A stretch of 53,154 nt of DNA from the NCBI GenBank assembly GCA_947460575.1, contig CANHIJ010000010.1, forward strand, positions 1 through 53,154, read 5' to 3'. This document shows, in pieces, positions 1 through 53,154 of the stretch. The notes under the pieces were generated by a model. The model worked only from the letters and a program-made list of their open reading frames with translations, was not told the DNA's origin and searched no databases. Origin of the DNA: Verrucomicrobiales bacterium. Lineage in GTDB: Bacteria; Verrucomicrobiota; Verrucomicrobiia; Verrucomicrobiales; V1-33. A program made the translations under genes and the position numbers. Within the stretch, counting starts at the first letter, position 1. Each line of letters opens with the position of its first letter.

Positions 1-546
1 GAGGTTGGAGCCGGGGCGGTCGCCTTCGGTGAAGCAGAGGTCACCCAGTTGGAACCCGCGGCCGTCGCTGCCGCCGTCCAGGGGCAGTCTGTTCAGATAG
101 TGAAAGGCCCGGGCCATGGGGCTGTCCCGGCATTCGAAATCCCATTCCATCCAGTGGTCCCGCTCATACCCGTCGATTTGTTCGTCCAGTTCCTCTTTGA
201 GGCTCCAGATAGCGCCCTCCTCCTTTTCGTCGAAGTCCTCTTCACAGCCCCGGAATTCGATCAGGTATGCCCGCAGGGACTTGTCCTTTTTCGGATTGAA
301 GCCCCTGTCCTCAATGAATTCCCGCAGGGTGGGGTAATCCGGCTCCTCGTTGGGATCCCCGAGGTGGAGCATGTAGCCGCCGTAATTTTCTACCGCAAAG
401 AGCGTGGTATGTGCCTCCTCCGGGGCGAGGATCAACGGTTGCTGGTTGCCGATGCAGGTCTCGCGGATGCGGCGGGCCAAACCGGCGGGGATGAGGATGG
501 AGCCGGAGACCAGGCCAGATAAGGATAGAAAATGACGGCGGTTCAT
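1..546 (-). CDS. secreted hypothetical protein, 3' end outside window
   Basis: Reading leftwards from an ATG whose complement is at 544-546, the frame stays open for 182 codons and runs off the window edge, so the protein is C-terminally truncated here. It begins MNRRHFLSLSGLVSGS, a twin-arginine-like leader (RRHFLSLSG) followed by a short hydrophobic stretch, so export is likely. The rest is acidic and rich in Asp, Glu and aromatic residues, with GGYMLHLGD and WMEWDFECRD as the most distinctive stretches. I do not recognise a family. It is transcribed away from the restriction-modification operon. Coding status rests on the long open frame, the plausible leader and the non-repetitive composition. 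The plus-strand frames over the same bases look like shadows. Confidence 0.7.
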   Translation of the reverse strand, partial: MNRRHFLSLSGLVSGSILIPAGLARRIRETCIGNQQPLILAPEEAHTTLFAVENYGGYMLHLGDPNEEPDYPTLREFIEDRGFNPKKDKSLRAYLIEFRGCEEDFDEKEEGAIWSLKEELDEQIDGYERDHWMEWDFECRDSPMARAFHYLNRLPLDGGSDGRGFQLGDLCFTEGDRPGSNL

Positions 547-583
547 CGTTGGAATTTTAAATGTTGGTTGGTTTGATTGGCTT

Positions 584-615
584 GTCAGGGTGTCTGGGTG
601 TCAGGGTGTCAGGGT
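584..615. repeat. 8-bp tandem repeat, four units
   Basis: Four head-to-tail copies of GTCAGGGT lie at 584-591, 592-599 (one mismatch, GTCTGGGT), 600-607 and 608-615. They sit 38 bp upstream of the start of the minus-strand hypothetical gene, in its probable promoter region. Copy-number change by slippage is possible. No function is evident. Confidence 0.75.
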
Positions 616-1143
616 GGGGGCTTGCGTCCTCAGCCGGTCGAGCAGCGAGTCGCGTCTCGTCCGGGCCTTCGTCGGGCAGTCGGTCCGCAGTGACCGGCGC
701 ACCCGGCATGAGGTGCCATTGCTGAGGTGCAGGGTGAAGTGGCACCACCACGTGCCATGGTTATTCCACAGGTGATGATTGGGGTTGTCCGCAGGGGTGC
801 GGAGCGAGAGCTGAATAGGCGCGATGGGAGGCTTCATGCGGTTCCTGGTTGATGGGTTGATGCGAATTCGCACACCAGGAACGGCCCCTCGGCCCAGCGA
901 ATCCCCCGACCGCCCTTGCGGGCCACCTTGGCATTCACCTGAGAGAATACTTTATTCAGGCCCTTGCGGGTCTGCCCATCGGACCGGGACTTGCGTCCCT
1001 GCCCGAGGCACCTTTGCGTTCTCTGCGCCAGGTTGCCAGGTCCGTTGTCGCCAACGGGCCGTTCTTGATGATAACGCAATCCTACCCAGCCCCCCCCTGC
1101 TTGGCAAGTCCCGCCTGTGTCATAAAATGACCCACCGTAAACG

Positions 1144-1168
1144 CCCTGACGGAACATCCCCGTCAGGG
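1144..1168. promoter_or_regulatory. perfect 9-bp inverted repeat upstream of hsdM
   Basis: CCCTGACGG at 1144-1152 and CCGTCAGGG at 1160-1168 are perfect reverse complements separated by a 7-nt loop. The hairpin lies about 140 bp before the hsdM start and has no downstream T-run, so an intrinsic terminator is unlikely. An operator for a dimeric repressor or a structured 5' leader of the restriction operon fits the position. No controller-protein gene is adjacent. Confidence 0.5.
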
Positions 1169-1309
1169 ACAACCCACATCTCTGCTCCGCCGCGCGGCGT
1201 GGTGTTTCATGCCTAGCCATGGCACCTGCCACTTTCCATCAGGCTCGCCAGATTCCTCCAAATCGCGTCTGGACTCCCCAAATCTGCCTGTTAGATGTGG
1301 GGCTATCCA

Positions 1310-2788
1310 ATGATCACAGGCGAAATCAAATCCAAAGTCGACCGCATCTGGGACACCCTCTGGTCCGGCGGCATCTCCAATCCCCTCACCATCATCGAGC
1401 AGCTCACCTACCTGCTCTTCATCAAGCGCCTCGACGAGATCCACACCCTCAAGGAAAGCAAGGCCAACCGCCTCAAGCAACCCATCGAGGAGCCCATCTT
1501 CACCCCGCCGCAGGCCCAGCTCCGCTGGTCGCGCTTTAAGGAAACCTCCCCGGACGAGATGTTCGCCACCGTGCGGGACCAGGCGTTCCCGTTTATCAAG
1601 ACCCTTGGCCAATCCGCCAGCGGCGAAGGCGGCAGCACCTACAGCCACCACATGAAGGACGCCACCTTCATGATGCCCACCCCCCGCGTCCTCGCCAACA
1701 TCGTGGACCAGCTCGACGCCATCAACATGGCCGACAGCGACACCAAGGGCGACCTCTACGAATACATGCTCGGGAAGATCGCCAGCGCCGGGCAGAACGG
1801 CCAGTTCCGCAGCCCCCGCCACATCATCCAGCTGATGGTGGACATGACCGCCCCCACGCCCAAGGACAAGATCTGTGATCCCTCCTGCGGCACCGCCGGG
1901 TTCCTCGTCGCTGCCTCGGAATACCTCACCACCCACCACGGCGATGCCATCTACAAGGATGCCGCCGCCCGCCGCCGCTTCAATGAGGCCACCTTCCACG
2001 GCTACGATTTCGACAGCACCATGCTCCGCATCGGCAGCATGAACATGCTCCTCCACGGCGTGGAAAACCCGGACATCCGCTACAAGGACTCCCTGGCCGA
2101 GAGCGACGAGGACGACACCGAGAAATACTCCCTCCTCCTCGCCAATCCCCCCTTCGCGGGCAGCCTTGACTACGAGTCCACCGCCAAGGACCTCCAGCGC
2201 ATCGTCAAGACCAAGAAAACCGAGCTGCTCTTCATGGCGCTCTTCCTGCGCATGCTTCAGACCGGGGGCCGCGCCGCCGTCATCGTGCCGGATGGCGTGC
2301 TCTTCGGCTCGTCCAATGCCCACCAGCAGATCCGCAAGATCCTCGTGGAGGATCAAAAGCTCCAAGCCGTCATCTCCATGCCCTCCGGCGTCTTCAAGCC
2401 CTACGCCGGGGTCTCCACCGCCATCCTCTTCTTCACCAAGACCAACTCCGGCGGCACCGACCACGTCTGGTTCTACGACATGCAGGCCGATGGCTTCTCG
2501 CTCGACGACAAGCGCACCCCGCAGCCCGACAAGTCCGACCTCCCCGACATCCTCCAGCGCTGGCAAACCCTCGCCCAAGAAAAATCCCGCGCCCGCACCG
2601 ATTCCAGTTTCCTCGTCCCCAAGGCCGAGATCGTCGCCAACAACTACGACCTCTCGCTCAACCGCTACAAGGAGGTCGTCCATGAAACCGTCGAGCACGA
2701 CTCGCCGAAAACCATCCTCACCCGTCTCGCCAAGCTGGAAGACGAGATCGCCAAGGGGCGGATAGAACTGGAGGGGTTGTTGAAATGA
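1310..2788 (+). CDS. hsdM: Type I restriction-modification DNA methyltransferase subunit
   Basis: The 492-residue protein is the modification subunit of a Type I system. With HsdS it forms the N6-adenine methyltransferase, and with HsdR the restriction complex. The N-terminal helical HsdM_N domain (about residues 1-140) includes IEQLTYLLFIKRLDE. The methyltransferase domain follows, with SAM-binding motif I DPSCGTAGFL at residue 190 and the adenine-methylase motif NPPF at residue 279. Length is normal for the family. I start at the ATG at 1310 (MITGEIKSKVDRIWD) because the family usually begins there; the in-frame ATG at 1295 would add only five residues. The stop overlaps an ATG (ATGA at 2785), the classic coupling to hsdS, but here hsdS has been displaced 1.65 kb downstream by a repeat insertion. 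The tail DEIAKGRIELEGLLK is duplicated in that insertion. Confidence 0.95.
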   Translation: MITGEIKSKVDRIWDTLWSGGISNPLTIIEQLTYLLFIKRLDEIHTLKESKANRLKQPIEEPIFTPPQAQLRWSRFKETSPDEMFATVRDQAFPFIKTLGQSASGEGGSTYSHHMKDATFMMPTPRVLANIVDQLDAINMADSDTKGDLYEYMLGKIASAGQNGQFRSPRHIIQLMVDMTAPTPKDKICDPSCGTAGFLVAASEYLTTHHGDAIYKDAAARRRFNEATFHGYDFDSTMLRIGSMNMLLHGVENPDIRYKDSLAESDEDDTEKYSLLLANPPFAGSLDYESTAKDLQRIVKTKKTELLFMALFLRMLQTGGRAAVIVPDGVLFGSSNAHQQIRKILVEDQKLQAVISMPSGVFKPYAGVSTAILFFTKTNSGGTDHVWFYDMQADGFSLDDKRTPQPDKSDLPDILQRWQTLAQEKSRARTDSSFLVPKAEIVANNYDLSLNRYKEVVHETVEHDSPKTILTRLAKLEDEIAKGRIELEGLLK

Positions 2789-3000
2789 GCGGATCCCTCA
2801 TGAACTTCCGTCAGTGCTATCTAGTGTATCCTGAGGGGGGAAAACTCGACACACTGCGTAGAGAATCGGATTGGTCTCATTACCACCTCGCCGATCCCGA
2901 CGAGGAAATAAGCTACGCACTGCGTAGCGAATTTAGAGGGAAACGTCATCAAACCACAACCACCCCACGGAAATTACAAACCTCATCGTCGACAGCGCCA
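2789..3000. other. unassigned 210 bp after hsdM
   Basis: The stretch between the hsdM stop and the repeat array has no recognised gene. The frame opening at 2785 (MSGSLMNFRQCYLVYPEGG) overlaps the hsdM stop and stays open only because it runs into the 66-bp array, whose period is a multiple of three. The words CTGCGTAG near 2854 and 2920 form a short direct repeat. It could be the remnant of an original hsdS start or of an insertion end, but nothing in it resembles an HsdS N-terminus. Confidence 0.4.
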
Positions 3001-3198
3001 CCCTGGCCCAACGGGCCAATATCCCTCAGCCCAGGGCAACGCCCTGGGGCGAGGACGCCCAAACAGCCCTGGCCCAACGGGCCAGCATCCCTCAGCCTAG
3101 GGCAGCGCCCTGGGGCGAGGGCGCCCAAACAGCCCTGGCCCAACGGGCCTACATCCCTCAGCCCAGGGCAACGCCCTGGGTGGATGACGCCAATAGAC
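3001..3198. repeat. 66-bp tandem repeat array, three units, with REP palindromes
   Basis: Units start at 3001, 3067 and 3133 with CCCTGGCCCAACGGGCC. Each contains the self-complementary core CCCAGGGC-aac-GCCCTGGG; the second unit carries substitutions. The period of 66 nt is 22 codons, which explains why several frames stay open through it. A half-unit with the same core in the other orientation follows near 3290-3315, just before the HUH transposase gene. This arrangement of imperfect palindromes flanking an IS200-like transposase is typical of REP elements and their RAYT. Confidence 0.85.
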
Positions 3199-3359
3199 AG
3201 GCGGCCTGAAGGGTCGCGATCTGGGTTGGCGTGGTTTGGTGCGCAACTATATCGCACCCCGTTGGGGCGCGGGGCTCTGACGGTCGGAAACCCAGGGCGA
3301 TGCCCTGGGCTGAGGAATCAGGCACCGTTGGTGCCGCTCAAATCATAACCAACTGAACC

Positions 3360-3812
3360 ATGCCCCAATCCCTTTCCCGCGTCCTGATCCACCTGGTCTT
3401 CAGTACGAGAAACCGTGAACCGGTGATCACGCCGGAAATCCGCACGGAATTGCATCCCTACCTCGCGGGCACGCTCGACAATATCGACTGCCCTTCGCTG
3501 CGCGTTGGTGGCGTCGCCGATCATGTGCATCTTTTCTTCGGCATTTCGCGAACGCGCACCATCGCCGAGGTCGTCGAGACGGTGAAAACCAGTTCGTCGA
3601 AATGGTTGAAAACCAAAGGCCCGGCATTCGCCGGTTTCCATTGGCAATCCGGTTACGGAGCGTTCTCCGTCAGCCAGTCGGATGCCGACACCGTCGTCGA
3701 CTATGTGGCCAATCAGGAAAGCCATCACCAGAAAATAACATTTCAGGATGAATATCGCAAATTGTTGGAAAAATACCGTGTTGCATTCGATGAAAAATAT
3801 GTGTGGGACTGA
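3360..3812 (+). CDS. REP-associated / IS200-like HUH transposase
   Basis: The 150-residue protein belongs to the Y1 HUH transposase superfamily (IS200/TnpA-REP type), which nicks single-stranded DNA through a tyrosine. The metal-binding HUH motif is visible as HVH in VADHVHLFF at about residues 58-66. The C-terminal catalytic helix carries Tyr in [12 protein letters not shown]. The opening [47 protein letters not shown] and the ending DEKYVWD are hallmarks of the short family common in environmental Gram-negatives. The length is complete for the family. It is flanked on both sides by REP palindromes, its likely substrates, inside the hsdM-hsdS junction. The start at 3360 gives the canonical N-terminus. 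It appears intact, so mobility is possible. Confidence 0.92.
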
Positions 3813-3852
3813 AGCAATCCGTCATGGGCCCAAAGGGCAACCAGCCCAGGAT

Positions 3853-4445
3853 TGGCCCAACGGGCCTGTATCCCTCAGCCCAGGGCATCGCCCTGGGGCG
3901 GGGATGCCAATAGACAGGCGGCCTGAAGGGTCGCGATCTGGGTTGGCGTGGTCCGCCGTGGCACGGTATCGCGCACCGTATCGCACCCCGTTGGGGCGCG
4001 GGATTCCGATGGACATGGACCCAGGGCGTTGCCCTGGGCTGAGGAATGATGCGCCGTTGGCGCGGAAGACGATTGCGATGAGAAAATACAATATGAAACG
4101 CGCAGACGAGATCACCAAGGGATGCAGGGAACGGGAGGGGGTGTGGGGATGAAATCGCTGCAGCCCTGGCCCAACGGGCCTGTATCCCTCAGCCCAGGGC
4201 ATCGCCCTGGGGCGGGGACGCCAATAGACAGGCGGCCTGAAGGGTCGCGATCTGGGTTGGCCTGGTCCGCCGTGGCACGGTATCGCGCACCGTTGGCGCG
4301 CGGGATTCCGATGGACATGGACCCAGGGCGATGCCCTGGGCTGAGGAATGATGCGCCGTTGGCGCGGAAGACGATTGCGATGAGAAAATACAATATGAAA
4401 CGCGCAGACGAGATCACCAAGGAACTGGAGGGGTTGTTGGGATGA
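3853..4445. repeat. direct duplication of a ~260-bp REP unit with hsdM-tail copies
   Basis: Two near-identical copies run from TGGCCCAACGGGCC at 3853 to ATCACCAAGG ending at 4120, and from 4168 to 4422. The second lacks a few bases around the short word TATCGCACCCC. Each contains two REP cores in opposite orientation. Each is followed by sequence resembling the 3' end of hsdM: GACGAGATC-ACCAAG plus a GGGAA-type tail ending GGGATGA (to about 4153 and 4445). Translated, the tails read [15 protein letters not shown] and DEITKELEGLLG, against DEIAKGRIELEGLLK in hsdM. The last copy ends in an ATGA that overlaps the hsdS start at 4442. Confidence 0.85.
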
Positions 4446-5638
4446 GGTGGGAAACGGTTCAAATTTCCGAGTTCTGCAAGACCGGCACAGGCGGCACGCC
4501 TTCGCGAAGTAACATGGAACGTTACTACGAAGGAGGAACGATCCCTTGGGTTAAGTCTGGAGAACTCAGAGAGAACATTATCACCGGCACAGGCGAGCAT
4601 GTCACGGAGGCCGCTTTGCGGGAAACGTCTATAAAACTCGTCCCCGCCGGTGCGCTATTGCTGGCATTGTATGGGGCGACAGTTGGCCGGTTAGGAATTC
4701 TCGGGGTAGAAGCGACGACAAATCAAGCCGTCTGCCACATTATTCCAGATCCGAAAAAGGCGAACGTTCGTTATCTGTTTCACGCATTGTCCAATCAGGT
4801 GTCAAATCTGGTGGCGCGTGGAGTCGGCGGGGCGCAGCCCAATATCAGCCAAGGAATTGTCAAAGAATTGGGACTCATGCTCCCGCCGCTCGCAGAGCAG
4901 AAGCGGATCGCGGCGATTCTGGATGCGGCGGACGCCTTGCGGGCCAAGCGCCGCGAGGCCCTCGCCCAACTCGACGCCCTCCTCCAATCCACCTTCCTCA
5001 CCCTTTTCGGCGATCCGGTGACCAACGAACACAAATGGCCGGTTCATTCGATCAACGACTTCGTTGCTGGGTTTGAGAGTGGTAAGAGTATCGTGAGCGA
5101 CGACGAGTCAGATACCACCTCGCCATACCGCGTGCTCAAAGTTAGCGCGGTTACGTCATTGGAGTTTCGGCCCGAGCAGAGCAAGGCAATGCCGCCGCTT
5201 TATGAGCCTCCCAATTCGCACATTGTTAGGGCTGGCGACCTGTTGTTCAGTCGTGCTAATACCATCGAACTGATTGGGGCGACCGCTTACGTTTCAACAA
5301 CTCCACCCAATCTTCTTTTGCCCGACAAGTTGTGGCGTTTTGTCTGGCACGCTCAACTGAAGGCCGAGCCTCATTTTGTGAGATACCTCTTTCAGCAACC
5401 CAAATTCCGAAGGGAGATTGGACAACGAGCCAGTGGAACAAGCGGCTCGATGAAAAACATTTCTCAGAACAAAGTTCTCACAATTAAAGTCGGACTCCCC
5501 CCCCTCCCCCTCCAACAAAAATTCGCCGCCATCGTCGAATCCATCGAGCGCCAGAAGGCCGCGCAGCGCGCCCACCTCGCCGAGCTGGACGCCCTCTTCG
5601 CGGCCCTGCAGCACCGCGCCTTTCGCGGGGAACTGTGA
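4442..5638 (+). CDS. hsdS: Type I restriction-modification specificity subunit
   Basis: The 398-residue protein is the sequence-recognition subunit that directs HsdM and HsdR. It has the expected two-fold layout: a first target-recognition domain (about 1-150, ending in LPPLAEQKRIAAILDAADAL), a central conserved helix, a second TRD (about 195-345) and a C-terminal helix (LPPLPLQQKFAAIVESIE). The repeated LPPLxxQxxxAAI signature marks the two conserved spacers that bring the half-sites together. The start at 4442 gives a typical N-terminus (MRWETVQISEFCK) and overlaps the stop of the preceding repeat-encoded tail by ATGA. The target sequence cannot be read from the protein. TRD1 has lower GC than hsdM, which fits frequent TRD exchange in this family. 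Confidence 0.93.
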   Translation: MRWETVQISEFCKTGTGGTPSRSNMERYYEGGTIPWVKSGELRENIITGTGEHVTEAALRETSIKLVPAGALLLALYGATVGRLGILGVEATTNQAVCHIIPDPKKANVRYLFHALSNQVSNLVARGVGGAQPNISQGIVKELGLMLPPLAEQKRIAAILDAADALRAKRREALAQLDALLQSTFLTLFGDPVTNEHKWPVHSINDFVAGFESGKSIVSDDESDTTSPYRVLKVSAVTSLEFRPEQSKAMPPLYEPPNSHIVRAGDLLFSRANTIELIGATAYVSTTPPNLLLPDKLWRFVWHAQLKAEPHFVRYLFQQPKFRREIGQRASGTSGSMKNISQNKVLTIKVGLPPLPLQQKFAAIVESIERQKAAQRAHLAELDALFAALQHRAFRGEL

Positions 5639-5649
5639 TTCATTGAGCC

Positions 5650-7542
5650 ATGACCGACGCCGTATTCAACGCCGACAACCTGCGGGAAGACATCGATCTC
5701 GAAGCCAAGAGTGCGCTTGGCCAGGACGGTCGAGGGGCCTTGCCAAGGGATCTTTTCGAATCCTATTCGGCCTTCGCCAACACGGATGGCGGGATGATTT
5801 ATCTGGGTGTGAAGGAACTCAAGAACCGCCGCTTTGACGCCCATGGCATTGAGAATCCTGACCCGGTGCTGGACGATCTCTGGAATCAGTTGAACAACCC
5901 GCAGAAGGTCAGCCGCAACCTGCTTACTCCCGCGATGGTGCAGCGTTTCCAGGCAGGGGCGGGCCGGTGGGTGATCGCGATCGAGGTGCCACGCGCCACC
6001 CGGCATGAGCGACCGGTCTTCATCAACGGCAATCCGCTGAAGGGGACCTACAAACGCCATCATGCCGGTGACTACCTCTGCCGTGAGGACGAGGTGAAGC
6101 GCATGCTCGCCGAGCAGACCGAGGATGAGCGGGACGCGCGGCTTCTGACCGGCTACACGTTCGACGATCTGGAGATAGAGAGCTTCAAGGCCTACCGCAA
6201 CCGCATGGGGGCGCTGAAGCCGGACCATCCGTTCAACGTTGCCGGGAATCTCGAGTTTCTGCGTAAGCTGGGAGGTTGGAGAAAGGACCGGCAAACCGGC
6301 GACGAAGGACTTACTCTGGCCGGGTTGTTGATGTTTGGCAAACACGAGGCCATTCATGAGGTCGTGCCCCATTATTTCGTGGATTACCGGGAGCTGCCCG
6401 TCGGTGGGACGAAAACCAAATGGGTGGACCGGTTGAGCCCGGATGGAACATGGTCGGGCAACCTTTACGATTTCTACCGCCTGACCATCCAGCGGCTGTT
6501 CCGGGATCTGAAAGTTCCGTTCCGTCTGGAAGGTGGTGAACGGGACGACGACACCCCGGTTCACAAGGCCCTGCGCGAGGCCTTGGTGAACGCGCTGGTG
6601 CATGCGGACTACTCCGCCCGCATTTCGATTTTGGTGGTCAAGGCTCCGGATTATTTCGGGTTTCGGAATCCCGGGAAAATGCGCATCCCGATGGAGAAGG
6701 CGGTGGAAGGCGGGCACAGTGACTGCCGGAACCGGAGCCTGCAAAAAATGTTCAGCCTCATCGGCTTGGGCGAGCAAGCAGGGTCCGGCATCCCACGGGT
6801 GCTGGAGAACTGGAAGTCCCAGCACTACCGACTCCCGGAGATGTGGGAATCGGACGAACCGGAAGCCACCCTGATGAGACTCCGCACGGTGAGTCTGCTC
6901 CCGGAATCGACCTTGAAAGATTTGCGGGAGCTTTTCGGCAAATCTTTCGACCAGCTGGACGAGAACGGGCGTCTCGCCCTGGCGACCGCCCATATCGAGG
7001 GCTTCGTGACCAATGGCCGCCTCAAGCAGATCTCACGCCTACACCCCCGCGACATCACCCTCTTGCTCAAAGGACTGGTCGATCAAAGGATGCTCGTCCC
7101 CGACGGGCAAGGGAGGGCCACGAGCTATCGCCTGGCGGGAACCGAGGCCGTGGATCTGGCAAGCACCGTGGATTTGGAAAGTCCTCCGGCGAGGTCCGAA
7201 GATTTGACGCCGAGGTCCGAAGATTTGGGCCCGAGGTCCGAAGATTTGACAACAAGGTCCGAGCATTACGATCCGGTGGGAGATCCGATCCTCCAAAAGA
7301 GGGCGCTGCCCGTGAGGTCCAAGGGCAAGGCCAAGCCGGACTTGGTCAGAACAATCCTTCTGGAACTTTGTTCCGGGAGATTTCTGACCCTCAACGAACT
7401 CGCCACGCTGGTGAACCGATCTCCCGTGGACCTCCGCCAGCGTTTCATCAAACCGATGGTGGATGGCGAGAAAGTCCTGGAACGACGCTATCCCCAGCAG
7501 CCCAACCACGAGCAGCAAGCCTACCGAACCCGCGAGCCATGA
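5650..7542 (+). CDS. AlbA_2 (Schlafen-like) / HATPase_c_4 accessory protein of the Type I operon
   Basis: The 630-residue protein matches the COG2865-type 'RecG-like' ATP-binding proteins. An N-terminal AlbA_2 (Schlafen-like) domain covers about residues 8-150, with DIDLEAKSALGQDG and YSAFANTDGGMIYLGVKE. A middle region leads to a GHKL-type HATPase_c_4 domain (about 290-410) with the N-box-like REALVNALVHADYS and glycine box GEQAGSGIPRV. A C-terminal winged-helix-like part follows. Between the last two lies a run of RSEDL-type 7-residue repeats (residues about 515-542), encoded by a 21-bp tandem array. It begins 11 bp after hsdS and its stop overlaps the hsdR start (ATGA), so it is co-translated with the restriction genes. 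Such proteins are often found in Type I loci. A regulatory or accessory defence role is inference. Confidence 0.88.
   Translation: MTDAVFNADNLREDIDLEAKSALGQDGRGALPRDLFESYSAFANTDGGMIYLGVKELKNRRFDAHGIENPDPVLDDLWNQLNNPQKVSRNLLTPAMVQRFQAGAGRWVIAIEVPRATRHERPVFINGNPLKGTYKRHHAGDYLCREDEVKRMLAEQTEDERDARLLTGYTFDDLEIESFKAYRNRMGALKPDHPFNVAGNLEFLRKLGGWRKDRQTGDEGLTLAGLLMFGKHEAIHEVVPHYFVDYRELPVGGTKTKWVDRLSPDGTWSGNLYDFYRLTIQRLFRDLKVPFRLEGGERDDDTPVHKALREALVNALVHADYSARISILVVKAPDYFGFRNPGKMRIPMEKAVEGGHSDCRNRSLQKMFSLIGLGEQAGSGIPRVLENWKSQHYRLPEMWESDEPEATLMRLRTVSLLPESTLKDLRELFGKSFDQLDENGRLALATAHIEGFVTNGRLKQISRLHPRDITLLLKGLVDQRMLVPDGQGRATSYRLAGTEAVDLASTVDLESPPARSEDLTPRSEDLGPRSEDLTTRSEHYDPVGDPILQKRALPVRSKGKAKPDLVRTILLELCSGRFLTLNELATLVNRSPVDLRQRFIKPMVDGEKVLERRYPQQPNHEQQAYRTREP
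7191..7274 (+). repeat. 21-bp tandem repeat inside the AlbA_2 gene
   Basis: Units of GAGGTCCGAAGATTTG plus five bases start at 7191, 7212 and 7233. A diverged fourth starts at 7254 (AAGGTCCGAGCATTACG). They encode the heptads RSEDLTP, RSEDLGP, RSEDLTT and RSEHYDP in a charged linker. Because the period is in-frame, slippage would change linker length without breaking the protein. I recall SEHL/SEDL-type linker repeats from relatives of this family. Confidence 0.9.
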
Positions 7543-10500
7543 GTAACTTCGCCTTCCTGCCCGCAGCCTTCAAGGACCTCGCGGAAGCCTCCCGCAAGGC
7601 GGAGTCTCACATCATGGGCGATCCCCGCGCCGCCTGCTTCCACGCCCGCTTCGCCCTGGAGGCCGCGGTCCGCTGGCTCTACCGCTACGACACCAGCCTG
7701 CGGATGCCGTATGACACCACCCTGGGGGCCATGATCCATGACCCCGGTTTCCGCAACTTGCTGCCGGAGGCGGTCTTCCAGAAAGCCCGGATGATTCAGC
7801 AGGTGGGCAATCAGGCCGTCCACGAGCCGCGTCCCGTCCGTCAATACGATGCCCAGCAGGCGGTGAAGGAGCTGCATCACGTCTGCTATTGGCTCACCCG
7901 CACCTATGCGCCGGAGGCCTTCCTAGAGGGTGCCGCTTGGTCGGATGCCCGCGTGCCGCAGCCGATCACCAGCGCCGCCGCCGTGCCGCGCCAGGACCTG
8001 GAGGCCCTGGAAAAGCAGCTGGAGGTGCAGGCCAAAGCAGTGCTCAAGCAGCAGCAAGAAAAGGACGCCCTGGATGCCGAACTGCAGCTCCTCCGCGCCC
8101 AGTTGGCGGAAGCCAAGGCCGCCGCCGAGGCCCAGCCGGACACCCACGACTACTCGGAAGCGCAGACCCGCCACTACCTCATCGATCTCGAACTCAAGCG
8201 CGCCGGTTGGCTGCTGGATCAAAAGCGCGACAAGGAATTCGAGGTGACCGGCATGCCGACCCCCACCGGCAAGGGCTATGTGGACGATGTGCTCTGGGGC
8301 GATGACGGCAAGCCGCTCGGCCTGGTGGAATCGAAGAAGACCGCGGTGGACGCCCGGGTGGGCCAGCAGCAGGCCAAGCTCTACGCCGATTGCCTGGAGG
8401 CCAGGTATGGCCAGCGCCCGGTCATGTTCTATACTAACGGATACGAGATTTGGCTATGGGATGATACCGCCTATCCCCCACGCCGCGTGTCCGGATTTTA
8501 CAAAAAGGAGGAACTGGCCCGCCTCATCCTCCGCCGCAGCACCCGCAAGCCCTTCCAGGCGGTTCCGATCAATGGAGTGATCGTCGAGCGCTACTACGCG
8601 AAACGCGCCATCACCAGCATCTGCGAGCACTTCGCCGAGAAGCAGCGCAAGGCCCTGCTCGTCATGGCCACCGGCACCGGCAAGACCCGCGTCGCCATCG
8701 CGCTAGTGGATGTGCTCCAGCGGGCCAACTGGGCCAAGCGGGTGCTTTTCCTGGCCGATCGGATCTCGCTGGTCAATCAGGCAGGCAATGCCTTCAAGGC
8801 GCACCTGCCGGATTCCAGTCCGGTGAATCTGGTCACGGAAAAGAACACCGAGGGCCGGGTCTATGTCTGTACCTACCCCACCATGATGGGCCTCATCGAT
8901 GTGACCGACGGCGGCACGGCCCGCTTTGGGGTCGGGCACTTCGATCTGATCATCATCGACGAAGCGCACCGCTCGGTCTATCAGCGCTACCGCGAGATTT
9001 TCCGCTACTTCGATTGCCTGCTCGTCGGACTCACCGCCACCCCGCGTGAACAGGTGGACCGGAACACCTACGAACTTTTTGACCTGGAAGAAGGCGTGCC
9101 GACCGATGCCTACGAGCTGGAGCTGGCCGTTAGCGATGAATACCTCGTGCCGCCCCAAGTCCGGCAGGTGGACCTCAGATTCCCCCGCGATGGCATCCAC
9201 TACGATGACCTCAGCGATGCGGAGAAGGCGGAGTGGGAATCACTCGACTGGGGGGATGGCGACGGCAATGGCGGCGCACCAGGCACGGTGCAAGCCTCCG
9301 CCATCAACAACTGGCTGTTCAACACGGACACGGTGGACAAAGTCCTCCAGCACCTCATGGAGGAAGGACTTAAAGTCGAAGGCGGCGACCGCCTTGGCAA
9401 GACCATCCTCTTCGCCCGCAATCATAACCACGCCGTCTTCATCGAGGAGCGCTTCAATTTCCACTACCCGCAATACGGGGGGCACTTCGCCCGCGTCATC
9501 GACAATCAGGCGAAATACCCGCAGACCCTCATCGATGATTTCTCCCAGAGGGACAAGGCTCCCCACATTGCCATTTCCGTGGACATGCTGGACACCGGCA
9601 TCGACGTGCCCGAGGTCGTGAATCTGGTTTTCTTCAAGCCGGTCTATTCCAAGATCAAGTTCTGGCAGATGATCGGCAGGGGCACCCGGCTGTGCAAAAA
9701 CCTCTTCAGCCCGGGTCAGGACAAGGAGCACTTCCGCATCTTTGACTTCTGCTTCAACTTCGACTTCTTCCGCGAGAACCCCAACGGCATCGAGGGCGGT
9801 GGCAGCGAGGCCCTCGGCACCCGCCTCTTTAAGGGCCGCGTCCAGTTGCTCACTGCCGTCCAAAGAACTCCCGAACTGGAGCCCTCCGGCGCCCTCCGCA
9901 GCACCCTGAGCAGCACGCTGCACGGGGAAGTCAGCGGCATGAACCCCGACAACTTCCTGGTGCGGGCCCACCTCCAGCAGGTCGAAAGATTCCAGAATGC
10001 GGCCTCCTGGGACGCGCTCACGGATGCAGACATCCACGAGATCGGGAGCCACGTCGCCGGACTGCCCAGCCAGATCAAAACCGATGAACTCGAAGCCCGC
10101 TGCTTTGATCTCAGCGCCCTGCGGATGCAGATCGCCTTGGTCGAGCAAGACTCCGGCACTTTCGAGTCCACCCGGAGGAAGGTCATCGAGATCGCGGCCC
10201 ACCTCGAGGAAAAGGACGCCATTCCCGCCGTCAAACCACAACTCGAATACCTCCGCAGCCTCCAAACCCCCGAGTTCTGGGAAGGCATCGATCTCGCCGC
10301 GCTCGAAGATCTCCGCCTGCGCCTGCGTGGACTGGTCCAGTTCCTCGACAAGTCCAAACGCAAGATCGTCTACACCAACTTCGAAGATGAAATCATCAGC
10401 GTGCGCGAAGACGCCGTCGTCTACATACCGAGGATGACCGGAAATCAATATGCCAGGAAGGTCGAGGAATACCTCCGCAGCCATCAAGACGAAATCGCCA

Positions 10501-10925
10501 TCCAGCGCCTCCGCTACAACCAGCCACTCACCCCCACCGACCTCCAGTCCCTGGAGACAACCCTGCGCAGCATCGGCGAGGAGGAGGGCCCGCGCCTGCT
10601 CGACAGCATGCTGCACATCCTGGAAATGCCCACCCTGGCGCACCTCGTCCGCCGCATCGTCGGCATGGACCGCAACGCCGCCAAAGCCGCCTTCGCAGGC
10701 TTCCTCGACGACCGCACCCTCAACGCCCCCCAAATGCGCTTTGTCGAGATGGTGATCGACCAACTCACCGCCCGAGGCTTCATGGATCCCGCCGCGCTCT
10801 ATGAGGCCCCCTTCAACAGCATCCACGCCGGTGGCCCGGATGCACTCTTCGCCGGCCAGCCCAACATCATCGACGGTCTCTTCCAAACGCTCGAGAAAAC
10901 CCTGCCAAAAGTGCATACAGCATGA
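7539..10925 (+). CDS. hsdR: Type I restriction endonuclease subunit (DEAD/DEAH translocase)
   Basis: The 1128-residue protein is the ATP-dependent translocating nuclease subunit. Order: an N-terminal DUF4145-like helical domain (about 1-130, ARFALEAAVRWLYRYD), a Lys/Gln/Glu-rich coiled coil (about 150-205), an HSDR_N PD-(D/E)xK nuclease with YVDDVLW and the catalytic ESKK at residue 264, then SF2 motor domains with Walker A ATGTGKTRVAIA near residue 377 and Walker B DEAH at 474. RecA2 motifs include SVDMLDTGIDVPEV and QMIGRGTRLCKN, and an EcoEI-type C-terminal helical domain follows. All catalytic motifs are intact. I place the start at 7539, where ATG overlaps the upstream stop (ATGA). The frame is open far upstream, but that part is only a shadow of the AlbA_2 gene. 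Confidence 0.95.
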   Translation: MSNFAFLPAAFKDLAEASRKAESHIMGDPRAACFHARFALEAAVRWLYRYDTSLRMPYDTTLGAMIHDPGFRNLLPEAVFQKARMIQQVGNQAVHEPRPVRQYDAQQAVKELHHVCYWLTRTYAPEAFLEGAAWSDARVPQPITSAAAVPRQDLEALEKQLEVQAKAVLKQQQEKDALDAELQLLRAQLAEAKAAAEAQPDTHDYSEAQTRHYLIDLELKRAGWLLDQKRDKEFEVTGMPTPTGKGYVDDVLWGDDGKPLGLVESKKTAVDARVGQQQAKLYADCLEARYGQRPVMFYTNGYEIWLWDDTAYPPRRVSGFYKKEELARLILRRSTRKPFQAVPINGVIVERYYAKRAITSICEHFAEKQRKALLVMATGTGKTRVAIALVDVLQRANWAKRVLFLADRISLVNQAGNAFKAHLPDSSPVNLVTEKNTEGRVYVCTYPTMMGLIDVTDGGTARFGVGHFDLIIIDEAHRSVYQRYREIFRYFDCLLVGLTATPREQVDRNTYELFDLEEGVPTDAYELELAVSDEYLVPPQVRQVDLRFPRDGIHYDDLSDAEKAEWESLDWGDGDGNGGAPGTVQASAINNWLFNTDTVDKVLQHLMEEGLKVEGGDRLGKTILFARNHNHAVFIEERFNFHYPQYGGHFARVIDNQAKYPQTLIDDFSQRDKAPHIAISVDMLDTGIDVPEVVNLVFFKPVYSKIKFWQMIGRGTRLCKNLFSPGQDKEHFRIFDFCFNFDFFRENPNGIEGGGSEALGTRLFKGRVQLLTAVQRTPELEPSGALRSTLSSTLHGEVSGMNPDNFLVRAHLQQVERFQNAASWDALTDADIHEIGSHVAGLPSQIKTDELEARCFDLSALRMQIALVEQDSGTFESTRRKVIEIAAHLEEKDAIPAVKPQLEYLRSLQTPEFWEGIDLAALEDLRLRLRGLVQFLDKSKRKIVYTNFEDEIISVREDAVVYIPRMTGNQYARKVEEYLRSHQDEIAIQRLRYNQPLTPTDLQSLETTLRSIGEEEGPRLLDSMLHILEMPTLAHLVRRIVGMDRNAAKAAFAGFLDDRTLNAPQMRFVEMVIDQLTARGFMDPAALYEAPFNSIHAGGPDALFAGQPNIIDGLFQTLEKTLPKVHTA

Positions 10926-11455
10926 TGCCCCCGCGTCAGGAGGCCGTTAGCGGTCCGCGGCGATGCTGGCGGGTTGGCGGGTTGGCAACGACGAAACCGC
11001 TTTTTCCCAGCCATCAACCCACCCAGCGCCAGGGCCTCCTCAGCCGTGAGCGTCTCGAAAGCGGGTGGACAATGTTTATTTTGTAAAATGGGCGATTAGG
11101 TTAGGGGTGGATGAGCGGGTTGATTAGCGGGTTGATGTTGAGGTAGATTTTGGAGCTGATCCCCGCGCCGATAGGCTCGCAGGCGGGGTGGAGGCGTGGC
11201 GCAGGAGGGTGGTTTCGGTGGGGGCGAGGGCGGTGACGCGGGGGCTGGGTGCGTTTTCATCTCGGGCGGGAGGGGTAGCGGCCTGGGGGCTCATCTGGCT
11301 TTTTGGCCATAGCCGTGAGGCGGATTGTCTGGACATTTGTGAGAAAACCACTAGGTAAAGTGAGCAGTGCGTTATGGGCTCCTTGGTAGAAAAGGCTCTA
11401 CCGCGCGGCGCCTTGCCCCTTTCCTCGATTTCTGTCCCTCCCGCCCCTGCAGATC
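10926..11455. other. 530-bp intergenic region after hsdR
   Basis: No gene is supported. The minus-strand frame at 11124-11351 starts with GTG, is Ser/Thr/Pro-rich and matches nothing I know. Short G-rich direct repeats are present, for example GGCGGGTTGGCGGGTTGGC near 10968-10986 and GAGCGGGTTGAT/TAGCGGGTTGAT near 11110-11135. Such repeats are common in decayed spacer DNA. The promoter of the downstream surface-protein gene should lie in the last ~150 bp, but I could not assign it. Confidence 0.5.
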
Positions 11456-14400
11456 ATGTACCTTCTTTTCCCCCGCTTCTCCTCGTGCCGCGCCGCGGCC
11501 CTATGCGCCGCCGCTTTGATCTTGGGGGCGCTGCCGGGGTGGGCGGCGGATCCGGTGGTGAGCAACCTGAAGGCGGTGCAGCGGGAGGGGACGAAGTTGG
11601 TGGACATCACCTACGACGTCGCCGCGGACACGCCGACGGTGCAGGTGAGCTTGCAGATTTCTGGGGACGGCGGGGCCACCTTTGCGGTGCGCGCACTTTC
11701 GGTGGCCGGGGCGGTGGGGCCAGGGGTCAGCACCGGGATCGGAAAAGCGCTGACTTGGAACGCCGGGGCGGACTGGAATGGGCAATACAGCCCGCAGGTG
11801 CGCTTTAAGGTGGTGGCGGATGATGCGCCCGTGGGCTTTGCGACGATCCCCGCTGGCGCTTTTTCGATGGGGGACAACTTGGACGGCTTGGGAGACGCCC
11901 CTGTTCGCTCCGTGACGGTGAGCGCCTTTTATATGGGAAAAACGGAGGTGACGAAAGGGGAGTGGGACGAGGTGAGGACCTGGGCAGTGGGGCACGGCTA
12001 CACGGATCTGACCGCGGGTGCAGGCAAAGCGGCGAACCACCCGGTGCAGACGGTGAGCTGGTGGGACGCGATTAAGTGGTGCAACGCGCGGAGCGAAAAG
12101 GAGGGCTTGGCGCCGTGCTACGCGGTGGGCGGGAGCCCGATGCGAGTGGGAACCACTGCGCCTACGGTGGACTGGGCGACCAAGGGGTATCGGCTGCCGA
12201 CGGAGGCGGAGTGGGAAAAGGCGGCGCGGGGCGGTTTGAGCGGGAAGCGGTTTCCCTGGGGAGACACTATCAGCCACAGCCAGGCGAACTATTGGGGTAG
12301 TGATAGTTCAACCGAATACACCTATGATCTCAGCCGAGGGCGTGGACTTCACCCAAGTTATGATGTAGGAGATTATCCTTATACTTCGCCCGTGGGGAGT
12401 TTCGCGGCGAATGCCTACGGGCTGCAGGACGTGGCGGGTAATGTGTGGGAATGGTGTTGGGATTGGTATGGTAACTATACGTCGGGGGCTCAGTCCGACC
12501 CCAGGGGGGCGACTTCCGGTGGTTATCGTGTGTGTCGAGGTGGCACATGGGATATCAGTGCGCGCGGTTCCCGGGTTGCTATGCGTAATAACTTCACAAC
12601 GTACACGCAGGGCAGAAATAATGGTTTTAGAGTACTTAAAAGTTCAGATTCTTTGGCACTTGGTTTTGCCATCACCGGGGACTCTGCGGTCCGCACGCGG
12701 GGGTGGATTTTGAGCCTGGCACCGTCTGCCAGCCAGAATGGCAAAGTCAGCGGGGCAGGGGAGTTTGTCGCAGGGACCGATGCCACACTCACCGCGCTGA
12801 GCAATGTTGGTTATACGCTCAGCAGCTGGACCGGGGCTGCCGCAGGCTCCGCCAACCCGCTAGCGGTGACCATGGACTCGGACAAGATGGTGGGCGCGAC
12901 GTTTGCCCGCGACGCGAGGGACCCGGATGGCGATGGGCTGAGCAACTACGATGAACTCGTGACTCGCAGCACGGACCCCGCAAAGGCGGACACAGACGGC
13001 GACGGGTTGTCGGATGGCGCGGAGCTGGGGTTGGGGCGGTTTTCTGTTGTTTTGGGGAGGTGGACTTGGATGCAGGCGCGGGCGGATGCGGGAAGCCGCG
13101 GCGGGGCTTTGGCGACTTTTGTCAATGCGGAGGAGTGGGCCTTGGCGCTGCAGTCGATGGGCGAGAGCGCCCTGCAGAATGTGACGGGCTTGTGGATCGG
13201 GGCCACGGATAGCGCGGTGGAAGGGGCCTGGAAATGGGCGGGCGGGGAGGCGTTTGGATTTGCCAACTGGGCGAGCGGTCAGCCGGATAATCTCAACGAC
13301 CAGGATTTCGCCGCGGTGGCCGGGGACCTGGGAGGGAGCTTGGGGAAATGGTATGACTACCGGTCCACGGTCACGCTGGACGGCTATGTGTTGGAGCAGG
13401 GCTATGCGACCTCGCCGCTCAATCCCGACAGCGATGGCGATGGGCTCAACGATGGGCAAGAGCGCGCCGCAGCAACCCATCCGGGGGTGGCGGACTCGGA
13501 TCAGGACGGACTGAGCGATGGATTGGAAGTGCTGCAGAGCCTGACGAATCCGCTGCTGGCGGACAGCGACGGCGATGGGATCGGTGATTTGTTGGAAGAC
13601 TCGGATGGGGACGGCTTGAGCAACGAGGAGGAGCGCGGGCTGGGCACGCATTTGGGGCAAGGCGACAGCGACGGGGACGGAATCTCGGATCGGGCGGAAC
13701 TGGGGCGCGGGCGCTTTGAGTTTGTCAGCGCGACCCTGACATGGCCGGCGGCGAGCGCGGCGGCGGCGGCGCGGGGCGGGTATTTGGCGACGTTCCGGGA
13801 TGCGGCGGAGTTGGCCGAGGCCATGGTGCAGGTCGGCCCGAGTCTTCCGGGGGACCTGAATGGGTTTTGGATCGGAGCCACCGACCGGGCGGTGGAGGGC
13901 AGCTGGCGCTGGGTGACCGGGGAGGCTTTTGGCTTTGCCAAGTGGGCGACCGGCGAGCCCAATGATTTGAATAACTCCGACTACGCGGCAGTGGCGGGCG
14001 ACGCCAGCGGCGAGGAGGGCAAGTGGTATGACTTCCGCGACGTGACCACCCGGAGCGCCTACTTGTTAGAAAAGAGCTTTGTCACCAATCCGCTGCTGGC
14101 CGACACCGACGGAGACGACCTGCCGGACGGGGCGGAGCTAACGCGCGGAACGGCACCAGTGGCGGCGGACAGCGACGGCGACGGCTATGTTGACGGCGTG
14201 GAGGTCGCGCTGGGGGGAGATCCGCTGAATGCGGCGCAGGGACCGGCCTGGCGGGCCGAATGCCGCGCCAGCGCGACCAAGTCCGGGACAGTGGAAATCC
14301 GCTTCCCCAGCGCGGTGGGGCGGACCTATGCCGTGGAGGTATCTAGCGACCTGAAGAATTGGCAGGTGCTGCAAAGCGGCCTGGCAGGCAACGGTCGGGT

Positions 14401-14458
14401 GTTGGCGCGGGAGGTTGTGATCGAAGGCCAGGCGGTGCGCTATTTCCGGGTGCGGTGA
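11456..14458 (+). CDS. secreted SUMF1-fold / C-type-lectin / thrombospondin-3 multidomain protein
   Basis: The 1000-residue exported protein starts with a signal peptide (residues 1-31, cleavage near GWAA). A beta-sandwich follows (32-123, VVSNLKAVQREGTKLVDIT) of the type that precedes SUMF1 domains in PVC bacteria. The SUMF1/FGE-fold domain spans about 128-395 (GYRLPTEAEWEKAARGG, DVAGNVWEWCWDW, NNGFRVL). An InlB/Flg_new-like repeat covers about 400-485, and calcium-binding DxDxDG thrombospondin-3 repeats separate two C-type-lectin-like domains (about 530-650 and 755-870). The lectin domains carry WIGATD, a QPDN motif in the first and an EPND motif in the second, each followed by GKWYD. The SUMF1 domain lacks the paired cysteines of true formylglycine-generating enzyme (RGGTWDISARGSRVAMRN), so it is probably a binding or structural module. 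The C-terminus (SSDLKNWQVLQ to YFRVR) resembles that of the LamG protein further right. Confidence 0.88.
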   Translation: MYLLFPRFSSCRAAALCAAALILGALPGWAADPVVSNLKAVQREGTKLVDITYDVAADTPTVQVSLQISGDGGATFAVRALSVAGAVGPGVSTGIGKALTWNAGADWNGQYSPQVRFKVVADDAPVGFATIPAGAFSMGDNLDGLGDAPVRSVTVSAFYMGKTEVTKGEWDEVRTWAVGHGYTDLTAGAGKAANHPVQTVSWWDAIKWCNARSEKEGLAPCYAVGGSPMRVGTTAPTVDWATKGYRLPTEAEWEKAARGGLSGKRFPWGDTISHSQANYWGSDSSTEYTYDLSRGRGLHPSYDVGDYPYTSPVGSFAANAYGLQDVAGNVWEWCWDWYGNYTSGAQSDPRGATSGGYRVCRGGTWDISARGSRVAMRNNFTTYTQGRNNGFRVLKSSDSLALGFAITGDSAVRTRGWILSLAPSASQNGKVSGAGEFVAGTDATLTALSNVGYTLSSWTGAAAGSANPLAVTMDSDKMVGATFARDARDPDGDGLSNYDELVTRSTDPAKADTDGDGLSDGAELGLGRFSVVLGRWTWMQARADAGSRGGALATFVNAEEWALALQSMGESALQNVTGLWIGATDSAVEGAWKWAGGEAFGFANWASGQPDNLNDQDFAAVAGDLGGSLGKWYDYRSTVTLDGYVLEQGYATSPLNPDSDGDGLNDGQERAAATHPGVADSDQDGLSDGLEVLQSLTNPLLADSDGDGIGDLLEDSDGDGLSNEEERGLGTHLGQGDSDGDGISDRAELGRGRFEFVSATLTWPAASAAAAARGGYLATFRDAAELAEAMVQVGPSLPGDLNGFWIGATDRAVEGSWRWVTGEAFGFAKWATGEPNDLNNSDYAAVAGDASGEEGKWYDFRDVTTRSAYLLEKSFVTNPLLADTDGDDLPDGAELTRGTAPVAADSDGDGYVDGVEVALGGDPLNAAQGPAWRAECRASATKSGTVEIRFPSAVGRTYAVEVSSDLKNWQVLQSGLAGNGRVLAREVVIEGQAVRYFRVR

Positions 14459-14468
14459 AGGGGGCGCG

Positions 14469-14909
14469 GTGAACTTGACCTGGCGGCGGTGGAGAGGGCA
14501 GCCAGCGCTTGACTGTGGGCGGGTTGGTCTTCCGAAGTATCGGGTGCCCAATCCCAGCCAGCCGCTCCACAACGCTCGACACGAATCTTTCGCCCTGGCC
14601 GTTGTGGCAGGAAAGCCCGGCGCAGAGGCGTACCGGGACTCTGGCTACGCCAACGACAAGACTGGGGCCAATGCCAAACGGCTGACCAACAATGACCAGA
14701 TCAGGGCTCGGGTCGCTTGGCTGAAGGCGCAGACCGCGACGTCGACGGTGCTGAGCCAGATCCACAAACGGGAGCTGCTGGCCGCGATCGCCCGAGACCC
14801 CCAGGCGCGGGCATCCGACCGAATCGCCGCCATCCGCGAGGACAACCATATGGCGGGCGACGGGGGCGACCAGGCGCTGACGATTTTGATCCACCATGTG
14901 TGGAACTGA
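14469..14909 (+). CDS. phage terminase small subunit
   Basis: The 146-residue product resembles small terminase subunits (TerS), which recognise phage packaging sites and recruit the large subunit. The helix-turn-helix core is ARHESFALAVVAGKPGAEAY, then RDSGYAND and AKRLTNNDQIRARVAWLKAQ, the usual 'xxRxExFxxxxxxGxxxxxAYxxAGY...xRLxxNxxIxxRVxxL' pattern. A C-terminal KRELLAAIARDPQARASDR oligomerisation-type segment follows. The first codon is GTG and the first ~25 residues are unlike the family, so the true start may be the in-frame GTG at 14544. No large terminase gene accompanies it. It lies 11 bp after the surface-protein gene and opposite in strand to the primase/helicase/integrase genes. 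A standalone TerS fits a satellite that redirects a helper phage, or a decayed prophage. Confidence 0.72.
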   Translation: MNLTWRRWRGQPALDCGRVGLPKYRVPNPSQPLHNARHESFALAVVAGKPGAEAYRDSGYANDKTGANAKRLTNNDQIRARVAWLKAQTATSTVLSQIHKRELLAAIARDPQARASDRIAAIREDNHMAGDGGDQALTILIHHVWN

Positions 14910-15523
14910 CGCGCCGGGGGTTGGCCTGCCTGCTCATGTGCTGCTCATGTGCAGGGCCCGTGCTGCTGCGCGTGCTGGTGGTGGCGTCGTCGGTGGAGTT
15001 GGCGGTGGGCTCCTGGCAGCCCTCGTTTGGTGACAGACCAAGCGGCTCTGGGGTCAGCATCCCAGGCCTGCGCCCTCGTGGCGTGGGCCAACTGCTCCAA
15101 CGTGGCGGCGGCGGCGGCTCCAGCGCACCCTCTGGCTCGAGTGCTGCCTTCCCCTGGCTCGTGCTCTAGGACGCTGCCTGGGCGCTGCCTGGGCCTGCTG
15201 TGCTATGGGCTGACGCGGCGGGGGGTGCTGGTGGGCGTGCTGCTTGGCATCGTCACAGTGAGCCCGCCAAGGGGTCTCCTGTGCGTCGGGGTTTTGGCTG
15301 CGGTGGTCGGGCTGGCTCGCTGTGGGGCTAATGTGGGCGGCTGGCCTTGAGTCGGCCAGGGCGGTGCGGCTTCTCCAGCCTGGGGCCGGTGGGCCAGGGG
15401 GGCCAAATTTCAAAAGCTGCCTCTATGCGCGCTAAATTGGCCGATTCGGTGGTGGGGGCATGAGGTCCAGCGATTCAACCCACCCTCCCCCCCCTGGCGG
15501 TGTCGCGCTGTCCGCACCCCTGG
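14910..15523. other. gene-free stretch between terS and the helicase gene
   Basis: About 600 bp with no supported gene. Overlapping frames on both strands are open (14949-15350 plus, 15054-15413 and 14701-15060 minus) but their products are Cys/Trp/Arg- or Pro/His/Gln-rich low complexity without recognisable motifs. Runs such as GTGCTGCTGCGCGTGCTGGT suggest slippage-prone sequence. If the island is a satellite this could hold a packaging site or an attachment site, but I see no defined structure before the long hairpin at 15524. Confidence 0.45.
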
Positions 15524-15592
15524 GGTGAAAACGGTGAAAACAGTGAAAACCCCTTCTTTCGGGAGGTTCTCACCGTTTTCACTGTTCTCACC
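15524..15592. terminator. 28-bp inverted repeat built from GGTGAAAAC units, after the helicase gene
   Basis: The left arm 15524-15551 consists of GGTGAAAAC, GGTGAAAAC and AGTGAAAAC plus C. The right arm 15565-15592 is its reverse complement at 24 of 28 positions, with a 13-nt loop. It starts two bases after the stop codon of the minus-strand DUF3987 gene, so in that transcript it would fold into a long stem at the 3' end. There is no T-run beyond the stem, so termination would not be of the simple intrinsic kind. Protection of the 3' end, bidirectional termination or protein binding are alternatives. Confidence 0.6.
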
Positions 15593-15594
15593 GT

Positions 15595-17148
15595 CTAGGA
15601 AGCCCTGCGGATAAGCCGGGCGCTGATTCCCGGTCTTCCTCCTTTGGGGCCGGTCGGGCTCGCCGCGACGACCAATCGGTTTGGGAATTCCTGGGCCAAG
15701 TCGCGCACCTCCCGTTCGGTAAAGCGGTGCCTCTGGTCCAGCTTCGAGAGCGAAATGGCCTCGGCATTTCTGTCGCTGAAGATCGTGGCCAGCCTCTCCA
15801 TGCGTTTGGCTTTTTGCTGGCTTCGTGAAGGTTCCAGTAGGGCGAGGGTCTCCCCAAAGAACCAGCGGGTGACGGTCTTGGCAGCCAAGGCGGTTTCGGT
15901 GGATAGTTCATGCTCCCCCGCGTCGCTGGGGTGCTTTAGCGCATGGAAGACAAGGGCCAGCCTCCAGGTATTTTCCGCTAGGCGGGCCGCGCTGGAACAG
16001 CACCACTTCCATTCCCCTCCCTCCTCCCGCTTGTCGGCCGCTTCATGAGCCAGGGCATCAATGACTTCTTGGGCACCATCGGAGGGGTGTACCATGAACC
16101 GCGGGGCCGGGTCGCTCCGGCGGTCCAGGAGGGCGCGAACCGTGCTGGCCCAGTGCTCCGCGGTCTCAACCGGAACCTCGTGTGAGGACGGCCGCAGGGG
16201 GCGGGCGTGGGAATCGAAGGCCATGCAGCGGGCCAGAAACCCGCTCTCCATTAAGCGGTGGTCGGCGGCCATGCGGTCCCATATGTCAGGCTGAACAGCC
16301 AGGCATAGGGCAAGGCAGGGCGATGGGCAGTTCATCGGATTTTTTCCCTTCCTGCTGTGGGTTACCGGGTCCCCAGAGTATGCCTGAAGAAAAATGGCCT
16401 CATCACTGCCCTTTCCGTCTTGGCTATAGCGCCCCAATAGGTTGGCCACGATGTCCCGGGCTTCCGAGGAGATCATAGCGCTGGCAAATCCTGGCGCATG
16501 ACACAAGGCCTCCACGACAGCTTCCGCCGTGGCGTTGCCTATGTTTAGAAGCGGCGCTCGGGCCAGTGCTCGTTCGGCCTCGTCCTTCCGCTTGGTGGCG
16601 TCCGCAATAGACAGTCGCGCCTCTGTTGAATCGTTGGCGCTTTTGCTGTCCTTGCGTTGCTTTTTGGCCCGCTCAAGATCGGTGCTTGCGGTTTCGAGAT
16701 CGGCCAGGAGGTTGGGGCGCTCTTCCTTGATCCACTCCTCAATCATGCGGGCCTCCTCCTCAAGCCACGGGGCCGCCATGACTTTGTGAGACTGCCCCTT
16801 GCCGGTGCCGCTCTCCGCGAATGCCAGAAGATACAGATTCCCCCTAGTCGTCTGTCCCGGGCCGCTCTGGACTTGGTAGGCGCTGCCCATGGATGCGGAC
16901 GTTACCCCGATCCCCCAGGCGGCGCAGAGCGCTTCCGGGGCGTTGGTCTGACGGGCGGCGTGAATGACCATGGAGCGCAGGGGCTCCGGTAGAGCGTGGG
17001 TGGGGAACGGGTCCCGTGGAGCGGGTACTGGCTCCTGTGCCTCGGCGTCGTCCACCGCGGCGACTGGGGCTTCCTGCGCGGCCTCCGGCTCATCGTCGGA
17101 AAAGTCGTCCAGAATCTCAGCTTCAGGGATAGGGCCGGAATAATTCAT
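15595..17148 (-). CDS. DUF3987 helicase-like replication protein
   Basis: The 517-residue protein belongs to the DUF3987 family, found on plasmids, phages and integrative elements next to primases. It has a RecA/helicase-like ATPase core. An acidic N-terminus (1-50) precedes the domain. The P-loop-like AESGTGKGQS lies at residues 111-120. A charged coiled-coil-like insert spans about 140-215 (LERAKKQRKDSKSAND). The core continues with EAVVEALCHAPGFASAMISS, AYSGDPVTHSRKGK and LCLAVQPDIW, and a winged-helix-like end follows (QRHRFTEREVRDLAQEF). Its ATG overlaps the stop of the primase-like gene by four bases (ATGA), so the two are translationally coupled. It is probably the replicative helicase or initiator of the island. 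A long hairpin follows its stop. Confidence 0.82.
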   Translation of the reverse strand: MNYSGPIPEAEILDDFSDDEPEAAQEAPVAAVDDAEAQEPVPAPRDPFPTHALPEPLRSMVIHAARQTNAPEALCAAWGIGVTSASMGSAYQVQSGPGQTTRGNLYLLAFAESGTGKGQSHKVMAAPWLEEEARMIEEWIKEERPNLLADLETASTDLERAKKQRKDSKSANDSTEARLSIADATKRKDEAERALARAPLLNIGNATAEAVVEALCHAPGFASAMISSEARDIVANLLGRYSQDGKGSDEAIFLQAYSGDPVTHSRKGKNPMNCPSPCLALCLAVQPDIWDRMAADHRLMESGFLARCMAFDSHARPLRPSSHEVPVETAEHWASTVRALLDRRSDPAPRFMVHPSDGAQEVIDALAHEAADKREEGGEWKWCCSSAARLAENTWRLALVFHALKHPSDAGEHELSTETALAAKTVTRWFFGETLALLEPSRSQQKAKRMERLATIFSDRNAEAISLSKLDQRHRFTEREVRDLAQEFPNRLVVAASPTGPKGGRPGISARLIRRAS

Positions 17149-18206
17149 TTGTCACCTCCTAACTTGGAAGGAGTTGGATAAGTCAGGATTGACCGGGCCG
17201 CGGCGACCCCATCGGAACCGGCGGCGAGTATGACCCGGAGGTCTTGGAATCCCTTTGGCATCTTGGCGCGGTCCACGGTGCATCCCACGGCTTGGAGTTC
17301 ATCCCGCCAGGCGCGGGCAGCTTTCATCCCGGCTTCGTTGGGGTCTGGCATTACGCGGACATGATGGCCGGCAATGGCCTTCAACAGGGCTGTTTCAGCG
17401 GCGAAAGTGGACCCGCAGAAATGGGCTGCCAGGAAGTGCCAGCGTCGGGCCTTTCCTTCGCACAACCACTGGCAGGCGACCGCTTCAAATAGGGAGATGG
17501 TTCCCTCGGTGATAAACACCATTTCTTCGGGATCAAGCCTCCGGGAGTGATTGAGGCTGAAGAACCCTTTTCCGGAGGAACCCTTGGCATTGTCGCTCTT
17601 TTCTCCGTGATGGAATGGTGAGCCGTCGAGATTCCTGTATTGTCTGTGTCCCCGGCCATCGGTGCGGCCATCGGTCAGGAGAACGCATCCGGGCCGGGAG
17701 TCATCGGCCATGATTCTCGCATTTTGGCATCCGATATCGACGGCAGCGAGGGGCAGATTCCGTAATCTGGCAAACGCTCCTTTCTCCGGTCCCGTCAGAT
17801 GGCGAGGAATAGGCCATTTAGCTTGCACGGTGGCCTTTGCCACTAGGTCGGCGGCACCATACCCCCTCCGTGCTGCCGGTGCCTTAGCAAGGCTTGCAGG
17901 GGCCTTGATGGCGCTCCCTGTAGTCTGGCGGCGGTCATCGTTCTTCAATAGATAGCCCTCCGGCGCGCTGGCCTTGGCGGCATCCTCCAGCTTGTGCCGC
18001 AGGTCGCTATCGGACCACGGGGGAAAGGCCTTGGTCTCGTTCCAGCGGGCCAGCAAAGCAAAGGCTTCCGGCGACGGCAAACTGAAGCCTTTTGTCAGGG
18101 TGCGGGCCACGTTGAAAATGGCCGTGTGCCCGCTGGCCCCCTGGGTGCTGGGGGGCATCGCGCTGATGTATTTCCAAGCGCGGTCTTGAAGCGAAGTAAT
18201 TATCAT
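17145..18206 (-). CDS. Toprim-domain primase-like protein
   Basis: The 353-residue protein has an N-terminal PriCT-like helical region (1-85, with FALLARWNETKAFPPWSDSD) and a C-terminal Toprim fold. Toprim residues visible are the glutamate in VFITEG (residue 234) and the acidic motif in MPDPNEAGM (residues 288-290, DPN in place of DxD). There is no CHC2 zinc finger, so template binding would differ from DnaG. Such proteins occur in phage and satellite replication modules with DUF3987 partners, as here (four-base overlap with the next gene). I start at the ATG at 18206 (MIITSLQDRAWKY). An upstream in-frame ATG at 18344 would add 46 residues of atypical composition over a strong hairpin, which I read as leader. 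Confidence 0.75.
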   Translation of the reverse strand: MIITSLQDRAWKYISAMPPSTQGASGHTAIFNVARTLTKGFSLPSPEAFALLARWNETKAFPPWSDSDLRHKLEDAAKASAPEGYLLKNDDRRQTTGSAIKAPASLAKAPAARRGYGAADLVAKATVQAKWPIPRHLTGPEKGAFARLRNLPLAAVDIGCQNARIMADDSRPGCVLLTDGRTDGRGHRQYRNLDGSPFHHGEKSDNAKGSSGKGFFSLNHSRRLDPEEMVFITEGTISLFEAVACQWLCEGKARRWHFLAAHFCGSTFAAETALLKAIAGHHVRVMPDPNEAGMKAARAWRDELQAVGCTVDRAKMPKGFQDLRVILAAGSDGVAAARSILTYPTPSKLGGDK

Positions 18207-18250
18207 GGTGCTGAACTGGGGTTCAAGCACGCTTGACCAAGCCGGGCTCC

Positions 18251-18300
18251 GGGAGGCAAAGTGACCACGCTCTTTCGGAGTACGTGGGGCTCTGCCTCCC
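18251..18300 (-). promoter_or_regulatory. two-part hairpin in the primase leader
   Basis: GGGAGGCA (18251-18258) pairs with TGCCTCCC (18293-18300), and CCACG (18265-18269) pairs with CGTGG (18283-18287). This gives a stem with a small internal loop and a 13-nt apical loop. It lies 45 bp upstream of the primase start, within about 220 bp separating it from the regulator gene. It could be an attenuator or translational control element. In P4-type satellites a short structured RNA just upstream of the primase gene has a regulatory role, but no sequence link is claimed. Confidence 0.45.
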
Positions 18301-18430
18301 AGCTCCCTGGTCGCCCCTGAGAAGGTGGCCGGGGAGTTGCCCATTTGGGTGGCGGCTCAGATGTTGATGAGGTCGTTGTTGTCCGCACCGCTGGCCTGCT
18401 GGGTGGTGGTGGCGGTGTCGGCGGAGCAGA

Positions 18431-18661
18431 TCACTTGGCCACCTCCTGCTTCCGTTTGTTCCCACCGCGGGCGATGGGGCCTTGGGGTTGGGACCGGATG
18501 AACCCATCGAGGGACTCGCGGTCGATGAGCCGGATCGTCCCGACGGCGTGGGACTTGATGGACTTCTTCTTGAGCAACAGGAACAGCGTGGACCGGCGGA
18601 TGCCGCTGTAGGCGATGGCGTCCTCCAGGCGGAGGAACTGCGGGGTGATCTGAGCGTTCAT
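18431..18661 (-). CDS. AlpA-like / excisionase-family helix-turn-helix regulator
   Basis: The 76-residue protein has a winged helix-turn-helix of the AlpA/MerR-excisionase type: FLRLEDAIAYSGIRRSTLFL (helix-turn-helix), then KKKSIKSHAVGTIRLIDRES (wing) and LDGFI, and a basic C-terminus. AlpA-like proteins regulate integrase/excision and replication genes in phage satellites and islands. I use the ATG at 18661 (MNAQITPQFLRLEDA) because the domain starts directly after it. Upstream TTG codons would add unlike sequence. It is preceded by a 208-bp spacer with iteron-like repeats and followed by the primase/helicase pair, so it probably binds nearby and controls that unit. Confidence 0.78.
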   Translation of the reverse strand: MNAQITPQFLRLEDAIAYSGIRRSTLFLLLKKKSIKSHAVGTIRLIDRESLDGFIRSQPQGPIARGGNKRKQEVAK

Positions 18662-18773
18662 AGGGAGCGAGCCAGGGGGTGTGGCTTGGCTCTCAGCAGA
18701 TGCTGAAGGCAACAACAAGCGACCCCTTGGCCCGCTCAGTCTGGTGCGGATTCGGCGTGGGTCAAAGAGATCC

Positions 18774-18877
18774 CTATCAGATAGCCTCTTCTTATTCTAT
18801 TGTGGAGATAGACCCTATTCTCCAGCCGCAGCAAAATAGACCCTATTCTCCTGCGCATCAAAATCGGGGCTATTTCT
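18774..18877. promoter_or_regulatory. iteron-like repeats upstream of the AlpA-like gene
   Basis: Two exact copies of ATAGACCCTATTCTCC lie at 18808-18823 and 18836-18851 (28-bp period). A degenerate third is at 18863-18877 (ATCGGGGCTATTTCT), again about 27 bp on. The first sits in a near-palindrome, GGAGATAGACCCTATTCTCC (18804-18823). A further palindrome, CTATC-A-GATAG, is at 18774-18784. The block is AT-richer than its surroundings and lies between the hypothetical gene and the regulator-primase-helicase genes. Operator sites for the AlpA-like protein or replication-origin iterons are both reasonable. Confidence 0.7.
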
Positions 18878-19277
18878 TGGCGCGCCTGCTCTGGGGGAGT
18901 CCGCTCAGGCCAGCCAGTTTGATGAGCTTAGCCTCCATGTCCTCGCCAATGTCGAAGGCGCGAGGGTGTCGCCTCCTCACCGCCAACCACAGCTCCTTCT
19001 TGGTTGGGAGTCGGTCGTACTCCTCGCAGAAGTTGTATGCCACAGCGAGCATCCAAGGAACCCTCATGGTTTGCGGATCTACCGGAAAAAACGCCGCATC
19101 CAACACGCGTGATGCCCAGGCGAGGGCTTGGTCCTTTGCCTGTTCCTTGACCCTCCCTGTGCCGTACTGGGCTCTTGTGAGTTGCTCCAGCAGGGGCTTG
19201 ACGAAGACGTGGTAAATCTCGTCTGCAGACGACAGGTCCGGGAAGGTGCTGGCGCGCATTAGCGCGTTCCCGGCCAT
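18870..19277 (-). CDS. hypothetical protein of the island
   Basis: This 135-residue, mostly helical protein has no family I recognise. Notable stretches are VFVKPLLEQLTRAQYGTGR, WMLAVAYNFCEEYDRLPTKK and a basic C-terminus ending SRRAKK. It looks like a small cytosolic or DNA-associated factor. It lies between the integrase/small ORF and the iteron-like repeats; its stop codon overlaps the third, degenerate repeat. Balanced composition and position in a compact same-strand gene row support it as real. The overlapping frame at 18928-19293 is less protein-like. Confidence 0.65.
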   Translation of the reverse strand: MAGNALMRASTFPDLSSADEIYHVFVKPLLEQLTRAQYGTGRVKEQAKDQALAWASRVLDAAFFPVDPQTMRVPWMLAVAYNFCEEYDRLPTKKELWLAVRRRHPRAFDIGEDMEAKLIKLAGLSGLPQSRRAKK

Positions 19278-19316
19278 ATTGAATGGCTGGCACCTATCCT
19301 GGCCTCGTACCGCCGC

Positions 19317-19397
19317 TCAACTTCCGAAGGCGGCCTTGACCTCTGAGGAGTAGCACCACTCCCCGTCAACTTTCCCAAATGGAGGAATCTTTTTCAT
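19317..19397 (-). CDS. 26-residue ORF coupled to the integrase stop
   Basis: The ATG at 19397 overlaps the integrase stop codon (TTATGAAAAA, ATGA overlap). It opens a short frame, MKKIPPFGKVDGEWCYSSEV then KAAFGS and stop at 19317. The sequence is not low complexity and the four-base overlap is the usual coupling signal, so a small translated product is plausible. No family is recognised, and chance overlap is possible given its length. It lies 39 bp before the next gene of the island. Confidence 0.4.
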   Translation of the reverse strand: MKKIPPFGKVDGEWCYSSEVKAAFGS

Positions 19398-20563
19398 AAT
19401 GTTGGAAAGGCTGAGGCTGCACGCTCCATCGCTTCGCGGCCGGTGTGGGTGTACCCCTGGCTCACGTCGGGACTGTCGTGCCCCACGAACGCCATCACGA
19501 CGCTGGCGGGGATTCCGGCGTCCTTGAGCAGGCTGGTCGCGGTGTGGCGGAGGCAGTGGAACGATAGGGCGTTCCGGCGATTGGCCATCCCCGGTTCGAC
19601 CTCGGTGGCGTCGCGCAGGCCAGCGGCTTCGAGCAGCTCGGCGAACTCGCGGGATAGCGTTGAGGATTGCACACGTTGGGCCGCAGCCCAGGCCGCCGGG
19701 TGAATCGGCGCCTTCGGGTCGTCGGACGCAGGCAGGGTAGCGATGTGAGCCTGGAGCGCGGGAGGGAGCGGAATGACCTGACGGCGGCCCGTCTTGCGGG
19801 TCGTCAGTCGGATCTCTCCGCGGGCTAGGTCAAGGTTCTGCCAGGTAAGCGTGGCGATGTCGGAGAGCCTCTGTCCGGTGAACAGACCGAACCGGATCAT
19901 GCTCGCCCACTCAGGGCTGGCCAACTCCAGGATGGCCCGCAGTTCCGGCAGGGTGAATGGCCGCCGGGCCGCCTCCGTGCGGTCCCGGACGCTCTCCACG
20001 CCCAGGCAGGGGTTCTCTGTGATGAAACTGTCCTTCTGCGCGGCGGCAAAGAACATCCGCACCATGGCCAGCGTGTTGTTCACGGTCTTAGGGCCGGCCT
20101 TGGCGGCCACGTGGTCTCGGAACTCGACCATGGTGCGCTTCCCCACCTCGGTGATGTCTTTGTCGGCCCGGTCGCCCAGCCATTCAAAGAACTGGCGGGC
20201 CATGGAGCGGTAGGTAGCCAGCGTCCTGGGAGCGATCGTCTTCGTCTTGCCGTCGATGAACCCAGTGATGAACGCCCGGGGGGTGGTGACTGCCAGGGAC
20301 GCGCCAGTGAGGTCCTTGCAAATGTCGCCTAGGATGCGGCGGACCTGGGTGGCGGTCTTGGAGGCGGTGGCGGGCATCCTCGAACGCCCTGGCCAGGTTG
20401 GCAGCCAACTTCTTGTCGGTGGTCTTGGTCGAGCGCTTGAGCCGCCGCCCGCTGACGTCAGTCCAGGCGGCGATGTAGTACTTGCGGTCGGGTCTGCGGT
20501 GGATGCTGGCCGTACCGAGAGCAATAATGGGAACAGTCGCCGTAGTCCAGAGGAATCCGCCAC
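19394..20563 (-). CDS. tyrosine recombinase / integrase, apparent N-terminal frameshift
   Basis: A phage-type integrase with a SAM-like core-binding domain (FITGFIDGKTKTIAPRTLAT, ARQFFEWLG) and a catalytic domain showing all active-site elements: Arg in GLFTGQRLSDIATL, Lys in RKTGRRQV, HCLRH, the second His in VGHDS and nucleophile Tyr in SQGYTH. The first ~65 residues of this frame (Ser/Pro/Arg-rich) look wrong. The expected N-terminus (IHRRPDRKYYIAAWTDVSG, RLKRSTKTTDKKLAANLARA) lies in another frame from about 20380 to 20585, and a single-base shift near 20370-20378 would join the two. The gene may thus be frameshifted, or the sequence may carry an error. The corrected start could be a TTG at 20585 overlapping the stop of the oxidoreductase gene, which marks the probable insertion border. 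It is the first gene of the minus-strand island row. Confidence 0.85.
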   Translation of the reverse strand: MADSSGLRRLFPLLLSVRPASTADPTASTTSPPGLTSAGGGSSARPRPPTRSWLPTWPGRSRMPATASKTATQVRRILGDICKDLTGASLAVTTPRAFITGFIDGKTKTIAPRTLATYRSMARQFFEWLGDRADKDITEVGKRTMVEFRDHVAAKAGPKTVNNTLAMVRMFFAAAQKDSFITENPCLGVESVRDRTEAARRPFTLPELRAILELASPEWASMIRFGLFTGQRLSDIATLTWQNLDLARGEIRLTTRKTGRRQVIPLPPALQAHIATLPASDDPKAPIHPAAWAAAQRVQSSTLSREFAELLEAAGLRDATEVEPGMANRRNALSFHCLRHTATSLLKDAGIPASVVMAFVGHDSPDVSQGYTHTGREAMERAASAFPTL

Positions 20564-20581
20564 GGCGTATCCTACGGGGAA

Positions 20582-21754
20582 TCAATGACTTAGCGAACGG
20601 GCTGAACGAATGCGGCATTCGATTTCGCGCCAGGCGGTGAGGGCGAGGGAATCGGGGAGGGCCACGTCGGCCATGTCGATGATTTCGCCGGCTTTGATGG
20701 GGCGGCAGACGCGGGCATTTTGAGCCAGGCCGATCGGGAGGTGGCCGAGGTGTTCGGCGGCGCGGACGCATTCGCCGCGGAGGGTGAAGGAGCCAAGGCC
20801 GCGGGGGATGCGTTCGCCGGGTTTGAGGTCGCGTTTGGCGATGGCGGCGACGCTGATGCGGGGGACGGGGCCGTTGTTGAGGAGGGGGCGTTTTTCGAAG
20901 GCGACGCGGCGGATGGTTTTGGCGATTTCCAAAAAGCAGAGGTGGTGGGGGCGCTGGATGACGTAGAGGGGGCCGGGGCCCATTTTGAAATACTGGAGGG
21001 CGGGGGCGTGAATGGCGGCATGGGTGGCGGCGATGAAGATGCCGCCGGGGCACTCTGGGGTGATGGCGTAGTCGGCGATGGGGCCGCCGGTGACGAGGGC
21101 GTGTTCGGCGAGGACGTCGGCGGCTTGGCGGAGGGTATCGGTGCGAGGGCCGGCGAGGCCGCCTTCGGCGATGTCGGCGTGGAGGCCGTTGGCGACGAGG
21201 GCTTGTTCGATGTGGACCTTGGTGCCGTCGGTGAAGGCGGTGACTTGGTCGAGGGAAATGCCCTGCTGGGAGGCCCAGTGCTCCATTTCCTCGGGGCTGG
21301 GGTGGGTGTTGAGGTAGCGCTTGGTATTGCCGTAGATGAGGGGGGTGAAGCCCATGGCCTGGACCTCTTCGGCGAGGGCGGCGAGGCTGCCGGACTGGTC
21401 GCCCTCGGCTTCGGTAAGGAGGCCGCGGCCGCTGAACCAGGATCCGGTGGTGACGTGGAATTCGGAGTTCATGGTCACGACGGGGAGACCGGCGCGGAGG
21501 GCGGCGTCGATGACTTCGGTGGCGTGGAGGACGTCGCCGCTGCATTCTACGATGAGGTCGCAGTGTTCGGCGAGTTCTTCGGGGGTGCGGACGAGGAGTT
21601 CTGGGGGGACGCCGGTGACGGAGATGGGGGGGCGGCGGGTGAGGACGGCGGAGATGCGGTAGTCGCTGCGGCCCTGAGTGGCAGCGATGAAGCCGCGGGC
21701 GATGAAGCCGGTGCCGGAGACGCCGACGCGGAAGGGAAAGGGCAGATCGTTCAT
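20582..21754 (-). CDS. NAD(P)-dependent oxidoreductase with SAF domain (COG4091-like)
   Basis: The 390-residue protein has an N-terminal Rossmann fold with VGVSGTGFIARGFI near residue 10. A homoserine-dehydrogenase-like central region follows (SGDVLHATEVIDAALRAGLP, FTDGTKVHIEQALVANGL). A C-terminal SAF-like beta-clip domain covers about 315-380 (LKPGERIPRGLG, PIKAGEIIDMADV). This domain order is that of the 'predicted homoserine dehydrogenase' family COG4091, whose members act in sugar-acid and polyol or cell-surface sugar metabolism. The substrate here is unknown. The very end (SARSLSH) overlaps the integrase region, so the original C-terminus may have been altered by insertion. The next gene on the same strand encodes a TauE/SafE transporter, with a 74-bp gap. 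Confidence 0.82.
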   Translation of the reverse strand: MNDLPFPFRVGVSGTGFIARGFIAATQGRSDYRISAVLTRRPPISVTGVPPELLVRTPEELAEHCDLIVECSGDVLHATEVIDAALRAGLPVVTMNSEFHVTTGSWFSGRGLLTEAEGDQSGSLAALAEEVQAMGFTPLIYGNTKRYLNTHPSPEEMEHWASQQGISLDQVTAFTDGTKVHIEQALVANGLHADIAEGGLAGPRTDTLRQAADVLAEHALVTGGPIADYAITPECPGGIFIAATHAAIHAPALQYFKMGPGPLYVIQRPHHLCFLEIAKTIRRVAFEKRPLLNNGPVPRISVAAIAKRDLKPGERIPRGLGSFTLRGECVRAAEHLGHLPIGLAQNARVCRPIKAGEIIDMADVALPDSLALTAWREIECRIRSARSLSH

Positions 21755-21828
21755 GGGGAGCGAGGGAGGGCGCGCGGCGGGGCCACCTCAAGCTAGTCCG
21801 GCAGACTGGAGCGCTGGGCAATTATAAT

Positions 21829-22620
21829 TTAGGCGAAGAGGAGTAGGCGGAGGGCGGCGAGGGCGGCGAGAGCGAGGGCGGCGTTTTGGAAGGGTTTTTG
21901 GGGGAGGCGGAGGACGGCGGCGCGGCCGAGGGCGAGGCCGAGGAGGAGGAAGGGGACGAGGAGGAGGTTGAGGGAGAGGGAGGCGGGGTTGATCAGGCCG
22001 AGTTGGAGGCTGAAGGGGAGTTTGAGGAGATTCACGAGGAGGAAGAGCCAGGCCATGGTGGCGACGAATTCGCGTTTGGGGAGGCCCAGGATGAGGAGGT
22101 AGATGGTGGCGATGGGGCCGGCGGCGTTGGCGACCATGGTGGAGACTCCGGTGAGGAGCCCGCCGAACCAGGTGAAGGCGGGGGCGGCGGCGAGTGAGGT
22201 GCTCCAGCGGGGGGCGCGGCCGCGGAGGAGGTGGAGGCCGAGCATGATGAGGATGAGGGCACCGATGAGGGGCTTGAAGGCGGCGTCGGGGAGGTGGCGG
22301 AGGACGGCCCAGCCGACGGCGATGCCGAGCAGGACGGGCCAGAAGAGGGCGCGGAGGCGGGGCCAAAGAATTTCCTGGCGGTAGAGGAAAGCGGCGAGGA
22401 GGTCGGCGGTGATGAGGAGGGGCAGGACGACGCCGCTCGAGAGCTTGCCGGGGAAAATTTCGGCCATGAGGAGGACGGTCATGAGGCCGAGGCCAGCGAG
22501 ACCGGCCTTGGAAACGCCGCAGCAGAGCCCAGCGAGGGCCGCGAGACCCCACTGGCTAGGGGAGAGCGCAGGCCAGGTCCACCAGGTGCCGAGATCGGCG
22601 AGGACGGGGGCTGGACTCAT
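21829..22620 (-). CDS. TauE/SafE family anion transporter
   Basis: The 263-residue integral membrane protein has about eight hydrophobic segments and the two-fold internal similarity of TauE/SafE (DUF81) permeases. GLCCGVSKAGLAGLGLM in the first half corresponds to GGLLTGVSTMVANAAGPI in the second. The family exports sulfite, sulfoacetate and other organosulfur anions. The neighbouring sulfatase gene (34 bp away, same strand) makes sulfite/sulfate handling a reasonable guess, not proof. Length is at the short end of normal. The start at 22620 gives a short periplasmic lead before the first transmembrane helix. Confidence 0.85.
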   Translation of the reverse strand: MSPAPVLADLGTWWTWPALSPSQWGLAALAGLCCGVSKAGLAGLGLMTVLLMAEIFPGKLSSGVVLPLLITADLLAAFLYRQEILWPRLRALFWPVLLGIAVGWAVLRHLPDAAFKPLIGALILIMLGLHLLRGRAPRWSTSLAAAPAFTWFGGLLTGVSTMVANAAGPIATIYLLILGLPKREFVATMAWLFLLVNLLKLPFSLQLGLINPASLSLNLLLVPFLLLGLALGRAAVLRLPQKPFQNAALALAALAALRLLLFA

Positions 22621-22653
22621 GGGGTGGCCGCCTGGGAGGGCGCGGGGGGCGAC

Positions 22654-24246
22654 TCAGGGTTTGGCGGAGGCGGCGCGGACGGCTTCGGGGATGGATTGGG
22701 GGCCGATGTCGGCGGTGTTGGGGCGGGCGGCATCGGCGCTGCCCGTGGGGAGTTGGGTGCTGAATTGGCCTTCGTCTTGGAGTTCGGTTTGGAGGCGCTG
22801 GAGCTCGGTTTTGAGGGCGGCGATGCGGGGGGCGGCGGCGGGATCGGCAATGCGGTTGCGCTGCTCGTTGGGGTCGGATGCGAGGTCGAAGTATTCCCAG
22901 GTATTGAGTTTCCAGAAGTGGATGAGTTTTTCGGTTTCGGTGCGGACGCCGAGGTGGGCGGCAGTGTTGTGGTCGCCGGGATCGTGGTAGTAGCGGTAGT
23001 ACATGGAGCGGCGCCAGTTGGGGGGGGCGGATCCAGCGAGGAGGGGTTTGAGGGAGTGGCCTTGCATGTCGGCGGGGACGGGGAGGCCGGCGAGGTCGAG
23101 GAAAGTGGGGGCGAAGTCGGTGTTGATGACCATGCGGTCGCTGAGGCTGCCGGGGGCGGCGAGGCCGGGAGCGCGGACGAGGAGGGGGATGCGCAGGCTG
23201 GGTTCGTACATGAAGCGCTTGTCGTAGAGTCCGTTGTCGCCGAGGAAGAATCCGTTATCGCTGGTGTAGAAGACGACCGTATTTTTGGATAGTCCGGAGC
23301 TATCGAGGTAATCGAGGAGGCGACCGACGTTGTCGTCGACGCCTTGGACGCAGGCGAGGTAGTCCTGCATATAGCGCTGGTATTTCCACTGGGCGAGGGC
23401 CTCACCGGTGAGGGTTAGGAGGGAGCCGTCGGGCTGGGGGAGTTCGACTTGGTCGGGGACTTGATTGGACCAGGTGCGGCGCTCTTTTTCGGGCAGGTTG
23501 GGAGGGGGGGCGAGTTTGAGGTCGAAGCGGGTGAGGTGGTGGGCGACGGTTTGGCGGTTTTGGGGGAGGGCGCCGGGGCGGCTGTGGTAGTCGTCGGAGA
23601 AGGTGGAGGGGAGGGGGATGACGCGCCCTTTGAAGAGGGCGCGGTTTTTGGGGTCGGGCTCCCAGTTGCGGTGGGGGGCCTTGTGGTGGAGCATGAGGAA
23701 GAAGGGGCGGTCCTTCGGTCGTTCGGCTAGGGTTTGAATGCCGAGGTCGGTGATGATGTCGGTGGTATAGCCGGGCAAGGTGAGGCGTCCGGCGGGGGTG
23801 AGGAAAGAGGGGTCGCGGTAGGCGCCTTGGCCGGGGAGGACGATCCACTGGTTAAAGCCGGTGGGGTCGGAGCCGAGGTGCCATTTGCCGATCATGGCGG
23901 TGTGGTATCCGGCGGCTTGGAGGAGGCTGGCGACGTGGGGTTGGGAGCCGTCGAAGCGGTTGAAGACGGGGGTGCCGTTGCGGTGGGAGTATTTTCCGGT
24001 GAGGAGGGTGGCGCGGCTCGGGGTGCAGATGGAGTTGGTGACGAAGGCGTTAGCGAAGCGCATTCCGGAAGTGGCGAGGCGGTCGAGACCTGGGGTTTGG
24101 TTGACCTTGGATCCATAGCAGGAGAGGGCATGGGACGCGTGGTCGTCCGACATGATGAAGACGATATTGGGGCGCTCCGCGGCGCGGGCGGGGAGGGGGA
24201 GGAGCGCGAGGCAGGCAAAGAGGAGGAGCGAGGAGGAAAGCCGCAT
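22654..24246 (-). CDS. secreted formylglycine sulfatase
   Basis: The 530-residue exported sulfatase (signal peptide 1-22, cleavage near ARAAE) hydrolyses sulfate esters of glycans or related compounds. The alkaline-phosphatase-like fold shows metal ligands DD at residues 34-35 (FIMSDDHASHALS). The catalytic signature CTPSRATLLTG has Cys74, the residue converted to formylglycine. MIGKWHLG, HKAPHRNW and YTSDNGFFLGDNGLYDKRFM carry further active-site residues. The C-terminal subdomain ends with a coiled, charged segment. Maturation needs a formylglycine-generating enzyme. The SUMF1-fold protein at 11.5 kb lacks the needed cysteines, so the maturase must be elsewhere. It lies between the TauE/SafE gene and an EEP-family gene on the same strand. 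Confidence 0.94.
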   Translation of the reverse strand: MRLSSSLLLFACLALLPLPARAAERPNIVFIMSDDHASHALSCYGSKVNQTPGLDRLATSGMRFANAFVTNSICTPSRATLLTGKYSHRNGTPVFNRFDGSQPHVASLLQAAGYHTAMIGKWHLGSDPTGFNQWIVLPGQGAYRDPSFLTPAGRLTLPGYTTDIITDLGIQTLAERPKDRPFFLMLHHKAPHRNWEPDPKNRALFKGRVIPLPSTFSDDYHSRPGALPQNRQTVAHHLTRFDLKLAPPPNLPEKERRTWSNQVPDQVELPQPDGSLLTLTGEALAQWKYQRYMQDYLACVQGVDDNVGRLLDYLDSSGLSKNTVVFYTSDNGFFLGDNGLYDKRFMYEPSLRIPLLVRAPGLAAPGSLSDRMVINTDFAPTFLDLAGLPVPADMQGHSLKPLLAGSAPPNWRRSMYYRYYHDPGDHNTAAHLGVRTETEKLIHFWKLNTWEYFDLASDPNEQRNRIADPAAAPRIAALKTELQRLQTELQDEGQFSTQLPTGSADAARPNTADIGPQSIPEAVRAASAKP

Positions 24247-24279
24247 GATGGGATGGTTTTAGGGATTGGGGCCGCGATG

Positions 24280-25182
24280 TCAACGTTTCGCAGGAGCGGT
24301 CGAAGGCGGTCCTGCTGGGATGGGGAAGGCGAGGGTGGCGCGGATGGGGAAGTGGTCGGAGGGGTAGGCGCCGTTGCGGTTTTGGTAGAGGATGGCGGCT
24401 TCGAGCAGGCGGGTGTTGGGGGGGACGAGGATGTAGTCGATTTTGCCCTCGCTGCGGCCGCCGTTGAAGCTGTGGAAAGTGCCGGACTCAGTGAGGGGGA
24501 TGTCAGGGTGGAGGGCGCGCCAGGAGTCGACCGCGCGGAGGGGGCTGGCTTTGAGGAGGGCGATGGCGGGGTTGGCTTCGTCGGCGTTGAAGTCGCCGGT
24601 GAGGACCCAGGGGCCGGTGGGGCTGTGCTGGCGGAGGTGTTGGGCCACGAGGGCAGTGCCTTGGAGGCGGGCCTCTTGGGATTCGTGGTCGAGGTGGACG
24701 TTGTAAAAATGGAGGGTGGAGCGGTTGGGTTTGTCGCGGAGGCGAGCCCAGGTACAGATGCGGGTGACGCGGTTGCCCCAGGACATGGAGTTGGGGACGT
24801 CGGGGGTGGTGGAGAGCCAGAAGGTGCCGGATGCTTCCACGGTGAAGCGGTCGGTTTTGATCCAGAGGGCGGCGTATTCGCCTTGGGTTTGGCCGTCTTC
24901 GCGGCCGACGCCGATTTCTTGATAGCCGGGGACGCGGGCGGCGAGGTCGTCGAGCATGGGGCGGAGCGCCTCTTGAAAGCCGATGAGGTCGGCGGCGTCT
25001 TCGCGGATGAGGGGGGCGACTTGTTCGCGGCGCTGCGTCCAGGAGCGCTCCTCCTGATCGCTGCGGTTGGCGTAGCGCAGGTTGAAGCTGAGGACGCGCA
25101 GCGGAGCGGCGGGCTCGGCGGCCTGGCTGAGGAGGGGCAGGAAAAGGGCGGCGCGGAGCAAGGAGCGGAGGGGGCGTTTCAC
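24280..25182 (-). CDS. secreted endonuclease/exonuclease/phosphatase (EEP) family protein
   Basis: The 300-residue protein with an N-terminal signal peptide (MKRPLRSLLRAALFLPLL, cleavage near SQAAE) carries the DNase I-like fold. Conserved motifs: LSFNLRY (Asn), LIGFQEAL (metal-binding Glu), FYNVHLDHES (Asp/His), LTGDFNADE (Asp/Asn) and YPSDHFPI (catalytic His). Export argues for a periplasmic or extracellular phosphodiesterase, for example on lipids, inositol phosphates or DNA. Substrate cannot be decided. It lies 33 bp upstream of the sulfatase gene on the same strand, so the two probably share a transcript. Confidence 0.9.
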   Translation of the reverse strand: MKRPLRSLLRAALFLPLLSQAAEPAAPLRVLSFNLRYANRSDQEERSWTQRREQVAPLIREDAADLIGFQEALRPMLDDLAARVPGYQEIGVGREDGQTQGEYAALWIKTDRFTVEASGTFWLSTTPDVPNSMSWGNRVTRICTWARLRDKPNRSTLHFYNVHLDHESQEARLQGTALVAQHLRQHSPTGPWVLTGDFNADEANPAIALLKASPLRAVDSWRALHPDIPLTESGTFHSFNGGRSEGKIDYILVPPNTRLLEAAILYQNRNGAYPSDHFPIRATLAFPIPAGPPSTAPAKR

Positions 25183-25509
25183 GGATGGGGAACGCGGGCC
25201 GACCGGGGCTTCTGTCGCCTGGCGGGGCTAGGGTATTTTGCTAGGAGGAGCTGAGGGAGTGGGGCGGCTCCTGGCGATCAAGCTAAAACCGGGAGTTGCA
25301 AGCTGACGAGGAGGCCTTTTTTCCTGATAAGGACGGGGGATGAGCCGTTTTCTTTTGCTTCAGGAGTTTCACCCATTGGGTAAGCCCTTTTCGCGCTCAA
25401 ACGCCCCCGGCGCGTCGTGGGCGGTGGACGCGCCCGGCGGGCGGGAGCACCCCATAACGCGGCTTGTGCTTGGCCCAACGCCAATGACCTCCTCAATGGC
25501 GGCAGATCT

Positions 25510-25541
25510 GCCCCTTTAGGGCAAATCTGCCCTAAAGGGGC
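25510..25541. repeat. perfect 14-bp palindrome with 4-nt loop
   Basis: GCCCCTTTAGGGCA (25510-25523) and TGCCCTAAAGGGGC (25528-25541) are exact reverse complements around the loop AATC. It lies in the centre of the inverted-terminus element. As RNA it could act as a strong stem in either direction, between two genes transcribed leftwards, but there is no T-run. Confidence 0.85.
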
Positions 25542-25553
25542 CGCGCATCCCAG

Positions 25554-25572
25554 CCCAGGGCAAGGCCCTGGG
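25554..25572. repeat. REP core copy
   Basis: CCCAGGGC-aag-GCCCTGGG is an exact 8-bp inverted repeat. It matches the REP core of the array next to the HUH transposase at 3.0-4.4 kb except in the spacer (aac/atc there). The context 'AGCCCAGGGCAA' is also shared. This supports spread of one REP family by that transposase or its relatives. Confidence 0.8.
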
Positions 25573-25836
25573 AATCGAGCCAAAAAGAGCCCCGAGCCCT
25601 GAAGGGGCGGCCTAATCGGCGAGCCACATCGCGGCCTTTTTCAGGACATTTCCGCGTTGTGGGGTGCCCCCGCTCGCCGGGCCTGTCCACCGGCCAGGAC
25701 TCGGTAGGGACTTTTGACGGCGAAAGGGACTCACCCAACGGGTGAGCCTCCTGAGGCGAAGAAAAACGGCTCTTTCCCCGTAATTTCCACGAAAAAGACC
25801 CCGAGATCGAGTTTCAACTCACGATTTTAGGATCAG

Positions 25837-26808
25837 CTAGAGAATGCGGTGTCGACTGAGGTCTTGGGTATCGACGAGGCCGACCGGGCAGCCTGCGGGG
25901 TCGAGGACGACCACTTCATCGACGGGGTGGCGCTCCAAGAGATTGAGGAGTTCGGCGGCGAGTTTGCTGGATGGAATCGTGATGGGGCCGGGAGTCATGA
26001 ATTGGCGGACGGCTTCGCCGGCGAGATTGGGATTGGTTTCGAAGGCGCGGGCGAAATCGCCTTGGGTGAAGATGCCGGCGAGGGTGCCCTGGGGGTGGGT
26101 GAGGATGACGCAGCCGGAGCGGCAGCGGCCCATCGTGCTGACGGCTTGGCGCACCGTGGCGTTGGGGGGGACGAGGGGGAGACGGTCGCCGGTGCGCATG
26201 ATATCGGAGACCTTAGTGAGGAGGGCGCGGCCGAGGCTGCCGCCGGGGTGGAGTTGGGCGAAGTCGCCAGGCTGGAAGCCGCGGGCTTCGAGGAGGACCA
26301 TGGCCAGGGCATCTCCGAGCACGAGCATGACCGTGCTGCTGCTGGTGGGGGCGAGGTTGAGGGGGCAGGCCTCGCGGTGCACCGCGGTGTCGAGGACGAT
26401 GTCGGCGGCTTGGGCGAGGCTGCTGTGGGGACCGCCGGTGAAGGCGATGAGCTGGCATTGCTGGCGCTTGAGGTGGGGCAGGAGATTGAGGATTTCGTCG
26501 GTTTCGCCGCTGTAGCTGAGGGTGAGGATAACATCCCCGGGGGCGACGAGTCCGAGGTCGCCGTGGAGGGCGTCTTGGGCGTTGAGGACGACGGTGGGAG
26601 CGCCGGTACTGTTGAGGGTGGCGGCGATTTTATTGGCGATGTTGCCGGACTTGCCGACGCCGCAGATGATGATTTTTTGGCCGCGCTCGAGGGTGGCGCG
26701 GAGGAGGTCGACGGCTTGGACGAAGGGTTGGCCAATGCGGCCGGAGAGGCGTTGGATCTCGGAGATTTCGAGGTCGATGACGAGGCGGGCTTTGGCGAGG
26801 TAATCCAC
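25837..26808 (-). CDS. kdsD: KpsF/GutQ family D-arabinose-5-phosphate isomerase
   Basis: The 323-residue enzyme interconverts ribulose-5-phosphate and arabinose-5-phosphate, the first step of Kdo synthesis for lipopolysaccharide. The N-terminal SIS domain (about 35-170) has ICGVGKSGNIANKIAATLNS, LSYSGETDEI and NLAPTSSSTVMLVLGDALA. HPGGSLGR links to two CBS domains (about 200-320) with DIMRTGDRLPLV and QFMTPGPITI. Length and domain order are normal for the family. It lies downstream of an LptA/OstA-like gene on the same strand, as in the kdsD-kdsC-lptC-lptA cluster of many Gram-negatives, which supports the envelope role. kdsC is not in the window. GutQ-type paralogues cannot be excluded by sequence alone. 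Confidence 0.92.
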   Translation of the reverse strand: MDYLAKARLVIDLEISEIQRLSGRIGQPFVQAVDLLRATLERGQKIIICGVGKSGNIANKIAATLNSTGAPTVVLNAQDALHGDLGLVAPGDVILTLSYSGETDEILNLLPHLKRQQCQLIAFTGGPHSSLAQAADIVLDTAVHREACPLNLAPTSSSTVMLVLGDALAMVLLEARGFQPGDFAQLHPGGSLGRALLTKVSDIMRTGDRLPLVPPNATVRQAVSTMGRCRSGCVILTHPQGTLAGIFTQGDFARAFETNPNLAGEAVRQFMTPGPITIPSSKLAAELLNLLERHPVDEVVVLDPAGCPVGLVDTQDLSRHRIL

Positions 26809-26900
26809 GGGAGCAGAAGGGGGGGGACGGGAGCACGGGTGCCACAGCTCAGCGGCTGGGGCAAAGGCGTTCCGCGGGGGGGCCCGGGGCTGGCGGGAGT

Positions 26901-28346
26901 TCAGTAGCCGCCCAGGATGGTGCGGTTGGGACCGTCGGTGCGGTGGCGTCCGTCGGTAAAGAGCACCATTTTGGTGGAGGAGGCGGTGGCGAGGTGGGAC
27001 TTGGTGGTTTCCTGAATTTTAGGCCAGTCGGCGAGGGCGATTTCGCCGGATTGGAGATGGTAGGTGGCGCGGCCGGCGCTGGCCATTTGGCCGGGGCCCT
27101 GGGAGGTATCTTGGGTGCGCAGGAGGACGTTGCCGGACGCTTCGACGCGTTCGATGCCGCTGCCGGTTTTTTTCATAAAAACTTCCACGCGTTCGGCGCG
27201 GAGGCGGAGGGCGGCGCTGTTGAGTTCCACGGTGCCGGTGTAAATGACTTTGTGGTTGGCCTCGTCGTGGTCAGCTTGGCGGTCGGACTGGATATCGATT
27301 TTGCCGGTGGCGGGGGCCTCGAAGGAGGGGAGTTGGTCGGGGAGTTTTTCCGCTGGGGCGGAGATGAGGGTGGGGGGAGGGGTTTCGGGGGTCGCGGAGG
27401 GGCTGCTGGAGGCGGTGACCGAGCCCACGGCTTCGCTGAGGGAGCGGATGAAGGCGCGTTCGCGCTCCGAGAGGTCTTCGTCGGAGGAGGCGCTGGGCGA
27501 GGGAGACTCGGGGGCGGCGGAGTCGGGGGGCTGAGCGGGTTCGCGGAAGATCGAAGCGGCATCGCTTTCCGGCGCGGCGGCGATTGGGGGCGAGCTGGCG
27601 ACTGAGGGTTCGTCGAGGAGGTTGCTTTCGGGGGCGGTTTCTGGGGGGGCGCTAGCCAAGGCGAGACTGACGGGGAGAGCGAGGGCGCTGGGGGGTTCTT
27701 CGAGGTTGACGGGGGAGGCGGAGGCTTCGGGCAGTCCGGCGGGGTGGGGTTGGAAGGCGCGCGCGGTCAGCGGGGGAGGCTGGATGGCGGGCGGGGCCTC
27801 CCGCGGCGCAGGGGGCGCGCTGGCGCTGGGGCGGCGGGGCGAGCGGGCGGATGCCAGCTGGGATGCGGGAGCGCTGGCTGGGATGAGCCGGGCGAAGGAG
27901 GGCAGGATGATGGGGCTGCCAAAGAAGTGGAATCTGGCGGGCGCGGGAGAACTGCTGATGTCGGCGAGGAGGCCGGATGCTCTGGGCAGGGCGGCGGCTG
28001 GGGAGGGGCGAAGGGGCGCGGGATCCTTGGCGCGGCGGACGGGGCGCGCCGCAGGCGGGGACTTGGCGACCAAGGCCTTGGGGGCGGCTTTGGCCTTCAC
28101 TTTGGCCGGGGCGAGCGGCTTGACTTTCGCGGACGCCACCGCTTTGCGGGCAGTTTTAGGCTTGGCCGAGGCGGCTACTTTGGTCGGGGCGGCGCGGGGG
28201 GCGGCCTTGGGCTTGGCCCGCGCGGGGGCCGACGCCTCGCCGCTGCCGTAGCCAAATCGCGGCGGAGAACTTTGCGCCGGGGCCAAGTCGGCTTGGCAAA
28301 GAAGGGCGCAGAAGCTGGCGGCGAGCAGGCAGGGCTTGGTTTTCAC
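26901..28346 (-). CDS. LptA/OstA-like periplasmic protein with long Ala/Pro/Lys-rich region
   Basis: The 481-residue protein has a signal peptide (1-24, cleavage near APAQS). About 300 residues of low-complexity sequence follow: first a basic histone-H1-like run (KAAPRAAPTKVAAS, KVKAKAAPKALVAK), then a Pro/Ala/Ser-rich part. Only the last ~135 residues look folded: KIDIQSDRQADHDEANHKVI, YTGTVELNSAALRLRAERVE and IERVEASGNVLLRTQ, the OstA/LptA-N beta-jellyroll repeat that shuttles LPS across the periplasm. Position upstream of kdsD agrees with LPS transport. The long basic linker is unusual for LptA and could bind peptidoglycan, LPS phosphates or nucleic acid. I leave the symbol blank because the domain is short and other OstA-like proteins exist. 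Confidence 0.75.
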   Translation of the reverse strand: MKTKPCLLAASFCALLCQADLAPAQSSPPRFGYGSGEASAPARAKPKAAPRAAPTKVAASAKPKTARKAVASAKVKPLAPAKVKAKAAPKALVAKSPPAARPVRRAKDPAPLRPSPAAALPRASGLLADISSSPAPARFHFFGSPIILPSFARLIPASAPASQLASARSPRRPSASAPPAPREAPPAIQPPPLTARAFQPHPAGLPEASASPVNLEEPPSALALPVSLALASAPPETAPESNLLDEPSVASSPPIAAAPESDAASIFREPAQPPDSAAPESPSPSASSDEDLSERERAFIRSLSEAVGSVTASSSPSATPETPPPTLISAPAEKLPDQLPSFEAPATGKIDIQSDRQADHDEANHKVIYTGTVELNSAALRLRAERVEVFMKKTGSGIERVEASGNVLLRTQDTSQGPGQMASAGRATYHLQSGEIALADWPKIQETTKSHLATASSTKMVLFTDGRHRTDGPNRTILGGY

Positions 28347-28456
28347 CCCAGTATTATGCCTGCCTGCTACAAGATAATCAACAAAACTAAATAATAAGGT
28401 GAATTGCGGCGCACCGCGCTGGGGGGAGGGGGCGGCGGGAAGGGGGCTGGGGATCC

Positions 28457-28493
28457 GACCCCGAAAAACCGGGTTGAGGGGTTTTTGGGGGTC
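28457..28493 (-). terminator. 14-bp stem-loop after the PII gene
   Basis: GACCCCGAAAAACC (28457-28470) pairs with GGTTTTTGGGGGTC (28480-28493) at 13 of 14 positions around a 9-nt loop. It lies 12 bp past the PII stop codon, before the LptA-like gene, on the minus strand. It probably ends or attenuates transcription from the PII gene, although no U-tract follows the stem. Confidence 0.6.
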
Positions 28494-28504
28494 GGGGGTG
28501 GGGG

Positions 28505-28891
<387 letters not shown>

Positions 28892-29392
28892 CTATTTTTT
28901 AGCTTTGGACTCCTCAAGATCTTTCTCAAGGCGAGAGATGAGGGTCGAGGCCTTGGTGAGGCGGTGGGCGAGGACGCGGGAGATGAAGCCGTAGAGGGCG
29001 GCGTAATAGCTGGCGTTGTCTTCTTCGGGTTTGATTTCGCGAAGGAATTGTTGGTCGATGACGAGGCAGAGGGTATTGGCGCGGGCGATGACGGAGGCGG
29101 AGCGGCGTTCGTCGGTGACGGCGGCGAGTTCTCCGAAGATTTCGCCTGGGGTGTCGAGGGTGGCGAGGATTTCGTCATTTTTGACGACCTGGAGGGAGCC
29201 GGTGAGGAGGACGAAGATGCGGGAGTCTTCCTGGCCATCGCGGATCACTTCGTCGCCGACATCGGCTTGGATGAAGTAGCTGGAGTAGAGGATGTCGTTG
29301 AGGTGGCGGCCTTGGAAGGACTTGAAGAAGGGGATTTGGTCGAGGGGATCGGGGAGGGTACCTTCTTCGTGGATGTAGGCGAATTCTTTCAT
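28892..29392 (-). CDS. cyclic-nucleotide-binding domain protein
   Basis: The 166-residue protein is almost entirely one cNMP-binding (CAP_ED) beta-barrel: IPFFKSFQGRHLNDILYSSY, VGDEVIRDGQEDSRIFVLLT, then DTPGEIFGELAAVTDERRSA, which holds the phosphate-binding-cassette position, and a C-terminal helix (RLEKDLEESKAKK). There is no helix-turn-helix, kinase or channel domain, so it is a stand-alone sensor or tether. I choose the ATG at 29392 (MKEFAYIHEEG). Longer frames starting at 29518 add a Pro/Leu-rich stretch that looks non-coding. It lies 27 bp before the PII gene on the same strand, a possible operon of two small-molecule sensors. Confidence 0.86.
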   Translation of the reverse strand: MKEFAYIHEEGTLPDPLDQIPFFKSFQGRHLNDILYSSYFIQADVGDEVIRDGQEDSRIFVLLTGSLQVVKNDEILATLDTPGEIFGELAAVTDERRSASVIARANTLCLVIDQQFLREIKPEEDNASYYAALYGFISRVLAHRLTKASTLISRLEKDLEESKAKK

Positions 29393-29487
29393 GGCGCAGT
29401 CTCGGTCTAGCACAGCGCCTGGGGAAATGCCATCCCGATTGTGCTGAAATGCCCTAAGGGGGAGTGGGGTGAGTCGGAGGGGGGGGA

Positions 29488-30405
29488 TCAGGAGGAAAGC
29501 GCCAAGAGGTCGGGGCAAGCGGAGCGGCAGAGGGCGACGAAGGTTTCCTCGGCCAGGCTGAGGAGGCGGTCTTTTTGGTGGAAGACGGCCCAGTGGCGGG
29601 AGAGTTCGAGGGAGGGGACGGGGAGGGCGAGGAGGGAGCCGCGGGCGAGTTCTGGGGCGGCGATCCAGCGGGGAGCGAGGGCGACGCCGATGCCGAGTTT
29701 GACGAGTTCGATGAGGGCGTCGGGGCTATTGACTTCGGCGATGGAGTGGAGGCGGACGCCTTGGCGGAGGAAGTGGGATTCGAGTTCTCGGAAGGCGGCG
29801 GCGCGGCGGTCGGGGATGAGGTAGTGGGCGGCGGCGAGGCGGTCGCGGTTGAGGGGGCCGCGGTCGCTCCAGGGGTGGCAGGGGCTGACGAGGAAGACGA
29901 GGTGGTCGGAGAAGAGGCGGGAGGAGGTGAGGCTGGGAGCGTCTGGGGGTTCGACGGCGAGGACGAGGTCGGCGGCGAGATCGTGGAGGAGGCGGGAGGG
30001 GTCGAGTCCGTCGGCGGTTTGGACGAGGACGGCGAAGTGGGGGAAGCGTTCGCGGAAGGCGCGGAGGATGGGAGGGAGGAGGTGGCGGGTGGCGTCGGAG
30101 GGGCAGGCGAGGCGGAGGGTGCCGTGGAAGTTGGATTCGAGGTTGGCGAGGTCGGCGCGGGCATGGGCCATTTGGAGGAGGACGGCGTCGGCGCAGAGGA
30201 GGAGGCGTTGGCCGGCGGGGGTGGGGCCGAGGTGGCGGCCGTTGCGGTGGAGGAGTTTGCAGCCGAGGTCTTGTTCCAGCTTGCGGAGAGCGTGGCTGAT
30301 GGCGCTTTGGGTGAGGCCGAGGTGGCGGGCGGTTTCCGTGAAGCTCCCGGTGCGCGAGAGGGTGGAAAACATGCGGAGCTGCCAGGAATCGATCACTTCG
30401 TCCAT
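29488..30405 (-). CDS. LysR family transcriptional regulator
   Basis: The 305-residue regulator has an N-terminal winged helix-turn-helix: FSTLSRTGSFTETARHLGLT, then QSAISHALRKLEQDLGCKLL. A periplasmic-binding-protein-like effector domain covers about 90-295 (HGTLRLACPSDATRHLLPPI, LVFLVSPCHPWS, LIELVKLGIGVALAPRW). The length is typical. LysR genes often lie divergent to their target, but here the upstream gene (an exonuclease) is on the same strand, so the target is unknown. The start at 30405 gives MDEVIDSWQLRMFSTL, with the helix-turn-helix at the usual distance. Confidence 0.92.
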   Translation of the reverse strand: MDEVIDSWQLRMFSTLSRTGSFTETARHLGLTQSAISHALRKLEQDLGCKLLHRNGRHLGPTPAGQRLLLCADAVLLQMAHARADLANLESNFHGTLRLACPSDATRHLLPPILRAFRERFPHFAVLVQTADGLDPSRLLHDLAADLVLAVEPPDAPSLTSSRLFSDHLVFLVSPCHPWSDRGPLNRDRLAAAHYLIPDRRAAAFRELESHFLRQGVRLHSIAEVNSPDALIELVKLGIGVALAPRWIAAPELARGSLLALPVPSLELSRHWAVFHQKDRLLSLAEETFVALCRSACPDLLALSS

Positions 30406-30485
30406 AGACGAAGCCTAAGCAGGTGACGGGCCAGGGTGGGCTAGGATTTCGCGGAGGGCGGCGCGGAGGGGAGGGTGGGGGGCGC

Positions 30486-31067
30486 TCAGGGGAGCCACTG
30501 CTGGAGGGGGCGCTGGGCTAGGCCGGCCTGGAGCACGAGGTGGCGGAGCACGAGGAGGCTGGCGATGGAATCGAAGAGGGCGTCGTGGAAGTGGCGGCCT
30601 GGGCAGGCGGCGCAGAGCTCAGGAGAGAGGTTGGCGGCGGCGATGAGGCTTTCGAGGGAGTAGTCGCGCAGGCCGGGCCAGAAGCGGCGGGCGAGGGTGA
30701 GGGTATCGACCCAGGGACCGAAGCCGTGGAGGGGGAAGGCGCGGAGGAAGCGTTTTTCGGTGGCGGCGCCGTGGGCCACGACGCAGCGGTTGGCGAGGCG
30801 GGAGTTGAGTTCGGGCCAGAGGCTGAGGAAGGGGGGGGCGGAGGCCAAGTGGGCGGCGGTGATGCCGTGGACTTGGCTGGCCTGCCAGGTGATAGGCTGG
30901 GTGGTGTGGAGGTAGGAGACGAAGGATTCGCCGGGGGCCAAGGCGAGATCGCGCATGACGGCGATGCCGATTTGGACGGGGGTATCGGTGCTGCCTGGGG
31001 AGACGCCTGCGGATTCGAAGTCGATGGCGGCGAAGACGACTTGGTGGGGCAGGAGGGCGAGGGGCAT
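30486..31067 (-). CDS. DnaQ-like 3'-5' exonuclease (DEDDh)
   Basis: The 193-residue protein carries the DEDDh exonuclease fold. Exo I is AAIDFESAG with Asp16 and Glu18. Exo II is in CVVAHGAATEKRFL, ending in WVDTLTLARR. Exo III is RHFHDALFDS, with the catalytic His and Asp. These proteins remove 3' nucleotides from DNA, as proofreading subunits or repair/RNA-processing exonucleases. At this length it is a stand-alone enzyme, not a polymerase domain. It lies 19 bp downstream of the 5'-nucleotidase gene on the same strand, so salvage of nucleotides is a possible common theme. Confidence 0.85.
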   Translation of the reverse strand: MPLALLPHQVVFAAIDFESAGVSPGSTDTPVQIGIAVMRDLALAPGESFVSYLHTTQPITWQASQVHGITAAHLASAPPFLSLWPELNSRLANRCVVAHGAATEKRFLRAFPLHGFGPWVDTLTLARRFWPGLRDYSLESLIAAANLSPELCAACPGRHFHDALFDSIASLLVLRHLVLQAGLAQRPLQQWLP

Positions 31068-31086
31068 GGGAGGCGAGCGGGGTCGA

Positions 31087-32721
31087 CTAAGTGGGGAGGA
31101 GGTCCTGGGGGCCTAGTTGGCGGCGGGCGCTGATAAATTCGACGAGGGCGTCGCGGGATTCGGTGGGGTGGATGGTGAGCTGAGCGCGGGGTTGGAGGCA
31201 GGTTTGGCCGAGGCGCTCGAAGCGGCGTCCGGCGGACTGGGCATCGTAGGCGTTGAGGGCGATGCGGTAGGATTTGGCGGGGTCGACGGGGGCGCCGTCG
31301 GGGGTGGCGATGGCGGTGACTTTGAGTTGGGATTTGAGTCCTTGGGTGGTGACGCGGAAGCCGTCGAGTTGGTGGGTGGAGTGTTTGGCGGAGTAGAGTT
31401 CCTCCATGACTGGGAAGAGTTCGGCGCCGGTGAGGAGGACGGTGGCGAGGCGGTTTTCGTAGGGGATGACGTCCCCCAATTGGCCGAGGGTGACGGGGCC
31501 TGCGGGGAGTTCGCGGTCCCCGAGGAAGAGGCCGTGGATGACGCCGTCGACGGGGTGGCCGCGGCTGGCGAGGGCTTGGCGGATGCTGCGGGTGATGAGG
31601 AGGAGGGAGGGGGGAGGAGAGCCGGGGCGGCTGAGGGCGGGGAGGGGAGCGGTGAATGTGCCGATGGTGCGGGCCATGAGGTTTTGGGCGCAGGCGAGGT
31701 CGGGGGCGGCGGCGGCAAGGATGAGGGGGTCTTCGGGGACGGTGCCGGCCATGAGTTTGGTGGAGAGGCCGCGGCCGACGAGTTGGCGGGAGTCGAGGTC
31801 GAAGGTGAGGTCGACGCGGCCGAGGTGGATGCCGTAGTAGCTGGCCTGGGAGTAGGGGATGCCGTTGACGAGGCAGTGGGGGAAGTCTTTGTGGGTGTGA
31901 GCGCCGATGACGACGTGGAGTTCGGGGCAGGAGCGGGTCAGTTCGTTGACGCGGTTGGCGAAATCGTCTGGGGCGGGCTTGAGTCCGTACATGGCCTTGA
32001 GGCCGAAGTGGCAGGCGAGGACGATAGCGTCGACTTTTTCGGCCTGGAGTTTTTGGATGGCGAACTGGACGGAGGCGAGGGGGTCGGCGGCGGAGAAATC
32101 GGCGAGGAGATCTTGGTGGAGCCAGGAGGGAAGGCCGGGAGTGAGGCTGCCGATGATGCCGATTTTGAAGCCGGCGACTTCCTTGATGAGGAAGGGGGCG
32201 ATCTTGCTGAGGGGGTGGGAGGGGTCGAGTTGGTTGGTCCAGCGGCCGCCGCTTTGGGCGTTGCAGGCGAGCACGGGCATGGCGGAAGCGGCGATATTTT
32301 TGGCGGCGGCGTCAAAGCCCCAGTCGAACTCGTGGTTGCCGAGGACCCAGGCGTCGTAGTGGAGTTTGTTGAGGAGCTGGACCATGAGTTGGCCGTCGCT
32401 GGAGCGGGATTCTGGGGTGCCCTGGTAGACATCGCCGAGGTCGATGAGGAGGGAGTGGGGTTGTTCGTGGCGCCAGGTTTGGATTTGAGAGGCGCAGCGG
32501 GCGAGGCCGCCGACGTTGCTGAGGCCGTCGTAGTTTTGGGTGGGAAGGATGTGGCCGTGGAGGTCGGCGGTGTGGAAGAGGGAGACAGTGAGTTGGCCGA
32601 TGCGGGCCTCGGCGGCGGCGCGGGCTTGCCAGGGTTCCCAGCCGGCTTTGACGGCGGCGCTGAGGCCGAGGCCTTTGAGGAATTGCCGACGGGGGAGGGC
32701 GGCGCGGGAGGATCCAATCAT
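31087..32721 (-). CDS. bifunctional UDP-sugar hydrolase / 5'-nucleotidase family, Tat-like leader
   Basis: The 544-residue secreted metallophosphatase hydrolyses nucleotides or related phosphate esters in the periplasm. The leader ALPRRQFLKGLGLSAAV has a twin-arginine motif. I start at the ATG at 32721 (MIGSSRAALPRR); the upstream start adds 11 non-signal-like residues. The metallophosphoesterase domain has TADLHGH, DLGDVYQG, LGNHEFDWG, LACHFGLK and IGAHTHKDF, all five metal/catalytic blocks. The 5_nucleotid_C domain (about 350-510) has VTLGQLGDVIPYENRLATVL, LTGAELFPVMEE and a substrate-stacking NAYDAQ. It lies divergent to the lactonase gene with a 113-bp shared promoter region. Confidence 0.93.
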   Translation of the reverse strand: MIGSSRAALPRRQFLKGLGLSAAVKAGWEPWQARAAAEARIGQLTVSLFHTADLHGHILPTQNYDGLSNVGGLARCASQIQTWRHEQPHSLLIDLGDVYQGTPESRSSDGQLMVQLLNKLHYDAWVLGNHEFDWGFDAAAKNIAASAMPVLACNAQSGGRWTNQLDPSHPLSKIAPFLIKEVAGFKIGIIGSLTPGLPSWLHQDLLADFSAADPLASVQFAIQKLQAEKVDAIVLACHFGLKAMYGLKPAPDDFANRVNELTRSCPELHVVIGAHTHKDFPHCLVNGIPYSQASYYGIHLGRVDLTFDLDSRQLVGRGLSTKLMAGTVPEDPLILAAAAPDLACAQNLMARTIGTFTAPLPALSRPGSPPPSLLLITRSIRQALASRGHPVDGVIHGLFLGDRELPAGPVTLGQLGDVIPYENRLATVLLTGAELFPVMEELYSAKHSTHQLDGFRVTTQGLKSQLKVTAIATPDGAPVDPAKSYRIALNAYDAQSAGRRFERLGQTCLQPRAQLTIHPTESRDALVEFISARRQLGPQDLLPT

Positions 32722-32834
32722 GAGGTACGCTACTGGAGCGCTGGGGTGGGGCAACGGCGGATGGGTCGGCTGGGAAAGCGAGGAGCGACGAAGAGACTAG
32801 ACCGCGGGGGGAAACCGTGAATAATGGGGGTTTC

Positions 32835-33974
32835 ATGAAGCGCTCTCTCATTGCCCTCTTTTTTGTCAGTTTGGCCTCGGCGGTATCGGCAGCGGATCGG
32901 TGGCATGTTTACTTTGGGTGCTACACGGGCGGAGCGGGTGGGTCCAAGGGGATCATGGTGGCGGATTTTGACAGCGGGACGGGCCAGTTGGGGGCGGCGA
33001 CCTTGGCGGCGGAGAGCGGGAGCCCGAGTTTTTTGGCGGTGCATCCCACGGGGAAGTATTTGTATGCGGTGGGAGAGATGGCGAGCGCGGGGCGGAAGGG
33101 GGGGGCGGTCAGCGCGTTTGCGGTGCAGCAGCCGGAGGGGCGCCTGCGCCTGATCAATCAGGTGGATTCGCAGGGGGCGGCGCCCTGCCACATTTCCTTA
33201 GACGGGAGCGGGCGGATGGCTATGGTGGCGAACTACGCTGGGGGCAGCGTGGCCTCCTATAAGATTGGCGGGGACGGGGCCTTGGCGGGGCCGGTGAGCT
33301 TTATCCAGCACGAGGGCTCGAGCGCGGATGCGGCGCGACAGCAGGGGCCGCACGCCCACAGCGCCAACCGCAGTCCGGACAACCGCTTTGCTTTGGTTTG
33401 CGACTTGGGATTGGACAAGGTATTCAGCTATAAAATGGACCCGGCGGCGGGGAGTTTGGCGGCGGGCGAAGTGGCGCTGTTGCCGCCGGGGTCGGGGCCG
33501 CGGCATTTGGCGTTCCATCCCTCGGGGAAGTTTGTTTTTGTGAACAACGAGATGTTGCTGACGGAGACGACGTTTGCCTATGCGGCGGAGAGCGGGAAAT
33601 TGACGCTGGTGGATGCGGTGTCGACGGTGCCGCCGGAGGACCGGGAGCGAAAGGGATTGAGCACGGCGGAGACGGTGGTGCATCCAAACGGAAAGGTGGT
33701 CTATGTTTCTAACCGCGGGCACGACACCATCGCGGTTTTTTCTTGCGATCCGGGCACCGGGCGCCTCACCCTGATCCAGAACGCGGCGGCGGGCGGGCGG
33801 ACGCCGCGCAATTTTAATCTCGACCCCAGCGGGCGCTGGATGATTGTAGCTCACCAGGACAGCCATACGGTGACGGTGTTGGCGGTGGATGGGGCGAGCG
33901 GGCGGCTCCGCCCTACCGGGCAGTCGGTGGCGGTCGGGGGGGCGGTTTGCGTGCGCTTTTTGGCCGCGGAATAG
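32835..33974 (+). CDS. secreted lactonase-family seven-bladed propeller
   Basis: The 379-residue protein belongs to the Lactonase/6-phosphogluconolactonase (YbhE/Pgl) propeller family: VYFGCYTGGAGGSKGIMVAD, PSFLAVHPTGKYLYAVGEM, PCHISLDGSGRMAMVANYAG, GPHAHSANRSPDNRFALVCD, GPRHLAFHPSGKFVFVNNEM, VHPNGKVVYVSNRGHDTIAV and TPRNFNLDPSGRWMIVAHQD mark the blades. Unlike cytosolic Pgl it has a signal peptide (MKRSLIALFFVSLASAVSA), so it acts outside the cytoplasm, on a sugar lactone or an unknown lactone. I use the ATG at 32835, with GGGGG upstream as a possible ribosome site; a GTG at 32817 would add six residues before the signal peptide. Confidence 0.9.
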   Translation: MKRSLIALFFVSLASAVSAADRWHVYFGCYTGGAGGSKGIMVADFDSGTGQLGAATLAAESGSPSFLAVHPTGKYLYAVGEMASAGRKGGAVSAFAVQQPEGRLRLINQVDSQGAAPCHISLDGSGRMAMVANYAGGSVASYKIGGDGALAGPVSFIQHEGSSADAARQQGPHAHSANRSPDNRFALVCDLGLDKVFSYKMDPAAGSLAAGEVALLPPGSGPRHLAFHPSGKFVFVNNEMLLTETTFAYAAESGKLTLVDAVSTVPPEDRERKGLSTAETVVHPNGKVVYVSNRGHDTIAVFSCDPGTGRLTLIQNAAAGGRTPRNFNLDPSGRWMIVAHQDSHTVTVLAVDGASGRLRPTGQSVAVGGAVCVRFLAAE

Positions 33975-34042
33975 GCCGCGGAATAGGCCAGGGCCTGCGA
34001 TTGACCCGGGGGGCGGCGGGGTGGAGGTGAAGGCTTTTTTCC

Positions 34043-34717
34043 ATGAAGCCGATCACGACCCTCGCCACCTGTCGAACGCCGGAGGGGGTTCCCCTGACCT
34101 TGATCCACCACGACCGGGATCATTTTTTGATGTTGGGGGGGGTGCAGCTGATGAGCACCAATGCGTGTTCTTCGGAGCAATTGATGGCGGAATTGGCCTG
34201 CGCGGCGGGGCTGCGGGCGGGGGCGCGGGTGCTGATCGGGGGATTGGGCTTTGGATTTACCCTGCGGCGGGTGCTGGAGTTGGTGGGGCCGCTAGCCCAG
34301 GTAGAGGTGGCGGAATTGCTGCCCGAGATTATCGCGTGGAACCGGGAATTTCTCGGGGAGGTCAATGGGCGGCTGCTGGAGGATGCGCGGGTGGCGCTGC
34401 GGCAGGAGGACGTCTACGACTTGCTGCAAGTCGAGGGGGAGGCGCGCTTTGACGCCATTTTGTTGGACGTGGACAACAGCCCCGATCCGCTGGTGCAGCA
34501 GGGCAATGCGCGGCTTTACGGCAAGGCTGGGTTAAGCCGGGTGCGGGAGGCGCTCCGGCCGGGGGGGCGGGTGGTCTTTTGGTCGGCGAATCGCGATGCG
34601 GGCTTTGCGGACTTATTGCGGCGGGCGTTTGCCCGGGTCGAGTGCGTCTCGGCCAAGGCGTACCCCAAAGCCAAGCGCAGCAGCCATACCTTGTTCGTGG
34701 CCGATCGGGAAGGGTGA
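34043..34717 (+). CDS. spermidine-synthase-fold methyltransferase-like protein
   Basis: The 224-residue protein has a Rossmann-like SAM/dcSAM-binding fold: motif I LIGGLGFGFTLRRVLELVG, acidic loop VEVAELLPEIIAWNREF, DARVALRQEDVYDLL and FDAILLDVDNSPDPLVQQGN. The last block resembles the gate-keeping region of spermidine synthases. It is shorter than SpeE and lacks the full N-terminal beta-domain, so a small-molecule methyltransferase is equally possible. It lies 68 bp after the lactonase gene and converges with the SOUL gene (16 bp between stops). Confidence 0.8.
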   Translation: MKPITTLATCRTPEGVPLTLIHHDRDHFLMLGGVQLMSTNACSSEQLMAELACAAGLRAGARVLIGGLGFGFTLRRVLELVGPLAQVEVAELLPEIIAWNREFLGEVNGRLLEDARVALRQEDVYDLLQVEGEARFDAILLDVDNSPDPLVQQGNARLYGKAGLSRVREALRPGGRVVFWSANRDAGFADLLRRAFARVECVSAKAYPKAKRSSHTLFVADREG

Positions 34718-34733
34718 GGCGAGTAAGCGAAGC

Positions 34734-35318
34734 TCAGGGTTTGGGGAGGAGGAGCATGACCTCGTTGCGGCGCAGCGGCCCGGGCGTCCAGGGGGAGTCG
34801 TAGTAGGCGAAGACAGGTTGCCCGGTGGCCGCGAGTTTTTGGGCGCTGAGCCAGGCTTGGAGTTTGGCTAGGGCGGCCTGCTCGTTGGCGGGGCGCTGCA
34901 GGCCGCTGAAGCGGAACACGGCGTAGCGGGCCGCGGGGCGCTGGCCCACCGCGACGTCGGGCTTGCCGGAGGCAGGCGCGCCGGCGGCGGCGACTTTGGC
35001 TGGGACCACAAAGCTCATTTTGGATTGGCCCTCGGCCTCGTCCATAAAAACCGGGGTGGTCATCTCGATTTTCTCCTGTTTTTCGTTTTTTCCAGAAATG
35101 TAGCCAAAGAGCTTCATGAAGCGGCCGTCGCGGTCGCCGTCGGCGGCGGCGCTGGTGGAGACGACGGTGAGGGCTGGGTAGTCGCGGATTTCGTGGGGGC
35201 CGTCGCTTTGGACCACGGTGTAGGGGGCGGTTTCGTAGGCGGCGCGGCTGGTGGCGGTGAGGCCGAAGACGAGGGCCGCGGCGGCGAGGAGGCCGGTGAA
35301 GAGAAAGGCTTTTTTCAT
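34734..35318 (-). CDS. SOUL family heme-binding protein
   Basis: The 194-residue protein has a signal peptide or membrane anchor (MKKAFLFTGLLAAAALVFGL, cleavage near SRAAY). The SOUL/HBP fold follows: YTVVQSDGPHEIRDYPALTV, FMKLFGYISGKNEKQEKIEM, TTPVFM and a C-terminal AYYDSPWTPGPLRRNEVMLL. Family members bind heme or porphyrin loosely; function in bacteria is not settled. It is divergent from the halogenase-like gene (120 bp between starts), so they may share regulation. Confidence 0.92.
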   Translation of the reverse strand: MKKAFLFTGLLAAAALVFGLTATSRAAYETAPYTVVQSDGPHEIRDYPALTVVSTSAAADGDRDGRFMKLFGYISGKNEKQEKIEMTTPVFMDEAEGQSKMSFVVPAKVAAAGAPASGKPDVAVGQRPAARYAVFRFSGLQRPANEQAALAKLQAWLSAQKLAATGQPVFAYYDSPWTPGPLRRNEVMLLLPKP

Positions 35319-35438
35319 GGAGTGAAGCTGAGGGTTGAAGGGGCGAGGGGGCGAGAAGAAACGCTTTGGCGGGAAAAAAAGAGGAAAGAGGAAAGCTTGA
35401 TTTGTGGCCGCGACCTGGGGTTAAATCATGAAAATCAG

Positions 35439-36926
35439 ATGAAAATTAACCGAATTGCCATTTTGGGCGGAGGGAGTGCGGGGCTGCTGGCGGCCTTGAC
35501 GCTGCGCAAGCAATTGCCGGAGATGCCGGTGGAGGTGATCTACAGCGAGGATTTGGGGGTGATTGGGGTGGGGGAAGGGACGACGGCGGCGTTTCCGCGG
35601 CACTTGTTTGAGTATTTGAAGTTGGATCCGGCGACTTTTTATCGGGAAGCGGAGCCGACCTGGAAACTGGGAATTCACTTTAAGTGGGGACCGTATCCGC
35701 AGGGATTCTACTACAGTTTTCAAAGCGAGTACAAAAGCAAATGGCCGGAATTGAGCCGGAATGCGGGATTTTATTGTGAGCCGGAGACGGGGTGGATGGG
35801 CATGGTATCGGCGTGCATGGCCCAGGGGAGGGTGTTTCCGCGGCGGCCGGATGGGTCGCCTCACTTCCACAAGGGGCACGCGTTTCACATCGAGAACAAG
35901 AAGTTGGTGGGCTATCTGGAGGGACAGTGCCGGAAGTTGGGCGTGAAGTTCACCGAGGGCAAGGTGTCGCAGGTGGAGCGCGGGGGGGAAGGGGTGGCGG
36001 CGATGGTGCTAGAGAGCGGGGAGCGCATCGTGGCCGACTTGTATGTGGACGCATCGGGATTTCGCTCCGAGCTGCTGGGGCGGGCCATGGGGGAAGCGTA
36101 CGTGAGCTTTGAGCGGTCGCTGTTTTGCGATCGGGCGGTGATCGCGGGGTGGCCGCGGGGGGACGAGCCGCTGCTGCCGCACACCGTCGCGGAGACCATG
36201 GACGCGGGCTGGTGCTGGCAGATTGAGCACGAGCACTGGATCAACCGGGGCTATGTCTATGCGTCGCGCTTCATCAGCGACGAGGACGCCCTGGCGGAGT
36301 TTCGGCGGAAGAATCCCCGGATTGCCAATGAGCCGCGGGTGGTCCGGTTTCGCTCCGGGCGGTACCGGCGGCACTGGGTGGGAAATGTGGTGGGGGTGGG
36401 GAATGCGGTGGGTTTTGTGGAGCCGCTGGAGGCGACTGCGCTGCAGGTGATTTGCCTGGAGAGCAGCACTTTGGCGGATGCGATTAAAGATTCGCTAGGG
36501 GATCCGCCGCCCTCGTTGGTGGAGCTCTATAACCAGTACAACACTCGGCAGTGGGAGGACATTCGGGACTTTTTGGCGGTGCACTATGCGTTCAATCGGC
36601 GGGTGGACACGCCGTTTTGGCGGGCCTGCCGGGAGGAGACGGAGTTAGGAGGAGCGGAGGCCTTTGTGCGCTTTTATGAGGAGAATGGGCCCAGCGCGAT
36701 TGCGGATGCCGTGCTGTTCGACCCCAACAACTCTTTTGGATTGGAGGGGTATTTGGCGATGTTGGTGGGGCAGGGGGTGCCGCACGCCAAGCCCTGGGTG
36801 GCGCCGCCGGGGGAGCGGCGGGTGTGGGTGGAGCGCCTCAAGCATTATGGAGAGCACGCGGCGCGGGGCTATACCGTGCAGGCCTGCCTGGACCTGATCC
36901 GGCAGGGGAAGATTAAGCTCGGGTAG
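35439..36926 (+). CDS. tryptophan-halogenase-like FAD flavoprotein
   Basis: The 495-residue protein has the flavin-dependent halogenase fold. The FAD-binding IAILGGGSAGLLAALTLRKQ starts at residue 6, then VIGVGEGTTAAFPRHLFEYL, the ADLYVDASGFRSELLGR block and VGNVVGVGNAVGFVEPLEAT. The family's GWxWxIP motif is replaced by GWCWQIEHEHWINRG, so the proline is lost and a charged/aromatic segment follows. Halogenation is therefore uncertain, and a monooxygenase or a halogenase on an unusual substrate is possible. Start: the ATG at 35439 gives the beta-strand directly before the glycine motif. It overlaps the stop of a four-codon ORF beginning at 35428 (ATGAAAATCAGATGA). No flavin reductase or biosynthetic cluster is adjacent. 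Confidence 0.85.
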   Translation: MKINRIAILGGGSAGLLAALTLRKQLPEMPVEVIYSEDLGVIGVGEGTTAAFPRHLFEYLKLDPATFYREAEPTWKLGIHFKWGPYPQGFYYSFQSEYKSKWPELSRNAGFYCEPETGWMGMVSACMAQGRVFPRRPDGSPHFHKGHAFHIENKKLVGYLEGQCRKLGVKFTEGKVSQVERGGEGVAAMVLESGERIVADLYVDASGFRSELLGRAMGEAYVSFERSLFCDRAVIAGWPRGDEPLLPHTVAETMDAGWCWQIEHEHWINRGYVYASRFISDEDALAEFRRKNPRIANEPRVVRFRSGRYRRHWVGNVVGVGNAVGFVEPLEATALQVICLESSTLADAIKDSLGDPPPSLVELYNQYNTRQWEDIRDFLAVHYAFNRRVDTPFWRACREETELGGAEAFVRFYEENGPSAIADAVLFDPNNSFGLEGYLAMLVGQGVPHAKPWVAPPGERRVWVERLKHYGEHAARGYTVQACLDLIRQGKIKLG

Positions 36927-37066
36927 GATAGGCGGCTGCGCAAAGTTATACAAAAGGGGCCTTAAAGCATCATGGACGAGGGGCGGGAGGATTTGGCAGT
37001 ATGCAAAAAGTGCATCGGCGGCCGACCTGGCTGGCCCGAATCTTTAACTTTCTACCTGTAACTGCT

Positions 37067-40000
37067 ATGAACCCGAAATGTGTTGTTGTCGCCCAGAGTG
37101 CCTTGGGCATGTATTTGTGGTCGGCGCTGGCGGTTTCGGCGCAGGCGCAGCTGGAGCGCGCGGGTGATCTGCTGGTGGATTTGAACTTCACGACCCTGAC
37201 GCCTGGAGACCTGCCTTACATTGCCAATGCGGGGAAGATGGGGGGCGGCTTTGAGGCCTTGGGGCCCGCGAGCTCGATTCCCGCGGTGCGAGCGACGCCG
37301 CAGTCGGGGGTCAAGGCGCTGTATCTCGATGGGGGAGACTTCCTGATGAGCGTGGCGGGCCAGACTCCGCTGGGGGGCACGCCGGTGCGGCTCCGGGCGG
37401 CGGCGGGGCTGGTGGGGGCGCAGCCTTCGCGCTCGGTGGAGGCCTGGGTCTACAACGAGGCGGTGCCGGACGAGGAGACGGTGTTGGCGTGGGGCAAGCG
37501 CGGCGGCGGGGACGGCAGCAATTATTCCTGTCTGTATGGGGGGCATCCGGCCTGGGGTGCCCTGGGCCAATGGGGGGGGCCGGATCTGGGCTGGGCGGGG
37601 GCGGTGCCGCCGGAGGTGGGGACGTGGCATCACTTGGCCTGGGTGCACACCGGGGCCGATGTCGAGGGCGGTGGGGCGGATCCGAATCAGACGCTGGTCT
37701 ACGTGGACGGGGCGCTGAACAATTCCGAGAATGCCGGAGTCTTGACGACGCATGTGGGGCCGATGCTGATTGGGGCCCAGATGACGGGGGACGGGGTCAA
37801 CCCGGAAGCGGCCAACCGGGGCACCCTGCGCCTAGCCAAGGTGAGGGTCCACGATGGGGCCCTGACGGCTGGGCAGGTCGCGAATAACTACGCGCTGGAA
37901 GTGGGGGCGTTTCCGGCCACGGTGGCCGCGCCGCTGGCGGCGGGGAGCGGTCCGGTGCACCGCTGGAGCTTTGCCGATGGCGCGGGCAGCGCGGTGCGGG
38001 ACAGCGCGGGGTATCTCCACGGCAAGGTCAAGGGGGCCAACAGCAGCTGGACTGGCAGCAGCTTGAGTTTGCCCGGCGGGGGCAGCGGGACCGAGGCCTA
38101 TGTGGACTTGCCGAACCGCCTGCTGAGCAGCAATGCTAAGGAGTTAGGAGGCACCGGGGAGGTGTCACTCGAAATGTGGGTCACGGCCACGGGAAACCGG
38201 ACATGGTCGCGCTTTTTTGATTTTGGCAGCACCAGCGGCAATGAGATCACCGGGCCCGGCGGGGCCGGGGAAGGGTGGGACTATCTTTTCCTGAGCGCGC
38301 AGGAGGGCAACAATACGGCGCGCAACGTCTTCTCGCTGCGGCACAACGACCGCTTCGGCAATGGCCCGCTGGGGGCGGGCGGAACCCTTAATGTCAATCC
38401 GGCCTTTGGCTATGACACCGCGAGTTTTGGGACCGAGCGCCACATCGTGGTGGTCTGGAAGGATCAAGAATTTTTGGGACTTTATGAGGAGGGCCAACTG
38501 GTCCGGGAGCTGCGCCCGGGGGACATCAAGATGGTGCAGATGAATGATGTGAATTGTTGGCTGGGGCGCTCCACCTGGCTGGCGGACCAGAATTTGCAGG
38601 GGGATTTGAATGAATTCCGCATCTATGACCGGGCGCTCAGTGCGGGGGAGATTTTGCAAAATCGCGCGGACGGCCCGGATGGATCCCTGCCGCTGCCGCC
38701 CGACGGGGATGGCGACGGCTTGCCCAATTGGTTTGAGCGGCGCTATGCTGGGGCCTCGGTGGACCCCTCCGTTCCCGGCCAAGGGGGGCTGGACGGCGAC
38801 GGCGACGGGCGCAGCAACCTTCAGGAATTTCAGGGCGGCACCAATCCCAGCCTAGCGGACAGCGACGCCGACGGCCTCAGCGACGGGCAGGAGAGCGCTC
38901 GGGGGACCGACCCCTTGGCGGCGGACAGCGACGGCGACAGCTTGAGCGACGGGGCGGAAGTCCTCACGCATCTCACTAATCCCTTGGCGGCGGACAGCGA
39001 TGGCGATGGGTACCGCGACGCCCAGGAAGTCGGGGCCGGGTCGAATCCCAACGACGCCAAGAGCATTCCAGTGATTTTCCTGGCGGGGCGCTACAGTTTC
39101 ACTGGGCCGGAGGGGGCCGCCGCGGAGGGCGCCGCGGTGTTGGATTCGGTCAGTGGGCAGCGGGGGTATGTGCGCGGGGCGGGGGCCTCGTGGACCCAGG
39201 GAGGGCTGGCGCTGCCCGGGGGAGCGAGCCGCGAGGCGCCCTACGTGGATCTTCCTAACGGCATGGTTTCCCGCTTCGCGCGGGCCCAGGGCGGGCGCGG
39301 CACCGTGACCCTGGAGGGCTGGGTTACTATCAACGCCAACGCCGAAGCCGGTTGGCAGCGCATTCTGGACTTTGGCTCCAGCGCGCCGGGCAAGCGGCTC
39401 GGCGAGACCTTTGGGCCGGGGCGGAGCTGGGCGGGATACGACGCCGGTCAGGACTACCTGATGATCGCGGGAGCCCGGGGCAACGACGTCAATGCGCGCC
39501 GCGTCGACTGGACCAACAACGACGCCACCGGCGCGGCAGGCAACAACATGGGGACCGACAGCGCGGCCAGCGAGGGGACCGTGGAGACGCCGCTGCACTT
39601 TGTGCTCACCTATGACGAGTCGATCGGCAAGTTGCGCTATTTTGAAAATGGGTCGCTCATCTCCGAGACCAGCGGCAACTTGAAGTTGGACAGCCTCAAT
39701 GACGTCAACTGCTGGCTGGGCCGCTCTAACTGGTTGGGGGATCGCAATTTGTCGGGCACCTTCGACGAGTTCCGGGTGTACGCGGGGGCTTTTTCGGATG
39801 CGGACGTAACTAAGAGTTTTGCCAAGGGGCCCAATACTCTGCCCAACGGCAGCAATCCGGCTACGGACATCACGACCTTGAAGATTGCCAATGCCAACGG
39901 CTGGCCGGAGTGGTGGATCGACCGCAACCCCAGCTTGCCCCCTAGCGGGAGCGACCTCGACGGCGATGGCTTGACCGCGCTGCAGGAGTTGGGGCGCGGG

Positions 40001-41173
40001 TCCGATCCCAGCAAGGCCGACAGCGACGGCGACGGCCTGTCCGACGCCGCGGAGAACAATTCGGCAGTTTTCGCCAGTGCGGCCAGCCCGGGGACTAGCC
40101 CGAGCGATCCCGACACGGACCACGACGGCCTAGCGGATGCGGCGGAAGTGGCGGCGGGGAGCGATCCCTTCGATGTCGACAGCGACGGGGATTTGGCCCT
40201 CGACGGGGCCGATGGGGCGCCGCTCAGCGCGGAGCCAGTGGCGCTGTGGCCGGCGCACCGCTGGACCTTTAACGACCTCCCCGACGGGGCCATCGCCAAC
40301 GGCGCGGTTTCGCAGGACAGCGCGGGGGGGGCGGGCTTTGCAGCCGTGATCCGCGGAGAGGGAGCCACCGCGGTGCGAGGGGAAGTCGTCTTGCCAGGCG
40401 GACCCAATAACGAAACCTCGCCGTGGATCGATTTGCCCAACCACCTCATCAGCACTCAGAAGCGGGTCACTCTAACGGGGTGGTTTGCGGTCAATGGGTA
40501 TTCGGGCAATTGGTCGCGCTTTGTGGACTTTGGCGATTCCGCGGGCCAGGAAGTGCCTCCCGCGGGCATTGCGGGGGGGACCGATTACCTCGTGTATTCG
40601 GTGCAGATGGGAGGCGACGGGGGGCTGCAGCGCTTCGGATTGAAGGACGACCCGACGGAGTCGGTGTACGACTTCACTTTTCCGACGGTGCTAGGACAGG
40701 AGATCTTTATTTCCATAACGGTGGATTCGAGTCCGGGAAATTGCAGCCTGTACACGGTTTACCGGGACGGGGTGTTCCAGTGCGAAGTGGCGGGCGGGCA
40801 GTATGCGCTGTCCTCGATCAACGACGTCAACAACTGGCTGGGGCGCTCGCAGTATGCCGGAGACAGCACCTTGAATGGGCAGTTCCAGGAGTTCCGCATC
40901 TACAACGGCGCCCTCAACGCCAAGGCCATCAAGCGCCTCTATGCCAATGGCCCGGACAATAACTTTGTGGTCACGGGGAGCCAGGTAGTGGGGAGGGACC
41001 TCGAGATCACGTGGAACTCCCGGGTCAACCTGACCTACACCCTGGAGAGTTCGCCCGACTTGGCAGTTTGGACGGCGGCGCAGGCCAACGTGCCTGCGGC
41101 GGGGACCTCCACCAGCGCGTCGGTTCCCCTGGGCAGCGGGCCGCTCTTCTATCGGGTCCGCCTCGACGAATAG
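37067..41173 (+). CDS. large secreted LamG / thrombospondin-3 protein
   Basis: The 1368-residue exported protein has a signal peptide (cleavage near AVSAQAQ). Four LamG/concanavalin-like jellyrolls follow (about 15-270, 295-540, 665-920 and 1055-1300). Linkers of DxDxDG thrombospondin-3 calcium-binding repeats lie at about 545-655 and 935-1050 (DSDADGLSDGQE, DSDGDSLSDGAE, DSDGDGLSDAAE). The last three LamG units share an end signature, NDVNCWLGRSTW, NDVNCWLGRSNW and NDVNNWLGRSQY, each followed by an EFRIY/EFRVY strand. The C-terminus (TYTLESSPDLAVWTAAQ to FYRVRLDE) resembles that of the SUMF1/lectin protein. A glycan-binding or adhesion role is likely. I start at the ATG at 37067, directly before a good signal peptide; the frame is open to 37001. 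A clear terminator follows. Confidence 0.88.
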   Translation: MNPKCVVVAQSALGMYLWSALAVSAQAQLERAGDLLVDLNFTTLTPGDLPYIANAGKMGGGFEALGPASSIPAVRATPQSGVKALYLDGGDFLMSVAGQTPLGGTPVRLRAAAGLVGAQPSRSVEAWVYNEAVPDEETVLAWGKRGGGDGSNYSCLYGGHPAWGALGQWGGPDLGWAGAVPPEVGTWHHLAWVHTGADVEGGGADPNQTLVYVDGALNNSENAGVLTTHVGPMLIGAQMTGDGVNPEAANRGTLRLAKVRVHDGALTAGQVANNYALEVGAFPATVAAPLAAGSGPVHRWSFADGAGSAVRDSAGYLHGKVKGANSSWTGSSLSLPGGGSGTEAYVDLPNRLLSSNAKELGGTGEVSLEMWVTATGNRTWSRFFDFGSTSGNEITGPGGAGEGWDYLFLSAQEGNNTARNVFSLRHNDRFGNGPLGAGGTLNVNPAFGYDTASFGTERHIVVVWKDQEFLGLYEEGQLVRELRPGDIKMVQMNDVNCWLGRSTWLADQNLQGDLNEFRIYDRALSAGEILQNRADGPDGSLPLPPDGDGDGLPNWFERRYAGASVDPSVPGQGGLDGDGDGRSNLQEFQGGTNPSLADSDADGLSDGQESARGTDPLAADSDGDSLSDGAEVLTHLTNPLAADSDGDGYRDAQEVGAGSNPNDAKSIPVIFLAGRYSFTGPEGAAAEGAAVLDSVSGQRGYVRGAGASWTQGGLALPGGASREAPYVDLPNGMVSRFARAQGGRGTVTLEGWVTINANAEAGWQRILDFGSSAPGKRLGETFGPGRSWAGYDAGQDYLMIAGARGNDVNARRVDWTNNDATGAAGNNMGTDSAASEGTVETPLHFVLTYDESIGKLRYFENGSLISETSGNLKLDSLNDVNCWLGRSNWLGDRNLSGTFDEFRVYAGAFSDADVTKSFAKGPNTLPNGSNPATDITTLKIANANGWPEWWIDRNPSLPPSGSDLDGDGLTALQELGRGSDPSKADSDGDGLSDAAENNSAVFASAASPGTSPSDPDTDHDGLADAAEVAAGSDPFDVDSDGDLALDGADGAPLSAEPVALWPAHRWTFNDLPDGAIANGAVSQDSAGGAGFAAVIRGEGATAVRGEVVLPGGPNNETSPWIDLPNHLISTQKRVTLTGWFAVNGYSGNWSRFVDFGDSAGQEVPPAGIAGGTDYLVYSVQMGGDGGLQRFGLKDDPTESVYDFTFPTVLGQEIFISITVDSSPGNCSLYTVYRDGVFQCEVAGGQYALSSINDVNNWLGRSQYAGDSTLNGQFQEFRIYNGALNAKAIKRLYANGPDNNFVVTGSQVVGRDLEITWNSRVNLTYTLESSPDLAVWTAAQANVPAAGTSTSASVPLGSGPLFYRVRLDE

Positions 41174-41194
41174 GATGGGCTCGGTGGGTCGGCG

Positions 41195-41231
41195 AGCGCC
41201 TCTGCCTAGCAATGGGCGGGGGCGCTTTTTT
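41195..41231 (+). terminator. intrinsic terminator after the LamG gene
   Basis: AGCGCC at 41195 pairs with GGCGCT ending at 41226. The pairing continues inward as TCTGCC against GGCGGG-type bases with G-T pairs, and a run of six T follows. It lies 22 bp past the LamG stop codon and ends that transcript before the PQQ-propeller gene. Confidence 0.75.
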
Positions 41232-41327
41232 GTTGGTTAGAAAGCGCGCTGGGGAGGCGGTGGGCGGGGTTGGGGGGGCGACTTCCCAGCTTGACGGAGG
41301 GGCGGGAAAGGCGTCCCTTGAGAGCCT

Positions 41328-42620
41328 ATGAAGTTTTCCTCTGCCCTGGTTTCTTTTTCTGTGTTGCTTGAGTTGGGCGCCCTCCCGGCGCTTGTGGGTG
41401 CCGCTCCGGTGGCCTCCGCCTGGCCGACTTATCGGGGGCCGCAGGGGAACGGCACGACCGCTGATGCGCTCGGGAAGCCCTGGGGCGAGGCGGGGCCGAA
41501 GCGGGTGTGGCAAGCTCCGGCGACCAAGGGGTTTAGTTCCATCGCGGTGGCCGAGGGTCTGGCGGTGACGCTGTTGACGCGGGACTTCGAGGGTTCGGAG
41601 ACGGAGCACTGCGTGGCCTGGGACGCGGGCAGCGGCAAGGAATTGTGGGCGGTGCCGCTGAAGTTGGCGAAGTACCAAGGGGGCGGGGAATCGGGCACCG
41701 GCGACAACAAGGGGGGCGACGGCCCGCGGAGCACTCCGACGGTGGTGGCGGGAAAAGTGTACGTCTATGGATCCAACCTCGACTTGCATTGTTTTGACGC
41801 CAAGACCGGCAAGGAAGTGTGGTCCAAGGATGTGGCCGCCGAGTACCAGGGCAAAAACATTGCCTGGTCGAATGCGACCTCGCCGCTAGTCGAGGGAGAT
41901 CTTGTGCTCGTAGGCGGCGGCGGCAAAGGAGCGGCGTTTCTGGCCTTCAACAAGGAGACCGGAAAGTTGCAGTGGAAGGCGGGGGACGACAGCATCACCC
42001 ACGCCACGCCTACGGCTACGACCTTGCTAGGAGAACGCCAGGTGATCTTTTTCATGAAGTCAGGGCTGACCGCGCTTTCGGCTAAGGACGGCCAGGTCTT
42101 GTGGCAGCAGCCCTACAAGTTCAATGTTTCGACGGCGGCTTCGCCCGTGGTTTTTGAAAATGTGGTCTATTGCTCGGCGGGTTACGGAGTGGGCAGCGCG
42201 GCTTTTGAGGTCAAGAAGGTGGGCGGAAAGTACCAGACGAGCGAACTGTGGCGGGTGGAGGGGGACAGCATGAATAACCACTGGAGTACCCCCATCGCCT
42301 ATCAAGGGCACCTCTACGGCATGTTCAGCTTTAAGAAATACGGCGACGGCCCAGTGAAGTGCGTGGACATCCGCACCGGCAAAGAAAAATGGAGCCAGGC
42401 AGGTTTTGGACCGGGCAACCTCATCTTGGCCAAGGACCGCCTTTTGGCCCTGAGCGACAAGGGGGAGCTGGTCATCATCGATCCCAAGCCAGAGGCCTAT
42501 ACGGAGCTCGCGCGGGCCGACGTGCTGGCGGGCAAGTGCTGGTCGACTCCCACTTTGGCGGGGGGCTTCATTTTTGCGCGGAGCACGGAAGAGGCCGCTT
42601 GTTTCGCCACCGCTCCCTGA
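41328..42620 (+). CDS. secreted PQQ-like beta-propeller protein
   Basis: The 430-residue protein has a signal peptide (MKFSSALVSFSVLLELGALP, cleavage near VGAAP) and an eight-bladed propeller of the PQQ_2/BamB type. The opening WPTYRGPQGNGTT is common in PVC members. Repeated GxxxWxxPL-type blade ends include AWDAGSGKELWAVPL, CFDAKTGKEVWSKDV, AFNKETGKLQWKAGD and CVDIRTGKEKWSQAG. There is no quinoprotein dehydrogenase catalytic domain, so a scaffold or ligand-binding role is more likely than redox. It lies 36 bp before the DUF6807 gene on the same strand. Confidence 0.9.
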   Translation: MKFSSALVSFSVLLELGALPALVGAAPVASAWPTYRGPQGNGTTADALGKPWGEAGPKRVWQAPATKGFSSIAVAEGLAVTLLTRDFEGSETEHCVAWDAGSGKELWAVPLKLAKYQGGGESGTGDNKGGDGPRSTPTVVAGKVYVYGSNLDLHCFDAKTGKEVWSKDVAAEYQGKNIAWSNATSPLVEGDLVLVGGGGKGAAFLAFNKETGKLQWKAGDDSITHATPTATTLLGERQVIFFMKSGLTALSAKDGQVLWQQPYKFNVSTAASPVVFENVVYCSAGYGVGSAAFEVKKVGGKYQTSELWRVEGDSMNNHWSTPIAYQGHLYGMFSFKKYGDGPVKCVDIRTGKEKWSQAGFGPGNLILAKDRLLALSDKGELVIIDPKPEAYTELARADVLAGKCWSTPTLAGGFIFARSTEEAACFATAP

Positions 42621-42656
42621 GGGGGCGGCGCTGGTCTCTCACTCTTATTTTGTGCC

Positions 42657-43613
42657 ATGAAAGTCTCGGCCTGCCGCTCTGCCGCCCTCGGGGTTTTCCT
42701 AACAGGATGGGCCTGGGCCGAATCCCCGGCGGTGACGGCGCGGCTGGATGCGGCGGCCCAAACCGTGCGGGTGGAAATCGAGGGCAGCCTGTTCACGGAG
42801 TTGATCTACGGGGGGCAGGCCAAGCCGGTGCTGTTTCCCATCGTGGGGCCGGGGGGAGTGGCGATGGTGCGGCAGTGGCCGCTGCGCCCGGCCGCGCCGG
42901 ATGAGGAGCAGGATCACCCGCACCACAAAGGGATGTGGTTTACCCACGGCAGCGTCGACGGGGTCGATTTCTGGAAGGAAGGGCCGGACGCGGGGCGGAT
43001 CGCGGTGCAGGGGGTGCCGAAAATAGTGCCGGTCGCCGAGGGGGTCATGTTGCAGACGCGGGAGTCGTGGCAAAAGCCGGACGGCGCGGTGGTCCTGACT
43101 TCGGCTACGGAGATCACCTGCGGGGCGGAGGGGGAAGACCGCTTTATCGACTACGCGATCACCTTAATGGCGGGCGAGCGTCCCGTGGTCTTTGGCGACA
43201 CCAAGGAGGGGAGCATGGGGCTGCGCACCAGTGCTTGGCTGAACTTGAAGGGGGCGGGGGCGCGCGGGCAGGCCCTGACCAGCGAGGGCAAGACGGGCCT
43301 GGAAGTGTGGGGCACGGCGGCGAAGTGGATCGATTACAGCGCGGTGTTGGACGGCGGGGCGGTGGGGGTGGCCTGCTTTGATCACCCTGACAACTTGCGG
43401 CATCCGACTACTTGGCACGCGCGCGACTACGGGTTGGTGGCGGCGAATCCCTTTGGGCTGCACGATTTTCAAAAGAAGCCGAAGGGGGCGGGCGACTATG
43501 TTTTGAAGCCGGAGGCGCCGCTGCGGCTGCGGTATCGCTGGTTATTTCACCGCGGGGATGCGGGGGCGGCGCGGTTGGGGGAGCGCTGGAAGGCTTGGGC
43601 GGGGCGGCGCTGA
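42657..43613 (+). CDS. DUF6807 / PmoA-family secreted protein
   Basis: The 318-residue exported protein (signal peptide ending near AWAES) has the family hallmarks QDHPHHKGMWFTHGSVDGVD and FWKEG, TSAWLNLKGAGARGQ and FDHPDNLRHPTTWHARDYGL, with VAANPFGLHDF near the end. It is often annotated as PmoA (methane oxygenase) through a naming artefact. The fold is beta-rich and the conserved HPHHKG His cluster suggests metal or substrate binding. In PVC bacteria it occurs near DUF1080 and sugar oxidoreductase genes. Its biochemical role is not known to me. Confidence 0.88.
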   Translation: MKVSACRSAALGVFLTGWAWAESPAVTARLDAAAQTVRVEIEGSLFTELIYGGQAKPVLFPIVGPGGVAMVRQWPLRPAAPDEEQDHPHHKGMWFTHGSVDGVDFWKEGPDAGRIAVQGVPKIVPVAEGVMLQTRESWQKPDGAVVLTSATEITCGAEGEDRFIDYAITLMAGERPVVFGDTKEGSMGLRTSAWLNLKGAGARGQALTSEGKTGLEVWGTAAKWIDYSAVLDGGAVGVACFDHPDNLRHPTTWHARDYGLVAANPFGLHDFQKKPKGAGDYVLKPEAPLRLRYRWLFHRGDAGAARLGERWKAWAGRR

Positions 43614-43674
43614 GGGCCGAAAATGAGGTTTGCTTCGGGGCAGGGCAGTGCTTGCGTTGGCTGAATTTGCTCCT

Positions 43675-45270
43675 ATGCCCGTCAGCTACCCCTTTCGCAA
43701 GCCGCTCACATCGCCGCCGGAGGACTTGGCCGTGGGAGTGGCGCCCCGGAGACCTGGCTGGGGGCCCTTTGGGCTGAGCGCTTTGGCGACCCTGCTAATT
43801 GTGGGGCTTTGCTGGCATTTTGGGGGGCTCCTGATGGCCCAGACCAATTTGAAGTTGGGCCCGCAGACGGATGCCAAGACGGGGACGGTGCGGGGGGACC
43901 AGGACCAAAAGCACAACATAAATCAGGCGCTGTTGGCCCGGGACTTCCAGGAGCCGCGGGCGGATTTGGGCGCGATGGAGAACTTGCTGCGCTGGTGGCC
44001 GCACCGGACGGATGGGGTGGTGGCTCCGCTGTGGCCGTGGGTGGCGGCGCGGTTGAGCACGCCGGGCCACCCGTATCGGGAAACAGAGGTGGTGCCGCAG
44101 GACGAGGTGTTGTTTGCCAAGGGCAAGGGGGCCAACCTGGCCTTGGCGCTGCTGTTTTTGGGGGCCTTGGGGTTGGCCATGGCGCGGTCTTTTGGGATCG
44201 CGGCCACGACTGCGGTGTTGCTGCTGGGGGGCTTGGGGGCGCTGGTGCCGCGGGCGGTTTATTTTCAGCCGGAACCGCTCTACTACCTGTTTTTTTTCCT
44301 GACATGGGTCTGCGCGATCAAGCTTTTGTTGAAGAACGACGTCTGGATGCACGCCTTGCTGGGGCTGGTGGGCGGATTGGCGTATTTGGCTAAAACGTCG
44401 GTGGAGCCGCTGCTGCTGGGGTGGTTTGTGGTCGCCGGGCTGCGGTTTTGCCGGGAGGGGCTGCGGCGCGGCGAGTTCGCAGAGGAGCGGTCCTGGACTT
44501 GCCGCCAGCACTTGATCGGGCTGCTGGTGTTCGCCTTCGCCTGGCTGGCGGTGACCGGTCCACGCTATGCCGCCGCGGAGGAGCGCTGGGGCGAATATCG
44601 TTTTTCCTATCCCGCCGCTTGGATGTGGATGGACGACTTCCAGGACGGGTTCGCCTGGATGAGCCAACATCCCAACCGCGCGGCCTTGGAGGCGATTCCC
44701 GGCCAGGAGCGGCCGTCCGCGGCCCGCTATTTTAGGACGCACTCGGTCGAGCAGGCCAAAGACCGCCTTTTCAATGGGACGCGCGAGAAGGTCACGCAGT
44801 TTTTGGCCCCCAAACCGGTGAAGCCCAAAAAGGACGGCAGCTTTGCGGGCTGGAAAGTGCTGCTCGAACAGCGCGGGCTGTATTTGGGGGGCCTGGCAGC
44901 CGTGATCTCGGGAGCCGCCCTGCTGGTCTGGAGTCGGCGCCGCGCGGTCGACCATTGGGGGCTGGCCCTGCCGTCGGGCGCTTGGGCGGTGGCCTTGTTT
45001 ACCGGGGGCAGCGCGGTGGGTTACGCCCTGCTCTACGGGTGGTACGAGCCCATCGGCCGGGGCGACCGCTTCATGCTTTCCCTGTACTTGCCCCTGGTGT
45101 TTTGCCTCGTCTGGGGCTCGGAGCGCCTGATGGATCTCGCCGCGATGCGCCGCGCCCCGCGTTGGACCGCCTGGCTGTATCAATCCTGTCTCTGGCTGCT
45201 CAACGCGGCGGTGGTGTGGCGCCTCGTGGAGGTGCTGCGGCTTCCCGTATTGGCTCCTGGGACGCTCTGA
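43675..45270 (+). CDS. multi-pass membrane protein, GT-C glycosyltransferase-like
   Basis: The 531-residue integral membrane protein has about eight to ten hydrophobic segments: one near residues 30-55 (LSALATLLIVGLCWHFGG), a group at about 145-230 and 280-300, and a last group at about 410-520. A long first loop contains RGDQDQKHNINQALLARDFQ, then LWPWVAARLSTPG, like the acidic motif and loop of GT-C (ArnT/PMT-type) glycosyltransferases that use lipid-linked sugars. I do not see a specific family signature, so the glycosyltransferase call is tentative. I use the ATG at 43675 (MPVSYPFRKPL); the frame extends upstream with unlike sequence. It converges with dhaL. Confidence 0.65.
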   Translation: MPVSYPFRKPLTSPPEDLAVGVAPRRPGWGPFGLSALATLLIVGLCWHFGGLLMAQTNLKLGPQTDAKTGTVRGDQDQKHNINQALLARDFQEPRADLGAMENLLRWWPHRTDGVVAPLWPWVAARLSTPGHPYRETEVVPQDEVLFAKGKGANLALALLFLGALGLAMARSFGIAATTAVLLLGGLGALVPRAVYFQPEPLYYLFFFLTWVCAIKLLLKNDVWMHALLGLVGGLAYLAKTSVEPLLLGWFVVAGLRFCREGLRRGEFAEERSWTCRQHLIGLLVFAFAWLAVTGPRYAAAEERWGEYRFSYPAAWMWMDDFQDGFAWMSQHPNRAALEAIPGQERPSAARYFRTHSVEQAKDRLFNGTREKVTQFLAPKPVKPKKDGSFAGWKVLLEQRGLYLGGLAAVISGAALLVWSRRRAVDHWGLALPSGAWAVALFTGGSAVGYALLYGWYEPIGRGDRFMLSLYLPLVFCLVWGSERLMDLAAMRRAPRWTAWLYQSCLWLLNAAVVWRLVEVLRLPVLAPGTL

Positions 45271-45299
45271 GAAAGCGCTCGGGGAGGGCGGGCGGCGTT

Positions 45300-45947
45300 T
45301 CAGGCGGCGGCGCTTTGGGCGAAATCGCTCATGGTGCGCAAGATCAGGGCGATGGAACAGGCTCCGGCATCGGGATGGCCCAGGGAGGCGGCGCCGAGCG
45401 TCTTGGCGCGGCCGAGGGTGGCGATCATATCCTTGGAGGCGTCGCGTCCGGCTTCGGCGGCCAGGGCCACCGCGAGCAGGGCTTCGCTCAGGGGGAGGGC
45501 GGCGACTTCGGCGGCTTTGTGGGCGGCGGGATGAAGGGCATCGACCATGGTTTTGTCCCCTGGCTTGGCTTTGCCGCGGGCGACCACCCCATCCAAGGCC
45601 GCCTGGAGGAGCGTGGCCAGGGCCGGAGCATCGAAGGCGGCGGCAGTGGCGATAGCCTTGCCGCCATCGCGGAAAACGGTGCCGAAGATGGCTCCGCTGG
45701 CGCCGCCCATGGAGGTGATCATGGCCATGCCGGCTTGAGAGAAAAGCTTGCCGAGGCCTTCGGCGGGATCGGCGGCCTGGATCTTTTCTTTGACGGCGCG
45801 GAAGCCGCGGGCCATGCCGATGCCGTGGTCGCCATCGCCCAAATTGCGGTCGGCCTCGCTGAGGTAAGGCTCGGCGGCGATCACGGCGTCGGCCACGGTC
45901 AGCAGCATCGATTGGATTTGGGGGGCAGAAAGAGAAGCAGTGCTCAT
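45300..45947 (-). CDS. dhaL: dihydroxyacetone kinase subunit L (DhaL domain)
   Basis: The 215-residue protein is a single DhaL/Dak2 domain: the all-helical barrel that binds ADP/ATP and magnesium. Metal-binding ADRNLGDGDHGIGM is at residues about 31-44, then SMGGASGAIFG, KPGDKTMVDALHPA and GHPDAGACSIALIL. In the kinase it works with DhaK, which carries the covalently bound dihydroxyacetone. No dhaK or PTS-type dhaM gene lies next to it in this window. It could serve a distant DhaK or another substrate-binding partner. I start at the ATG at 45947 (MSTASLSAPQIQSML); the longer frame upstream is Pro/Arg-rich and atypical. Confidence 0.85.
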   Translation of the reverse strand: MSTASLSAPQIQSMLLTVADAVIAAEPYLSEADRNLGDGDHGIGMARGFRAVKEKIQAADPAEGLGKLFSQAGMAMITSMGGASGAIFGTVFRDGGKAIATAAAFDAPALATLLQAALDGVVARGKAKPGDKTMVDALHPAAHKAAEVAALPLSEALLAVALAAEAGRDASKDMIATLGRAKTLGAASLGHPDAGACSIALILRTMSDFAQSAAA

Positions 45948-46270
45948 GGCAAATGGATGGCGCGGGGGAGGGCGCGGGGGAAGGGAAAATCGCGAGAAAA
46001 ATCGCGGGCCGCGAGGCGCCAGGGGGGGCGGCGCTCCCTTTGGCAACGCTTTTCAGGAACGCTCGGCGGCAGGGCGGCCTCCGGCCTTGCCCTGGGCTGC
46101 CTTAGGGTCGCAGCAAGCCAGGGCGTTGCCTTGGGATGGGATGGGATAGGCTGGGCGACGCGGGCGGATCGGGACGGAAGGCAGGCTGGGGGCTATTTGA
46201 GGTCGGGCGGGGAAGCTGACTTGGCTTTAGCTGGCGTTTGGGGCAGCATGGTGGGAGAATGATTTTTCCC
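45948..46270. other. divergent intergenic region with decayed REP-like palindromes
   Basis: No gene is supported. The stretch holds a hairpin at 46070-46094 (CAGGGC-GGCC-TCC-GGCC-TT-GCCCTG) and CCAGGGC-gtt-GCCTTGG at 46118-46134, a one-step-decayed form of the REP core seen at 3-4 kb and 25.55 kb. It separates dhaL (leftward) from the cytochrome-fusion gene (rightward), so it must hold both promoters; none was assigned with confidence. Confidence 0.55.
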
Positions 46271-49200
46271 ATGAGACTTCCCTCTTACTTTTTCTTATTT
46301 TTTCTGGCCCTTGGGGCGAGTTCGCCGCGGGCGGCGCTGGCAGTGCCGCTGAGCGATGGCAGCTTTCGGGGTTGGGAGGGGGACACGCAGACGACGTGGC
46401 GGTTGGAAGACGGGGCCTTCACGGCGGGGCGGGTGGAGGTGATGCAGCCGCGCAATGAATTTTTGCGGACTGTGCGGGAGTACGGGGACTTTGAATTGAC
46501 CTTAAAGTGGAAATTGGTGGGGACGGAGGGGTTTGTGAATGGGGGGGTGCAGTTTCGGACGCAGGTGATTCCGAACGACCACGAGGTTTCGGGTTACCAG
46601 GCTGATTTGGGGGCGGGCTTTGATGGGGCGCTCTACGATGAGAGCCGCCGCAATAAAATGTTGGCGCAGCCGACTCCAGAAGTGCTGGAGCAGGCGCGCA
46701 AGCCGTTGGGGGAATGGAACGACTACCGGATTCGGGCAAAGGGGGCGCGGATTCAAATTTGGCTGAACGGGGTGGCCACAGTTGATTATACGGAAGCGGA
46801 TCCGGCGATTCCGCGGAAGGGGATTATTGCGGTGCAGATTCACGGGGGGGCCAAGTCGCAGGTGTGGTACAAGGACTTGGATGTGGAAGAATGGGAAGGT
46901 GGGGAGAAGCGCGCGGCGCCAACGGGTCCGGTGCAGCAGCGCTTTGCGGACGCAGCGCCGGAGCTGCCGCGGGAGGCGTTTGCGGGCGGAACGTTTGCGA
47001 TGCGCCCGGGGGAAGTGATCGCCATTTTGGGGGGGACGAACCTGGTCCAAGAGGGTCGGACGGGTTGGCTGGAGACCGCTTTGGCGGTGGGGGCACCGGC
47101 GGGCCGCAAGCCGCGGTTTCGCAATCTGGCCTGGGAAGGGGACACGGTTTATGAGCAGTGGCGGGACCTGAATTTTGGGAGTTGGCGGGAACAGCTCGAA
47201 GCCATGGGGGCCACCTGCGTGATTTTGGGTTTTGGGCAAATGGAGGCGATGGACGCTAGCCGCGGGCCGGAGGAATTCCGGGCGGCTTATGGAAAATTGC
47301 TGGCGGAGTTGCAGGCGGTGACTCCGCGCATCGCGCTTTTGGCGCCGCTGCCGCTGGAGTCGGCGGCGGCTCCGGCGGGATCGGCCGTGGCGGCGGCGGC
47401 GGCGCGCCTGCCGCAGTGGACCGCGGCGGTGCGGCAGTTGGCGGCGGAGCAGGGCTTGCCCTTTGTGGATGTAGAGGCGCCTGCAATGCCGGGCGGAGCG
47501 GCCTGGACGAGCAATGGCGTGCACGCCACGGCGGCGGGGTGGGCCGAGCTGAGCGGGCCGCTGGCGGCCAGCCTGCTGGGGCGGCCGCGGCAGGCCTGGG
47601 CAGGGCATGAGGCCACGCGGCAGGCCATTGTGCGCAAGAACCGCGCGTGGTTTGATTGCTGGCGGGCCACCAATTGGGCTTTTGCCTACAGCGACCGCAC
47701 CGAGCAGCCCTTTGGCAAGGCCGCGGGGGGGCACCCGGCTTTGGCCCAGGAGTTGGAGCAGTATAAACCTAGGTTGCGCCAGGCCGACGAAGCCATCGCG
47801 GAACTCTTGGCGCGGGGCGGGGTGGCTTCCGGGGAGTCCGCTGCGGCGCGCCCCTCGCCCGGGCCGGGGCCCGCGCGGCCGCCGGAGGAAGAGCGGCAGT
47901 CGTTTCAAGTGCGGCCGGGCTTTGAAGTCAACCTTTTCGCCAGCGAGGCCGATGGCCTAGTCAAGCCCCTGGCGATGCGCTGGGACGAGCGGGGTCGCCT
48001 GTGGGCGGCCTGCTCGCCGTCCTATCCGCAATTGATCCCCGGGGAGCCGCCGGGGGACTATCTGCTCGTGTGCGAAGACACCAATGGGGACGGCCGGGCC
48101 GACCGCTTTCACAAATTCGCCGAAAACCTAACGATGCCGATGGGGATGGAGTTTGGGGACGGCGGGGTCTATGTTTGCGAGAGCACGGAGCTGGCTTTTT
48201 TGATGGACAAAGATGGCGACGGGGTGGCGGACGAGCGGCGGGTCATTCTGTCGGGGTTTGGCACGGGGGATTCGCATCAGATGATCAACTCGCTGCGGCG
48301 GGGGCCGGACGGGTGCCTGTGGTTTAGTCAGGGGCTGCATATTTTTTCGCGGATTGAGACGCCCTACGGACTGGTGCGCTTTGATCGGGCGGGGCTGTGG
48401 CGCTTTGATCCGCGGAGCTGGAAGCTGCAGGGATTTTTTGGCAACGCGGCGGCGGGGGCCAATTGTTGGGGGGTGACCTTTGACGATTGGGGTCAGGTAT
48501 TCCACTGCGCCGCGGACAATACCCCGGGCTTCTATAGCACGCCGGGGCTGGGCACCTGGCCGACGCCGCCGCCCTACGATAGGATTGGTTCCCTAGCGGT
48601 TTCTTCGGTAAAGGGAATGTGCCTGGAATATCTGCAGGGGAGCCATCTCCCCGCGGAACTGCAGGGGGCGCTGTGCAAGCCGGTTTACTTTGCTAACACG
48701 CTTTCGCTGTACCGCTTGGTGGACGACGGGAGCGGCTTTAAAACGGAAGAACTGGGCCCGCTGCTGACCTCGTCGAATGGGGCGTTTCGACCGCTCGGGG
48801 TGCAGGTGGGCCCGGACGGGGCGCTCTATGTGTGCGATTGGTATAATCCGGTGATTGGGCACTACCAGGCGAGCTATCGGGATCCGCAGCGCGACCGGGT
48901 GCACGGCCGCATTTGGCGGGTGGCGGCGGCGGGGCGTCCGCTGGCGGTGCGCCCAGCCTTGGAGCAGATGAATCCGGGGCAGTTGCTGGAGCAACTGGGC
49001 TCGCCGGAGCGCTGGGTGCGCGATCAGGCGCGGCGCCTGCTGGAAAGTGCGGGGGCGGGGGCGGGCCCGGGAGAGGAGGCCGTGGCGGCCGAGGCGGCGC
49101 CGGAGAAGCTTTTTGAATGGTTGGCGCTGCAGTGCGGGCAGGGGCAGATCAGCGAGGCATTGCTGGGCAAGTGCCTGGCGCATCCCGAGGCTCGGCTCCG

Positions 49201-50737
49201 CGCCTTTGCGGTTAGGGTATGGGCCCAGCATTGGCAGGACCGGGGGCCGCGGGGTGTGGCTGGGGAGGTCGAGGCGCTGCGGCAGTTGGCGGTCGCGGTG
49301 CAGGACCCGCATCCGAGGGTGCGCTTGGAGGCGGCGATCGCGGCGGGCTATCTTCCTGGAGAGCGGATGGTGGAGGTGGCTTGCCGGGTGCTGGATCTGC
49401 CGCGGGACCGCTTTATCGACTATGCTCTAGCTAATACGGTAAAGGCCTTGAAGGGGGTGTGGCGTCCGGCGCTGGAGGCGGGGCGGCTGACGTTTGGGGG
49501 GCAAGCGGGGCACCTCGCCTTTGTGCTGCAGAGCGACGGCGGCGAGGGCTTGGGGCCCGTGCTGCGGGCTCTGCTGGGGCGGGCTAGTTTGGAGGGGGAA
49601 GCGCGCCCGGCGCTGCGCGTGCTGTTGATTCGCGGGGGTTCCGCGGAGGACGTGGCGGCCGCGGTGGCGGCGGGGCCAGTGGGGCCGGAAGTGGTGGCGG
49701 CGGTCAGCGCGCGCGCGGCGGAGGTGCCCGGCTTAGCGGTTCCCGCAGAGTGGCTGGCGGCGATCCCGGCCTGGCTCGATTCGGCTCGGGCATCGGACCG
49801 GGCGGCGGCGCTGCAGTTGATCCGGGCTTTTAAACTGGGGGCTTTTGCGGAAGCGGTGCGGGCTCAGGTGCGCGGGGGGGAGGCGCGGGCGGTGGAGACG
49901 TTGGCCGCGCTGGAGGGGGCGGCGGCGATTCCGGAATTGGCGGAACTGAGTGCGGGATCGGGATCGGCCGAGTTCCGCGCGGCGGCGCTGCGGGCCTTGG
50001 CGCCGCTGGATTTGGCGCGGGCGGCGCTCCTGGGAGCGGGGATGGCGGCGCAGTCGCCGGGGGAGGCCCTCCAAGGGATCCAGGCGATTTTTCTGGAGCG
50101 CTCGGGGGGCGCGGCGGCCTGGGCGGCGGCCCTCGCTGAGGTGGCGCTGCCGCGGGAAGTGGCGTCGCGTTTGCTCGAAGCCCTAGCCCAAGCGGGGCGC
50201 CGGGAGCCGGAGCTGGACGGGGTGCTGCGCCCGGCCGCGGGCCTGGGGGCGGCCCAGGTCATCCCGGAATACAGTGCGGCCTATGTGCGGGAGTTGGTGG
50301 CCCAAGCCGAGGCGCAGGGGGATGGGGCGCGGGGCGGGGAGGTTTTCCGCCAGGCGTTATCGGCTTGTTTGGGCTGCCATCGGGTGGGCGACGAGGGCGG
50401 GGTCACCGGGCCTAACCTCACCGCGGCGGGGCGCGGCATGACTCCGGAATTGATCGTGGAGTCGGTGCTGTGGCCGCAGCGCCAGATCAAGGAGGGCTAC
50501 TTTTTGAGCGCGGTGACGCTGCGGGACGGGCGGATCCTGAGCGGGTACAAGGTCAGTGAGGACGAGCACGTATTGGCCCTGCGCGAGCCGGGGACGGAGG
50601 CGGTGCAGTCCTTCCGGCGCTCTGAGATTGCGGAGCGGCGCGACAGCGGCAGCCTGATGCCGGAAGGGCTGACGGCCTGGATGAGTCCGGGGCAGCGGTT
50701 AGATCTCTTGAAATTTCTTTTTGCGCTGGGGAAATAG
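46271..50737 (+). CDS. PVC-type DUF1080 / SGNH / propeller / HEAT / cytochrome-c fusion
   Basis: The 1488-residue exported protein (MRLPSYFFLFFLALGAS leader) chains five modules. A DUF1080 (3-keto-disaccharide hydrolase/LamG-like) domain covers about 25-210 (FELTLKWKLVGTEGFVNGGV, KPLGEWNDYRIRAKG). An SGNH-hydrolase-like domain covers about 230-440 (GGTNLVQEGRTGWLETAL, FRNLAWEGDTVYEQWRD, SNGVHATAAGW). A PVC-specific sorbosone-dehydrogenase-like propeller covers about 535-880 (VRPGFEVNLFASEADGLVKP, EDTNGDGRADRF). HEAT-like helical repeats cover about 890-1330. The C-terminal heme domain has CLGCH (Cys1366, Cys1369, His1370), with SLMPEG as probable Met ligand. The last three form the known PVC membrane-bound dehydrogenase architecture; the extra N-terminal DUF1080 makes it unusually long. 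It likely oxidises a sugar derivative and passes electrons to the heme. I use the ATG at 46271. Confidence 0.9.
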   Translation: MRLPSYFFLFFLALGASSPRAALAVPLSDGSFRGWEGDTQTTWRLEDGAFTAGRVEVMQPRNEFLRTVREYGDFELTLKWKLVGTEGFVNGGVQFRTQVIPNDHEVSGYQADLGAGFDGALYDESRRNKMLAQPTPEVLEQARKPLGEWNDYRIRAKGARIQIWLNGVATVDYTEADPAIPRKGIIAVQIHGGAKSQVWYKDLDVEEWEGGEKRAAPTGPVQQRFADAAPELPREAFAGGTFAMRPGEVIAILGGTNLVQEGRTGWLETALAVGAPAGRKPRFRNLAWEGDTVYEQWRDLNFGSWREQLEAMGATCVILGFGQMEAMDASRGPEEFRAAYGKLLAELQAVTPRIALLAPLPLESAAAPAGSAVAAAAARLPQWTAAVRQLAAEQGLPFVDVEAPAMPGGAAWTSNGVHATAAGWAELSGPLAASLLGRPRQAWAGHEATRQAIVRKNRAWFDCWRATNWAFAYSDRTEQPFGKAAGGHPALAQELEQYKPRLRQADEAIAELLARGGVASGESAAARPSPGPGPARPPEEERQSFQVRPGFEVNLFASEADGLVKPLAMRWDERGRLWAACSPSYPQLIPGEPPGDYLLVCEDTNGDGRADRFHKFAENLTMPMGMEFGDGGVYVCESTELAFLMDKDGDGVADERRVILSGFGTGDSHQMINSLRRGPDGCLWFSQGLHIFSRIETPYGLVRFDRAGLWRFDPRSWKLQGFFGNAAAGANCWGVTFDDWGQVFHCAADNTPGFYSTPGLGTWPTPPPYDRIGSLAVSSVKGMCLEYLQGSHLPAELQGALCKPVYFANTLSLYRLVDDGSGFKTEELGPLLTSSNGAFRPLGVQVGPDGALYVCDWYNPVIGHYQASYRDPQRDRVHGRIWRVAAAGRPLAVRPALEQMNPGQLLEQLGSPERWVRDQARRLLESAGAGAGPGEEAVAAEAAPEKLFEWLALQCGQGQISEALLGKCLAHPEARLRAFAVRVWAQHWQDRGPRGVAGEVEALRQLAVAVQDPHPRVRLEAAIAAGYLPGERMVEVACRVLDLPRDRFIDYALANTVKALKGVWRPALEAGRLTFGGQAGHLAFVLQSDGGEGLGPVLRALLGRASLEGEARPALRVLLIRGGSAEDVAAAVAAGPVGPEVVAAVSARAAEVPGLAVPAEWLAAIPAWLDSARASDRAAALQLIRAFKLGAFAEAVRAQVRGGEARAVETLAALEGAAAIPELAELSAGSGSAEFRAAALRALAPLDLARAALLGAGMAAQSPGEALQGIQAIFLERSGGAAAWAAALAEVALPREVASRLLEALAQAGRREPELDGVLRPAAGLGAAQVIPEYSAAYVRELVAQAEAQGDGARGGEVFRQALSACLGCHRVGDEGGVTGPNLTAAGRGMTPELIVESVLWPQRQIKEGYFLSAVTLRDGRILSGYKVSEDEHVLALREPGTEAVQSFRRSEIAERRDSGSLMPEGLTAWMSPGQRLDLLKFLFALGK

Positions 50738-50772
50738 ACCTTACCGTACCTGTCATTGTGCGACCTCTTCTA

Positions 50773-53154
50773 ATGAACTCCGGCTTCCTCATTCTGGTCT
50801 TGGCCTTATTTATGGGCCGCGGCGGGCTGTGGGGTCAGGCGCTCCCGGCGCTGAGCCTGGCGGCGCCCTATGCGTTTTCGGAGGGGGAGGGGGCGCTGGC
50901 GGTGGCGGTGGATCTGCCGAAGGCGGTGGGCACGGATACGGTGGTGACGGTGACGGCGACCCTGCTGACGCCGCCGTCGCAGCAAATCGCGATCCCGGCG
51001 GGGGCGCGGCGGGGATTTTTGGTATTTCTGATGGAGGACGACGCGCTGATTCAGGGGCCGCGGCAGACCGTGCTGCGGGCTTCGGCGGAGGGCTATGCGG
51101 CGGCGCGGTTTGCCGTTTTGATCACCGATGACGACCAGGCAGAGCTCAGCTTGGAACTAACCGCGAGCTTGCGGGAGGGCGGCGCGGGCGCGGGCGCGGT
51201 GGGCCTGAGCCGCGCGGCGGGGTACCCGGTGGTGGTGAGCCTGGCGGCGGCCCCGGCGGGCTTGGTTTTGCCGACGTCGGTGACGATTCCGGCGGGCTTT
51301 ACGCGGTACAGCTTCGCGTTCGCCGCGGCCCAGGACGAGCGGATCAACGATGATTTTTCGGTGGCGGTGTCGGCTTCGATTGCGGCCTGGGGGGTCCGGG
51401 CGTCGGCGGAGGTGAAGGTGGCGAACGACGACTTGCGCAACCTGGTGCTGGAGATTCCCGGGTCGGTGTCGGAGGACGCGGTGGGCTTGACGGGGAAGGT
51501 GCGCCTTGCGGGGACGCTGGAAGCGGCGCTGGAGGTTGCCCTGACAAGCAACCAAACAGCCGCCCTGCGGGTGCCGACGTCGGTGACGATCGCGGCGGGG
51601 GCGCGGGAAGCGGTTTTTGCCCTGGAGCCGGTCAATAATCCCTTGGCGACGGGGGCTCGGGTGGCGGCGATCGAGGCGGCGGCGCCTGGTTTTGATCGGG
51701 TGCGAGCGGAGGTCTCAGTTGCGGACGCGACCCTGGCCAGTCTGGAGTTGGGGAGCGCGCCGCAGTGGGCTGCCATGGGGTCGGCGGTTTCGTTGACCGC
51801 GGGGGCGCGGAATGTGGATGGGGGGGCGCTGCTTAGTTATGGCGAGCCGCTGCAGGCGGAGTGGGAAAAGGCTGCCACGGGCGAAGCGGTAGGGGCGGCG
51901 CGGGAGGGTGCCTTTAGCGGCGGGGTTGCTAACCTATCTGTGGAGGTGCCGAACATTTTGGAGCCGCTGCGGCTGCGGCTGAGCTCGGGCGGGCAGACGG
52001 CGCGGAGCGGTGCGGTTTGGCCCTATCGGCTATTGCAGGTGAAGGCGGCGGCCTTGGAGGTGGATCGGCAACGCCAGCGCTTGTTGTTCACTTCCGGGCC
52101 GGGAGCGGGGGCGGGATGGGCCAATAGCCTGGTGGCGCTGGACCCCGCGACGGGGGCCCTGACTTCGTTTGGATTTATCGGGAGCGACCCGCGGGGCTTG
52201 GCGGTGACGGACGACGGGGCGCTCGCCTATATTGGGCTGTGGTCGAGCGGGCAGGTGGTGCCGTACAATCTGGCGAGCCAGTCGCTGGGGCGCAGCTTTA
52301 GCTTGTCCGGCAAAGGCTATCCCTGGAACAGCCTTAGCTATTTTCCAGTAGACCTGGAAACGGTGCCGGGAAGGCCTGAGGGGGTGGTGGTGGCGCAGCA
52401 GGCGACGGGCAGCAGCTATCGGACCACGGCGCTTTACGCGGGCGGGGCCATCGTGGCGGACCGGGCCAATCCGGATTTTGGCTCCTTGGCGCGGTCGCAG
52501 CGGCCGGGAGTGATTTTTGGGTTTAACAATGGCGACAGCGGGTTTGATTTTGGAAGCCTGCTTGGCAGCGCCGGGGAATTGGTTTTGCAGCGCTCGGTTC
52601 GCTCGCCGTTCGCGGGCTATGGGGTGGGGATTGAGGCCTCGGGGGACTTGGTGATCGGGAGCAATGGGGTGGTGGCGGATGGGAAAACCTTGTTGGGGCG
52701 GGGTCGGCTGGCGCTGCCGGAAGGGGCGGCGAGCTGGGCGGTGGAGGCGGATGCGGGGGCGCGGCGGTTTTACGCGGCGGAGGCCAGCCGAGGGCTGTTT
52801 ATTTTTGATGCGGTTTCGCTGCAGTTGGTGAGGCGGCTGGCGCTGCCGGCGGGGCTGGGGGCGATCGCGCAGATCAAGCGCTGGGGGGAGCAGGGCTTGG
52901 CGCTGCGGTTGGCGAGCGGGGCGGTGGCCTTGGTGACGCACCCGGATGTAGCGCCGTCGGGGCCAGCGGCGGATTTGGGGGTGGCGTTTGACGAGGCGGA
53001 GGGCTCGCTGTGGGAGAATCGGGCGGGGGAATTTTCCCTAACGGTGAAAAATGAGGGCCCGCATGCGGCGCTGGCGGCGCGGGTTATTTTGGTGGCGGCG
53101 GCGGAGTCGGCGCTGAGCGGGGTCGAGGGCGGCGGGGCCGCGGTGGCGCTGAGC
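50773..53154 (+). CDS. secreted Calx-beta / beta-propeller protein, 3' end outside window
   Basis: The frame from the ATG at 50773 stays open for 794 codons to the window end, so the protein is C-terminally truncated here. A signal peptide (MNSGFLILVLALFMGRGGLW, cleavage near GQA) leads into three Calx-beta-like beta-sandwich units in about residues 25-330 (YAFSEGEGALAVAVDLPKAV, ITDDDQAELSLELTASLREG, LEIPGSVSEDAVGLTGKV). Propeller-like sequence follows (about 420-700; LVALDPATGALTSFGFIGSD, PRGLAVTDDGALAYIGLW). At the end a DUF11-like unit starts (AGEFSLTVKNEGPHAALAAR). It is an exported surface or extracellular protein. The minus-strand frame at 52030-52941 is its shadow. It lies 35 bp after the cytochrome-fusion gene. 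Confidence 0.82.
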   Translation, partial: MNSGFLILVLALFMGRGGLWGQALPALSLAAPYAFSEGEGALAVAVDLPKAVGTDTVVTVTATLLTPPSQQIAIPAGARRGFLVFLMEDDALIQGPRQTVLRASAEGYAAARFAVLITDDDQAELSLELTASLREGGAGAGAVGLSRAAGYPVVVSLAAAPAGLVLPTSVTIPAGFTRYSFAFAAAQDERINDDFSVAVSASIAAWGVRASAEVKVANDDLRNLVLEIPGSVSEDAVGLTGKVRLAGTLEAALEVALTSNQTAALRVPTSVTIAAGAREAVFALEPVNNPLATGARVAAIEAAAPGFDRVRAEVSVADATLASLELGSAPQWAAMGSAVSLTAGARNVDGGALLSYGEPLQAEWEKAATGEAVGAAREGAFSGGVANLSVEVPNILEPLRLRLSSGGQTARSGAVWPYRLLQVKAAALEVDRQRQRLLFTSGPGAGAGWANSLVALDPATGALTSFGFIGSDPRGLAVTDDGALAYIGLWSSGQVVPYNLASQSLGRSFSLSGKGYPWNSLSYFPVDLETVPGRPEGVVVAQQATGSSYRTTALYAGGAIVADRANPDFGSLARSQRPGVIFGFNNGDSGFDFGSLLGSAGELVLQRSVRSPFAGYGVGIEASGDLVIGSNGVVADGKTLLGRGRLALPEGAASWAVEADAGARRFYAAEASRGLFIFDAVSLQLVRRLALPAGLGAIAQIKRWGEQGLALRLASGAVALVTHPDVAPSGPAADLGVAFDEAEGSLWENRAGEFSLTVKNEGPHAALAARVILVAAAESALSGVEGGGAAVALS

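Follow-up and report, generated by a model that had tools for sequence, protein, structure and literature searches.

Phage satellites have been described mostly from Proteobacteria and Firmicutes, and none from Verrucomicrobiota was found in the open-access literature that we searched. Among described elements, the phage-inducible chromosomal minimalist islands (PICMIs) of the Vibrionaceae, with an average size there of about 6.7 kb, have DUF3987 (PF13148) or DUF5906 as their primase model, and integration at fis is called their hallmark (PMC10803314). A gene overlapping int (iolg, ATGA) is found in 21 of the 35 PICMI subfamilies (PMC10803314) and is thus usual rather than strictly defining.

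The window, that is, the whole stretch of 53,154 nucleotides analysed here, belongs to contig C10 of a MAG (G000; 216 contigs, 89.6% complete), and a second contig of the same genome, C50, enters the argument below. We compared it with three congeners (G001, G002 and G004) and took profiles and structures from Pfam, PHROG, NCBIfam, PADLOC and PDB. As in PICMIs, int, alpA and a primase of the DUF3987/DUF5906 kind lie together, in the order int, int-overlapping gene (ATGA), alpA, optional gene and primase, the frame of the overlapping gene being broken by one TGA; capsid-remodelling genes are likewise absent. The size would be 6.4 kb if the element is compact and at least 22.4 kb if it is contiguous. 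Our preferred reading, to which we give a probability of about one half, is that of a degenerate compact integrative island with a PICMI-like satellite design and a rearranged distal end (Table 1).

Table 1. Features of the island and its surroundings, in window coordinates.
Feature	Position	Strand	Evidence or remark
hsdM	1295-2788	+	type I restriction neighbour
hsdS	4442-5638	+	type I restriction neighbour
AlbA_2 protein	5650-7542	+	SLFN_AlbA_2 6.5e-10
hsdR	7542-10925	+	type I restriction neighbour
Neighbour FGE-sulfatase/lectin/TSP3 protein	11456..14458	+	Pfam E=2.1e-50; not assigned to the element
Left break, host-type FGE gene meets element DNA	14459..14469	.	no att site
Terminase small subunit (TerS) homologue	14469..14909	+	phrog_51 E=3.9e-7; PDB 21di Pam5 small terminase 4e-7
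34-bp motif	15336..15369	-	direct repeat (88%) of C50:1504-1537, element orientation
DUF3987 replication helicase/primase	15595..17148	-	PF13148 E=1.4e-52; phrog_2373 DNA helicase 3.6e-41; P-loop SGTGKG
Toprim primase-like protein	17145..18344	-	Toprim_2 E=0.005 (weak alone)
AlpA/excisionase-like HTH_17 regulator	18431..18718	-	HTH_17 0.0017; excise TIGR01764 E=4e-5
Int-overlapping gene (PICMI iolg-like position)	18870..19397	-	ATGA start overlaps int stop
Tyrosine integrase	19394..20587	-	PF00589 E=1.3e-18 (ORF 19394-20563); phrog_1 4.9e-49
Candidate arm-type site	20546..20557	-	CGCCGTGGCGGA; best word common to both inner 250-bp ends
Host DRL-type oxidoreductase (PF21135), integration target	20582..21754	-	Pfam E=6.5e-31
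att core, 28 bp	20607..20634	-	CCTGGCGCGAAATCGAATGCCGCATTCG on - strand; integrase-proximal half-site

Judged by sequence comparison, the integrase end of the island is a true attachment site. The att core, which ends in the palindrome CGAATGC-C-GCATTCG, lies within the 3' end of the oxidoreductase gene and interrupts it; the C-terminus of the protein is swapped for element sequence (RSARSLSH and a stop), and homology to the congeners ends at 20600-20607. The identical 28 bp is found at C50:1763-1790 of the same genome, followed by the native tail of the interrupted gene, and the oxidoreductase rejoined across the two contigs is 398 aa long, its orthologues in two congeners each having 400 aa. 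Both att half-sites are thus present, on separate contigs, and the statement of the first-pass annotation that att sites were not found gives way to this pair. No complete empty site was seen in the three congeners, as G002 and G004 have an intact gene among different neighbours, and in G001 a contig end truncates it. The candidate arm-type site recurs, identically oriented, some 100 bp into the C50 end; matches as good came from 21 of 2000 shuffles and from 10 of 2000 random genomic pairs, and as such a site it is suggestive only. The link between the C50 end and the element comes from the 34-bp repeat, with a blastn E of about 2e-7 among the own-genome sequence fetched and no further blastn copy within the window.

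The other end looks different. The boundaries proposed at first, 14469 and 20585, proved correct on one side only: at the integrase end there is a real att site, but 14469 is a break, the far half-site of the element being on C50. We rejected 14469 as a left att site, the palindromic core being without a second copy in the window; when the integrase end was compared with everything in the left part of the window, the best direct repeat had 15 bp with one mismatch, which is chance level. Homology to contig C367 of G001 ends at 14469, and the FGE gene to the left has a close homologue in G001 (95% protein identity over the last 400 aa), a genome without the element; this and the missing core copy are why we do not take 14469 as the end of the element. 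FGE genes form a multicopy family with 34 matches in the genome under study. C50 also starts within one of them, FGE copies flanking both breaks. Their 3' ends point toward the element on C10 and C50 alike, an arrangement not explained by a simple inversion. The intergenic sequence that lies behind the FGE gene in G001, sought in the genome under study, gave a 67% match only.

The gene content agrees in large part with what had been read from the window at the outset. The integrase and the AlpA-like regulator both stand; the latter scores under the Pfam gathering score, and its homologues occupy the equivalent position in relatives. The suspected frameshift of the integrase is real: the N-terminal and catalytic parts are in different frames that meet about 20345-20360, and a tblastn match with the integrase of L057 is divided between the two, with the catalytic part retaining the motifs R, K, HxLR, H and Y. 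In translation, the int-overlapping gene has one in-frame TGA after 26 codons. Its product has no match in Pfam, PHROG, NCBIfam or PADLOC and no significant similarity to the corresponding proteins of L044 and L054; the ATGA overlap with int is shared by L200, L201, L207 and L215, and L044 has GTGA. With this frameshift and premature stop, the copy in the window looks decayed and is probably immobile in its own genome.

The Toprim match is backed by positional homologues with CHC2 and Toprim in L044 (CHC2 3e-9, Toprim_2 3e-9) and L205, and the protein is directly similar to proteins of L054 and L138. For the DUF3987 protein, neither an AlphaFold model (pLDDT 67) nor phmmer gave a significant PDB match, and relatives in phage and plasmid records reach 23-25% identity only. 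Both genes were identified correctly at first pass; the novelty then seen in DUF3987 as a satellite replication gene is lost, the PICMI model already using it.

The TerS homologue is, by its profile and PDB matches, genuine. It scores 0.03 with Pfam Terminase_2, under the cut-off, was aligned with eight Verrucomicrobiota TerS, and is encoded at the distal end of the island on the strand opposite to the int, alpA, primase and DUF3987 genes; phage and plasmid records yielded the TerS of phiLM21 only. The island has no capsid, portal or terL genes, and the phrog_2 profile found no terL in the whole genome (a MAG 89.6% complete). A phrog_51 terS was found near DUF3987 in 0/18 other DUF3987 genomes, terS was seen in 0/20 integrase-clade neighbourhoods and DUF3987 at 0/11 fetched terS loci; three other Verrucomicrobiota loci combine terS with different replication genes. 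With terS unlinked to DUF3987 in relatives, terS and the replication genes largely occur in unrelated contexts, and the proposal of int-alpA-primase-DUF3987-terS as one conserved unit does not hold; by the first two of these counts, terS is also not conserved in the element family in the manner of PICIs.

The nearest integrase, that of L197 (51%, SH-aLRT 92), belongs to an element of 6.06 kb that has a tRNA repeat of 33 bp, and five further elements of the integrase clade measure 5.5-9.2 kb. Two of the DUF3987 elements, L044 (8.65 kb) and L054 (7.96 kb), follow the gene order of the window and carry exact tRNA repeats; two others, L048 (16.8 kb) and L057 (52.3 kb), are larger. Altogether eight islands of 5.5-9.2 kb from the same taxonomic order (L044, L054, L197, L198, L200, L205, L207 and L209) resemble the window in integrase family, alpA, replication genes and gene order and have exact tRNA repeats; unlike it, they lack terS and have intact ends, and their replication genes vary (Toprim+DUF3987, DUF5906, AAA_25, BT4734-like). 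Two terS islands of the phylum, L148 (5.1 kb) and L154 (8.0 kb), have exact 53-bp tRNA repeats and no recognised terL; like the window, they combine int, an HTH/excisionase gene, a replication helicase and terS, but the helicase is DnaB-like instead of DUF3987, terS and the replication gene are co-stranded, and the integrases are distant. This kind of compact island is common in related bacteria and appears to be undescribed in them. Viral contigs contained no DUF3987 or TerS relatives, short Toprim matches only and no att core, and the broad alignment A1 had no conserved stretch usable for scanning. The idea of a phage satellite thus survives in part: compact tRNA-flanked islands without structural genes in the same taxonomic order, the PICMI-like arrangement and the two terS islands favour it, but the element is not bounded at 14469, its terS is not conserved and the role of DUF3987 was known.

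An intact copy could work as follows. AlpA would be switched on by a helper phage or another signal; integrase, AlpA and the int-overlapping protein would excise a circle between the two half-sites, which the Toprim primase and the DUF3987 helicase would replicate; helper phage proteins would then package the element DNA, with the element's TerS possibly steering the helper's large terminase onto it. In the copy studied, the distal part of about 0.3 kb and the second att half would have been parted from terS by FGE-bearing DNA through insertion, rearrangement between FGE repeats or misassembly. The two parts add up to 6425 bp, and the original element is estimated to have measured about 6.4 kb, or more if sequence was lost at the break; the ends being on different contigs, a distance of about 6.4 kb between them is unproven. 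Counting against a compact satellite are the larger L048 and L057, the unlinked terS and DUF3987 of relatives and the genome's want of terL.

The strongest competing explanation, which we nevertheless hold to be unlikely, is one larger integrative genomic island of at least 22.4 kb (C10:1-20634 and C50:1-1790, which the att half-sites bracket) in the oxidoreductase gene; it would not be a phage satellite, the int-alpA-primase-DUF3987 block would be its mobility and replication end, and the type I restriction genes its defence cargo. The restriction locus (1295..10925, +; PADLOC 1.1e-193, 1.4e-92 and 1.4e-175) would be cargo under this explanation only, and hsdMSR falls between the half-sites if the contigs are simply ordered, an order that is an assumption. 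The GC content of the left 11 kb is lower than that of the host right flank (60.7% vs 66.3%), and hsdR has no close homologue in the congeners and a 70% one in another family; furthermore, in L057 the same core lies at the end of a tRNA-Val element of 52.3 kb that also has BrxL, PglZ and PglX, and a type I hsdR adjoins alpA and a DUF3987 fusion gene in L135. Such an island, however, would have to include the FGE gene that separates the restriction genes from terS and is 95% identical (C-terminal half) in G001 without the element, and it fits poorly with the FGE copies at both breaks and with the 5.5-9.2-kb elements that carry the closest integrases. An early idea of a large element, from a time when L057 (52 kb) held the closest integrase, was weakened by the closer integrase in the 6.06-kb element and is not our main reading.

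The break could also be a product of assembly, with C10 chimeric at 14459-14469, where a host FGE contig would have been fused with the distal stretch of the element; the element itself would be a compact island, with the C50 segment as its true left end. The 216 contigs of the MAG, the multicopy FGE family and the start of C50 inside an FGE gene would suit such an artefact, but no long repeat common to the FGE-terS junction and another contig is obvious, and we find this explanation rather improbable. Still poorer is the case for a once complete prophage of which the late genes are gone: TerS homologues do occur in prophages with TerL-type neighbours in the phylum (L144, L146, L147 and L149), but the integrase and replication module has its relatives in complete elements that are bounded by att sites and carry no structural genes, and the genome yielded no terL. 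An intact PICI-type satellite bounded exactly at 14469 and 20585, for all its int, alpA, primase and terS and its lack of structural genes, is the least credible of all, given no att repeat at 14469, a half-site outside the window on another contig, a frameshifted integrase, an interrupted int-overlapping gene and a terS on the opposite strand that is unlinked in relatives.

Returning to the degenerate compact island, we tentatively propose, with the odds somewhat against us, that an extensive class of minimalist phage satellites, so far undescribed, exists in Verrucomicrobiales (int, int-overlapping gene, alpA and an exchangeable primase; 5-9 kb, sited in tRNA genes), that some members independently captured a phage TerS to redirect helper packaging, and that the window holds a decayed TerS-bearing member. 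The eight compact islands and the two terS islands, with their exact ends, lend themselves to testing. Should they prove to be packaged, minimalist satellites with AlpA and DUF3987/DUF5906 would range far outside Vibrio, and terS would have been captured repeatedly. The window also illustrates how an island that appears short can be thrown into doubt when its far att half turns up on a different contig.

Compared with known systems, the element has the PICI set (SaPI and Gram-negative PICIs) of int, an AlpA-like regulator, a primase-type replication module and terS, without terL, portal, capsid or other phage structural genes; it differs in having DUF3987 in place of pri-rep, in lacking capsid-remodelling genes and in its divergent, weakly matching terS on the opposite strand. 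With CP4-57/YfjI-type and P4-like elements it shares AlpA and YfjI/DUF3987 relatives (plasmid and E. coli matches are named YfjI), but the DUF3987 proteins are only 24-25% identical, and no P4 alpha primase or psu, sid or delta domain was found among the six island proteins. From the PICMIs, whose gene order it follows, it is set apart by lying outside the Vibrionaceae, by its terS and by its damage, and where PICMIs integrate at fis, it occupies the 3' end of an oxidoreductase gene and its relatives occupy tRNA genes.

The right-hand end of the island lies inside a gene that it appears to have split. A DRL-type oxidoreductase gene (20582-21754) adjoins the integrase; its match to congeners stops at about 20607, the tail beyond being foreign, and a 28-bp stretch at 20607-20634 within the gene carries a terminal palindrome (CGAATGC-C-GCATTCG). 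An exact copy at 1763-1790 of another contig of the same genome, C50, is the single other site found in that genome and is followed by RAAAANSAPITPRGNF and a stop, a native-type tail. Because the core recurs with this tail and scripted joining of the two contig parts restores an oxidoreductase of 398 aa (400 and 400 aa in the congeners G002 and G004), the arrangement has the signature of an element integrated into the 3' end of the gene, its second half-site on C50; the first-pass annotation had found no attachment sites. Two weaker links connect the C50 end with the rest of the element, a 12-bp candidate arm site shared by both ends at comparable depth (about 1% expected by chance) and a 34-bp direct repeat (88%) between window 15336-15369 and C50:1504-1537.

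The left bound first proposed, 14469, is not an attachment site, since the core has no further copy in the window. The FGE-sulfatase/lectin/TSP3 gene to its left belongs to a family with 34 matches in its own genome; its C-terminal half is 95% identical in the congener G001, which lacks DUF3987, and the homology ends exactly at the start of terS. This homology, and the start of C50 inside another FGE gene, argue that FGE-bearing DNA breaks the element between terS and its final ~0.3 kb. On both contigs the 3' ends of these genes (window 11456-14458 and C50:2-1195) point at element remains, and the 80-335 bp downstream are also repeated. The break may stem from an insertion, from rearrangement between FGE repeats or from misassembly, or the FGE-bearing DNA may be true cargo of a larger island, the computed size being 6.4 kb for a compact element and at least 22.4 kb for a larger one.

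The most likely reading, at roughly even odds (about 0.5), is a degenerate satellite resembling the phage-inducible chromosomal minimalist islands (PICMIs) of Vibrionaceae. The main rival, a larger island bearing defence genes, we consider unlikely, and the sizes of relatives bear on both. Exact repeats bound six of the 20 nearest integrase neighbourhoods, each compact (6.06, 7.14, 7.81, 9.16, 5.53 and 8.18 kb); for the remainder, the available DNA shows no exact repeat. The window integrase groups inside this set with that of the 6.06-kb locus, L197 (51% identity, SH-aLRT 92), and the integrase finds a match at E<=1e-20 in 117/289 genomes of the order. Among DUF3987 relatives, L044 (8.65 kb; integrase, int-overlapping gene, alpA, CHC2/Toprim, DUF3987) and L054 (7.96 kb) have exact tRNA repeats, and L048 and L057 reach 16.8 and 52.3 kb. 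The 52.3-kb element (G085:C1, about 464865-517210, comprising L160, L159 and L057; tRNA-Val) bears the int-alpA-primase-DUF3987 core at one of its ends; it also carries BREX genes (BrxL, PglZ, PglX, a PHP/AAA-type protein) and Dynamin- and HSP70-like genes.

The type I restriction cluster left of the FGE gene contains an IS200-like Y1 transposase (RAYT-type) gene at 3360-3812, between hsdM and hsdS and flanked by short repeated sequences, with GQRPGA-type repeats in translations. It also encodes a Schlafen/AlbA_2 + HATPase_c_4 protein (5650-7542); a comparable AlbA-like gene lies ahead of hsdR in locus L135.

Genes of the island, with supporting matches
Feature	Position	Strand	Evidence
Tyrosine integrase	19394-20587	-	catalytic part PF00589 1.3e-18; phrog_1 4.9e-49
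Int-overlapping gene	18870-19397	-	
AlpA/excisionase-like HTH	18431-18718	-	
Toprim-like protein	17145-18344	-	
DUF3987	15595-17148	-	1.4e-52; phrog_2373 helicase 3.6e-41
terS	14469-14909	+	phrog_51 3.9e-7; PDB Pam5 small terminase 4e-7

The gene set was as first described, with an int-overlapping gene in addition, the table's minus-strand genes running right to left from integrase to DUF3987 with terS opposed. The phylum first given finds support in the relatives from the DUF3987 search, which include named Verrucomicrobia and Akkermansiaceae MAGs. A 20-bp inverted repeat (95%; ACGGTGAAAACAGTGAAAAC, 24-nt spacing) at 15510-15600, directly past the DUF3987 stop, is possibly a terminator or origin-type repeat. 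The integrase frameshift suspected earlier is real in this assembly: the related L057 integrase aligns in two frames, with the junction near 20345-20360. At 19397-19394 an ATGA joins the integrase stop (TGA) to the ATG of the next gene, whose frame is interrupted by a TGA after 26 codons but otherwise stays open down to 18870. Since the two lesions both affect the excision module, either the copy has decayed or its sequence contains assembly errors.

The inclusion of terS in one unit with these genes did not hold among relatives. The TerS call itself combines phrog_51, the Pam5 structure and eight Verrucomicrobiota homologues with which the protein aligns cleanly, the Pfam score alone being below cut-off. 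In the 18 further genomes with DUF3987, no phrog_51 terS lies close to that gene, none occurs in the 20 integrase-clade loci, and none of the 11 terS loci fetched has DUF3987. The absence of terL, reported before, extends to the whole 4.21-Mb genome of which the window is contig C10 (216 contigs, 89.6% complete), where phrog_2 has no match. Yet terS does occur in compact islands of the phylum, L148 and L154, both with a DnaB-like helicase and 53-bp repeats, so it looks like an exchangeable gene that several satellite-like lineages may have acquired. L148 (G433:C33, 1032-6184; 5.1 kb, tRNA repeats with 50 matches) carries integrase, HTH, helicase and terS, with no terL recognised within the island, and is a cleaner candidate terS satellite than the window. 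L154 (G284:C36, 5316-13364; 8.0 kb, perfect tRNA repeat) carries integrase, excisionase, helicase, terS and a 470-aa protein without family match. Another candidate, the contig-cut L145 (G417:C186, 6000-12300), encodes an excisionase, a D5-like primase, TerS and a protein with a PBECR3 nuclease domain, one after another.

By analogy with PICMI genetics and from gene content, excision of the degenerate satellite would have relied on Int together with AlpA and the overlapping protein, its replication on the Toprim protein with DUF3987, and its packaging on a helper; redirection of packaging by TerS would be a further step beyond these. DUF3987 is not a novel satellite replication partner, as the PICMI model is already defined by int and alpA together with a primase of the DUF3987 or DUF5906 family (PMC10803314), the latter family occurring in relative L207. 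Many PICMIs possess an ATGA-overlapping gene that is required for excision (PMC10803314); the corresponding overlap is ATGA in L200, L201, L207 and L215 and GTGA in L044. The window and its relatives thus share int, alpA, the primase and the int-overlapping gene with PICMIs, but lack integration at fis, termed a PICMI hallmark, and a host in Vibrionaceae, where alone complete PICMIs were found (PMC10803314). We therefore do not class them as PICMIs, though their gene features match and they would probably work in a PICMI-like manner.
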